DNA of 41,267 bases from a virus, in the IMG/VR virus record IMGVR_UViG_3300020176_000032, positions 1 through 41,267 of that record. One strand, given 5' to 3'. Under the pieces are notes generated by a model. It ran no database searches. It saw nothing but the letters and a program-made list of their open reading frames with translations, and had not been told where the DNA came from. This document shows, in pieces, positions 1-41,267 of this stretch (position 1 is its first letter; each line of letters begins with the position of its first letter). The position numbers and the translations under genes are program-made.

Positions 1-567
1 AACGGGGATATCGACCTGGCCACCTTCCAGCAGCAACAGCGCCAACTCAATGAACACGAGTGGCAACTGCGGGCGGCGGCCCTCAAGGCGGATATGGCCC
101 GGGAACAGCATCAACAGGCGATTGCTCAACGGTGGGCCTGGGAACAGGAAGCGTATTTCAGGAAGCCGGAGAATCGTGCCTTCCGGGATGATCCGGTTAT
201 TTCCCATGCCTTCGAGGGCGCGTTGAAACTCCTGGCGGCGGATGAAGCCAACACCAAGCGCGACATGGCCTGGTTTCTGGAAGAAGCCGGGCGATTGAGT
301 CGGGAAAAGGTTCGGGAACTGGCGGCTGGCCTGGGAATGCAGGCGGGTGAACCGGCCAAACCAGCGGGTGGAGCCCCACCCCCGGCAAAGCGCGGGCGGC
401 CCAATGCCCCGCCACCCCCGCCGACCCTGGGCGGAATCCCAACGGCCATGACCCCCGACCCGGCGGCGGACGAGTTTGCCTATCTGGACAAGCTCAATGG
501 ACTAGAGGCGGAACGGGCTCTCGCCAAGCTATCGCCCGATCAGCTTGACCGCTATCTGTCCCAATAA
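1..567 (+). CDS. Virion assembly protein, likely scaffold (partial)
   Basis: Only the last 188 codons are inside the window; the frame is open from base 1, so the start lies upstream. The visible part is Gln/Glu/Ala-rich and helical. A Pro/Gly/Lys linker follows (about residues 115-145), then a short acidic C-terminal helix ending in LDRYLSQ. A charged helical protein with a flexible linker directly ahead of the major capsid gene fits a scaffolding protein, and scaffolds are usually encoded here. No catalytic motif is visible. The assignment rests on position and composition, so another head protein is possible. Confidence 0.6.
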   Translation, partial: NGDIDLATFQQQQRQLNEHEWQLRAAALKADMAREQHQQAIAQRWAWEQEAYFRKPENRAFRDDPVISHAFEGALKLLAADEANTKRDMAWFLEEAGRLSREKVRELAAGLGMQAGEPAKPAGGAPPPAKRGRPNAPPPPPTLGGIPTAMTPDPAADEFAYLDKLNGLEAERALAKLSPDQLDRYLSQ

Positions 568-595
568 CCCTTCACCCCAGCACCCCGAGGCGCAC

Positions 596-823
596 ATGGC
601 GAGCTTTCATGATTTGCGAGTAGGCGAAACCTTGTGTTTGCGCGGGGTGGGTGAGGTCAAGGTGACACTGCGGGCGAAATCCGGGCGTCGAGCACGATTG
701 GAAATCGTAGCGGACAACGGGGTGATGATCCAACCGGCGGATGATCTCGCCAAGATCCGGCTATCGCTGGGTACGGACAATGACCCTCATCGGGTAACAA
801 CGACGGCGCATCCCTGGCGATAA
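596..823 (+). CDS. CsrA-like small protein
   Basis: This 75-residue protein starts at the ATG at 596, behind GAGG with 6-base spacing; an in-frame upstream ATG at 545 overlaps the previous gene and lacks such a site. Residues 7-45 (RVGETLCLRGVGEVKVTLRA and on to KSGRRARLEIVADNGVMI) follow the CsrA/RsmE strand pattern: RVGETL, then a beta strand, then a basic turn, then RLEI/VADNGV. CsrA proteins bind GGA motifs in mRNA leaders and control translation. It lies between the scaffold-like gene and the capsid gene, so it might modulate late translation or host CsrA targets; that is inference. Length suits the family, but the extended tail (46-75) is not typical. Confidence 0.55.
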   Translation: MASFHDLRVGETLCLRGVGEVKVTLRAKSGRRARLEIVADNGVMIQPADDLAKIRLSLGTDNDPHRVTTTAHPWR

Positions 824-837
824 GCCGTCGTCATCAA

Positions 838-859
838 ATGCTAATCGCGGGCCTATGCT
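838..859 (+). promoter_or_regulatory. Promoter-like motif upstream of the capsid gene
   Basis: The 102-base gap before the capsid gene holds ATGCTAATCGC, then 5 bases, then TATGCT. The same 11-mer with the same 5-base spacing to GATAAT occurs at 21756-21777, just behind a terminator and ahead of the giant gene. The TATGCT/GATAAT elements look like -10 boxes, but no convincing TTGACA -35 is seen. A phage-specific late promoter or activator site is inferred. Confidence 0.45.
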
Positions 860-925
860 AGGGGTGCATCAGGTGACGCGCAGGAGTGCGTTCCTGGAGG
901 TACTTAACTTCCGTGGAGCGCATTC

Positions 926-2781
926 ATGGCTATGACCATCGTGGGTGTGGGCGACCCTAAAGCCGTCCAAAAATATAGTAAGGTGCTGGCGGTCGACGTT
1001 GGCCGCAAATCCTACTTCTCAAAGAAGTTCATGGGCGTGGGGGAATCCGCCGATACCCCATTGCAGATCCTGCCCCATCTCGAAAATGATGCGGGCGACA
1101 AAATTTCCTACGACCTGGTAATGCAGTTGAAGAGCCGCCCCGTCACGGGCGACGCGATTTTGCGTGGGAATGAAGAGGATCAATACGAAGGTCCCCTGAA
1201 CGTGTAAACGTTCAGTGAAAACTCCGTGAATTGCTGGGACATCTGTAGAAGTGTAGAATACTACAGACAATCAGCAGCCAAGCGGAGCCAGAGTGAAGAC
1301 GTGTACCAAGTGTAATCAGACCAAAAGCCTTTCAGAATTTTATGTTCATGCAGCCGGTAAACGCCCAGGGCTTATCTCAGCACGATGCAAATCGTGTGAA
1401 GCTGAGCGGATGCGCGTTTACTATGCCGAGAACAAAGACAAGAAAAAACTTTGGTTTGATAGAAGGTATCAACGTCTCAAAGACTCAGTTTTCGCAGCCT
1501 ATGGCGGCTATCGGTGTCAATGTTGCGGAGAAACAGAACCCTTGTTTCTCACCATTGACCATATCGCCAATAACGGATCACAACATCGCCGCGAACTATC
1601 TGGCGATGGATACCGAGACGCGAGTGGTTACAAAACCTATCGCTGGCTGGAAAACAACGGATTCCCTAAAGGATTCCAAGTCTTGTGCGCAAACTGCAAT
1701 CAAGGCCGTTATCGCAACGGCGGAGTTTGTCCGCACCACTCCGGTTCTGAAGGTTCAACGACTATCCCGAAAGGGAGTACACAGCAAGCAAATGGCTGTG
1801 GAAGTGCGGAGCAACCCGGAAACACGCCGGGCTGATGATATAGTCTGCTCTACCGGGATACTGGTAGCTGCCCAAATCTGGGCGGATGCGGTGTTGCGTA
1901 CCGTATCGAACATTTGGCTGAAATTCTATACGGATTCTCTCTACATCGACCAGATCCGGCACGGTGTCAATACCGGCGGACGCATGAGCCGCAAGCGCAC
2001 CCTGCACAATATGCGCGATGTCGCTCGCAAACGCGAGGGCGACTGGTGGGCCAGGCTGATGGACGAGACCTTGTTCATGTACCTTTCCGGGTCCCGCGGC
2101 GTCAATGCCGATTTCATCGAGCCAACCACGTTCACCGGCTATGCCAGCAATAGTTTCGTGGCCCCCGATACCCAGCATTTGCTGTACGGCGGCAATGCCA
2201 CCAGCAAGGCGACGGTGGATTCAGCCGACAAGCTGGACCTGACCCTGATCGACCGGGCCATTGCCCGAGCCGAGACCATGGGCGGCGGCACCTCCGGTAT
2301 CCCAGCCCTTCAGCCGTGTGAGATCGACGGCGAGCCCCATTACGTCCTCGTCATGCACCCCTGGCAGGAATACGACCTGCGCGTATCGACCTCCACCGGC
2401 CAGTGGCTGGATATCCAGAAGGCGGCCGCGGGTGCGGAAGGACGTTCCAGCCCCTTGTTCAAGGGCGGTCTGGGGATGCACAACAACGTCATTCTGCACA
2501 AGCACAAGGGCGTCATTCGCTTCAGCGACTATGGGGCTGGCAGTAACGTGGCGGCCGCCCGTGCCCTGTTCATGGGCCGGCAAGCGGGCGTCGTGGCTTT
2601 TGGTTCGCCCGGGTCCGGGCTGCGCTTCGACTGGCACGAGGAAATGGAGGATCGGGATAACCAGTTGGTTATTACCACCTCGTCCATCTTCGGGGTCAAG
2701 AAGACTGCCTTCACCATCGACAGCACCAGCCGCGATTTCGGCCTGGTGGCCCTGGATACCGCCTGCGCTGACCCGTCCTAA
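926..2781 (+). CDS. N4-gp56 family major capsid protein, interrupted by a group I intron
   Basis: The coding sequence is join(926..1180, 1918..2781), 372 residues after splicing. Exon 1 starts at the ATG at 926, 9 bases behind GTGGAG. It encodes the family's N-terminus (DPKAVQKYSKVLAVD, KSYFSKKFMGVGE). Exon 2 encodes the rest, including GGRMSRKRTLHNMRDVA, YLSGSRGVNADFIEPTTF, WLDIQKAAAGAEGR, FKGGLGMHNNVILH and ALFMGRQAGVVAFG, all characteristic of the N4-gp56 capsid family. Joining GAT at 1180 to CTG at 1918 gives GNEEDLKFYTDSLYIDQ, the expected family sequence, with no gain or loss of residues. Unspliced message stops at TAA 1205-1207 after 93 codons, so splicing is required. The product forms the icosahedral shell. 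Confidence 0.95.
1181..1917 (+). ncRNA. Group I (IA-like) self-splicing intron in the capsid gene
   Basis: The core helices can be traced by eye. P1 pairs the exon end AGAGGAU with intron GUCCCCU (1191-1197), giving the conserved U-G pair at the 5' splice site (U1180, G1191). P2 is AACGT/ACGTT with a GTAA loop (1199-1212). P3 is CTCCGT (1222-1227) with GCGGAG (1806-1811). P4-P6 lie around TTGCTGGG and AATCAGCAGCCAAGC, and P5 is TCTGTAG (1242-1248) with CTACAGA (1261-1267). P7 is GACTAT (1760-1765) with ATAGTC (1840-1845). P7.1, P7.2 and P8 hairpins lie between them (P8: CCCGG 1815-1819 with CCGGG 1827-1831). P9 hairpins are at 1852-1867, 1870-1883 and 1886-1906. The intron ends in G1917, as group I introns do. 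The match to T4-type IA introns is close. Confidence 0.93.
1293..1835 (+). CDS. HNH homing endonuclease encoded in the group I intron
   Basis: The 180-residue frame starts with GTG at 1293, about 7 bases behind AGCGGAG and inside the intron's P6 region. The N-terminus has a zinc-ribbon CxxC pair (Cys4/Cys7 with Cys32/Cys35). The nuclease core has Cys75/Cys78, TIDHI with Asp89/His90, and LCANC (Cys132/Cys135), the Cys-rich HNH form common in phage introns. The frame ends at 1835, inside the catalytic RNA: its last 30 or so residues are encoded by P7, P7.2, P3 and P8 sequence and are low-complexity, so they are probably structurally unimportant. The enzyme would cut intronless capsid alleles near the insertion site and spread the intron by repair. 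Confidence 0.9.
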   Translation: MKTCTKCNQTKSLSEFYVHAAGKRPGLISARCKSCEAERMRVYYAENKDKKKLWFDRRYQRLKDSVFAAYGGYRCQCCGETEPLFLTIDHIANNGSQHRRELSGDGYRDASGYKTYRWLENNGFPKGFQVLCANCNQGRYRNGGVCPHHSGSEGSTTIPKGSTQQANGCGSAEQPGNTPG

Positions 2782-2794
2782 TTGAGGTGACCAC

Positions 2795-3274
2795 ATGAGT
2801 ACTGCTGCGCTGTCTTATCGTTCCCCCTGGGCTACCGGGGCGAAAGTGATGCCCGTCCCTACGGGGCCGGAAGTCATCAATGTTCTGATGTCTCACACCA
2901 TGACCTCGGCGGAAGTCGATGCCCTGGCGGCCAATGACATCATCACCATGGGTTATCTGCCCGAGAACTGCGCCTTTGTCGATGCCATCTGCGCCATGAC
3001 GGCCGGGATTGATACCGGATCTGCGCTGGATCTTGACTTTGGCATCGTGAATGCGGGCGAAACCGATCTCACCACCGAACTGGTGAACTCCATTCTGGTG
3101 GATGGCACTACCAGCTTGGCCCGGGTCACCATGACTGAAACCATGCTGCTGCTCAACACCGACGGCGCCACCAAAAAGAAGCTGGGCTTCAAGGTAGCTA
3201 CGGCGGCTGGTACCCCAGGCGCTGGCACGGTCTATCTGAGTCTGAGCTATCGCGCAACCCAATATGGCGGTTGA
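2795..3274 (+). CDS. Putative head decoration or capsid-associated protein
   Basis: This 159-residue protein begins 13 bases after the capsid stop, behind GAGGTGACC. It is beta-rich and Thr/Ala/Gly-rich, with no catalytic motif, transmembrane segment or signal peptide. Its position directly after the major capsid gene and its strand-rich composition fit a minor capsid or decoration protein. I do not recognise a named family. It is probably co-transcribed with the capsid gene at high level. Confidence 0.7.
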   Translation: MSTAALSYRSPWATGAKVMPVPTGPEVINVLMSHTMTSAEVDALAANDIITMGYLPENCAFVDAICAMTAGIDTGSALDLDFGIVNAGETDLTTELVNSILVDGTTSLARVTMTETMLLLNTDGATKKKLGFKVATAAGTPGAGTVYLSLSYRATQYGG

Positions 3275-3337
3275 TCTGCGGGCGGGGGCAACCCCGCCTG
3301 TCCTTATTGACGCGGTTCAGCCGCGAGGATGAATGAG

Positions 3338-3529
3338 ATGCCTATTGGTATGAGGCCACCCCTGGGTGGCATGAAACCGCCGATGCGCGGGCGTCCTGGG
3401 ATGGGCGGTGGCGTTCCGGGTCGCGGCGTGATGCCGTCACCGGGCATGGCCCGTCCTATGGGTGGCGGCATGGTCAAGTCCGCCATCAAGAGCAAACTGG
3501 GCGGCATGGGCCGGTCGCGGGGGAAATAA
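3338..3529 (+). CDS. Low-complexity Gly/Met/Pro/Arg-rich phage protein
   Basis: The product has 63 residues, dominated by Gly, Met, Pro and Arg, with repeated PM/GM-GG steps (for example GGMKPPMRGRPGMGGG) and a basic C-terminus. The ATG at 3338 is chosen because GAGG lies 8 bases upstream; the in-frame ATG at 3329 abuts that GAGG. It is probably disordered and, being strongly basic, could bind DNA or line the capsid interior. It lies between two head-region structural genes. No family is recognised. Confidence 0.65.
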   Translation: MPIGMRPPLGGMKPPMRGRPGMGGGVPGRGVMPSPGMARPMGGGMVKSAIKSKLGGMGRSRGK

Positions 3530-3532
3530 GTC

Positions 3533-4096
3533 ATGGCAATTACCGGCACGAATACCCTGCATCAGGACGAGACGTTTGTCGTCGAAACTCTGACGACAGA
3601 AGACGCAACAGTTACCGATGACCTGAGTGTTGGCGACGACCTGGGTGTTAGCGGTGACCTGAGCGTGACGGGAACGGCCATGATCGGCGGCAGCCTGATC
3701 GTGGGCACCCAGACCCCGATGTTTACGGCCACGATCGGATTGGCGAAATCGTCTACCACCGATGGCATGGACATCACCATCACGTTGAAGCAAAGCAGCG
3801 GGGCCACCTTGGGGGCGATTCAGACCTTTATCGTCTTCATGAGTGAGACCAATACCGGCACGGGCTTGACGGCGGATACCTATTCCGGCGACTTGACGGC
3901 CTCCACCGGTACGATCTTGCAGGCGCTGACAGCCAAAAAAGCCTGGTTGGTGACCACCGCGGCCAGTGGCATCTTTGCTGCTACCCTGGTGGCTTCGGCC
4001 AATCCCACCGATCAGTACGTGGTCGTGGTGCATCCGCTGAGCGGCCAGCACATCGTCTCGGCGGCCTCTGGCACCAATTGGGAAGGCGCGAGCTGA
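3533..4096 (+). CDS. Virion structural protein with a beta-repeat N-terminus
   Basis: This 187-residue protein starts 3 bases after the previous stop, behind GGGGAAATAAGTC. Residues 20-50 hold a short imperfect repeat (DDLSVGDDLGVSGDLSVTG), a turn-strand ladder like those in fibre and head-fibre stalks. The remainder is a Thr/Ser/Ala-rich beta domain without Cys. The stop overlaps the next start (TGATG). Position suggests a head-associated fibre or decoration protein; the exact role is unknown. Confidence 0.7.
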   Translation: MAITGTNTLHQDETFVVETLTTEDATVTDDLSVGDDLGVSGDLSVTGTAMIGGSLIVGTQTPMFTATIGLAKSSTTDGMDITITLKQSSGATLGAIQTFIVFMSETNTGTGLTADTYSGDLTASTGTILQALTAKKAWLVTTAASGIFAATLVASANPTDQYVVVVHPLSGQHIVSAASGTNWEGAS

Positions 4097-4323
4097 TGCG
4101 GGTTTATAGCCTGATCAAGCGGCCCAATGGGCATGTCGTCACCCTGGATGGGGTGGCGTATGCCTTTCTGCCTCCTGACTGGTGCTGTGAAGTCGCGGAG
4201 CCGCGTCATTTGGCGCGGTTTCAGGCGATCACCGAAGGCTACCGTTTGGATGAACCGCTCCCGTCGTCCCCTACGCGTCTGCGGGGTAGGCCACGGAAGA
4301 TTAGACCGGCTGAGGCGGATTGA
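4096..4323 (+). CDS. Small conserved-context phage protein
   Basis: A 75-residue protein starting at the ATG that overlaps the preceding TGA by one base. The N-terminal half reads as a compact beta domain (MRVYSLIKRPNGHVVTLDG, then VAYAFLPPDW). The C-terminus is basic and Pro-rich (RLRGRPRKIRPAEAD), resembling an AT-hook-like GRPRK step. Its stop overlaps the next gene's ATG, so translation is coupled to the head-tail adaptor. No family is recognised; a head-completion accessory role is a guess from position. Confidence 0.6.
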   Translation: MRVYSLIKRPNGHVVTLDGVAYAFLPPDWCCEVAEPRHLARFQAITEGYRLDEPLPSSPTRLRGRPRKIRPAEAD

Positions 4324-4934
4324 TGGTTACCCTGGAACAGTTCCTGCCACTGGTGCTGGGGCGTCTGCCAGGGTGCCCGGAGATGATCCTGGAGAACGCG
4401 GTGCGGGATGCCTGCATTCAGTTCTGCCAGGAAACCCGGTTGTTCACCTCCGCGGTGGATGTCGATGTCGTAGCCAATGAGGCGACGGTCGAGCTATACC
4501 CGGACACGGATACCCACTGGGAAGTGTTGACGGTGCGGCGTGATCAGCAGTTGTTGACTCCGACCAATCGGGATGATTACGCCGCGGATGGCTATGGCCA
4601 GGCCAGTGGCACTCCTACCCATTATTACCTGGAAGGCGACCGTACCCTGGTGCTGGGTCCTGTCCCTGACGCGGACGAAACCCTGTCCGCTACGGTCAGT
4701 GTGCGACCCAAGGACACGGCAACGCGGGTCCAGGATGCCCTGTACAGCGATTTTCGCACGGCGATTGCCGCCGGGGCGCGGGCTTGGGTGCGCCGCAACT
4801 ATGGCGATTGGGTCAACCCGCAGTTTGAAGCGGAAGACCTAGCCATCTTTCGTGACGCCATTGCCCGGCAACAGTTACGGCGGGCGCGAGGTGGCGGGAC
4901 AGCTGTCCTTCGTGTGCATCTACAATCCTTTTAG
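4323..4934 (+). CDS. Head-tail adaptor-like protein
   Basis: This 203-residue protein uses the ATG at 4323, sharing one base with the previous stop. It opens with a helical segment (LEQFLPLVLGRLPGCPEMIL) typical of adaptor proteins that dock under the portal. A central beta region (about 50-140) ends in a basic helical C-terminus with conserved-looking FRTAIAAGARAWVRRNYGDW. Similar proteins lie just after the capsid genes of N4-like and related short-tailed phages and connect portal to tail. The assignment rests on organisation and fold-like pattern. Confidence 0.65.
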   Translation: MVTLEQFLPLVLGRLPGCPEMILENAVRDACIQFCQETRLFTSAVDVDVVANEATVELYPDTDTHWEVLTVRRDQQLLTPTNRDDYAADGYGQASGTPTHYYLEGDRTLVLGPVPDADETLSATVSVRPKDTATRVQDALYSDFRTAIAAGARAWVRRNYGDWVNPQFEAEDLAIFRDAIARQQLRRARGGGTAVLRVHLQSF

Positions 4935-4943
4935 GACAACGCC

Positions 4944-5618
4944 ATGTCATCGGTGACCGCTCAACAGATCCTGACTCGGTGTAGCAACATCTTGCAGGAC
5001 AACGGGATTCGCTGGCCGGAAAGCGAGATGATCAACTGGTTGAACGACGCCATGCGCTACGTCGTTCTCCAGCGCCCGGACAGCAACATGAAGTCCGGGA
5101 CCTTTACCTGCGCCGCCGGGACCCGGCAGGTGCTGACCAAATCGGTGGGCGGCTTTCCCACGGCCCTGCGCCTGCGCAGTGTCATCCGCAACGTATCGAG
5201 CACGAACAAGCGGGCCATCAAACTGGTCACGCAGTCGGTGTTGGACAATGAGCATCCGACCTGGCACAGCGAAGCAGCCGAGGCCGACATCCAGCTCTAC
5301 GTCTTCGATCCCCTCCTGCCCAAGGAGTTTCTGGTGTACCCGCCCGCGGCGGTCACCAACACCATCGAGGTGGTCTACAGCGCCGCCCCGACCGAGATCA
5401 CCGCGGGCACGCTAAGCAGCACCATCGACCTGGACGACACCTATGTCGGGGTCGTGGTCGACCTGATCCTGGCCCGGGCCTACGCCAAGGACGCGGAATA
5501 TGCGGCCAACGCGCAACGGTCCCAGGCGCATCAAGCCCTGGCGGATGCCGCGCTGGGCCAATCCATTCAGTCGGCGTCAGCAAGCTCGCCGGTTGACGAT
5601 TCCAAGGGGACGGCCTAG
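4944..5618 (+). CDS. Phage adaptor protein (DUF6682-like)
   Basis: The 224-residue product starts 9 bases after the previous stop. It begins with a helical segment (TAQQILTRCSNILQDNGIRW and PESEMINWLNDAMRYVVLQR) resembling the N-terminal motif of phage adaptor proteins grouped as DUF6682. A beta domain with KEFLVYPPA follows, then a helical C-terminus (LILARAYAKDAEYAANAQRS). It pairs with the preceding adaptor as the second portal-tail connector layer. No membrane segment is present. Confidence 0.65.
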   Translation: MSSVTAQQILTRCSNILQDNGIRWPESEMINWLNDAMRYVVLQRPDSNMKSGTFTCAAGTRQVLTKSVGGFPTALRLRSVIRNVSSTNKRAIKLVTQSVLDNEHPTWHSEAAEADIQLYVFDPLLPKEFLVYPPAAVTNTIEVVYSAAPTEITAGTLSSTIDLDDTYVGVVVDLILARAYAKDAEYAANAQRSQAHQALADAALGQSIQSASASSPVDDSKGTA

Positions 5619-5647
5619 CCGCCCGTTATTTCTGACCGGAGATTCCC

Positions 5648-6064
5648 ATGCCCACTACTGGCGCGTTTTCCAACTATACCGAAGGCAAGATCGTTGATAT
5701 CTTCCTGCGTGGCGATTCTTATGATGGTGGAACAGTTTACTTGGCCCTGTTAACCGCGGTTTCCTCGGGCGAAACAGGATCGGTTACGGAGGTTGACCCT
5801 GCCGGGACCTGGGGAGATTACGTGCGCCAAGAAGCTACTTGGACCGTCATCGACGCTGGTACAGGGCAAACTAAAAACTCAAACACTATCACTTTCCCGG
5901 CGAATGACGGGGCCGCACCCATCACGGTGACTCATGTTGGTATTTACACCGCCCTGACCGAGGGAAACCTGTTGTTCTACGGCGAGCTGACCACCAGCAA
6001 GACCCTGGCCCAGGGCGACGTGCTGAGCTTCGCCGCCAACTCGATCGTCTTCACCGTCGACTGA
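5648..6064 (+). CDS. Conserved phage virion protein (minor head/tail family)
   Basis: This 138-residue protein starts behind GGAGATTCCC. It has the pattern of a widespread phage structural family: an N-terminal helix and loop (NYTEGKIVDIFLRG), TVYLALLTA, a YVRQEATW strand, TFPANDG, THVGIYTA, LLFYGELTTSKTL and a final GDVLSFAANSIVF. Family members are annotated variously as minor head, decoration or tail proteins. Here it sits between the adaptor and fibre-related genes. It is likely a virion component; the exact location is unresolved. Confidence 0.7.
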   Translation: MPTTGAFSNYTEGKIVDIFLRGDSYDGGTVYLALLTAVSSGETGSVTEVDPAGTWGDYVRQEATWTVIDAGTGQTKNSNTITFPANDGAAPITVTHVGIYTALTEGNLLFYGELTTSKTLAQGDVLSFAANSIVFTVD

Positions 6065-6078
6065 TCGCCTGACTCGCC

Positions 6079-7500
6079 GTGACCACCGGCACGCTTAACG
6101 GTTTCGCGGTTAACCAGTCCGCGCTGGCGTCCTGGGTCAAGTCCGCCCTGGTGGCGGCGACCCTGGGGGCGTCCGCAACCGCGTCCGTTACGCTGATCCA
6201 CGGTGGCGGGGCGGCGGCCAGCGCGGGCATCGCCGCAGCCGCTACTGCTACCCACCAGGAAGCCGCGGCAGCGTCGTTCAGTGCAACCAGCGGCGTAAGC
6301 GCGTCTGGCATTCGTACCCAGGCGGCGTCAGCCGCGGGGTCGGCGTCCTGTAGCGTCAACCTATACGTCCTGCGCGATGTCTACGGCGCCGTTACGGCGT
6401 ATACCCTGTCCCGCGGCTTTGCCATCCCCGACGCGGAGTTTGGCGAGGCCACTGCCAGCGCGGGCGCCAGCGCCACCGTTGACGGGACCAAGGTTCAGTT
6501 CGCCCGCGTCACGGCCAGCGCCGGGGCCGATGCGGACGTCCGAGCACGTTTCGGTAGTCCTGTTGTCGGTACGGCCAGCGCCCACGGCCGCGTCGAAGCG
6601 TCGGTACAGTTGTCGGGCGAGGCATTCGTTCGCTACGACGGCTTCGCGGAGGCCACTACCACGTCGAGCCTGGCGGCGGATGCCGTCAGTAAGCAAGTGG
6701 CCACGGTCGAGGGCTCCTGGGGCGCGACGGGTACGGGCTACGCCTACCGGGTACAACATGCCAACGCAACGGCGACCGCGGGGGTTACGCTCGACCAAGC
6801 AACGTACACGGCGGGAATCCTGTCGTATGCGGCGGGGACTGCAAACTGTACCGGGACCGCGGCCGGATCTCTGATCAACCCGGGTTTCGTCAGTGCCAGT
6901 GCTGACGCCACAGCTTTTTCTGCCACGGCGACGCAATTTCAGCCGGCGACTGCGGGCTTTTCCGCGGGCGGCAGTGGGTTCGCCCTGCCGATCCACATCC
7001 ACGGCGGGCGTGTCAGCGCCTCAGCGGGATCGACCTTCGTTAGTTCAGCCTTCGCCACCCAGCATTGGGCCGAGGTAGCCGCTTCCGCCAGTCTGAGCCT
7101 GACCAATACGACCTATGCCTACCAGTATTGGGGCGAGGTCGAGGGCGCGGCCACGGCCACCAGCGAGGCCCTGGCGACACAGTATTACCGCTACTGGGGC
7201 GAGGTCGCCGCCCAGGCGAGTAGCGAAGGCTCCGCCCTGGGTGCAAAGCTCCTAACGGGCGCTGTTGTTGTCTCTGGCAGCCTGACCGCGGACGTCACCC
7301 CCCTTCTGACCCGTGCCGGGTCGGTGTCTGCAACGGCCAGTGCTACGGCTTCTGTCACCGGCCGCCTGGCGGTAGAAACCCCTGCCCCCGTTTGCCGCAC
7401 CTTGACCGTGCCAGGCTCGACCTTGGATATGGCTGCGCTGGATGAAGCGCGGGTACTGGTCGTCCCGGGCGATAACCGCCTTTTACAGGTGACCTGCTAA
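6079..7500 (+). CDS. Ala/Ser/Thr-rich repetitive virion protein
   Basis: This 473-residue protein starts with GTG at 6079; no ATG occurs near the start of the frame. Much of it is irregular repeats of alternating small residues (ATASA, SASAG, ATATA), interleaved with aromatic steps such as YQYWGEVEGAATAT and YYRYWGEVAAQASS that recur about every 30-40 residues. That spacing suggests a beta-rich fibrous or adhesive stalk. The C-terminal 45 residues form a distinct module. It precedes the fibre-tail adaptor-like gene and its stop overlaps that start. No enzymatic motif is visible. Confidence 0.7.
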   Translation: MTTGTLNGFAVNQSALASWVKSALVAATLGASATASVTLIHGGGAAASAGIAAAATATHQEAAAASFSATSGVSASGIRTQAASAAGSASCSVNLYVLRDVYGAVTAYTLSRGFAIPDAEFGEATASAGASATVDGTKVQFARVTASAGADADVRARFGSPVVGTASAHGRVEASVQLSGEAFVRYDGFAEATTTSSLAADAVSKQVATVEGSWGATGTGYAYRVQHANATATAGVTLDQATYTAGILSYAAGTANCTGTAAGSLINPGFVSASADATAFSATATQFQPATAGFSAGGSGFALPIHIHGGRVSASAGSTFVSSAFATQHWAEVAASASLSLTNTTYAYQYWGEVEGAATATSEALATQYYRYWGEVAAQASSEGSALGAKLLTGAVVVSGSLTADVTPLLTRAGSVSATASATASVTGRLAVETPAPVCRTLTVPGSTLDMAALDEARVLVVPGDNRLLQVTC

Positions 7501-7793
7501 TGCTCCTCGGCACCCTGACCAAACAACCCGGAGAAGTGCTGGACTACGATATCGACTACAGTGAGTGGTTGACCTCCGATGACAACGTGGCGAGCGCCAC
7601 CACGGCCGTCACTCCTAGCGCCGATGATGACGACTTGGCCATCGAGTTGATCAACATCAACGATCCCCGGGTGAAGTTGTGGATCTCCGGCGGCGTCTCG
7701 GGCACGACCTATAAAGTCACCGTGACAATGGAAACGCAGGACGGGCGCATCAAGGAAGATGAGTTTCGGATGCGGGTAAAGGAGATCGTCTGA
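7500..7793 (+). CDS. Fibre-tail adaptor-like protein
   Basis: A 97-residue Ig-like beta protein whose ATG shares a base with the upstream TAA. It carries the hallmark pattern of phage fibre-tail adaptor proteins: QPGEVLDYDIDYSEWL at the N-terminus, then VKLWISGGVSGTTYKVTVTM, then GRIKEDEFRMRV at the end. The family joins fibres to tail or baseplate proteins. Its stop overlaps the next fibre gene's start, consistent with stoichiometric production of adaptor and fibre. Confidence 0.75.
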   Translation: MLLGTLTKQPGEVLDYDIDYSEWLTSDDNVASATTAVTPSADDDDLAIELININDPRVKLWISGGVSGTTYKVTVTMETQDGRIKEDEFRMRVKEIV

Positions 7794-8770
7794 TGCCACA
7801 GCTCTTCACGAACAATGCCTGGGGCACGCTGGCCTCACAACTCAACGCGGGTGCCACCAGCCTGGCGCTGACCACGGGCCAAGGCGCCCGCTTCCCCAGC
7901 CCCACGGGCGGGGACTATTTCCTGTTGACGCTGATCGGTCTGACGGGCACCACGGAGACCTCCTGGGAGATCGTCAAATGCACTGCCCGCTCCACCGATA
8001 CCCTGACCATCGTCCGGGCGCAGGAAGGCACCAGCGATGCGACCTGGGCCGTCGGTACCAGGGTAGAGCTGCGGGTCACTGCGGCCCCCCTGGCGGACCT
8101 GGGCCAGATCACCACCCTGGCCAAGACCGACAGCAATTTCATCGTCGGGGATGGGAGCAAATGGGTGGCGGAGTCGGGCGCGACCGCCCGGACCAGTTTG
8201 GGCTTGGGCACCGCCGCCACGACAGCGAGCACTGACTACGCCCCTGCTGCCAAAGGCGTTACCAACGGCGACAGTCACAACCACGACGGCGGCGACGGGG
8301 CGCAGATCGCGTATTCAAGCCTGTCGGGGAAGCCGTCCGTCGGCAAAATTTTACAAGTGGTGCAGGCGTCTGGTCCATCTAGCGAAGTGGATGTCTCGTC
8401 GGATAGTTGGTCCAGTCTAAACCTGTCTGCGAGTATCACGCCATCCGCTGCCAGCAGTAAGGTTTTAGTGCTGGTGTCGATACCAATTAACCTTTACAAC
8501 TATTCGTCCGCTACGACGCTAAAAGGCCAAATGAGACTGTTGCGCGCGAGCACAGAACTAATACAGCAAGCGGCATTTCCTTACCTGTATATTAATTCAG
8601 CCGTCGCTAAAGAGTACAACATCCCCTATTCATGCGTCTATCTCGATTCGCCTAGCACGACAAGCTCAACGACGTATAGCCTTGAAGGAAGACGAGGCAA
8701 TGCTGACACGTCTCTGTATCTTGGTACAAATAATGTTGGCACCATCACGTTACTGGAGGTTGCGGCATGA
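7793..8770 (+). CDS. Tail fibre protein with a mosaic C-terminal tip
   Basis: The 325-residue protein has three parts. The N-terminal domain (1-115) reads as a beta attachment domain (LFTNNAWGTLASQL...SWEIVKCTARS). A short shaft contains TARTSLGLGTAATTA, then HNHDGGDGAQIAYSSLSGKP, both common in phage tail fibres. The tip (about 185-325) follows a known fibre-tip pattern (ITPSAASSKVLVLV, then VYLDSPSTTSSTTYSLEGRR, ending ITLLEVAA). The tip DNA from about 8340 is visibly AT-richer than the rest, a sign of module exchange. Probable role: host receptor binding. Confidence 0.8.
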   Translation: MPQLFTNNAWGTLASQLNAGATSLALTTGQGARFPSPTGGDYFLLTLIGLTGTTETSWEIVKCTARSTDTLTIVRAQEGTSDATWAVGTRVELRVTAAPLADLGQITTLAKTDSNFIVGDGSKWVAESGATARTSLGLGTAATTASTDYAPAAKGVTNGDSHNHDGGDGAQIAYSSLSGKPSVGKILQVVQASGPSSEVDVSSDSWSSLNLSASITPSAASSKVLVLVSIPINLYNYSSATTLKGQMRLLRASTELIQQAAFPYLYINSAVAKEYNIPYSCVYLDSPSTTSSTTYSLEGRRGNADTSLYLGTNNVGTITLLEVAA

Positions 8771-9291
8771 TTTCCACCGATGACATTCGGTTGAGCGAGG
8801 TGTTGCGGTACCTCCGTCCCGACGTTGGGTTCGCGTTAAACGGTTCGATTATTACAATTTGGGAGTCTGACAGTCCTCCACCGACCGCACCGGAGATTGA
8901 CGCCGCTCGGTTGATACTGCGGCGCAATCGACTGCACGCCGCACGCCGCGCCGCCCGCACCAACGCCGAGACCGGCGGCTTCGTCTTCGCTGACCATGCG
9001 GTAGACTCAGACCGTGATTCAATCCTACGTATCGGCAATGCGGCCACCACGGCTCTGACCGCCAGCATTTCCCAGGCGCCTTTCGCTACCGTGTGGACCT
9101 GTGCCGACGAGTATCAAATGGAACTGGACGCGGCAGGTGTCATGGCGTTACAGGCCGCCCTGTCCGCTCACGGCATCGCCTGTCATCTTCGCAGCCAAGA
9201 ACTAAAGGCACTGATTGACGCGCCCGACGCGGATCTTGATGCTGTCGGGTTGTTGATTGATACCGGCTGGCCCTTGGGGTCTACCACCTAA
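8767..9291 (+). CDS. Tail fibre accessory protein (DUF4376-like)
   Basis: This 174-residue protein overlaps the fibre gene by 4 bases (ATGA). Residues 5-40 (LSEVLRYLRPDVGFALNGSI, then ITIWESD) resemble the XkdW-type N-terminal segment. The remainder (about 60-165) resembles the DUF4376 pattern: a helix of RRNRLHAARRAARTNAETGG, then WTCADEYQMELDAAGVMALQ, then a final helical hairpin. Such proteins are encoded directly after fibre genes and probably help fibre folding or attachment. No enzymatic role is expected. Confidence 0.7.
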   Translation: MISTDDIRLSEVLRYLRPDVGFALNGSIITIWESDSPPPTAPEIDAARLILRRNRLHAARRAARTNAETGGFVFADHAVDSDRDSILRIGNAATTALTASISQAPFATVWTCADEYQMELDAAGVMALQAALSAHGIACHLRSQELKALIDAPDADLDAVGLLIDTGWPLGSTT

Positions 9292-9310
9292 TCCCTACGA
9301 GTGCATAATC

Positions 9311-9580
9311 ATGGCCACTACCAATCCCTCCCTGACCTCTGCATGGGGTAAAATCGTGGACGCGGGCGATGAGTTTTTCTTGTCGTTGCCCTTTTCCAAT
9401 CGTACCAGTATCGAGGTTGCCATCAGTGATACCGCTGTGGTTCCTACTGTGCAAGGGCATATCTTGCGGGGAGATCAATTTGAATCGGTTAGCCGAACCA
9501 TGTTGGGACCTGGACATGTTTATGCCCGTTCTCAGGCAGGAACTTTCACCGTGACATTAACCGCCTGGACGCCGAGCTAA
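9311..9580 (+). CDS. Small beta-rich phage protein
   Basis: The 89-residue protein starts at the ATG at 9311; the in-frame ATG at 9257 lies inside the previous gene. It is strand-rich (SIEVAISDTAVVPTVQGHIL) and ends TVTLTAWTPS, suggesting a single beta sandwich. It lies between fibre-accessory and other virion genes, so a minor virion role is likely. No family is recognised. Confidence 0.6.
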   Translation: MATTNPSLTSAWGKIVDAGDEFFLSLPFSNRTSIEVAISDTAVVPTVQGHILRGDQFESVSRTMLGPGHVYARSQAGTFTVTLTAWTPS

Positions 9581-9582
9581 TT

Positions 9583-9744
9583 ATGGCCTCCTTAACTCGT
9601 CTCACTAACCTTCTGCGTCACTATCGCTCCTTCTGGGTGACAGTTCCGTATGATCCTGACGACACCGCGACGGTGGAATATCGCACGGCGGATGGAATCT
9701 ACTATCGTACCAATGACGGTGTTTATTGCAGTACAGGGGCCTGA
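9583..9744 (+). CDS. Small hypothetical protein, 53 residues
   Basis: The frame starts 2 bases after the previous stop and ends in TGATG, overlapping the next gene's start. It encodes a basic N-terminus (MASLTRLTNLLRHYRSF) followed by a Tyr/Thr/Asp-rich segment with two similar strands (ATVEYRTADG and IYYRTNDGVY). The frame fills a gap that would otherwise be empty between tightly packed genes, which supports it. Function is unknown. Confidence 0.55.
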   Translation: MASLTRLTNLLRHYRSFWVTVPYDPDDTATVEYRTADGIYYRTNDGVYCSTGA

Positions 9745-9746
9745 TG

Positions 9747-10439
9747 ATGCCAGCTTATACCAGTCCAACCATCGCCAATGGCGCCGCCGTTGATGCCGCC
9801 TTAGGCAAAGCCCTGACCGCCGTCCAGCCCCAAGCTGGCGCGGTCAAGCTGGGTGGTGAAACGGCCTATCTGAACATAGCCGCCGATGGCACGCCGACCC
9901 TGGTGGGCAATGCGACCGTCTGGGATGATCTGCTACCCACAACCTACATTCAACTGACTGGCAATTCGGCGCCGAATATCACCCTCGTGGGCAATTCGTC
10001 GGTCCTGCGGGCGCAAGAATTTCCCAACAGTTCGGCCAACGAGGAGATGAATGCCGTCTGGCAGCTTATCCATGCCGCCAAAGTTGGCGCAGCTTTTGTA
10101 CCGCACCTACACCTTTATGTGCCCGACGACGTTACGGGAGGGGATATCGTTTTCCAGATGGTCTACCGATTTTCGCCCATTGACGGCACAGGTGGCGCTG
10201 ACAGTTCAGCGGTCTATGGGACCATTACCCGGGCGGCCAATGCCGGTATCAATGGCAACGCCATCCTCGCCTTCGCGCCAATCACCCCAACTAACGCGAC
10301 CATTAGCTCGATGTTTCACGCCCAGTTCAAGCGCGTCCAGGGCGGTGCCGATACTTTCGGCGGCACCTGCTGGCTGTTGAGTGCAGACCTGCACATCGAG
10401 ATGGATGCGCTGGGCTCAAAGGAAGAATATGCCAAATAA
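9747..10439 (+). CDS. Virion structural protein, beta-rich
   Basis: This 230-residue protein can start at the ATG at 9747 or at the adjacent ATG at 9744, which overlaps the previous stop. The N-terminus is Ala-rich and helical (ANGAAVDAALGKALTA). A central VWDDLLPTTYIQLTG region follows, then a jelly-roll-like domain with HLHLYVPDDVTGGDIVFQM and AQFKRVQGG. Similar domains occur in phage fibre or spike-associated proteins located near fibre genes. No catalytic residues are recognised. Confidence 0.65.
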   Translation: MPAYTSPTIANGAAVDAALGKALTAVQPQAGAVKLGGETAYLNIAADGTPTLVGNATVWDDLLPTTYIQLTGNSAPNITLVGNSSVLRAQEFPNSSANEEMNAVWQLIHAAKVGAAFVPHLHLYVPDDVTGGDIVFQMVYRFSPIDGTGGADSSAVYGTITRAANAGINGNAILAFAPITPTNATISSMFHAQFKRVQGGADTFGGTCWLLSADLHIEMDALGSKEEYAK

Positions 10440-10533
10440 GCCTGAGTCCGGTTTCCCCCGCTGGCATGATTATGTGATGGCGTATATCGCCCTGCTGATC
10501 GTTATCACGATCGGCCTGGAGTTTGTCCGATGA
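10429..10533 (+). CDS. Small single-span membrane protein (holin candidate)
   Basis: A 34-residue protein starting inside the end of the preceding gene, behind AAGGA. After a polar N-terminus (MPNKPESGFPRWHDYV) there is one hydrophobic span (MAYIALLIVITIGL) and a short basic end. Its stop overlaps the next start (ATGA). It lies two genes upstream of the endolysin. Tiny membrane proteins here commonly act as holins or pinholins; that role is inferred. Confidence 0.55.
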   Translation: MPNKPESGFPRWHDYVMAYIALLIVITIGLEFVR

Positions 10534-10631
10534 TTGGCCACCTCATCATGGGCGCGTCCATGACCTGGCTGGCCGTGACTAGCAGCCTCTGGGCCGCGTC
10601 AATTGTCTTCGCTTTGGGGTCCCGGCTGTGA
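10530..10631 (+). CDS. Small membrane protein next to endolysin (holin candidate)
   Basis: A 33-residue protein overlapping its neighbours by 4 bases at its start and 1 base at its end. Residues 11-30 form one hydrophobic segment (MTWLAVTSSLWAASIVFALG) ending in a basic SRL. It directly precedes the endolysin start and overlaps the upstream mini membrane protein, so the two may form a holin/antiholin-like pair. No sequence family is recognised. Confidence 0.55.
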   Translation: MIGHLIMGASMTWLAVTSSLWAASIVFALGSRL

Positions 10632-11170
10632 TGCCCACGAAGCCATTGGCCTGGGGTGCCAGGGTCAGCCAGCCCTTTAGGGATCGGGTCTATCGGCTGT
10701 GCGGGGAGCTGTCATGGAGCGAGGATCATGCGAGTTGGCTGATGTCCTGTATGGCACTGGAGACGGGGCGCACATTCAGCCCCTCCGTGAAGAACCCAGG
10801 CAGCAGCGCGGTTGGCCTAGTGCAGTTCCTCGAAAGGACGGCGCAGTACATCGGCACCTCTACCGCTGCACTCAGGAAGATGAGCGCGGTTGAGCAACTG
10901 GACTATGTTCAGCGTTACCTGGCCCCGTATTCGCCGCGCATTCGCTCCCTAGAAGACATGTACCTGTCGATCCTGTGGCCAACCGCCGTCGGCAAGCCGC
11001 TCGACCTGGTGCTGTGGCGCAAGGGCGACCCCATCTACAAGGCCAACAAGGGCCTCGATGCCAACAAGAACGGCAGCATCACGAAACGCGAAGCGGCACA
11101 AAAGGTCCGCGATCTATTAACCGATGGCCTGAAGCCCGGCAATGTGTGGACGCCCGGGGGGTACGTATGA
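10631..11170 (+). CDS. Endolysin, SLT/lysozyme-like, with an EF-hand-like loop
   Basis: The 179-residue protein starts at the ATG overlapping the previous stop (TGATG). It has a lysozyme-like helical core: Glu44 in MALETGRTFSPSVKNPGSSA is the likely general acid, followed by VGLVQFLERTAQYIG, as in transglycosylase/goose-lysozyme folds. LDANKNGSITKREAAQKV near residue 140 matches an EF-hand Ca-binding loop (D-x-N-x-N-G-x-I-x-x-x-E). There is no signal peptide, so export would depend on a holin. It degrades peptidoglycan at lysis. Confidence 0.85.
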   Translation: MPTKPLAWGARVSQPFRDRVYRLCGELSWSEDHASWLMSCMALETGRTFSPSVKNPGSSAVGLVQFLERTAQYIGTSTAALRKMSAVEQLDYVQRYLAPYSPRIRSLEDMYLSILWPTAVGKPLDLVLWRKGDPIYKANKGLDANKNGSITKREAAQKVRDLLTDGLKPGNVWTPGGYV

Positions 11171-11334
11171 GCGAGCGGTCCGACGATTTTCGACCTTGGT
11201 ACCTGGTACCCGTCTTCGTAATTGGCGGCCTGCTGTTCTATGCGGGGCTGTTTTTGGCCGCTCTAGGCGTTGCGCTCGGCTATGGCTATTGGGAATGGAT
11301 TCGTTTCTGGTATGACGCGAGGGATATGCTGTGA
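11167..11334 (+). CDS. Small membrane protein in the lysis block
   Basis: The 55-residue protein overlaps the endolysin stop by 4 bases. A polar N-terminus (MSERSDDFRPWY) precedes one long or two short hydrophobic spans (about 13-42) with several Gly residues (GGLLFYAGLFLAALGVALGY), then WEWIRFWYDARDML. Immediate coupling to the endolysin suggests a holin or antiholin; Gly-zipper spans oligomerise in such proteins. Function is inferred from position. Confidence 0.55.
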   Translation: MSERSDDFRPWYLVPVFVIGGLLFYAGLFLAALGVALGYGYWEWIRFWYDARDML

Positions 11335-11534
11335 CCCGCGCTAAAATTCGCGACCTCGAACGGCAACTGCGTGATGTCAAGTCGGTATTGGCTGCGTCCG
11401 TTGCTGGAATTGATGAGTATTGGCTGATGAGCGATGAAGCCCAGGATGTTTTAGAAGGGCTAGATCGCATATTTGGCGATGGGCCAATAACTAAGACACA
11501 AGACGGCATTCTGTCGGTAGGCAAACGTGACTAG
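11331..11534 (+). CDS. Small helical protein in the lysis block
   Basis: This 67-residue protein starts with GTG at 11331 and overlaps the genes on both sides. The first half is an amphipathic helix or coiled coil (IRDLERQLRDVKSVLAASVA). The second half is acidic (EAQDVLEGLDRIFGDG). No membrane segment is present. Tight coupling in the lysis block is the only functional hint; it is otherwise unrecognised. Confidence 0.5.
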   Translation: MTRAKIRDLERQLRDVKSVLAASVAGIDEYWLMSDEAQDVLEGLDRIFGDGPITKTQDGILSVGKRD

Positions 11535-11997
11535 AGCTGAAACCCGCTCCCTGCAACATGCCTTCAACGAGTCCGGTTTCGCCTATCAGATCCTGGGGGG
11601 GCCGCTGGACGAGGACGGTATCTATGGCCCTGCTACGGACCGTGTACACCGCGCCTGGCTCGATCGGGACACGGCCATACCTACCGTCACCCCGCCCCCT
11701 GCTAAGCCGTGGTGGGCCTCTCGTGCGGTCATGGGGCTATTGGCTACGGTTATCGCCGCCGCTGCTGGGCGCATGGGCTGGGAAATCGCCGATGATCAGA
11801 TTACAAGCCTGCTCCTCCAGGTCGTTGAGGTGGGCGGATTGGCCGTCGCCGCCTGGGGAACCATCCAGCGCAAGGGGGGTATTGATTGTACCCTGGTCGC
11901 TCGTCTGCCTGGCGGTCGTGATGTCCGGCTGCCAGTGCGGCCCCACCGCCAAAGCAACCCCGACGGAGACCCACGGGGCGCCTTTCGGGATCTCTGA
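11527..11997 (+). CDS. Peptidoglycan-binding-like protein with a membrane segment
   Basis: The 156-residue protein starts with GTG at 11527. Residues 5-45 (RSLQHAFNESGFAYQILGGP, then LDEDGIYGPATDRVHRAWL) match the repeat-like pattern of peptidoglycan-binding domains, where G-x-YGP-x-T is typical. A Pro linker leads to KPWWASRAVMGLLATVIAAA and a second hydrophobic stretch (QVVEVGGLAVAAWG). This PG-binding plus transmembrane arrangement occurs in phage holin-like lysis proteins. The final 38 codons overlap a lipoprotein frame and are unlike the rest. Confidence 0.65.
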   Translation: MTRAETRSLQHAFNESGFAYQILGGPLDEDGIYGPATDRVHRAWLDRDTAIPTVTPPPAKPWWASRAVMGLLATVIAAAAGRMGWEIADDQITSLLLQVVEVGGLAVAAWGTIQRKGGIDCTLVARLPGGRDVRLPVRPHRQSNPDGDPRGAFRDL

Positions 11998-12037
11998 ATT
12001 TATGCTTGGCATACGTTGCCAGGAGAAAGTGAAATGA
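11882..12037 (+). CDS. Nested lipoprotein, candidate outer spanin (Rz1-like)
   Basis: This 51-residue frame begins at a TTG (11882), with a run of AAGGGGGG just upstream, and lies in another frame across the end of the preceding gene. It opens with a signal-like stretch (MIVPWSLVCLAVVMSGC) ending in a lipobox whose Cys17 would be lipidated. The mature 35 residues are polar and Pro/Thr-rich. Its stop overlaps the next ATG by 4 bases, a junction style used throughout this region, which supports it being real. An o-spanin would disrupt the outer membrane at lysis. The non-ATG start is the weak point. Confidence 0.55.
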   Translation: MIVPWSLVCLAVVMSGCQCGPTAKATPTETHGAPFGISEFMLGIRCQEKVK

Positions 12038-12273
12038 ATTGGTTGACCACCGTTAACACCGTTCTGCAACTGCTGCCCAGCATCATTGCCGCGATCAAGG
12101 CCATCGAGGAAGCCATTCCCGGCAAGGGCCTGGGCGAGCAAAAGCTGACCGCGATTCGTGAAATTCTCGAAGCGGCCTCCAGCCAGGTAACCGCCCTATG
12201 GCCCATCATCGAGAAAGCCATCGGCATCCTCGTCGGGCTGTTCAACAAAACCGGTACGTTCGCCAAGGGCTGA
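12034..12273 (+). CDS. Small amphipathic phage protein, lysis-block type
   Basis: This 79-residue protein uses the ATG at 12034, which overlaps the lipoprotein stop; AGGAGAAAGTGAA lies just upstream. It reads as helices with small hydrophobic stretches (VLQLLPSIIAAIKAIEEAIP, then ALWPIIEKAIGILVGLF) separated by a Gly/Lys-rich turn (GKGLGEQK). Proteins with this pattern occur widely near phage lysis genes without known function. It may associate with membranes. Confidence 0.6.
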   Translation: MNWLTTVNTVLQLLPSIIAAIKAIEEAIPGKGLGEQKLTAIREILEAASSQVTALWPIIEKAIGILVGLFNKTGTFAKG

Positions 12274-12276
12274 GCC

Positions 12277-12459
12277 GTGGATAAGCCAGCGGACGATACG
12301 CGATACGATCAGCTCTGTGCTGACGTTGACCGGCTAAAGGCGGAGGTGGCCCTGCTGCGCCAGGAGTTGTCTTATCTGCGCCCCGTTCCGTCGCTGTGGC
12401 CAATCCAGCCGTTCGTCATTCCACAAGTCACTTGTGCCGGTGCTTCCAGTGAAAAGTGA
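12277..12459 (+). CDS. Small coiled-coil protein
   Basis: A 60-residue protein starting with GTG 3 bases after the previous stop. Residues 9-34 form a heptad-like coiled coil (YDQLCADVDRLKAEVALLRQ). A Pro-rich tail follows (PVPSLWPIQPFVIPQ). It overlaps the next membrane protein gene. No family is recognised; it might pair with that protein, whose N-terminus is also charged and helical. Confidence 0.5.
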   Translation: MDKPADDTRYDQLCADVDRLKAEVALLRQELSYLRPVPSLWPIQPFVIPQVTCAGASSEK

Positions 12460-12700
12460 CGACGACACCGACGCCCAGGTTAAGACCTTGCTCCACGAGC
12501 ACCGTATCGGGCGCCTGGAAGAGTCTGATGGCCGCCAGTGGGACAAGATCCGGGATCATTCGAGCTGGTTTCAGGAGCTTCATATCACCATTAAACTGGT
12601 CAAGATCGGTATCGGCTTTTTATCCATTCTCGGCTTGGCAGTCGTGGTTTGGGTGCGCGGTGGCTGGGAAGCTCTGGCCGCATTAATTATAGGTAGATGA
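12449..12700 (+). CDS. XhlA-like small membrane protein
   Basis: This 83-residue protein starts at GTG 12449, inside the previous gene's end; GTG 12434 is an alternative. The N-terminal part is charged and helical (LLHEHRIGRLEESDGRQWDK). It is followed by a single transmembrane segment (IGIGFLSILGLAVVVWV) and a short tail. This coiled-coil-plus-single-span layout resembles haemolysin XhlA-type proteins that help phage lysis. It ends in ATGA overlapping the next gene. Confidence 0.55.
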   Translation: MKSDDDTDAQVKTLLHEHRIGRLEESDGRQWDKIRDHSSWFQELHITIKLVKIGIGFLSILGLAVVVWVRGGWEALAALIIGR

Positions 12701-13023
12701 CAATGACACGAGTCGCTATCGTGAGAGAGTGGATGCTGATACTGGCGATTGCGATTGCTGCGGTCGCCATTCTGGCTGGTGGACTGGCGTATCGGCAGGA
12801 GATGATCGAAGACGAAGCTGAGGAAATCACCATCTCCCGGCTGCTGGAGATCGTTGACCACAACCAACAGCTTTTGACCGAACTCAAAACGAAACCCGCC
12901 GCCAGGCCCCTGGCATTTGACGCCTGCGCTGGAACGGATATTGTCGCGGCCTTGCGTAAGCAGGGTGTCGCCATTAAGCCCTTGGAATTTGAAGAGCGGT
13001 GCGCTGCGGCGCGGGCGAAATGA
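12697..13023 (+). CDS. Membrane-anchored protein, inner spanin candidate
   Basis: The 108-residue protein begins by overlapping the previous stop. Residues 12-30 form an N-terminal membrane span (MLILAIAIAAVAILAGGLAY). A long charged helix follows (EMIEDEAEEITISRLLEIVD through NHNQQLLTELKTK) and an Ala/Arg-rich end with two Cys. An N-in anchor with a periplasmic coiled coil is the architecture of i-spanins such as Rz. Together with the lipoprotein at 11882 it could form a two-component spanin; this is inferred. Confidence 0.5.
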   Translation: MTMTRVAIVREWMLILAIAIAAVAILAGGLAYRQEMIEDEAEEITISRLLEIVDHNQQLLTELKTKPAARPLAFDACAGTDIVAALRKQGVAIKPLEFEERCAAARAK

Positions 13024-13026
13024 ACC

Positions 13027-14820
13027 ATGGTGATGATTTCCCAATCGGCGTTCGGTGGCATCGCCCCGAAGACGAGCCCGAAGTACCTGCCACCGACCGG
13101 GGCACAGACGGCCCTCGATGTCGACGTTGACGGGGATAGCGTCAAGCCACTCAAGGGCTTTGGGTCGGTCCTGTCGATTGGAAGCCCGAGCAATATCTTA
13201 CCCAAACCTCTACCGTCGCCCAGCGCGACCATTCAAACGATCTATCGCTTCGGCCAGAGCGAGACGGTCGACACCCGGTACTGGTGCCACTGGTATTGGC
13301 CGGTCCACGTTTGCCGCGGACAGATCGCGGGCGACACCAACGAGTGGACCTTCTACACCGATTACGACGCGACGCTGAACCCGACGGGTTACCCCAAGGC
13401 GACGAACAGCACCCTGATGCTGGCGGCGGGCGGAACGTCACTCCAATATCCAGGCTACTCTCGGCGGTTGGGCCTGACCGCTCCGGCGGCGGCTTGCACC
13501 GCAACACCCCAGACCTACACCCCACCGTCCGGAGTCGACCCGGGTACAAAAGAGACCCGGGTTTACGTCTACACCTACGTCTCAAAAGGCAGTGACGGCT
13601 TCGGGCCGATCCTCACCCAGGAGTCCGCGCCTTCCGCGGTGTCGAACGAGGTGGAGGTCTATACCAGCCAGACCGTCGTCCTAAGCGGGTTCAGCGCCCC
13701 GGCGACGGACGAGGCGGCCACGCACAAGCGCATCTACCGTTCCGTCGGGGGCTCGTTCCTCTTCGTGACTGAAATCTCTATCGCCACGGCGAGTTTCACT
13801 GATAACGTTGAGGTGGACGACGCCGCGGAGACCCTGCCCACCACCGATTACGCCCCGCCCCCGGCGCAGTTGCGGGGCATGATCAACCTGCCTAACGGCA
13901 TGATGGCGGGGCACAAGGGCAACGATTTGTATTTCTGCGTCCCCTACAAGCCCTACGCCTGGCCCGAGACCTATACCCAGACACTGGACTTCCCCGTGGT
14001 AGGCCTGGGGCGGACAGACACGACCCTGGTGGCCTTGACCACTGGGACGCCGTATTTCATCCAGGGGTCTGCACCGGATCTGATGACCGCCACCAAGGCT
14101 GACTTTGAACAGGCGTGCGTCAGCGCCCGGTCCATCGTCTCGCGGCGCAACGCGGTGATCTACGCCAGCCCCGACGGCCTGGTATCTCTAGCCCCGGGCG
14201 GGTCATCCCTGCTGACCCAGGACATCTATGATCGGGAGCAGTGGCAGGCGTTGTCACCGAGCACCCTGCACGCTTACGCCTACGAGAATCAGTACGTCGC
14301 CTTTTTCACCGGCGGCGGGGGGTTCGTCTACGACTTCACCGAAGGCACCTTCACGGTGCATACCATGACCGCGACGGCGGGCTATAACGACCTGCGCAAC
14401 GACAAGCTCTATATCTGCACCACGGCCCGGCAGCTCAAGCCGTGGAATGAGGGCAAGCGACGGGCAGGCACCTTCAAGTCGCGGCGGTACGCCCTGCCCC
14501 AGATTACGGGTTTCTCCTGCGCCCAGGTGGAGGCCGAGTCTTACGGCCCCTATTGCGTGATCGCCAGCGAGATCGACACGACCAAGACCAATGCCTCGGA
14601 TTGCACCAACGCGGGCGGGACCTGGACCTCGCCCACGTTCAAGTGGTGGATCGACCAGACGCTGGTCCACACCCAGACGCTGACCACCCGCGACCCATTC
14701 CGCCTGCCGGCGATTCAGGGGCGGGACTTCGAGTACGAGATTACTGTGCTGGATGAGGTGACCAACGTGGCCATAGCCCAGTCCATGGCAGAAATCGCCA
14801 CCTACCCCGCCACCGAGTAA
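13027..14820 (+). CDS. Tail nozzle-like virion protein
   Basis: A 597-residue beta-rich protein starting 3 bases after the preceding stop. It carries segments typical of short-tailed phage tail/nozzle proteins: QSAFGGIAPKTSPKYLPPTG at the N-terminus, FCVPYKPYAWPETYTQTLDF near residue 310, GLGRTDTTLVALTTGTPYFI, and CVSARSIVSRRNAVIYASPD (about 365-385). No enzymatic motif is visible. The C-terminal region holds ASDCTNAGGTWTSPTF, a short Cys motif also seen in the next protein. It probably forms the distal tube below the adaptors. Confidence 0.7.
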   Translation: MVMISQSAFGGIAPKTSPKYLPPTGAQTALDVDVDGDSVKPLKGFGSVLSIGSPSNILPKPLPSPSATIQTIYRFGQSETVDTRYWCHWYWPVHVCRGQIAGDTNEWTFYTDYDATLNPTGYPKATNSTLMLAAGGTSLQYPGYSRRLGLTAPAAACTATPQTYTPPSGVDPGTKETRVYVYTYVSKGSDGFGPILTQESAPSAVSNEVEVYTSQTVVLSGFSAPATDEAATHKRIYRSVGGSFLFVTEISIATASFTDNVEVDDAAETLPTTDYAPPPAQLRGMINLPNGMMAGHKGNDLYFCVPYKPYAWPETYTQTLDFPVVGLGRTDTTLVALTTGTPYFIQGSAPDLMTATKADFEQACVSARSIVSRRNAVIYASPDGLVSLAPGGSSLLTQDIYDREQWQALSPSTLHAYAYENQYVAFFTGGGGFVYDFTEGTFTVHTMTATAGYNDLRNDKLYICTTARQLKPWNEGKRRAGTFKSRRYALPQITGFSCAQVEAESYGPYCVIASEIDTTKTNASDCTNAGGTWTSPTFKWWIDQTLVHTQTLTTRDPFRLPAIQGRDFEYEITVLDEVTNVAIAQSMAEIATYPATE

Positions 14821-14823
14821 CCC

Positions 14824-17187
14824 ATGGCCAAGGTCTCCCTGCCGACGGTCGTCTCCCCCCTGCCGCCCGATGTGCGGGTGTTCCTGGACCGGGTAGGCGA
14901 GGCCCTGCGGGGCAACACCTTCGTCACTGTTGACGACTTTAACGCCGGCACCGTACCCAACGGCACGGGGTACGCCCCGGGCGCTCCCACCACCCTCCCT
15001 TGCGGATCTCCCACAAACCCGGCAGCGCCAACCGGCCTGACTGTGACGGCGGGGTTCGATGGCTTCTTGCTGGATTGGGACACCCCGGCTTACTGCGGCC
15101 ATAGTTTGACCGAGGTCTGGGGGCGCAATACCGACGACCTGGCCCTGGCCATCCGGTTGGGCGCGACCACGGGCACCACCTACAGCCATCTAGCCGGTGG
15201 CCCGGATGAGACCTGGTATTTCTGGATTCGCCACCTCAATGTCAACGGCACGGCGGGACCCTACAACCGCACGAGCGGTACGAGCGGGACCACGGTCATT
15301 CCCCCTGACTACCTGCTGGAACAGTTGACCGGGCAGATTACCGAGAGCCAGTTGTATGCCGACCTGGGCAGCGACATCGACGCCTTACAGGCGGGGCAGA
15401 CGATCAAGCTCAGCTATGACGGCCTGGTGACTGGCTACGGCCTGGCGATTGACATGCAGGGGGGCGGGACCTGTTCGGTGGGTGGACACACCACTGAGGC
15501 GGCCTGTCTCGCGGCAGGCGGCACCTGGACGCCCGTAGCCCCCATCAGCGCCTTTGGCGTGCGGGCCGACAAGTTCTTTGTCGCTGGCCCTGCCACCGTG
15601 GCGGCTGTCGCGCCTACCACCGACAATTACAAGGGCCGCGCCTGGTACTGCACCAACACCCACACCGTGGGCGACGTAACCTATACCGCGGGCGCGACGT
15701 ACTATTTCACCGGGATAGCGAGCCCGCTCTGGTCGTCCAGCAGCAGCTACGCCAACATCCCGTTCATCGTGCAGACCTCCCCCTGGACCGACGGCAACGG
15801 CGTGACGGTAAACCCGGGCGTCTACATGGACGCCGCTTACATCCGCGACGCCACCATCACCGGGGCGAAGATCCAGAACGTCACCATCGACAGCGGGAAA
15901 ATTTCCTCCCTCACGGCGGATAAGATCGCCTCGGGGTCCATTGCGGTGGGGCGGTACATCCAATCCCCCAACTTCGTCAGTGGGACGGGCGGCACGGGCT
16001 GGCGCATCGAGACTGATACGGGCGGGCTGGGCAAGGCCGAGTTCAACACGGTGACCGTCCGGGGCACCGTCTACGCCAGCGCGGGGACCTTCGCGGGCAG
16101 TCTTCAGGCCGCTACCGGAACCTTTGCCGGCTCCCTGTCTGCCGCCACCGGGACCTTCTCCGGGGCGCTGTCCGCCGCCACGGGGTCGTTTACGGGCGAC
16201 CTGACCGGCGCCAATATGCGGGCGACAAACAACCTGTATGTCGGGTCGGGTACCTCGACCAGTTCGCCGTATCTACGTTTGTCTGGTATCAACCAGCAGT
16301 TGACGGTGTTCGATGGTAGCGTAAACCGCATCACGTTGGGCTACATCAGCGGTAGCCAGTACGGGCTGGTCATCCGAAACGGCAACAACCAGCGGATTTA
16401 CTCCAGCGAAACCGACGTTTTCACTCCATACGCTTTTGACTCGTCTGGCCTGGGCATCCACCCGGGGAACATTGGCACCTACATTCAACCCGGGTCGATC
16501 GACACGCCACGCCTGGCGACAGGGGTAGTGACATCGGACAAGATATCCGCTGGGGCGATTACCGCGGACAAGATATCCGCTGGGGCGATTACCGCGGACA
16601 AGATTCAGGCGGGCGCGGTGCAAGCGGGGTCCATCGCCGCCGGGGCCATTATTGCCGGTAAGATCGCGGCCAGTGCGGTGACGGCGGGCAATATTGCGGC
16701 GGACTCTATTACGGCATCCAAGATCGCTATTGGCGCGGTAGGCGCAGATGAATTAGCTACAGATTCCGTTGGAACGCTGAAAATCAACGGTGGCGCCGTA
16801 ACCTCGATGAATTATAGCAACGTCACGACGAACAAGGACGTTTACAACGGCAGTACAAGCAACGATGTCGCTTCAGTAGCAATTACGATGGCCACTAGCG
16901 GCAATTCTGGCGTGGTTGTAACAGCAACTGGACTTTTTAGGGCGCTTGGCTACACAACAAACCCGCTAATCGACTGCACTATTAGATTGTTAAACAAAAA
17001 TCTATCTGTGCTATCTTCGTATTCACTTACAACTCAAGGTGATGTATATCAAATTGTCGGGTTCGATGCGAGTCCGTCTGGAACTTCGACATACTACCTG
17101 AGCGTATCTGTTAGTGGGGGAGAGAGTTCTTCGCACTACATAAGAATAAACCCCGTTTATATGACCGCGACGGGTGGCAAACGATGA
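14824..17187 (+). CDS. Tail tip / host-specificity protein with FnIII domain and fibre C-terminus
   Basis: This 787-residue protein starts at the ATG at 14824, behind AACCC only. Residues 60-155 read as a fibronectin III domain (PTGLTVTAGFDGFLLDWDT to TWYFWIRHLNVNGTAGPYN). The middle (about 330-480) resembles the DUF1983-type region of J-like tail tip proteins (DAAYIRDATITGAKIQNVTI), followed by repeated ATGTFAG/AATGTFSG units. A repetitive AGAITADKI stretch (about 560-650) forms a fibre stalk. The last 130 codons are AT-rich and probably form an exchanged receptor-binding tip. It binds the host surface. Confidence 0.75.
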   Translation: MAKVSLPTVVSPLPPDVRVFLDRVGEALRGNTFVTVDDFNAGTVPNGTGYAPGAPTTLPCGSPTNPAAPTGLTVTAGFDGFLLDWDTPAYCGHSLTEVWGRNTDDLALAIRLGATTGTTYSHLAGGPDETWYFWIRHLNVNGTAGPYNRTSGTSGTTVIPPDYLLEQLTGQITESQLYADLGSDIDALQAGQTIKLSYDGLVTGYGLAIDMQGGGTCSVGGHTTEAACLAAGGTWTPVAPISAFGVRADKFFVAGPATVAAVAPTTDNYKGRAWYCTNTHTVGDVTYTAGATYYFTGIASPLWSSSSSYANIPFIVQTSPWTDGNGVTVNPGVYMDAAYIRDATITGAKIQNVTIDSGKISSLTADKIASGSIAVGRYIQSPNFVSGTGGTGWRIETDTGGLGKAEFNTVTVRGTVYASAGTFAGSLQAATGTFAGSLSAATGTFSGALSAATGSFTGDLTGANMRATNNLYVGSGTSTSSPYLRLSGINQQLTVFDGSVNRITLGYISGSQYGLVIRNGNNQRIYSSETDVFTPYAFDSSGLGIHPGNIGTYIQPGSIDTPRLATGVVTSDKISAGAITADKISAGAITADKIQAGAVQAGSIAAGAIIAGKIAASAVTAGNIAADSITASKIAIGAVGADELATDSVGTLKINGGAVTSMNYSNVTTNKDVYNGSTSNDVASVAITMATSGNSGVVVTATGLFRALGYTTNPLIDCTIRLLNKNLSVLSSYSLTTQGDVYQIVGFDASPSGTSTYYLSVSVSGGESSSHYIRINPVYMTATGGKR
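16536..16595 (+). repeat. Perfect 30-bp tandem duplication in the tail tip gene
   Basis: Two adjacent identical 30-base units (16536-16565 and 16566-16595) each encode one in-frame decapeptide of the SAGAITADKI stalk repeat. A third, partial and diverged copy follows. Identity at every base indicates a recent slippage or recombination event that lengthens the stalk. Confidence 0.9.
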
Positions 17188-17597
17188 AACATCTGATCTA
17201 CTACGACCGCCAAGGCAGGGTCACCCGCTTAGCCGGTCTCCCTGATGGAATGCAGCCCGATCCCGCGCCGGGCGAACGGTTTTTGCTATCCGACGAGTAC
17301 CGGGTGTGCGACAATAAGTACGTCGACAACGGGCAGTTGCGCGACATGCCGCCCCAGCCCAGCCTGGCGCATGACTTCGATTGGACGCGCAAGACCTGGA
17401 AGCTGAACGCGGTGTTAGCCGCCCAGCAGGTGCGCGAACGGCGCACCCGGCTGCTGGCTGCGTCGGACTGGACGCAGCTCCCCGATGTCGACCTGAAGAC
17501 CAAGATGGCATGGGCGACGTACCGCCAGGTTCTGCGCGACCTTACCGAACAACCCGGCTTTCCGGCCACCGTCCAGTGGCCGACGCCACCCGCCTAG
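17184..17597 (+). CDS. Tail assembly chaperone-like protein
   Basis: A 137-residue protein overlapping the tail tip gene by 4 bases. The C-terminal half carries the signature of the phage tail assembly chaperone family found after fibre genes: RRTRLLAASDWTQLPDVDLK, then MAWATYRQVLRDLTEQPGFP, then ATVQWPTPPA. The N-terminal half is a small beta region, residues 1-60. The adjacent AT-rich fibre tip suggests they were exchanged or co-evolved as a pair. It probably assists folding or assembly of the tip protein. Confidence 0.8.
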   Translation: MKHLIYYDRQGRVTRLAGLPDGMQPDPAPGERFLLSDEYRVCDNKYVDNGQLRDMPPQPSLAHDFDWTRKTWKLNAVLAAQQVRERRTRLLAASDWTQLPDVDLKTKMAWATYRQVLRDLTEQPGFPATVQWPTPPA

Positions 17598-17609
17598 CGA
17601 GGCATTATT

Positions 17610-19385
17610 ATGGCGATTTCCTCTAGTAGTTCTCGTATCGCTAACCCAGGTACGCTGACCACCGCGCCAGAATTGAGTGACTTCTCGACTAGTAGTTCTC
17701 GTATCGCTAACCCAGGTACGCTGACCACCGCGCCAGAATTGAGTGACTTCTCGACAACCGGCTCTACCTCGACAGGGGGCTCGACGACCACCAGCGGCCC
17801 GCCCAAACTGGTTGAGCACCCACGCAAATGGCAGTCCGATTTCTTCGCCCAGGAGTGGGGCGCGGACATGAACCAGTGGGGGACGGATTATTCCAATTAT
17901 CTCCTCAACCTGGGCAACTACAATTACGACCAGGCAATGCCCCTGGCGAACCATCTTAGTGGGGTTTTGGAGGGCAATACCAATACCCTGACCGGCTATG
18001 GCAACTCGATGTTCAGCGGGAACAATCCGATCTCGCAGACGGCGGGCGGGTTGATTGGCGTGGGCGACAAGGCGATGGGCGCTGGCCAGAGCGCGTACAA
18101 CGGGGCTGTTGGCGCTGGCCAAGGTGTTTACAACGACGCCATGGGGCTAGGCAGCTCTATTTTCGATACGCTGACGGGACGTGCAGATGCGTTCGCAGGC
18201 GAGGCTATGGGTGTCGGCCAGGGTGCGTACAACCAGGCGCTGGGGGTAGGACAGGGCATGTACGGTGATGCCTTGTCGCTGGGTGCTGGCGCGATGAACG
18301 CCGCGCAGAGTTTTATGCAGACGGCGCTGAATGCTCCTAACAACCTTCGGCTTGGCACGACCAACGCCGGGGCGCAAGGCGACGCCTACTTTGACGAGTA
18401 TCAAACCGTATACCGCCCTGCCGCCGAAAAACTAATCCAGGATGCGCAACGCTTCAACACCGAGGCGTATCGGGAAGACCTGGCACAGCAGGCGATGGGC
18501 GATGTCTCGCGTCAGTCCGCTGTGGCTCAGGACGCCGCCGCCCGGAACATGGCTGCCATGGGGGTCGATCCTAACTCAGGTCGTGCCCTCGCCATGCAGC
18601 GGGCGGTGCAGATGCAGGACGCCCTGGCCCGCTCCAACGCCGCTAACATGACCCGGATCGCCGCCGAACAGGCGGGCTTCGACCGGCTCAACACCGCGCT
18701 GGCTAACAAGGCCGGCTCTCATCTCATCCAGGGGGCCAACGACGCCGCGTCCGTTGCCGCGTCCGTGGAGAACGCCAACACGGGTGCCTTGGCGAGTGTC
18801 ACCAACGCCGGTTTGGGGGCTGCGGCCAACGCCTTGGGATCTGGGCTCAGTGCTCAGGCTAACCTGTTCGGCTCCGGGGTGTCTGGTCTGAGTAACGCCC
18901 TTCATTCGGGTACCAGCGCCCTGAACAATGCCCTCAATACCAGCGGCAGCGTGTTGTCCAGCATGTACGGCAATGCCGCCAACGCACAGGCCAACCTGTT
19001 CAACACCGGGGCGGACGCCCTCATGATGGGACACAACATCGGGGCCGACGCTCTGATGAAGGGTTACGACATCGGCGCCAACGCCTACAACAACGCCGGC
19101 GGGCTCTATGCCGACGCGGGAAGGCTGGGCATCGACGCTTTGGCCGGGGCGAACAACTCCGCCATTACTTCACTTGGCCTCAAGATGGCCCCGGGTCAGC
19201 AGCTCGTCTCCGATGCCGTCCAAGCGATGTATCCCAAGATGTGGGGGTGGGAAAGCTTAATGAACGGCTACATGAACCACAAGAACATGTCCATGGCCGA
19301 CGATGGACGGCACTCGGCGCTGGTCGGCAGCATCTTGGGGGCGGTGGGCGACATCGCCGGTGGTTTTGCCGGTGGACTGAAGTAG
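17610..19385 (+). CDS. Internal virion (ejected) protein
   Basis: This 591-residue protein starts at 17610. The N-terminus carries a perfect duplication of 22 residues (SSSRIANPGTLTTAPELSDF plus two). From residue 90 to 230 there are quasi-repeats of GxGQGxYNxA form (GAGQSAYNGAVGAGQGVYND). From 370 to 500 there are Ala/Asn-rich repeats with ANLF/ANAL steps. The last 50 residues are Gly/Ala-rich and could contact membrane. Large Ala/Gly-rich repetitive proteins just ahead of an SLT-containing virion protein are typical ejection proteins of short-tailed phages. No enzymatic motif is visible. Confidence 0.7.
   Translation: MAISSSSSRIANPGTLTTAPELSDFSTSSSRIANPGTLTTAPELSDFSTTGSTSTGGSTTTSGPPKLVEHPRKWQSDFFAQEWGADMNQWGTDYSNYLLNLGNYNYDQAMPLANHLSGVLEGNTNTLTGYGNSMFSGNNPISQTAGGLIGVGDKAMGAGQSAYNGAVGAGQGVYNDAMGLGSSIFDTLTGRADAFAGEAMGVGQGAYNQALGVGQGMYGDALSLGAGAMNAAQSFMQTALNAPNNLRLGTTNAGAQGDAYFDEYQTVYRPAAEKLIQDAQRFNTEAYREDLAQQAMGDVSRQSAVAQDAAARNMAAMGVDPNSGRALAMQRAVQMQDALARSNAANMTRIAAEQAGFDRLNTALANKAGSHLIQGANDAASVAASVENANTGALASVTNAGLGAAANALGSGLSAQANLFGSGVSGLSNALHSGTSALNNALNTSGSVLSSMYGNAANAQANLFNTGADALMMGHNIGADALMKGYDIGANAYNNAGGLYADAGRLGIDALAGANNSAITSLGLKMAPGQQLVSDAVQAMYPKMWGWESLMNGYMNHKNMSMADDGRHSALVGSILGAVGDIAGGFAGGLK
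17623..17754 (+). repeat. Perfect 66-bp tandem duplication
   Basis: Two adjacent 66-base copies (17623-17688 and 17689-17754) are identical base for base, starting with CTAGTAG and ending CTTCTCGA. The unit is a multiple of three, so the reading frame is kept and 22 residues are repeated. The complete lack of divergence implies a recent duplication. Confidence 0.95.
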
Positions 19386-19394
19386 GTACGCGCC

Positions 19395-21683
19395 ATGAAT
19401 CTCATCCCCATCAGTCGCCCCATTCAGATCGCCATGCCCGGGCAGGTCCGGTTCCAGCCGCCGGATCGTACCGACGAGGCGCTGTACCAGGGGCTGTCGT
19501 CTTTTGGTGATAGTGTTGGCAGTGTGCTCGACGACTACTTCCAGCAGCGGGCATTGCAAGCCACCGTGCCCACGGTGGAGGAGATCCGGCAGTATCAGCA
19601 GCAACAATCACCCGAGGAGCAACCGGCTGAACAGACGGCGGCGACGGATCAGTTTGTTTATGGCGACGACAACGCCATCCCGCCACCGCAGTCGCAGGTG
19701 AACCTGGCCGACCGCGTACCACCGCCGCAGGTGGAAGATCCCCTCTACGCGCAAGGCTACCGTTACCGCTTCAACGGCGAGCCCATGTACAACGCACCCT
19801 CGCAGGATGCCATCAACATGGCGCAGTCGCAGGCGCGGGCGGATTATTACGGCGGTCTGGGTGACACTTCCCGGGAGATGAGCAACCGGGTGCTATACGA
19901 GCGGAGCAAGGCGCAACTGATCGCGGACACCTTCCGTAAGGCCAAAGAGGCGGGTGACCTTGACGCGGTGCTGAAACTGCGCAACGACATACCGGATAAC
20001 CTGACGTACCAGATGGAGCGGATGGGCGATACCGGCGACCAGTACGCCATTTACATGACGCCCACGGGCAAGCCGGATGCTCGGCAACTGGTCAGGCAGG
20101 GCACGAAGGAAGACCTCAAGGCGTTCGTCCTGCAAGATATCTCGCCTGAAATGGCGCAGCAGGCGGCGAAGTTGTATGCGGATCAAAAGTATCAGCAGGA
20201 AGGGCGGAATCTGGCTTGGAGCACGGAAGCCCGGCAGATAGAAGCCGCTCGACGGACTGCGCTGACGCAGAACCTGGATCTGATCGAAAAGCAGCTTGAT
20301 CCGAAGTCTGGAATTATCCTAAGCGAAGATCAGTACAAGCAGTTGCGCGGGCAACAGGATGCCATCCGGGAAGAGTTGCTTAGGTTGGGGCCGATGGGGG
20401 GTGGTGGGTTAGGTGCTCAGGGTGCTGATTTGTCTGGGTACAAGGGCCTACCCACTAGTCGTAATGCGTTGGGATGGAAGCCGAAGATCGAGGAGGTGGT
20501 GCAGAGCAACGGCACTGGCGTTGACCCGCTTCTGGTGGTGGCGATGCTTGATGTCGAATCTAGTGGCAACTACAAGGCGACATCACCCAAGAATGCCCAA
20601 GGATTGATGCAGCTCATCCCTGAAACGGCGGAACGGTTCGGTGTTAAAGATGTTTGGAACCCTGTCGACAACATCAATGGCGGCACCAAGTACCTGAAGT
20701 TTCTTTTAGACCGTTACAACGGCCGAGTTGATCTAGCCCTTGCGGCTTACAACGCCGGAGAAGGCGCTGTGGACGAGCACGGCGGGATACCGCCATACGC
20801 TGAGACAAAGGCATACGTTCCCAAGGTGCTGGGCAAATACAATGCGCTCAAGCAACAGTTTGGTAATGGCGCTCAACCTCAAGCTACTACAGCCCCGCAG
20901 CAAGTCGCCGCAGGGCCAACCATTGCCCCGCCCCAGTTGGAAAACCCTAAGGCAGAGCAATACCGGAAAGAATATGAAGAGCGATACAAGAATCCGCCGG
21001 TGGATAAGGAGACGCAGCAAAAGGCGGTGACGGCATACTTTAAGCAGTTGTACGCGATCAACCAAAATGCCGAGTATTCGGACGATGTGAAGAAGCGCAT
21101 GGTGGAAGAATTGGATGCCACCATGGCCCCCTGGCTGCCGCCTACCTTCCGCACTACCAAAGACGCCAAAGGCACGCAAGCGGATGGGCCATCCGATACG
21201 CTTGTAGGCATGGCGGAACCGGACAAGGCCAAGCCGGGAGATAAGCCAGCGGCAGAAGGCAAGGCCAAGGATGAACCGCTTACCCTGGAGCAACGGGCGG
21301 CGGCGGAGGCGGAGAAATATGCAAAGCAGCAGGCAGATAAAGGCAAGGTGAAGGAAGCCAAGGAGAAGGCGATGGAACAGACGCGGCAGAATGATGCGAT
21401 GAAAGAACGTCTTGGCGAGTTATGGAAAGACCGCGAGCAACTACGCAACAACCCCGAGAAGCGACAGCAAGCCTTGGCAGACCTGGAAAAAATGGACAAA
21501 GTATTGCCGGCTGACCGTGACCAGATTCTTCGGACTTACCAGTACCTGCAAGGCCAAGCGGATTGGGAAAAATATAAACCAAAGCCGGAACAAAAGTTCC
21601 AGGGCATATTGCCTACTTTCATGAAGGCTTATCAACAACCGAAATGGCCAGGCTTGGTAAACGTGTTCGGCCAAACAGAATGA
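19395..21683 (+). CDS. Internal virion protein with lytic transglycosylase (SLT) domain
   Basis: A 762-residue protein, 9 bases after the previous stop. The SLT domain spans about 360-475: catalytic Glu388 in LDVESSGNY, then AQGLMQLIPETAERFGV, NINGGTKYLKFLLDRYNG and ALAAYNAGEGAV, the classic family-1 motifs. The flanks are helical: a Gln-rich N-terminus (19-120) and a long charged coiled-coil C-terminus (about 600-740). It would be ejected at infection and open a local hole in peptidoglycan for DNA entry. A strong terminator follows, closing this operon. Confidence 0.88.
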   Translation: MNLIPISRPIQIAMPGQVRFQPPDRTDEALYQGLSSFGDSVGSVLDDYFQQRALQATVPTVEEIRQYQQQQSPEEQPAEQTAATDQFVYGDDNAIPPPQSQVNLADRVPPPQVEDPLYAQGYRYRFNGEPMYNAPSQDAINMAQSQARADYYGGLGDTSREMSNRVLYERSKAQLIADTFRKAKEAGDLDAVLKLRNDIPDNLTYQMERMGDTGDQYAIYMTPTGKPDARQLVRQGTKEDLKAFVLQDISPEMAQQAAKLYADQKYQQEGRNLAWSTEARQIEAARRTALTQNLDLIEKQLDPKSGIILSEDQYKQLRGQQDAIREELLRLGPMGGGGLGAQGADLSGYKGLPTSRNALGWKPKIEEVVQSNGTGVDPLLVVAMLDVESSGNYKATSPKNAQGLMQLIPETAERFGVKDVWNPVDNINGGTKYLKFLLDRYNGRVDLALAAYNAGEGAVDEHGGIPPYAETKAYVPKVLGKYNALKQQFGNGAQPQATTAPQQVAAGPTIAPPQLENPKAEQYRKEYEERYKNPPVDKETQQKAVTAYFKQLYAINQNAEYSDDVKKRMVEELDATMAPWLPPTFRTTKDAKGTQADGPSDTLVGMAEPDKAKPGDKPAAEGKAKDEPLTLEQRAAAEAEKYAKQQADKGKVKEAKEKAMEQTRQNDAMKERLGELWKDREQLRNNPEKRQQALADLEKMDKVLPADRDQILRTYQYLQGQADWEKYKPKPEQKFQGILPTFMKAYQQPKWPGLVNVFGQTE

Positions 21684-21721
21684 GATCGGTGAACGGATAA
21701 CGCCGACGCCACGAACCACCC

Positions 21722-21745
21722 AACCCGCTTCGGCGGGTTTTTTTT
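21722..21745 (+). terminator. Rho-independent terminator
   Basis: AACCCGC and GCGGGTT form a perfect 7-bp stem closed by a TTCG tetraloop, followed by at least 6 further T residues. It lies 39 bases after the stop of the SLT protein gene and directly ahead of the promoter-like motif of the giant gene, so it separates two late transcription units. Confidence 0.93.
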
Positions 21746-21755
21746 GCGCGGGAGG

Positions 21756-21777
21756 ATGCTAATCGCAGGACGATAAT
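21756..21777 (+). promoter_or_regulatory. Promoter-like motif upstream of the giant gene
   Basis: ATGCTAATCGC, 5 bases and GATAAT lie 10 bases beyond the terminator run and 24 bases before the giant gene's start. The 11-mer and spacing repeat those ahead of the capsid gene (838-859). The -10-like element is good; no standard -35 is present, so a phage activator or phage-modified polymerase may be needed. Confidence 0.45.
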
Positions 21778-21800
21778 CGTGCCATCGTGCGTTACCCTGG

Positions 21801-24800
21801 ATGCAGCCCATGGCCCGTAGCTGGCAAGAAATCGTTGAACTGCCTGAATTTCAGCAACTGAAGCCGGAGGAGCAGGAGTCACTGCGGAATGAATACTTCC
21901 GCTATTACGTGGCTCCGTCGATAGAAACGCCGGATCTGGACGCGGCCCGGGCGACCTTTGACGCGGAGACAGCCCCACGCACCGAGCGGACCTGGGGCGA
22001 GGCCCTGGCGGATACCGGGCTCCAGTTGGCGGAAGGTGGGCTAAACATCGTCGGGGCGCCGGTATCCTTACTGGCCCCGGAAAGCGATGTCGCCGCGGGG
22101 CTCGAAGGGGCCGGGGACTGGCTGCGACAACAGCAGTCGCTGGTGCTGCGTAACAAGATGCGGGAAGCGGACGCAAGGGTGCAGGCAGCCGGGGAAGAGG
22201 GTTTCTTGCCGCAGTTGTGGACCGGGTTGAAGGAATACGGTACGGACCCTGCCCTGGCCATGCGCTTCATAGCGACCACCGCGCCTAGCTTCGTCCCCGT
22301 CCTGGGGGCGGCTAAGCTGGCTCAGGCGGGCACGTTGACCCGTGGCCTGGCTCAGGGCCTGGCCAAGGAGGAGGCGGTGCGACGGGCCGCTATGGCGGGC
22401 CTGACGGCAGCCGGTGCCACCAATGCCGTGCTGAATGCGGGTGGGGCGCGACAGGAAGCCTATGCCGACATTCGCCAGACGTTGATTGATCAGGGGATTG
22501 ATCCCCTGGTGGCCGAACAGATCGCCATGGAGGATTCCAGACTGCCCGCGGCGGTGGGTGGTATTGCTGGCGCCATTTCCGGGAGCATGGGCCTAGAGCC
22601 AGCCTTTGCGGGCCGGGCCTTGGGACAAGGCGGCTGGCGGGCGGGTGGCGCGGCCCTGGGGGCCGAACTGGCGGGCGAGCAGGTGGAAGAGCTTACCCCT
22701 CAGGCGACGACCAATCTCATGGCGGGTCAGTATGACCAACGTGAAATTACGCAGAACCTGGGGCAGACGGCCGCCCAGACCCTGATCGGGTCCGCGCCCG
22801 GTGGCGTGGTGGCAGGGTACATGGCCAAGCGCGGGGATGGGACCGAGGCAGGTCCGGGCGAGACGCCGCCGGGTGCTCCGCCGGAGACAGAAACACCGCC
22901 GAGTCCGACCCCGGGTACGCCGCCGACTGTTCCTCCGGTAACGCCCCCTACCCCGTCCGGTACGCTGGAACGGGCCGCGGGAGCGGGCGCAGTAGCGGCC
23001 GGTGCTGGCCTGGGGACGACGCCAGCCCCATCGCCGGAGGAAGTGGCCCAGGTCCAGGCGCAAGCCATGCAGGAACAGCAGCAGGCGGAGCAGCAACAGC
23101 AGAAGGTAGCGCAAGAGGCCCTAAAGGAACAGGAACGCCAGACCCTGGCCGCGGAGAAGTTGCGGCAGGAACAATTGAAGACCCGCAAGGCGGAGATTGC
23201 CTTGCTGACGACGATGGGCTTGCCAGGTCCGGACGCTGGATTGTCCACGCGCACCACGGAACCCGGGGCTTTTGACTGGCGCCAGCAACTCAACCCACCC
23301 ACCCCCACTAGCGAGGTAAGCACCAATGGTCAAGAAGCCATGCCGGGGCAAGCGCCCAATGCCCAGCCGCCCACCGCGGTAACCACCCCGACTGAACCAG
23401 GCGTACCCGCGCCTGGCGCAACACCAAGATCGGGAAAATCAGTTGATCAGTTGCTGGAGGAAGCCAAGGCGAGCATTGCGGCACGCCAGCAATTCATCAC
23501 GAACAACGCCAATCGTCCCTTCAGTGCGCCAACCAAGGATGGAACGGCCACCATTATGGTGACCCCATCGGCTAAGCAGCCCGGCAGATGGCAGGTAACC
23601 CGTTTTGATGAACAGAATCCGTCGAATGATAGCCAGGCCAGCAGTTACGCTGATGCCGTTCAAGTTGCTAATCAGTATCAAGCGGATTGGAACCAGGTAA
23701 CCCTGGAGGATGACGTTTCGCCTGCTACTGGCCAAGTAACTGGCCAGGATACCGGCCAGCCTGCATCAGAGCCGGTAGAGCCTCCCCCGCCACAGAACCG
23801 CGTGCAGGGGATGCGCGAGGAGGATATTCCTCTTGATCAGCTCACCCTGTCGCCAGAAGTGCCACAGTTCAAACTGGGGGCCAACAAGGAGGGCGTGGTC
23901 GAGCCCCTGGGTGGAACCTTTGACCCGGTTGGCGTGGCGCCGATTCAGGTATGGGAGCGCATGGACGGGCGACTGGAAGTCATTTCCGGGGGCCATCGGC
24001 TGGACCTGGCCCGGCGGTCGGGGATGCCGACTATTCGGGCGCAGGTTCACCGTGAGGCGGATGGCTTCGATGTCGGGAAAGCCATGGTACTTGACGCTAC
24101 ACTGAATATACGAGATGGACAAGGTAAGGTCATTGATTATGTCGACTACTTCAAAAACCAAAAACTCAGCCGAGACGACGCCAAGACCCAAGGGCTTGTG
24201 GCAATAAATCCTGGAAAACGAGCCTTTGAGCTTGCGAACTCGGCAAGCGCAGAAACAATTGCCGCCCTTCGAGCCGGTGCCGACGCCGGAGGTATCTCCG
24301 ACACCGACGCCGAAGCGATAGTCACCACGGCGCCGAATGACGACGCCATCCAGGCCCTGGGGCTAGATCAGATTATCAATCGGGGTGTCAGCGCCAAGCA
24401 GGCGATTGCCACCATGCAGGCCGCCCAGGCGATTCGGGCGGAACGGCAGGCGACGGCCAGCCAGGGAGATATGTTTGGCTTCGATGACACGGCCATCAAG
24501 GAAGCCGTGGCGATGGGGAAGATCGCGGCCAGCAAGAAGCAGCAGATCCAGACGGATCTCAGTGCCATCACGGGCGCGGCCAAGCGCCCCGAGGTCGCCG
24601 CCCGGTATGGGGTTGATGTCAAGGATAATAACGCCCTGGCGAACGCCATCCAGGCCATGCGGGCGCGTAAGATCGCCTGGGATACCTGGCAGACTAATCC
24701 TGAACTGGTAGATGAGGTACGACAGGAGCTGCGTGGTCAGGCCCCAAGCGCACCAGCGGCGCCCGCGGTACAAAAGCCGGTGCAGGTGCCGACTGCCACC

Positions 24801-27800
24801 ACTACCCCCGCCACCGACGATTTCACCCTCACCCCCGAGACCGAGGAACAGGTACGCGCCCGCGAGGAGGCCCAGCGCCAACGGGAACAGGCGGAAGAGG
24901 AAGCCAGGCAAGCCGAGGAAGCCCGTGCCCGGGCAGATCGACAACGCGATATCTTTGCGTTGTCTGGCTCGAACCTGCCCGCGGATCAGGCGGTAGCGGC
25001 GGGGCAGATGAATTTGTTGGGGGGGATGACCACGGCCAAGGCCACGGAGCCAAAGCCCGCGGCAACCACGGCCACTAAGCCAGACAAGACCGAGGCTAAA
25101 GGCACTGAGTCAACCACCGATCAACAACCATCCGCTTCCGATGATGGGCGGGCGACCATACTGGAGCCTGGTGCGCTATACTCAGGTTACGAGGTGACCG
25201 AAGATGAGCGAAGAAACTCCATCGTATCGGATAGGCGCAAACGTAGTGTTAGCGTTCCTTCAGCCCAGTTGGCATTCGCGCTCGACAACGCGCCCAGCGT
25301 TCAGGTTAACCTGGCCCAGCAGCGCGACAACTTCTTTGTCCGCTACGAGCACGTCGCCACCGGAGAGCTGCTCAGCGGAACCGATACCATCACCAGCTTT
25401 GAAGACGCCGCCCACGTCCTAGCACCCATCCGCAAGCACGCCCAGGAGGCTTTTTACGTCGCCGTCACCGACGCCAAAGGCAAGATCCTGGATGTGCAGT
25501 TGCACACCAAAGGAACCCGAGACGGTTCCAGCGTATTTCCCGAAGTACTGATTCCCGCCGTCGTGTCCGTCCCGGGCGCGGCAAAGGTGTGGTTTGCGCA
25601 CAACCATCCATCCGGTATTACCACCCCTTCTAACGCAGACCAGACCATTACCAGCAAGCTCACGGGCATGTTTAATGATGCTGGGCTGGAAGTGGCTGGC
25701 CATGTCGTGCTGGGGCAAGGACAACAGGCACACGCCTTGCAGCCGGATGGACGCTTTACCAATAACGTTTACCCCATCCAGATCAAGCCGATGGCGCGTA
25801 AGCAGCGTATCGCCATCACTGAGCGCAAGATACGGCAGCGTCCTATAAATCAGCGCCCGGCAATCAATGGTCCAGATATGGCCATTGACCTTATCAGCGG
25901 CTTAAGCGGTAAGCATGTGGTGGTTCTGCTGAACAACCGCCATCAGCCCGTCGGTACTATCGACATGACCGAAGGGGAAATGCAGCGGCTGAAGAGCAAT
26001 CAGCAGGTGAAACGCCTGTTGACCGGCATCGACCGCACCAATGCCTCCGCCGTTTTGCTCAAGTCCACTAACTTGGATGCGGCCAATAACGTGGCGCGGA
26101 TGATTACCCAGGTTACTGGCGTACGAGTACTGGATGCGATCATCAATGAGCAGATCCCTGGCACATTGTCACATTTCGACTCCAAGTTTTGGAGCGCACA
26201 AACGGCGAACCTGGTTGCTAGTGGTGGACCGTGGTTTAGCAAGGCGGCCAGATCGAGCCCTGCCACCTTCAAAAAAGGCGACCGGGTACGTATCGGTTCT
26301 ACTTACACCGGAGGCGCCGGCAAGGTTGCTGGAAAAGAGGGTGTAGTTGCCAGCAAATGGAGCAGCACCCATTATCTCGTTACCGTGGAAGGACTTGGTA
26401 CCTTCGGTGTTGATGCGTCAGAAATGGAGCCGCTTGGTCCACGGCAACGCTTTACCCGCATCTCAGTAAGTGAAAATCAGCAACGTGTTCAGGAATATGT
26501 AAACGCCAATGAGTTGGCGCTTGACCGAGCGGGCTGGCGTTATGCGCAACCGGGCGAAACTTTCCAAAGAGTAGTCTGGGATGCCGTCGGGGATGGCACA
26601 CTAGAACCCAACCTGCTAAGTGCAGTCGGGCTGGAGCCTGGTGAGAATGTCGCGGCGTTACATGTCACCAGCGAGCCGGAAAACTGGGCCACGCAACTGG
26701 AAGAGGATTATGACCGGTTTGGGCGCTATCGCATCATCACCATTGAAGCGATGGAGGGCGATATCGTCGTTGAGGATGTGCAGCAGGTTATTCCATCCGA
26801 AACCTTCGGCCGCAAACTAGACAGCGGCATCCTGGTAACCGGACGGCCTTTGCTGAAGCGCAGGTCGGATAAGGTCTATTTCTCACAAGGCGAACAGGGC
26901 GCTATCGGCCTCACCCCAGCCACCGCCCGCACCCGCCTGAACAACCTCCTCGGCGCCAAGACCGCCAAGGCCCTGCTCGACAGCGGCATCTTGCGTTTAG
27001 TCAACCGCGGGGCCGATTACCAGGGGGCTACCTTCGCTGATGGCCAGATGGTCCTTAACCTCGATGCGCTGGATGAAGGCACCTTCGATGGCGTGACAGG
27101 CCATGAGGGCTTCCACAGCACGATACGGGATCTCCTGGGTACTGAGACCTATGGGCAGGTGATGGAGCGCCTGAGTGGCTTGCTGAAGGCCGACACGGCC
27201 TGGGTGAAGCAGGCCAAGGCCCGAGTCCCGGACGACACGGCGGCCCGTAACGTGACCGAGGAAGTGGGAGCTTATGCCATTGAGGATTATCTGAATGGCG
27301 ACCAGCAGCCGGCCCTGTTGCGGCGCTGGGCGGAAGGCTTTTTGTCGGCCTTGCGCACGGCGATCATTCGGCATCTGCCCAACGGGCGGCTGAAGAACTG
27401 GGCGCTGGCGAATTTGCAGGCGCGGGATCTGGCGAGGTTGGCGATTGCGGGGTTAAGGGCGAAGGCTAGGGCGCAGAGGCAGGGGGCGGGGATGTCGCCG
27501 GGGTTGGCGGGGGCGCAGTTTAGCCAGGCAGGAGCGGGGCAACCGACAAGGAATCCTGGTGAGTTGCCCCGAGCGGCACGGCAGGTAAGCGGCCTGACCG
27601 TGCTGGATGATGTTCCTAACCAGGATTCCATCGGGGCTAGCCTGGAGTCTTACGACATCCTGCCCGGCATCCGTGAAGTGCCGTTGTCCGCGTTCCCCGG
27701 TGCAGCGGCGGACCAGATGTTCTATGCCGCTGATGATTTTCAGCGGGTGGACCGCTTGGCGAAGGAGATCAAGGCGTCAGGTGAAATCAAACCGCTGATC

Positions 27801-30800
27801 GTCGTCTATGACAACGAAGGTCCCTATGTCCTTGAGGGCGGCCATCGACTGGCGGCCCTGCACAAATTGGGGGTGGAATCCATCCCGGCAATGGTGGTGA
27901 TGGATACGTCGGAAGAGAGCGGGGTTCAACCGGCCAACATGCCCGCCACCATCGACGTTGACGGCCAGCAGCGCCCGACCCGTAATAGCGAGGGGCGGCT
28001 GATTCATCCGACGGCGGAGGGGGTCCGTGCGTTTTGGAGGTTGTTTGGTGACTCTGAAATCACTGACAACAAAGGCCGCCCGATTCTAATAACAAATGTT
28101 GCGAGCCTTAAACGCGGCGATGATAGCTCCTCCGGTAACTCCGACAATAGCGCCGATAGCATTAAAGCTCCATCCAGATTGTCTCAGATTTATAGCTTGT
28201 TCCAGGTCCCATTGAAGAACGGAAGTTCTTACGGACGGGTCGATTCCGACGGACAGCAATCTGCGTCTAACGGTCGTTCTTCCGCAGCCAACAAATTTGG
28301 ATATTTCGTTGGTGCTAAGCCCATCGTTCCACAACCGAGCAATATCGTCGGTGGAAATGTCGTTTCTGGTCTTGTGAATCCTAATGTGATCGGGGTTGGA
28401 GACAGCAACAAGGTTTTCAATTCTGTTGTCAGTCCTATCCCCATTTTTGTGATGGATGTGAATGGATTTATCGAGCAAGATTCCGGTCGCTTTCTCGAAA
28501 ACAACCCTATGGTCGAGGACTTGCTTTCCGTCGACGGAAATAACCTTGTATCCGTTTCTGGTGCTTCCAGTCTTTCTTCCTATGTTGTGACAGTCGGTAG
28601 AACAGAAGAATCTAGAATTTCTGGCGAGTTTGCTTGGCCAAACGAAAAAACTGATTCCACAAACAGCGCAATCGACCTTGGTTTTCATGGCGTTTCCTCT
28701 AGTGGCACACCATTCACGGTAGTTGATTTTCAGACAGTTGTCAACCCCACCAACCCCGACATCCGCTTTAGCCTCTCCCCCAACCAGGCCCAGACGCCCC
28801 CGGCACCCCCGGCCGAGACGCGCTTCCGTCAAGCCCAGCGGGTGGTGCAGGACAAGTTCAACCGCTTCCGCGTGGTGCAGGACTGGCTGAAGGAGCAGGG
28901 GATAACGCTCAGTGAATCCGCCGATGTCTACCGTGCCGAGGAACGCTTCCATGCGCGGGTCGCCAATCAGATCGAGGATTTCCGCGAGCAGACCCTCAAG
29001 CCGCTGATCGCCAAGAGCCAGCAGGCGGGCTTCAAGATGGCGGACATCGCCCAGTTCCTTCATGCTCAACATGCCGAGGAACGCAACGAGGCGATTGCCA
29101 AGATCAATGATCGCTTCCCTGACGGCGGATCGGGCATGGCCACCCAGGAGGCGCGGGACATCCTGGCGGCGGCGTCGCCTGAACTGAAACGGATCGCCAA
29201 TGCCTGGCGCAAAATTGCGGACGAGAGCCTGGACATGAAGGTGCAAGCGGGCCTCATCACCCCCGAGATGGCCGACGCCTTCCGCAACAAGTATCAGCAT
29301 TATGTGCCACTGAAGGGCGGGCCAGAGGATCAAGCCATCTTCGGCACCGGCAAGGGCCTCAAGGTGCGCCACAAGGAACAACGCGCCCTAGGCCATCCGG
29401 TGCGCGAGGGCGGGGAGTGGATCATCGAGCAGATGCTGAATGACCGCGAACGCACCATCATGAAGGCAGAGAAGGCGGTGATCGCCCGTCACGTCCTGCA
29501 AATGGCCCTGGAGATGCAGCGCCCGGACATCATCTCGGTCTCGAAACCCAAGCGTCGGCAGGTGCTCAAGAAAAACACCGCCTACGTCGTCACCTTCCAC
29601 GGCACCCCGGTCGAGTCGTTCACGTCGCTGGAGGCGGCGCACATTCACCTGCGGGAGGCGGTCTCAAAGACCGGGCGCAGTAACTCCGACTTCGACATCA
29701 TCCGCAGCAGTGACCCCCAGGTGGTACTGATGGCCAGTCCGATGCTGGCGGAAAACGAGATCATGGTTTATGAGGCGGGGCATGAGATCCGCCTGCAACT
29801 GAACGATGACCTGCTGGCCCGGGCCTATGCCAACCTGGGGCAGGAGGCGCTTGGCCCGATTCTGCGGGCCGGGCGGGTGCTCAACACCTATCTGAGCAAG
29901 GCGTATACCAGCTACAACCCGGAGTTCCTGCTGGTCAATCTGATGCGCGATTTCACCACGGGCATTGCCAATCTTAGCGGCGAGCAGGGAATGAAGGTGG
30001 CATTGCGGGCGGTCAAGCGGTATCCGCGGGCTTTCATGGACTTGCTGCGTCATGCCCGTGACCCGGCTAAGGATACCCAAAGCATCCGCGACTACCGGGC
30101 CGATGGCGGCAATACCGGGGCGGCGTACCTAGACGACCTGGAGCGAGTCGGGACGGACGTGGCGGCGGAATATGCCAAGATGCAGGGGGTGATGAGCAAC
30201 GTCCGCGAGGGCAACTACCGTAGCGCCATCACTGCGGCGATTGGCGAGGTGCTCAAGCCGTTCATCTCGTGGATCGAGAAGCTCAATCAGGCGGGCGAGA
30301 ACGCGATGCGGCTGTCCATCTATCAAGCGATGCGCGATAGTGGTCTGGGGCGGGTGGCAGCGGCCTCGGCGGCGAAGAACACCACGGTCAACTTCAACCG
30401 CAAAGGCGAGCTTGGGCTGGCGATGAATGCCTGGTGGCTGTTCTTCAATGCCTCGGTACAGGGCACGGCGGCCATTGCCCATGCCCACTTCAAGGGGGCG
30501 CATAAGGGCCAAGCCTGGGCATTTTCCGGTAGCCTGGTGGGCACCCTGTACTTGGCGTCCTTGCTGGCGGCCGGGGACGAGGACGAGGACGATGAGTATG
30601 AGAAGATCAGTGAGTATGATCGTTCCCGCAATCTGATCATTCGCACCGGGAGCGGGTTCGTTAAGTTGCCTATCCCTTATGGCTATGGCTTCTTCGCCAA
30701 CCTTGGGCGCGGCCTGGCGGATGCCCAGCGTACTGGTGAAATCGGGAAGTTGCCCTGGCACCTGGCCACTTCCTTCATCGAGGAGTTCACCCCCTTTGGG

Positions 30801-31526
30801 GCCATGGTCGCGGGCAAGAATCCCGACTTACAGCAGGCGGTGACTTTCCTGGGACCAACCGCCTGGCAGATCGCGGCGGCACCGGCCTACAACCGCACGA
30901 GCTTTGGTACGCCGCTCTACCCGGAACAGCCGTTCAAGACAGCCGAGTTTGACCGGGATCAGATGTGGCGGGGAACAAAGGGCACCTGGGCCGATGAACT
31001 GGCGGGGGCCTTGGAGCAGGCGGGGCTGGATGTCAGCCCGGAAACCCTAAAACACCTATGGCGCACGGGAACTGGCGGCGCCGGGGCATTTGTCTCCGGC
31101 GTGGCTGATGTCGTCCAGTTAAAAGCCCGCGGCGCAGACGACCTGGATGTACGCGAGGTGCCATTGCTACGCAAGTTTGCGACGGTTCCCGATGTGCAGG
31201 AGGCTAGGTCCCGCTATTACGAGGCGGTGGAGGAGGCAAAGGCGGCCAAGGAGACCTTCAGCCGCTTTAAGAAACTGGGGCGCTTCGAGGAGATGGCGAC
31301 CTATCAGCGGGAGAACCGGGCCTTGATCAGCATGGCGGCGGTGGCTGATGCGACCAGTAAGCGCATCAAGCGGGCGCGGGATTTTTACGATGCCGTGAAA
31401 CTCAACCCGAAACTGCCACTGGCAGCCAAGCGCCGGCAACTGCGCAGCATGGCACTCAATGAAATGCGCATCTATGACGGTTTCGTCAGGATGTTCCAGC
31501 GGCGGACGCGGATGGCTGCGCAATGA
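21801..31526 (+). CDS. Giant virion polyvalent protein (ParB, RadC/JAMM, HExxH, LPD38-like)
   Basis: The single frame has 3241 codons (ATG 21801; ATG 21810 is an alternative). An N-terminal helical region (1-350) is followed by low-complexity Pro/Gln linkers. A ParB-like domain lies at 670-770 with ISGGHRLDLARRSG. A RadC-type JAMM domain lies at 1150-1320 with WFAHNHPSGITTPSNADQ. Then come an SH3-like stretch near 1490-1545, a zincin-like domain with HEGFH near 1768, and a second ParB-like domain (about 1960-2033, EGGHRLAALHKLG). WRLFGDSEITDNKGRPI (about 2080) opens an ART-like domain whose core is replaced by an antisense HNH gene. NPTNPDIRFSLSP follows near 2315. The C-terminal 900 residues resemble LPD38, with FNRKGELGLAMNAWWLFFNA (2864-2890). 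Such proteins are thought to be ejected into the host and counter its defences. Confidence 0.88.
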   Translation: MQPMARSWQEIVELPEFQQLKPEEQESLRNEYFRYYVAPSIETPDLDAARATFDAETAPRTERTWGEALADTGLQLAEGGLNIVGAPVSLLAPESDVAAGLEGAGDWLRQQQSLVLRNKMREADARVQAAGEEGFLPQLWTGLKEYGTDPALAMRFIATTAPSFVPVLGAAKLAQAGTLTRGLAQGLAKEEAVRRAAMAGLTAAGATNAVLNAGGARQEAYADIRQTLIDQGIDPLVAEQIAMEDSRLPAAVGGIAGAISGSMGLEPAFAGRALGQGGWRAGGAALGAELAGEQVEELTPQATTNLMAGQYDQREITQNLGQTAAQTLIGSAPGGVVAGYMAKRGDGTEAGPGETPPGAPPETETPPSPTPGTPPTVPPVTPPTPSGTLERAAGAGAVAAGAGLGTTPAPSPEEVAQVQAQAMQEQQQAEQQQQKVAQEALKEQERQTLAAEKLRQEQLKTRKAEIALLTTMGLPGPDAGLSTRTTEPGAFDWRQQLNPPTPTSEVSTNGQEAMPGQAPNAQPPTAVTTPTEPGVPAPGATPRSGKSVDQLLEEAKASIAARQQFITNNANRPFSAPTKDGTATIMVTPSAKQPGRWQVTRFDEQNPSNDSQASSYADAVQVANQYQADWNQVTLEDDVSPATGQVTGQDTGQPASEPVEPPPPQNRVQGMREEDIPLDQLTLSPEVPQFKLGANKEGVVEPLGGTFDPVGVAPIQVWERMDGRLEVISGGHRLDLARRSGMPTIRAQVHREADGFDVGKAMVLDATLNIRDGQGKVIDYVDYFKNQKLSRDDAKTQGLVAINPGKRAFELANSASAETIAALRAGADAGGISDTDAEAIVTTAPNDDAIQALGLDQIINRGVSAKQAIATMQAAQAIRAERQATASQGDMFGFDDTAIKEAVAMGKIAASKKQQIQTDLSAITGAAKRPEVAARYGVDVKDNNALANAIQAMRARKIAWDTWQTNPELVDEVRQELRGQAPSAPAAPAVQKPVQVPTATTTPATDDFTLTPETEEQVRAREEAQRQREQAEEEARQAEEARARADRQRDIFALSGSNLPADQAVAAGQMNLLGGMTTAKATEPKPAATTATKPDKTEAKGTESTTDQQPSASDDGRATILEPGALYSGYEVTEDERRNSIVSDRRKRSVSVPSAQLAFALDNAPSVQVNLAQQRDNFFVRYEHVATGELLSGTDTITSFEDAAHVLAPIRKHAQEAFYVAVTDAKGKILDVQLHTKGTRDGSSVFPEVLIPAVVSVPGAAKVWFAHNHPSGITTPSNADQTITSKLTGMFNDAGLEVAGHVVLGQGQQAHALQPDGRFTNNVYPIQIKPMARKQRIAITERKIRQRPINQRPAINGPDMAIDLISGLSGKHVVVLLNNRHQPVGTIDMTEGEMQRLKSNQQVKRLLTGIDRTNASAVLLKSTNLDAANNVARMITQVTGVRVLDAIINEQIPGTLSHFDSKFWSAQTANLVASGGPWFSKAARSSPATFKKGDRVRIGSTYTGGAGKVAGKEGVVASKWSSTHYLVTVEGLGTFGVDASEMEPLGPRQRFTRISVSENQQRVQEYVNANELALDRAGWRYAQPGETFQRVVWDAVGDGTLEPNLLSAVGLEPGENVAALHVTSEPENWATQLEEDYDRFGRYRIITIEAMEGDIVVEDVQQVIPSETFGRKLDSGILVTGRPLLKRRSDKVYFSQGEQGAIGLTPATARTRLNNLLGAKTAKALLDSGILRLVNRGADYQGATFADGQMVLNLDALDEGTFDGVTGHEGFHSTIRDLLGTETYGQVMERLSGLLKADTAWVKQAKARVPDDTAARNVTEEVGAYAIEDYLNGDQQPALLRRWAEGFLSALRTAIIRHLPNGRLKNWALANLQARDLARLAIAGLRAKARAQRQGAGMSPGLAGAQFSQAGAGQPTRNPGELPRAARQVSGLTVLDDVPNQDSIGASLESYDILPGIREVPLSAFPGAAADQMFYAADDFQRVDRLAKEIKASGEIKPLIVVYDNEGPYVLEGGHRLAALHKLGVESIPAMVVMDTSEESGVQPANMPATIDVDGQQRPTRNSEGRLIHPTAEGVRAFWRLFGDSEITDNKGRPILITNVASLKRGDDSSSGNSDNSADSIKAPSRLSQIYSLFQVPLKNGSSYGRVDSDGQQSASNGRSSAANKFGYFVGAKPIVPQPSNIVGGNVVSGLVNPNVIGVGDSNKVFNSVVSPIPIFVMDVNGFIEQDSGRFLENNPMVEDLLSVDGNNLVSVSGASSLSSYVVTVGRTEESRISGEFAWPNEKTDSTNSAIDLGFHGVSSSGTPFTVVDFQTVVNPTNPDIRFSLSPNQAQTPPAPPAETRFRQAQRVVQDKFNRFRVVQDWLKEQGITLSESADVYRAEERFHARVANQIEDFREQTLKPLIAKSQQAGFKMADIAQFLHAQHAEERNEAIAKINDRFPDGGSGMATQEARDILAAASPELKRIANAWRKIADESLDMKVQAGLITPEMADAFRNKYQHYVPLKGGPEDQAIFGTGKGLKVRHKEQRALGHPVREGGEWIIEQMLNDRERTIMKAEKAVIARHVLQMALEMQRPDIISVSKPKRRQVLKKNTAYVVTFHGTPVESFTSLEAAHIHLREAVSKTGRSNSDFDIIRSSDPQVVLMASPMLAENEIMVYEAGHEIRLQLNDDLLARAYANLGQEALGPILRAGRVLNTYLSKAYTSYNPEFLLVNLMRDFTTGIANLSGEQGMKVALRAVKRYPRAFMDLLRHARDPAKDTQSIRDYRADGGNTGAAYLDDLERVGTDVAAEYAKMQGVMSNVREGNYRSAITAAIGEVLKPFISWIEKLNQAGENAMRLSIYQAMRDSGLGRVAAASAAKNTTVNFNRKGELGLAMNAWWLFFNASVQGTAAIAHAHFKGAHKGQAWAFSGSLVGTLYLASLLAAGDEDEDDEYEKISEYDRSRNLIIRTGSGFVKLPIPYGYGFFANLGRGLADAQRTGEIGKLPWHLATSFIEEFTPFGAMVAGKNPDLQQAVTFLGPTAWQIAAAPAYNRTSFGTPLYPEQPFKTAEFDRDQMWRGTKGTWADELAGALEQAGLDVSPETLKHLWRTGTGGAGAFVSGVADVVQLKARGADDLDVREVPLLRKFATVPDVQEARSRYYEAVEEAKAAKETFSRFKKLGRFEEMATYQRENRALISMAAVADATSKRIKRARDFYDAVKLNPKLPLAAKRRQLRSMALNEMRIYDGFVRMFQRRTRMAAQ
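28086..28688 (-). CDS. HNH homing endonuclease nested antisense in the giant gene
   Basis: A 200-residue protein whose ATG at 28688 lies 6 bases behind AGAGGA. The N-terminal zinc ribbon has Cys7/Cys10 and Cys29/Cys33. The HNH core shows LDHRVVFEK (His60), HIHHKNGDRTDNRIENL (His79/His80, Asn88, Asn92), a phage HNH pattern. The C-terminus carries two helix-turn-helix-like segments (about 113-145 and 160-195) that would read the target DNA. The gene is more AT-rich than its surroundings, a sign of transfer. It lies in exact codon register with the + strand frame and has no TTA, CTA or TCA codon, so that frame stays open. Confidence 0.88.
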   Translation of the reverse strand: MKTKVDCAVCGISFFVWPSKLARNSRFFCSTDCHNIGRKTGSTRNGYKVISVDGKQVLDHRVVFEKATGILLDKSIHIHHKNGDRTDNRIENLVAVSNPDHIRIHKTRNDISTDDIARLWNDGLSTNEISKFVGCGRTTVRRRLLSVGIDPSVRTSVLQWDLEQAINLRQSGWSFNAIGAIVGVTGGAIIAAFKARNICY

Positions 31527-31812
31527 GGGGGCGGGCGCTTTCCAGGGCATCGGCGGCAGCGTAGGCGAATCTGGCGAGGGGTAGCAGGTCACCTGTGCTA
31601 ACACCAGTCCGTACTACATGCTGCGTTTCAACCAAAGCCAGAAACAACGCCTCCGCTATGCGGTCGCGGCGCCTAGTCCGCCGTTTTTTCTCTGCTTTGG
31701 CTAGACGCTTTAGCTCCGATTGCTTTTCTTGTTCCTCCATCCTCTTAACCCGCTCCCTTCTTACCCGATCAATTTCCATGTGGCGCTGCATTTCTTCTTC
31801 GTCGATAGCCAT
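31486..31812 (-). CDS. Small basic coiled-coil protein
   Basis: A 108-residue protein. The ATG at 31812 is chosen because GAGG lies 9 bases upstream; the in-frame ATG at 31827 has no clear site. The first 55 residues are strongly charged and helical (EEEMQRHMEIDRVRRERVKR, then LKRLAKAEKKRRTRRRDRI), a basic coiled coil able to bind nucleic acid. The rest is Ala/Leu-rich. Its 3' end overlaps the end of the giant gene by 41 bases, convergently. A perfect palindrome lies 39-57 bases upstream. No family is recognised. Confidence 0.6.
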   Translation of the reverse strand: MAIDEEEMQRHMEIDRVRRERVKRMEEQEKQSELKRLAKAEKKRRTRRRDRIAEALFLALVETQHVVRTGVSTGDLLPLARFAYAAADALESARPLIAQPSASAAGTS

Positions 31813-31850
31813 GTTGACAAACCTCATGTTTAACCGTGTTTTATTGTTTC

Positions 31851-31869
31851 GCGTGATAGCGTATCACGC
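31851..31869. promoter_or_regulatory. Perfect 19-bp palindrome, operator candidate
   Basis: GCGTGATA and TATCACGC are perfect inverted repeats of 8 bp around a GCG centre. It lies 39 bases upstream of the small basic protein gene on the - strand and about 140 bases from the tRNA/attP candidate. Odd-length perfect palindromes of this size are typical of dimeric repressor sites. It is not followed by a T run, so a terminator is unlikely. Confidence 0.55.
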
Positions 31870-32010
31870 CAGGCTGAAATAATTTGCTTGTTTATCAGTT
31901 CACTAGGGACATAATTCGCGCCCTTTCACGGCGACAACATGACCTTAAGTTGATGAAGCTGAAAGGAAATTGCCAAAACCGACATATCCCCAGATATCCC
32001 ATATCACACT

Positions 32011-32087
32011 GTCCCGTTCGTCTAGTGGCCTAGGACTCCAGCCTTTCACGCTGGCAACAGGGGTTCGATATCCCCTACGGGACGCCA
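32011..32087 (+). tRNA. tRNA-Glu (anticodon TTC), candidate attP
   Basis: A full cloverleaf is present. The acceptor stem is GTCCCGT with ACGGGAC, followed by discriminator G and an encoded CCA. The anticodon stem CCAGC/GCTGG holds loop CTTTCAC, anticodon TTC. The T stem is AGGGG/CCCCT. The T loop reads TTCGATAT, 8 bases instead of the usual 7. The gene resembles gammaproteobacterial tRNA-Glu in most positions. It lies 12 bases from the integrase stop codon, where tyrosine recombinases usually have their attP site, so it is probably the attachment core. The extra loop base may affect tRNA function. Confidence 0.9.
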
Positions 32088-32098
32088 CTTTCGCCTCA

Positions 32099-33115
32099 TC
32101 ACAACCGCAACCCAACAATCGCATCCCGCAAGGACGAAGGTGCCAGGTGGGCATATTTCTCGGTGATGCGGATGCTGGAATGCCCAGCCAGGACCTGCAC
32201 GGTGCGTAGTGGGATGCCGGCCTGGACAAGCTGACTACAGAATGTGTGACGAAGAGCATGCACCGATCCAGTCAGTTCCGCCCGGCCCAGGGTGCGGCTA
32301 AAGGCCCGGGTCAGTGAGTAAGGGGTTACCTGGGGGAGGACAAACTCCCGCGGACGGCGGAGGGATTCGATGGCCTCGGCGGCCCCCTGGGTGATGGGAA
32401 CGACGCGCCACTTCCCGGACTTGGTACGAGCACCGGGTTCGGAGACGATGCGCAGTTCATCCTGGCCGATGTCGGCCCACTTGAGCTTGATGGCTTCGCC
32501 GCGGCGCATACCGGAGTTGACCATCAACTGCCAAGACCAGCGGTACTGGCGATGTAGTTCCGCGTCTTCCGTGGTGGCCTCTTTCGGGATCGTCAGTTCC
32601 GTGGCGTAGATCAGGCCAAGCTCCTCTTTGGTGTACCACCGGGGCGGTCGGCTGGCCAGGTCCCGGGGTGCCTTGGCGTACTGAACGGGATTGTGGGTTA
32701 TCACGCCCGTTTCAACAGCGTGATTCAATAGGGCCTTGAGGGTCCGAATCTCCTTGATGACCGTCCCGGAAGCGGCGCCATCCGTGAAGCGTTGGCGTTT
32801 GTAATCATCCACCAGGTCGGTGGTTATGGTGAGCAAAGGGCGGCGCTTAAAGTAGGGAATCAGGTGCTGGCGGAGGATCTGTTCCACCCGGTAATAACTG
32901 TCGGGGTATTCCTGGCTGTGCCACTGGCCATAGGTGACGGCATAGCTCAAGAACTGCGGGCCGGCGAGGGCGGCATGGCCGCGGGCCTGTTCCTGTGCGA
33001 CCCTGGCCGCCTCGGCTTCGGCTTCGGTAACTGGGCCAAGGCGCTGGCGGATCTGCCGCCTGCCCTCGACCCAGGTGATGTACCACGTCTGACCGCGGAG
33101 ATATTTTCCTGCCAT
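32099..33115 (-). CDS. int: Tyrosine-family integrase
   Basis: A 338-residue phage integrase. The N-terminal part (about 1-65) is an arm-binding-like domain, and a core-binding SAM-like domain follows (70-170). The catalytic domain shows the first Arg in SGMRRGEAIKLKW near residue 203, a basic hairpin (KSGKWRVVPI), the box HALRHTFCSQL near 284, then AGHSSIRITEKYAHL with nucleophile Tyr321. All family residues are present, so it should be active. It is transcribed toward the tRNA gene, typical for tRNA-targeting integrases. Its start overlaps an excisionase-like frame by 169 bases. The catalysed reaction is site-specific insertion and excision. Confidence 0.96.
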   Translation of the reverse strand: MAGKYLRGQTWYITWVEGRRQIRQRLGPVTEAEAEAARVAQEQARGHAALAGPQFLSYAVTYGQWHSQEYPDSYYRVEQILRQHLIPYFKRRPLLTITTDLVDDYKRQRFTDGAASGTVIKEIRTLKALLNHAVETGVITHNPVQYAKAPRDLASRPPRWYTKEELGLIYATELTIPKEATTEDAELHRQYRWSWQLMVNSGMRRGEAIKLKWADIGQDELRIVSEPGARTKSGKWRVVPITQGAAEAIESLRRPREFVLPQVTPYSLTRAFSRTLGRAELTGSVHALRHTFCSQLVQAGIPLRTVQVLAGHSSIRITEKYAHLAPSSLRDAIVGLRL

Positions 33116-33273
33116 GCCTGATCCATGCTCGCCTCGATGTCTGCTCGTCGATACAGGATGGCACCCATCCAGGCCAAGGGCAAGATCCCCATCCCTGGGG
33201 CGCGGGCGGCAAACTCCTCCTCGGGGAGGTTGGCCAGGTTTGCAGCTTCAGAAAGGGTTAGGTATGGAGTCAT
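32947..33273 (-). CDS. Excisionase-like HTH protein overlapping int
   Basis: The 108-codon frame begins 4 bases after the previous gene's stop. The first 52 residues fit the MerR-type HTH_17/excisionase pattern (YLTLSEAANLANLPEEEFAA, then GILPLAWMGAILYRRADIEA). Downstream of residue 53 it overlaps integrase coding DNA in another frame and its composition turns Pro/Arg/Ser-rich, with no family pattern. Excisionases bend attachment-site DNA and direct the integrase toward excision. Overlap of xis and int starts is common in temperate phages, but 169 bases is long. Confidence 0.65.
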   Translation of the reverse strand: MTPYLTLSEAANLANLPEEEFAARAPGMGILPLAWMGAILYRRADIEASMDQAWQENISAVRRGTSPGSRAGGRSASALAQLPKPKPRRPGSHRNRPAAMPPSPARSS

Positions 33274-33277
33274 GGGG

Positions 33278-33460
33278 TCACGCGGGAATTTCTGTCGGAA
33301 TGCGGTACTCGCACCGTTTCATCAAGTAGTCCCGCATCGTCTGTGCCGTTGAAAGATGATTACCCGATCTGGATTTCTCGCGCTCGGTCCAGCGCCGGCA
33401 CGTGTGTTTCCACGGGCAGCTTTCATCGGCGCAGCGGGTGATGTCGTCAGCTAAGATCAT
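33278..33460 (-). CDS. Small Cys-containing early protein
   Basis: A 60-residue protein overlapping its upstream neighbour by 4 bases. It carries CADESCPWKHTCRRW near residues 10-23, with a Cys-x4-Cys-x5-Cys spacing, plus one more Cys near the end; a small metal site is possible. Basic residues dominate. No named family is recognised. It belongs to the downstream end of the early operon. Confidence 0.55.
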   Translation of the reverse strand: MILADDITRCADESCPWKHTCRRWTEREKSRSGNHLSTAQTMRDYLMKRCEYRIPTEIPA

Positions 33461-33660
33461 TCGGTTATTTCTCGATACTCAACGTGTTTACCGCAATGCC
33501 GACAAATCCGATCGGCGGATTTTTCGTCCAGACAATGCACTAATTTCAACCGCCCGCAGTCCGTGGCAAGTAGATCCGACTTCCAACGATGGGAACGGAG
33601 GCGCAGCTCCCAGACGCAGACAGGTTTGATTTCGGTTGGGGTTACGGGCCGGTCATTCAT
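33457..33660 (-). CDS. Small zinc-ribbon-like early protein
   Basis: A 67-residue protein starting at the ATG at 33660, which overlaps the previous gene by 8 bases (ATGAATGA); the longer in-frame start lies inside that gene. It ends with RICRHCGKHVEYREIT, a CxxC knuckle, with two more Cys near residues 16 and 35. A small zinc-binding protein is plausible. Function is unknown. Its stop overlaps the next start. Confidence 0.55.
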   Translation of the reverse strand: MNDRPVTPTEIKPVCVWELRLRSHRWKSDLLATDCGRLKLVHCLDEKSADRICRHCGKHVEYREITE

Positions 33661-33838
33661 GGTAACGCTCGGCTTGATGCAACAGCGGGCAATTGCTAAC
33701 CCAACACTCGAAGTCATTTTTTGTGTGGCGACAGCCATGACTATCTGGGCATTTATAATCGCAATGTTCGGTTAGGCGATTGAAGGCGTGTAATACGTAT
33801 TCGACGCGAAGGCTAAAATCCTCTGGGTGTTCTTTCAT
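33653..33838 (-). CDS. Small Cys/His-rich early protein
   Basis: A 61-residue protein behind GGAGG, overlapping the previous gene's stop by 4 bases. Residues 26-51 contain CDYKCPDSHGCRHTKNDFEC and a further Cys, with several His, a layout that could bind zinc. The N-terminus is a short charged helix. No named family is recognised. The start junction has the GGAGG...GAAATGA form shared with other junctions in this operon. Confidence 0.55.
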   Translation of the reverse strand: MKEHPEDFSLRVEYVLHAFNRLTEHCDYKCPDSHGCRHTKNDFECWVSNCPLLHQAERYHE

Positions 33839-34050
33839 TTCGTGTCCTCCATCGGGTTATCGGGCGGTTCTGGATAATCGCACCAAGCGTAAGCAGTGTC
33901 GTAGACAACAACTCCATTTGCGCTACAGAATGCGCCATTACGCTCGTGCCAGCGCGCTTCCCGAACTGTTGGATAAACATCCCCTCTAGCCACAAAAGCT
34001 ACGAGGATGAGTCTGTCTTTCGGGGCTGTCTTAATGGGCTTCCACTGCAT
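33835..34050 (-). CDS. DUF551-like phage protein
   Basis: A 71-residue protein with the family's usual opening (MQWKPIKTAPKDRLILVAFV), Trp in the middle (ARWHERNGAFC) and the characteristic ending AYAWCDYPEPPDNP. DUF551-type proteins are common in phage early regions and of unknown function. The ATG lies close behind GAGGGCGTGAAATAAC, the end of the preceding gene. Its own end forms one of the repeated junctions. Confidence 0.7.
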   Translation of the reverse strand: MQWKPIKTAPKDRLILVAFVARGDVYPTVREARWHERNGAFCSANGVVVYDTAYAWCDYPEPPDNPMEDTK

Positions 34051-34051
34051 G

Positions 34052-34318
34052 TTATTTCACGCCCTCCAGTGGGTCATCTGATTGTGGCTTTTGTTTGCTT
34101 TCCTTTAGCGTGACTAACATCAGCCCTGAGCGCATGTCGTCTTTCAGGCGCTGCATTTGTGTCACAGCAGCGACCCAAATAACGGGTGGCATCTCTAACG
34201 CTACCGCCCCTAGTTCACTTGCGGACTCAACAGCGTAGGTATGGGCCAGAAGAGAAGACTGGATGCCGTCCAGTTCTTCCAGATAGCGGGTCAATTTGTT
34301 GATTTCGGCGGTGCTCAT
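34052..34318 (-). CDS. Small helical early protein
   Basis: An 88-residue protein; the ATG at 34318 is chosen since AGGAGGGCGATGAA precedes it, whereas the longer in-frame start runs into the upstream gene. It is helical and mildly acidic (INKLTRYLEELDGIQSSLLA), with a central hydrophobic stretch and a charged C-terminus ending DDPLEGVK. No family is recognised. Confidence 0.6.
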   Translation of the reverse strand: MSTAEINKLTRYLEELDGIQSSLLAHTYAVESASELGAVALEMPPVIWVAAVTQMQRLKDDMRSGLMLVTLKESKQKPQSDDPLEGVK

Positions 34319-34319
34319 T

Positions 34320-34580
34320 TCATCGCCCTCCTGTAGCCCTCTCGATGGCCGCCCTAGCTGCACTCAGCGACTCCGATCCTGGGTGGTTGACCATATCCAG
34401 CAGAGCGGCCAGCAGGTCTGGGGCTGCCGCTACTAGCCTAGCGTTGGCTTCACCGCAGTAGCCGCGCAGTGAGTCTGAGCCTTTTGTCTTATCTGCACGA
34501 CCAAGGCCGTGCAGGAATATCTTGGTGTAGTTGGTGCCGCTGGTGACGGCATAGCTCCAGGGTCCAGGGGTGTGGCTCAT
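34320..34580 (-). CDS. Conserved phage protein of the HTPGPW type
   Basis: An 86-residue protein with two signatures seen together in many phage early genes: SHTPGPWSYAV at the N-terminus and ANARLVAAAPDLLAALLDMV near residue 45-65. The family has no established function. The start lies behind TTGGAGGCATGAA, one of the repeated junctions of this operon. Confidence 0.7.
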   Translation of the reverse strand: MSHTPGPWSYAVTSGTNYTKIFLHGLGRADKTKGSDSLRGYCGEANARLVAAAPDLLAALLDMVNHPGSESLSAARAAIERATGGR

Positions 34581-34581
34581 T

Positions 34582-34863
34582 TCATGCCTCCAATGGACGA
34601 CTTGGTCCTACGCTGTATGCACCACTCAACATCCACCGAATAGCGGGCTTGATGTTGTTCACGTCGTAGGGTTGGTCACCAATACGCTCCAAACTTATCT
34701 GGTTGTGTAGACCCTCGATCACCGGATAGCTGGACAGGGGCTCACCGCCCACATGCTCGTAAGCCCAGTGATCTATCTTTTTCCAGGTGGCGCAGAGGAA
34801 GCGCACCAAGTCTAGTACTTCCAGCGGTATGGCGGCTGGGGTGTTTTCGTGGGAGTCGGTCAT
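34582..34863 (-). CDS. Small early protein, unrecognised
   Basis: A 93-residue protein starting at the ATG at 34863, which overlaps the previous membrane protein by 4 bases; the frame's first ATG lies further upstream in that gene. It is acidic at the N-terminus and contains a compact helical region (EVLDLVRFLCATWKKIDHWA). It ends in SRPLEA, and its last codons form a repeated junction. No family is recognised. Confidence 0.55.
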   Translation of the reverse strand: MTDSHENTPAAIPLEVLDLVRFLCATWKKIDHWAYEHVGGEPLSSYPVIEGLHNQISLERIGDQPYDVNNIKPAIRWMLSGAYSVGPSRPLEA

Positions 34864-35045
34864 TTCAACTTGATCTCCAGGCTGCCAAATTTGTTGCGTT
34901 CTATACTGGCAAACCAGATCGCTGGCCACGCAACGACAAGTATTGCCGCGAATGTCAGGAGTAGTATCGCGGCGGGTATCGGCCAAAACACAAAGAGCAC
35001 CGCTTTATAGGCGAATGCCGTAGTGGGTGAAATTGTGGTAGTCAT
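34860..35045 (-). CDS. Small membrane protein
   Basis: A 61-residue protein placed immediately after nrdB, behind TGGAGGGCATGAA. Residues 12-47 form one or two hydrophobic spans (AVLFVFWPIPAAILLLTFAA, then ILVVAWPAIWFA), and a charged tail ends LEIKLK. It may be an inner-membrane protein of the early phase, for example a superinfection or host-takeover factor; this is a guess from composition and position. Confidence 0.6.
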   Translation of the reverse strand: MTTTISPTTAFAYKAVLFVFWPIPAAILLLTFAAILVVAWPAIWFASIERNKFGSLEIKLK

Positions 35046-35046
35046 T

Positions 35047-36117
35047 TCATGCCCTCCAGTAAATCCCCCAATCATCATCACGATCGACGGACTCCTCGAA
35101 AATTAATGCACCGCCAGATTGATATTCCGTAACCCGGGTCTCGAAGAAATTTTTTTCCTTGCGGATCTCTATCTGTTCCGCCATCCAGGGGAAGGCGTGG
35201 TAAGCATCGTCGAAGGGCTGGGGCAGGCCAACCGATCCCAGGCGCATGTTGGCGAAGAACTTGGCCGTGGCGACGTGCTCCTCAACCGAGTAGCCGAGGA
35301 TGGGGCCATCCTTCAGGCAGTAGGCGATGTACTCGCGCTCCAGGTCGATAGCGCGACGGGCATCCGCCTCGATCTGGGCCACCAGCTCCTGAGTGACCGC
35401 CTCCGGGTACTGCGCCATGTACTCGCGGATCAGGGCCACGCCAAAGCCGATATGCTGGGATTCATCGCGGGCGATATAGGTGAACTGTTCCGCCCCGCCC
35501 TTGAAGCGCCCCAAGCGGGCGAGCTGCTGCACCGGGCCAAGCAGGGAAACCCAGAACCAGACACCCTCGAAGATGAGGAACCAGAAGACGAGGGAACGCA
35601 GCAGGGCTTGCTTTCTGTAAAGCGGTTGATCGTAAAACCGCACTTTGTTGCACAGGTGTTCTACGACCATTATCTCGACGAGCTTAGACACATCTTTAGC
35701 CATCTCCACCCGCGCCTTCATTGCCGGCACTTCCTTCCAGGTGTCATAGATGCTGAGCGGGATTCCCAGATTTTCGATGACGTAGCGGTAGGAGCGGGTA
35801 TGGAGTGCCTCCTCCCAGATGAGCCGCTTGAAGAAATGACGGATCTCCGCGGGCTGAAACACCGAGAGGAAGGTCTCCGCCGCGTCGTCCCCGCGCTCGA
35901 TGTCGAAGGTCGTAAGCTGGGCCATCACCGAGACAAACAAATGGCGGTGCTTGGGGTCCAGCGTGGGGTCTTTGTAATCGGCCACGTCGGGGCCGACTTG
36001 GATCTCATTCGGGCTCCAGTTGTTTTGCTCTTGAGCAAAAGCCATCGTCCACGCCCATTCATACTCAAAAGGCTCTAATTGATAGCTGTCGCACGGACCG
36101 AGTAAAGGCTTACGCAT
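35047..36117 (-). CDS. nrdB: Class I ribonucleotide reductase small (beta) subunit
   Basis: A 356-residue R2-type protein that houses a metal-tyrosyl radical cofactor used to reduce ribonucleotides to deoxyribonucleotides. Candidate ligands can be traced: Asp72 (TTFDIERGDD), Glu103 and His106 (WEEALHTRSY), Glu184 (FEGVWFWVS), Glu219 and His222 (ARDESQHIGFG). Tyr110 lies four residues after His106, as does the E. coli radical Tyr122. The start KPLLGPCDSYQLEPF fits the R2 N-terminal consensus and is echoed by three upstream mini-ORFs. The start has GGGAG 10 bases upstream. No large subunit gene lies in the window, so it would pair with a host subunit or one encoded elsewhere. Confidence 0.95.
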   Translation of the reverse strand: MRKPLLGPCDSYQLEPFEYEWAWTMAFAQEQNNWSPNEIQVGPDVADYKDPTLDPKHRHLFVSVMAQLTTFDIERGDDAAETFLSVFQPAEIRHFFKRLIWEEALHTRSYRYVIENLGIPLSIYDTWKEVPAMKARVEMAKDVSKLVEIMVVEHLCNKVRFYDQPLYRKQALLRSLVFWFLIFEGVWFWVSLLGPVQQLARLGRFKGGAEQFTYIARDESQHIGFGVALIREYMAQYPEAVTQELVAQIEADARRAIDLEREYIAYCLKDGPILGYSVEEHVATAKFFANMRLGSVGLPQPFDDAYHAFPWMAEQIEIRKEKNFFETRVTEYQSGGALIFEESVDRDDDWGIYWRA

Positions 36118-36135
36118 GTTTTGTAAACTCCCAAG

Positions 36136-36318
36136 TTAAGAAAAACGATTGTCTGGTTGTGGGTCACGGAAACCGCCCCCTTTTAACCACTCTTCATAGG
36201 CCCTTTCAGATGAGTCTCGGTCTCTGTCATAGCGTTCGCACTCACCTTTATTTCCTCTCCTCCATGCGTCACTCCTATCTGCTGGGGTCCAATCTCTATA
36301 CGGATCGTTTTTTCTCAT
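36136..36318 (-). CDS. Small charged early protein
   Basis: A 60-residue protein starting at the ATG at 36318, behind AGGAGATACCTCG, which includes the stop of the mini-ORF upstream. It is rich in Asp, Arg and Glu (DAWRRGNKGECERYDRDRDS) and ends PQPDNRFS. It contains one Cys. Its stop is 18 bases before nrdB. Its start MRKNDPY resembles the nrdB start only in the first three residues. No family is recognised. Confidence 0.55.
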   Translation of the reverse strand: MRKNDPYRDWTPADRSDAWRRGNKGECERYDRDRDSSERAYEEWLKGGGFRDPQPDNRFS

Positions 36319-36329
36319 CGAGGTATCTC

Positions 36330-36386
36330 CTATGGTTCGAGTTGGTAAGAGTCGCAAGGGCCGAGGAGGGGTTTCGATCTGTTCAT
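36330..36386 (-). CDS. Mini-ORF repeating the NrdB N-terminus (copy 1, 18 aa)
   Basis: A complete frame, ATG 36386 to TAG 36330-36332. GCGGAG lies 6 bases before the ATG. It encodes MNRSKPLLGPCDSYQLEP, where residues 5-18 equal NrdB residues 3-16. Of those 14 codons, 11 differ in DNA from nrdB, all synonymously. The next gene's ribosome site overlaps its stop. It may be a functional peptide, a translational leader or a relic of another nrdB allele. Confidence 0.6.
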   Translation of the reverse strand: MNRSKPLLGPCDSYQLEP

Positions 36387-36436
36387 TCTATTCTCCGCTT
36401 GTTTTGTGTACGCGCTTCGTCATAACCGCAGCCCTT

Positions 36437-36652
36437 TTAATCCACTCGGCAAACCGGGTCTCCAAGACGGTCGACTGGATCGTAATTACTCCAGAATCGT
36501 TGATTAATCTCATTTGGCTTTAGTATGCAACGGTAGGCGAGCCTCGGCTCTTTAAGCGTGCATCGCTTGCCGCCTACCATGGTTTCAACATCTAAATCCC
36601 CATGCTCTTCTTTCATTGTCTGGAGCATTTCGATCAGTTCGCTGATTTTCAT
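36437..36652 (-). CDS. Small early protein of the MKISELIEML type
   Basis: A 71-residue protein starting at the ATG at 36652, which overlaps the mini-ORF stop (ATGA), behind TGGGAGGATCT. The N-terminus MKISELIEMLQTMKEEHGDL followed by a short beta segment (VETMVGGKRC) is a pattern seen in many small phage proteins of unknown function. The last 20 residues are polar. Translation is coupled to the mini-ORF upstream. Confidence 0.65.
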   Translation of the reverse strand: MKISELIEMLQTMKEEHGDLDVETMVGGKRCTLKEPRLAYRCILKPNEINQRFWSNYDPVDRLGDPVCRVD

Positions 36653-36723
36653 AGATCCTCCCAAGAGAACGGGTCTAGCTTGTAAGAGTCGCAAGGGCCG
36701 AGGAGTGGTTTAGGGTTGTGCAT
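36649..36723 (-). CDS. Mini-ORF repeating the NrdB N-terminus (copy 2, 24 aa)
   Basis: A complete frame, ATG 36723 to TGA 36649-36651, with GGAAGG upstream inside the end of the previous gene. It encodes MHNPKPLLGPCDSYKLDPFS followed by WEDL. Residues 5-19 match NrdB 3-17 with two conservative changes (Q to K, E to D). The tail is unique. It overlaps the following gene by 4 bases, so ribosomes finishing this frame can restart on that gene. Confidence 0.6.
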   Translation of the reverse strand: MHNPKPLLGPCDSYKLDPFSWEDL

Positions 36724-36943
36724 TTTTTTCTACCTTCCGAATGAAAGACCGGCCATGCCAGATGCCGCGTTCACCGGCTTTAAATGGTGCTGTTGTCGCA
36801 TCTGGATCATCTTCGAGTAGTTCACAGTACACCATAATGTTTTTTGCCCCGATGTATCGGGCCAATACTTCGCGCTCATGGCCTGGACCTGAACGCCTGC
36901 CTCTTGATCCTCTCGTCAGAATCACTACGTCACCGAAGCGCAT
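36710..36943 (-). CDS. Small early protein, unrecognised
   Basis: A 77-residue protein starting at the ATG at 36943, behind AAAGGAATCGCC within the mini-ORF upstream. It reads as a small beta domain with a basic loop (MRFGDVVILTRGSRGRRSGP), a hydrophobic strand (YIGAKNIMVYCELL), and GERGIWHGRSFIRKVEK. The SH3-like pattern at the N-terminus suggests nucleic acid or protein binding. It overlaps mini-ORFs at both ends. Confidence 0.55.
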   Translation of the reverse strand: MRFGDVVILTRGSRGRRSGPGHEREVLARYIGAKNIMVYCELLEDDPDATTAPFKAGERGIWHGRSFIRKVEKNAQP

Positions 36944-37019
36944 GGCGATTCCTTTTCGCAACAAAGTGTTCGATCTGGTAAGAGTCGCAAGGGCCAAGGA
37001 GGGGCTTCGGGTTGGTCAT
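36930..37019 (-). CDS. Mini-ORF repeating the NrdB N-terminus (copy 3, 29 aa)
   Basis: A complete frame, ATG 37019 to TGA 36930-36932, overlapping the upstream small membrane protein stop by 4 bases. It encodes MTNPKPLLGPCDSYQIEHFV and a basic tail (AKRNRHALR) that arises where it overlaps the next gene's ribosome site and start. Residues 5-16 match NrdB 3-14 closely. The first four residues resemble those of copy 2. Confidence 0.6.
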   Translation of the reverse strand: MTNPKPLLGPCDSYQIEHFVAKRNRHALR

Positions 37020-37108
37020 TGGGTTGCTCCTGTTGCTAGGAGGTAGAGGAATATGAGAAGGAGCACGGCGGCGAGTCCGGCTATTGCTAGGCTGGTGCGT
37101 CGGTTCAT
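37016..37108 (-). CDS. Tiny single-span membrane protein, 30 aa
   Basis: ATG 37108 follows GGAGATTGAGCG and overlaps the previous gene's TGA. The product has a basic N-terminus (MNRRTS), one transmembrane segment (LAIAGLAAVLLLIFLYLL) and a short polar end. The stop overlaps the ATG of mini-ORF copy 3. Both junctions are of the ATGA kind used across this operon, which supports translation. Function is unknown. Confidence 0.6.
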   Translation of the reverse strand: MNRRTSLAIAGLAAVLLLIFLYLLATGATQ

Positions 37109-37386
37109 CGCTCAATCTCCAGTAATTCAGCCACCACGTCCAGCAGTTTGTCGGCGGTCTTGCCAGAGTTTCCATACAAGCCGGCCAGCCCCTTTAGCTG
37201 TCTGAGCGCCTGCTTGTGTTTGTCTGGGGCAGTCATCACGCCGTTTGGCATAGGCTCTACGCCGTACTCATCTATCTGCTTCTGCATCGTCTGGAGCGCA
37301 CCCGTACACTCCCCGAGCTGCCGTTCCAAGTACATGATGCGCTGCGCATACGCAGCTGATTGTTCGGCCAAGTCTTGAAAGCTCAT
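37105..37386 (-). CDS. Small coiled-coil early protein
   Basis: A 93-residue protein starting at the ATG at 37386, behind GAGGAGAGAG. The first 45 residues form a coiled coil (QSAAYAQRIMYLERQLGECT). A loop with MPNGVMTAPDKHKQALRQLK and a C-terminal helix follow. It lies directly after ssb in the operon. No family is recognised; oligomerisation by the coiled coil is likely. Confidence 0.6.
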   Translation of the reverse strand: MSFQDLAEQSAAYAQRIMYLERQLGECTGALQTMQKQIDEYGVEPMPNGVMTAPDKHKQALRQLKGLAGLYGNSGKTADKLLDVVAELLEIER

Positions 37387-37400
37387 CTCTCTCCTCACTA

Positions 37401-37814
37401 TTAAAACGGTATGTCATCATCAAAGGATGAAGTGGACGCTGGTTTCCCATAACCTTGCCCCTTGTCTGGTGCAGGCTGATCGTCGCCAGAATCACGCTTG
37501 CCTTTGATGAACGAGAAGTCATTGACCAGGACTTCCAGGCTGTTTTTCAGTGCGCCATCTCCGGCTGTGTATTCTTGCAGGCTAGGTTCTCCCTGCACCA
37601 GGATTGGGTCCCCTTTCTTAAAATACTGGGCGATGATCTCGCCACGCTTGCCAAGGCTAGTGCAGCGCCACCAGGTTGTCGTTTCGGTTCCCTGGCCATT
37701 TTTACGGCTAGTGGCGATAGCGAATTTGGTGATGGCGGTTCCAGACTGGCTGAACTTTGTTTCTGGATCACGGCCAAGATGCCCGACGATTGTGACGGCA
37801 GCATAGTTAGGCAT
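37401..37814 (-). CDS. ssb: Single-stranded DNA-binding protein
   Basis: A 137-residue bacterial-type SSB. The OB fold spans residues 1-105 (VTIVGHLGRDPETKFSQSGT, WWRCTSLGKRGEIIAQYF, KKGDPILVQGEPSLQEY, LEVLVNDFSFI). A short flexible linker leads to the acidic tip DDDIPF, the docking peptide for partners such as recombination and repair proteins. Its ATG overlaps the RecT stop. With RecT and the YqaJ exonuclease it forms a complete phage recombination module. Confidence 0.95.
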   Translation of the reverse strand: MPNYAAVTIVGHLGRDPETKFSQSGTAITKFAIATSRKNGQGTETTTWWRCTSLGKRGEIIAQYFKKGDPILVQGEPSLQEYTAGDGALKNSLEVLVNDFSFIKGKRDSGDDQPAPDKGQGYGKPASTSSFDDDIPF

Positions 37815-38773
37815 TAACTTTCACCCTGGAAAAAGTCTGCGGCAGCCGGTGTGAGATGGGTTTCGTTGGCTTCCGCCTGGATCGCTTCGCGCTCGATCAG
37901 CGCCTCTTCCTCGGCCTCTTCGCGCATGGCCTTTTTCCGGGCCTGGTATGCTTTCCGTGCCTCAGCCTTATCCTCCTGTCTAACCAGCCGTCCGGCCATT
38001 TCTGCCGCGCCATCCAGTTCCCGGTATGTGCCCGCGTCACGAATCAGGGTGAGCACCATGGCAAGGTCAGGACCGCTCTCCTGGGGCGCTACAGGCGTCG
38101 TGGTGGCAGGGGATACCTTGGCCTTGCCACGGCTGGCCAGCGTTGCCTTAACCGTCTCAGTGCGGCTGGTAGTGGGTTCGGCTTGGATGACTTCAGCCTG
38201 GCCCATGGGCCGCTCGTTTGGCATATCCTGGGCTTCTTCCGCCACATGGACCCCGCGCAATACGTCGGGGAAGACATCGCGCAAGGCCCAAGCCCGCGCG
38301 CGCATCTGGAGCATGCGCTTTGGGTACTGCTGCCATGGACCTTGCTTGCCGTAAAGGCCGGCCCGCTTGGCATCCTCTACACTAAAAATGCGAGTAACCG
38401 GCTGTTCGCCTTTGCGCTTGACGGTGCAGGTAGCCTCGGTGTCATGGATCTCTTCGCGGATGTCTTCCAACAAGCCAGATCCGCGTACCAGCGCGATAAC
38501 AGCATCCCCCCAAAGCGCCGGGCGGCCATTGATGACAGCCAGATTTTGCATGGCCTGAAGTGGCGGCAAGCCGATTTCCGCGCCCCATTGGATAGCAACG
38601 ATGATGTTGCCCGGGTTGTTGATATAGTCCTTCGGGACCATGCTGGACTTGGAAAGCATTTCTGCCATCTTCAGGGCTTCGTCGATGGATTGTGGGGTCA
38701 GGCCGATCTGGCGCGTTCCAGTCAATGCGGGAGTGGTTTGTTGGCGGTTGATGGTTGCAATCTGAGCGGTCAT
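37814..38773 (-). CDS. recT: RecT-family single-strand annealing protein
   Basis: A 319-residue protein with the RecT core between about 25 and 190 (SSMVPKDYINNPGNIIVAIQ, WGAEIGLPPLQAMQNLAVIN, GRPALWGDAVIALVRGSGLL, YPKRMLQMRARAWALRDVFP). The C-terminal third is variable and charged. RecT anneals complementary strands, working on overhangs made by its partner exonuclease. It sits between the exonuclease (upstream) and SSB (downstream), each junction overlapping. Confidence 0.94.
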   Translation of the reverse strand: MTAQIATINRQQTTPALTGTRQIGLTPQSIDEALKMAEMLSKSSMVPKDYINNPGNIIVAIQWGAEIGLPPLQAMQNLAVINGRPALWGDAVIALVRGSGLLEDIREEIHDTEATCTVKRKGEQPVTRIFSVEDAKRAGLYGKQGPWQQYPKRMLQMRARAWALRDVFPDVLRGVHVAEEAQDMPNERPMGQAEVIQAEPTTSRTETVKATLASRGKAKVSPATTTPVAPQESGPDLAMVLTLIRDAGTYRELDGAAEMAGRLVRQEDKAEARKAYQARKKAMREEAEEEALIEREAIQAEANETHLTPAAADFFQGES

Positions 38774-39054
38774 GAATTCATCTCCAGCAGGGTTTCCAGG
38801 TCGTCTTTCTCGGTATTCAGGGATTCCAGCGCGTCCTTCTCCTTCGCGCAGATATACCGGCGCAAGGCGGATTTGCTGATGCCGGTCTTCTCCGCTTGGG
38901 CGGCGATGGCCTCGGTGAACGTCTCTGCCGCCATTCGGGCATCACTGCGAAGGGATACTAGAAAATCAATGTGCTTCGGGGTCAGGCCCTCGCGCATTTC
39001 GCCAGCCATGGCTTTAAGCTGATCTTCTGTAATATCGATGCGGATATCAGTCAT
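38770..39054 (-). CDS. Small helical early protein, unrecognised
   Basis: A 94-residue protein overlapping recT by 4 bases. It is mostly helical. Residues 55-75 (AEKTGISKSALRRYICAKEK) read as a helix-turn-helix-like segment, followed by an acidic C-terminal helix (DALESLNTEKDDLETLLEMN). It may bind DNA, or modulate the adjacent recombinase. No family is recognised. Confidence 0.6.
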   Translation of the reverse strand: MTDIRIDITEDQLKAMAGEMREGLTPKHIDFLVSLRSDARMAAETFTEAIAAQAEKTGISKSALRRYICAKEKDALESLNTEKDDLETLLEMNS

Positions 39055-39241
39055 GGGATTCTCCCGTGTGCGCCGGTAGTTTTTCAGCCATGGCGCTATG
39101 CCAGTGGCAGGTGTGATAGGCGTTGACGTATCGCCGGTAATCGGCGCTGTTCAAGCATCGGCATAGGCTTTCCGGCTTACCGCGGTGGCGGATCAGAACT
39201 GAATCCCAATGCTGGCAGGTATCGCAGGTTAGCTGTGTCAT
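39047..39241 (-). CDS. Small Cys/His-rich protein, zinc-ribbon candidate
   Basis: A 64-residue protein overlapping both neighbours (4 and 8 bases). It has Cys6 and Cys9 (TCDTCQHWD), then ESLCRCLNS, then HTCHWHS, a Cys/His layout able to hold zinc. It lies between the exonuclease and the helical protein upstream of recT. Similar small zinc proteins are frequent in phage recombination modules, but none is recognised here. Confidence 0.6.
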   Translation of the reverse strand: MTQLTCDTCQHWDSVLIRHRGKPESLCRCLNSADYRRYVNAYHTCHWHSAMAEKLPAHTGESHD

Positions 39242-40236
39242 GTGATTTCCAGGGATTTAGACAGGCGCAGGACGCGGGCGCCCGGGATGGACTTTGCATA
39301 GGTATCTAGTATTTTGGTCTGTTCGTTAGGGTCTAAATTGGCCAGCATGTCTAATGCTAGTTTTTTGAAGTCAATCTTCTGGCTATCCTTATTGGCCCGG
39401 AAACTGGCGATTTCCTCCCCGGCATCCGTTACCACCTCGGCATCGGCCAGGGCTGGATAGAGCGCGTCCTTGATCGCCTGTTCCATGTCTTCCAGTTCCC
39501 GGATATTGGCCTTGATCTGTGCCAACCGATGAAGCCGGTCGCGGATATCCACCGTGGCCTGAAGGATCTTGCCCGTACTGTGCCTTGGCCAGCGTAGCTT
39601 AGCCTCTGCCGCTGTCTGTGGGTCAGGCGGGGTATCCGCCTCGACATAGTGGCGCCACCAGTCATCGACCTCGGTCAGAATATAGTCCTCCAGTTCAGGA
39701 TCGCGCCGGAATGAGTAAATCCTGAATTGATTGTTGCCGAACAGGGCCGCCAGGTCCCATAACTCGCAGCCGGTCAGAGCTTGATAGGCTGCGACTTGGA
39801 GCAGGTATTGCTTCGGTACCTGATCAGTACCGGGCTCGCCCCATTCGCCATCCCGCCCCAGGGAATAGGCGTTGACTGCCTTACACTCCAGCCCGCGATT
39901 GGTCCGAATTACCCGCTTATGACTAGCAATCTTGGCCCCGTCGGGGATAACGAGCCGATCGATATGGCCGATCAGCGGAATATCAGGGTGACGCAGCAGG
40001 GCGTTATAGCGTTCTACCTGCCGTCCCGTGGTACTGGCATATTCGCGGGCGACGAACTCCTCGACATAGGTCCCATGACGCATGGCCAGGGTGCCAGTAG
40101 GCGGATCACTGCGCCCGGTCTTTTCCAGCCAGACCTCGTAAGGCGTCCGCCAGGGTGACATGCCCAGGATGGCGGCGATGTCCGAGCCGCCGATTCCGGT
40201 TTTCCGCTCGGCATGGAAGGAGGCATCACTCGGCAT
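39238..40236 (-). CDS. YqaJ-type phage exonuclease (recombinase partner of RecT)
   Basis: A 332-residue protein from the ATG at 40236 (ATG 40245 is also possible; longer starts lie in the previous gene). It has the lambda-exonuclease/YqaJ fold motifs: GIGGSDIAAILGMSPW near residues 14-30, MRHGTYVEEFVAREY, Asp93 (GHIDRLVI), Glu117-x-Lys119 (GLECKAVN) and QVAAYQAL (about 148). These form the metal-dependent PD-(D/E)xK site. It resects double-strand ends 5' to 3' to give tails for RecT. The C-terminal 110 residues are an added helical region. Confidence 0.9.
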   Translation of the reverse strand: MPSDASFHAERKTGIGGSDIAAILGMSPWRTPYEVWLEKTGRSDPPTGTLAMRHGTYVEEFVAREYASTTGRQVERYNALLRHPDIPLIGHIDRLVIPDGAKIASHKRVIRTNRGLECKAVNAYSLGRDGEWGEPGTDQVPKQYLLQVAAYQALTGCELWDLAALFGNNQFRIYSFRRDPELEDYILTEVDDWWRHYVEADTPPDPQTAAEAKLRWPRHSTGKILQATVDIRDRLHRLAQIKANIRELEDMEQAIKDALYPALADAEVVTDAGEEIASFRANKDSQKIDFKKLALDMLANLDPNEQTKILDTYAKSIPGARVLRLSKSLEIT

Positions 40237-40939
40237 AGCTTTCATCCAGCCCGAAGTAGGTAGAAACCCGGCGAAGACGCTTCCATCCAGAATCCGCACC
40301 GAGCTTTTCGTCGCTATAACCAAGTAGAGCGACAATCAAAGCCTCACGCGCTACCTGGGCCTCGTGAACCCGTTTACGTTCAGCCTCTTGTTCGATGGTT
40401 TCCTGAGCTTCGCTGGCTTTGGCGTGATTAGCGCAGGAGCCACTGCACGTTGTTTGAACGGTTGTCATGTGATTATCTTTCTGTGCGCCGGTGGGTGATG
40501 GTTCGTTTGGAATCCAGATCGCATGCGTGGGCTCTTCCATGGGTGTGTCGTCCAAGGCATCCATGATCTTTGCCAGGCGAATGTCGGCATAGGACTTTGT
40601 TCCCAGTTGCGTCTCCTTGGCCGGTACGTCGGTTGACGGCTTATCCTTACCCTTCGCGTGTCGCCAATCGTAGGGCTTAGGCGTCCAGCCCTCGCCGGCT
40701 GGGGCGATGCTCCAAGTAAATTGGGAGCCATCGTATTGCCGTGTTACCAGTCCGTCCTTATAACCATTGGAAAGCACTTTTCCAACCTGAAGCGGATTCA
40801 GATCGCATGACAATTCGTCCTGAAGACAGTTAGCGATTTCCTTGGCACTGAAATAATCGCCCGGGTTTGATTTCAGGATATCCAGGACCTTTTCCCGATT
40901 AGTCTGGAAGATATCCCAGTCGGCCCGTGTCATGGCCAT
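40226..40939 (-). CDS. Early protein with N-terminal winged-helix-like domain
   Basis: A 237-residue protein starting at the ATG at 40939, behind GGAGGG with 7-base spacing. Residues 5-75 read as a winged helix (WDIFQTNREKVLDILKSNPG, then YFSAKEIANCLQ...GLVTRQYDGSQFTWS), suggesting DNA binding. A linker (80-150) and a C-terminal coiled coil (ETIEQEAERKRVHEAQVARE) follow. It is upstream of the exonuclease and may be a replication or regulatory accessory factor. No named family is recognised. Confidence 0.6.
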   Translation of the reverse strand: MAMTRADWDIFQTNREKVLDILKSNPGDYFSAKEIANCLQDELSCDLNPLQVGKVLSNGYKDGLVTRQYDGSQFTWSIAPAGEGWTPKPYDWRHAKGKDKPSTDVPAKETQLGTKSYADIRLAKIMDALDDTPMEEPTHAIWIPNEPSPTGAQKDNHMTTVQTTCSGSCANHAKASEAQETIEQEAERKRVHEAQVAREALIVALLGYSDEKLGADSGWKRLRRVSTYFGLDESYAE

Positions 40940-41148
40940 CAGTACGCCCTCCATTCCACGATGGCCGGGGCCTGCCAGGCGAGGGAAAGGATATGCCGCC
41001 TGGCATCCGGGGTAAGCTGCGCCGGCATCCTGGCTTTGAGCCAGGGCCTACCATTGATGGCGCTGGCGGCGAGTATCTGGCAACCGGCCTGGCGGAGCAG
41101 GCCCGCGGTGGTTGTGGTAAGGACGGTGTGGTATTGGGTGATGTTCAT
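40939..41148 (-). CDS. Small early protein, unrecognised
   Basis: A 69-residue protein; its TGA overlaps the next ATG by one base. It reads MNITQYHTVLTTTTAGLLRQ, then an Ala/Ile stretch (AGCQILAASAINGRPW) and a basic helical end (LTPDARRHILSLAWQ). The frame is tightly packed with its neighbours, which supports it. No function is recognised. Confidence 0.55.
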   Translation of the reverse strand: MNITQYHTVLTTTTAGLLRQAGCQILAASAINGRPWLKARMPAQLTPDARRHILSLAWQAPAIVEWRAY

Positions 41149-41153
41149 GGCAA

Positions 41154-41267
41154 TTAACCGTTGACAGAAGATTGCATGGATTCGCCAGGAGGAAGAGCGG
41201 TCGGCATGGGTTTACTCGCCGTGCTGGGGAGCACATTCATCCGCTGCTTCTTAGCGTGTTCTTCAAT
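41154..41267 (-). CDS. C-terminal end of an upstream early gene (partial)
   Basis: An open frame runs from the window's right edge to TAA at 41154-41156, giving 37 residues that start IEEHAKKQRM and end ESMQSSVNG. It lies on the operon strand, 5 bases before the next ATG. It is probably the tail of the preceding early gene. The function cannot be judged from this fragment. Confidence 0.5.
   Translation of the reverse strand: MEEHAKKQRMNVLPSTASKPMPTALPPGESMQSSVNG

Follow-up and report, generated by a model that had tools for sequence, protein, structure and literature searches.

The window analysed here is the whole of a 41,267-base virus record (IMG/VR IMGVR_UViG_3300020176_000032, positions 1 to 41,267), and the locus under study is transcribed from its minus strand in the order ssb, a 97-aa frame, a 30-aa frame, stub c3, gene A, stub c2, gene B, stub c1, gene C and nrdB. 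The nrdB gene (35047..36117) is full length and encodes a protein of 356 aa that begins MRKPLLGPCDSYQLEPF and matches PF00268 (9.3e-45) and PHROG 86 (9.3e-58). Three small minus-strand genes of unknown function are interspersed with the stubs, namely gene A (36710..36943, 77 aa, no family match), whose 3′ end overlaps the start of c2, gene B (36437..36652, 71 aa, MKISELIEMLQ...), a small phage protein of phrog_6992, and gene C (36136..36318, 60 aa, MRKNDPYRDW...), which lies between c1 and nrdB. The 97-aa and 30-aa frames occupy 37398-37105 and 37108-37016, respectively. Immediately upstream of the nrdB region are the recombination genes of the phage, all on the minus strand: ssb (37401..37814; PHROG 44, 1.4e-34), a RecT-family single-strand annealing recombinase (37814..38773; PF03837, 7.1e-07) and a nuclease of the YqaJ / lambda-exonuclease family (39238..40335; PF09588, 1.3e-27; TIGR03033, 4.4e-24).

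The phage is temperate, since the window contains an integrase gene. This tyrosine integrase gene (32099-33115, minus) is adjoined at its end by a tRNA gene (32011-32084, plus), and the pair (32011-33115) is likely to be the attachment site. An attachment site within nrdB was considered but not adopted, given that the integrase is 3 kb distant and has the tRNA gene at its end. Elsewhere in the window, a single frame of 3241 aa spans 21801-31526, downstream of a transglycosylase-domain protein, and short repeats (33601-33638 and 33746-33857) flank a small minus-strand gene; two diverged copies are found at 8022-9146 of the related contig L006.

The three stubs are very short minus-strand frames, each closed by its own stop codon: c1 (36330..36386, MNRSKPLLGPCDSYQLEP), c2 (36649..36723, MHNPKPLLGPCDSYKLDPFSWEDL), which precedes gene B, and c3 (36930..37019, MTNPKPLLGPCDSYQIEHFVAKRNRHALR), which precedes gene A. 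Their peptides begin with MNRS, MHNP and MTNP, continue with KPLLGPCDSY and end in a QLEPF-like tail, thereby matching the start of NrdB, and they are present between ssb and nrdB as the original prediction described. The DNA core that it ascribed to the copies is equally real; an 18-nt core, GGCCCTTGCGACTCTTAC, occurs three times against an expectation of 0.06, and the motif GGNCCNTGYGAYWSNTAY, allowing at most one mismatch, occurs four times against 0.11 expected, a count reached in none of 100 shuffles. The differences between c1 and nrdB are indeed all synonymous, but they affect 10 of 14 codons (14 nt) rather than the 11 that had been counted. Coupling of every stub to the following gene by overlap had also been proposed, and this is correct for c2, which overlaps gene B by 4 nt (ATGA), and for c3, which overlaps gene A by 14 nt, but not for c1, whose stop codon stands 11 nt upstream of the gene C start, within the Shine-Dalgarno sequence of that gene (TAGGAG). 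When the corresponding stub of L006 is included, the distance from stub stop to next start is -14, -4, +11 and +11 nt in the four complete cases. Because of this narrow spacing, the ribosome site of a stub would be expected to serve the next gene. Translation of the mini-ORFs is plausible. An RNA structure or attenuator leader was ruled out because the stubs show no excess folding (z-scores of -0.5 to 1.8) and no Rfam family was found at the stub region.

All three stubs are homologous to one end of nrdB, the 5′ end, and share its orientation. Over KPLLGPCDSY, c1, c2, c3 and the c1 equivalent of L006 differ from one another at 1-3 of 30 nt, whereas each differs from the nrdB of the window at 9-10 of 30. 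The stubs therefore do not derive directly from the present nrdB; judging from these nucleotide differences, their common source was a single kind of nrdB allele distinct from it. Similarity among the stubs ends at the start-codon region and at about codon 17, and the DNA matches of c2 (58 nt) and c3 (52 nt) to the L006 c1 cover the stub only, with different flanks; thus, the stubs did not arise by tandem duplication of a longer segment.

The source of the peptide is apparent from the family to which the NrdB of the window belongs. Every full-length NrdB found in this family begins with K-P-L-[LF]-G-P-C-D-S-Y-Q-L-E-P-F, and in an alignment of six full-length proteins, residues 3-17 are invariant except for the one L/F position. 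The carriers are three viral contigs (L004, L007 and L009) and members of gammaproteobacterial bins (L011-L018) named Competibacteraceae, Chromatiaceae, Thiosymbion or simply Gammaproteobacteria, and the NrdB of the window is 74-79% identical to most of these proteins. Since the stretch is invariant in full-length NrdB, a purely synonymous difference between stub and nrdB is what selection on NrdB itself would produce. Accordingly, the earlier argument that the peptide itself has been conserved is right about the conservation, which does not call for a separate function of the mini-peptide. A full-length nrdB with exactly the codons of the mini-ORFs, which would have pointed to the source allele, was not found among the relatives; the nearest to c1 over the 30 nt is that of L018, at a distance of 3 nt.

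When IMG/VR and a bacterial genome set with one member per species were scanned for the pattern, 15 stretches were returned, one of which, from Shewanella, was discarded as an unrelated protein. One relative is G001 (the same as L008, and nearly identical to L006), which shares 92% DNA identity with the window over the integrase block that includes the tRNA gene. Its orthologue of gene B (10322-10537 in L006) is 90.8% identical in nucleotides, with a dN of 0.056 and a dS of about 0.28-0.30. After gene B, G001/L006 retains an equivalent of c1 (MHNPKPLLGPCDSYQLESFA and a stop codon, 10209-10271 in L006), and 11 nt farther on, a different NrdB begins, which matches PF00268 (1.7e-44) yet is only 27% identical to the NrdB of the window. 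The junction is what would be expected if another gene had taken the place of the former nrdB behind codon 18 and the preceding codons had stayed; a stub followed by a heterologous nrdB supports severing by nrdB replacement. Upstream of gene B, only the tail of c2, KLDPFSWEDL and its stop, is present (about 10566-10535 in L006); the start codon and the first half of the frame, including KPLLGPCDSY, are absent, so the frame is broken. From the NrdB-like KLDPF remnant, we infer that the c2 difference represents a loss in G001 and not a gain in the window. Moreover, L006 contains at 11718-11759 a second, 42-nt copy (97.6%) of the c1 initiation region, consisting of the ribosome site and the first seven stub codons, in front of an unrelated small, cysteine-rich gene. 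In L005, the gene B homologue is followed by an 85-codon frame beginning MTPSKPLLGPCDS, that is, an N-terminal KPLLGPCDS fusion with a change of Y to C relative to KPLLGPCDSY, and behind this frame stands a deeper nrdB stub of 26 codons (MMTTKPLLGPCDSYQLEPFAYEWAWAMAR, then a stop codon). In NrdB numbering, the break points fall at about codons 5, 11, 16, 17, 17, 18 and 26; they cluster near the start, and their position is variable. Genes A and C were not detected in L006/G001.

Outside this group, the stubs were not encountered. The region has no DNA-level match in isolated phages, the KPLLGPCDSY peptide gave no match of note and no mini-ORF in phages and plasmids, and only full-length NrdB was present among the matches listed in 210 genomes of the host order, with no mini-ORF, on which ground a host origin of the stubs was rejected. 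A search with gene B recovered distant homologues, the two inspected (L029 and L030) being without stubs; a search with the gene at 37105-37398 returned only relatives already known, and a scan for the initiation region gave no copies other than those described above.

We consider it likely that the mini-ORFs are the severed 5′ ends of former nrdB alleles, left behind by repeated recombination at the 5′ end of nrdB. The relic reading offered in the original prediction agrees with the relatives, where c2 is broken, c1 stands before a non-orthologous nrdB, and a longer stub accompanies a fusion in L005. A frame broken in a relative is one of the outcomes that the prediction itself had named as pointing to relics. 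The severed unit would comprise the ribosome site, the start codon and the first 16-17 codons of an earlier nrdB allele. In exchanges with other phages, the opening codons of the resident nrdB would have become linked either to a small gene together with an incoming nrdB or to another nrdB alone, and each exchange would leave one stub and move the functional nrdB downstream. Such offset exchanges would involve partner phages with nrdB genes that are alike in their conserved opening codons and are preceded by different genes. The RecT, exonuclease and SSB of the phage may aid exchange at so short a conserved stretch; RecT was not detected in the G001, G002 and G003 contigs, which are or may be fragments. 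The stubs would persist by supplying the next gene with ribosomes through their ribosome site and early codons, and exchange among stubs may help to keep the core similar. The stubs probably continue to initiate translation of the genes that follow, and a separate function as mini-peptides is unlikely.

The codon changes within the stubs bear on this last point. Changes were counted by eye from a codon table for the four closest stubs (c1, c2, c3 and the L006 c1). Within codons 1-10, four changes were inferred, none of which alters an amino acid (P 0.004-0.006 in the absence of constraint), so that KPLLGPCDSY is identical in all four stubs, and codons 11-15, which lie near the junctions, hold all five non-synonymous changes (P 0.004). 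Furthermore, if c1 had been a neutral stub since the split of the window and G001 (gene B dS of about 0.28), its 13 residues would have remained unchanged with a P of 0.0004. Codons 1-10 therefore show more constraint than is expected of a dead relic, unless severing was recent or conversion has occurred between stubs. Recent severing, stub-stub exchange, and selection on the first codons or on the peptide would each explain this constraint, and the data do not separate them. Because the relic reading alone does not explain the conservation of codons 1-10, a functional peptide keeps some probability. Such a peptide, KPLLGPCDSY, would act as a free leader or decoy that binds NrdA, NrdB or a host factor recognising the NrdB N-terminus and thereby tunes ribonucleotide reductase during infection, the copies being selected for the peptide. 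A search of the phage contigs for nrdA found none; the phage NrdB may therefore pair with a host NrdA, which would suit this idea. However, full-length NrdB is itself invariant at these residues, and constraint before severing explains much of the pattern; the c2 stub is decapitated in L006, where c1 is kept, L005 combines its Y to C change with fusion to another gene, and the mini-ORFs were found only in one small phage group, beside nrdB or gene B. The functional decoy or R2-assembly peptide of the original prediction thus gained no positive support, and we regard this explanation as improbable. A reading in which the debris of recombination gave rise to regulatory micro-peptides as a family, with the free ten-residue KPLLGPCDSY acting on ribonucleotide reductase, is likewise considered improbable.

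A possible but unlikely alternative is that the strong ribosome site and first codons of nrdB were copied in front of small genes and selected for expression, in which case the peptide would be a by-product and the copies would not each require a severed nrdB. The 42-nt copy before an unrelated gene in L006, the in-frame fusion in L005, and the close spacing of stop and start codons in all four complete cases speak for such copying. Nevertheless, the stubs extend to QLEPF or AYEWAWAMAR, beyond the needs of an initiation region, the gene B of L006 retains its own ribosome site and frame without a leader, and the RNA structure of the stubs is ordinary. Each small gene does have a severed nrdB 5′ end on one side and another nrdB start on the other, an arrangement that would also be produced by mobile small-gene cassettes, of a homing or site-specific type, inserting at a fixed point of nrdB and restoring its 5′ end. 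We hold this to be very improbable, because no nuclease or recombinase family is represented among the small genes (A and C match nothing, and B matches only families of unknown function), the break points vary (codons 5, 11, 16-18 and 26) with no conserved cassette ends, and L006 lacks genes A and C, its junction being occupied by a complete foreign nrdB.

Severed nrdB starts may be compared with several known systems. Elements of the SXT type that integrate in prfC regenerate the 5′ end of the interrupted gene, and other insertions make a long target duplication. The window resembles them in having displaced 5′ gene fragments together with an intact copy supplied by the insert, but its inserts have no integrase or cassette boundary, and their break points vary. 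In the translationally coupled leader ORFs of phage and bacterial operons, the stop codon of a short ORF overlaps or adjoins the next start, as it does in the stubs, although here the leader can be recognised as part of a different gene, nrdB. A closer parallel is mycobacteriophage Island3, in which genes 67/68, compared with Brujita, show a small extra gene together with about 50 bp of duplicated gene end, interpreted as recombination between short homologous stretches (PMC3029335). In both cases, a small inserted gene is accompanied by a duplicated gene end; in Island3, this is a 3′ end (18 C-terminal residues) duplicated once, whereas the window has the 5′ end of nrdB several times, and one stub, in G001/L006, stands before a replaced nrdB. 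In addition, Rad52-like phage recombinases (Redbeta, Erf and RecT) recombine short and diverged sequences and contribute to mosaicism in temperate phages (PMC3945230). The temperate phage of the window, with its own RecT, exonuclease and SSB and its proposed exchanges at short or diverged homology, agrees with this picture, although the exchanges measured in that study spanned hundreds of bp, against 18-58 nt for the stretches shared here, and a role of this RecT in the scars is putative.

The stubs are real and well preserved, and are most likely scars that recombination left at the start of a gene and that probably now serve to initiate translation; they are not evidence for new regulatory peptides. 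They provide a legible record of phage mosaicism at one gene boundary, where repeated exchanges have stranded the start of the displaced gene, each junction has kept the next gene translatable, and, in a relative, nrdB itself has been swapped for an unrelated homologue. Severed gene starts can thus give rise to short leader ORFs and to N-terminal fusions. For annotation, these cases indicate that a micro-ORF may owe a purely synonymous pattern of conservation to its parent protein, and that such a pattern should be read with caution.

Several observations concern the contigs that carry full-length nrdB. The host bins G006 (L012, L014 and L016) and G009 (L011 and L017) each contain several near-alike nrdB loci on separate contigs, which are either real paralogues or the product of mixed bins. 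L016, a phage-like contig in a gammaproteobacterial bin, contains at 1300-1720 and 3040-3190 intergenic units of about 30 nt, GAGCGAGCCA..GACAGAAACA, repeated with gaps, one stretch being just upstream of nrdB. A frame resembling a DNA polymerase in L004 (305-1877) is apparently interrupted by one similar to an HNH-type homing endonuclease, as judged by eye only.
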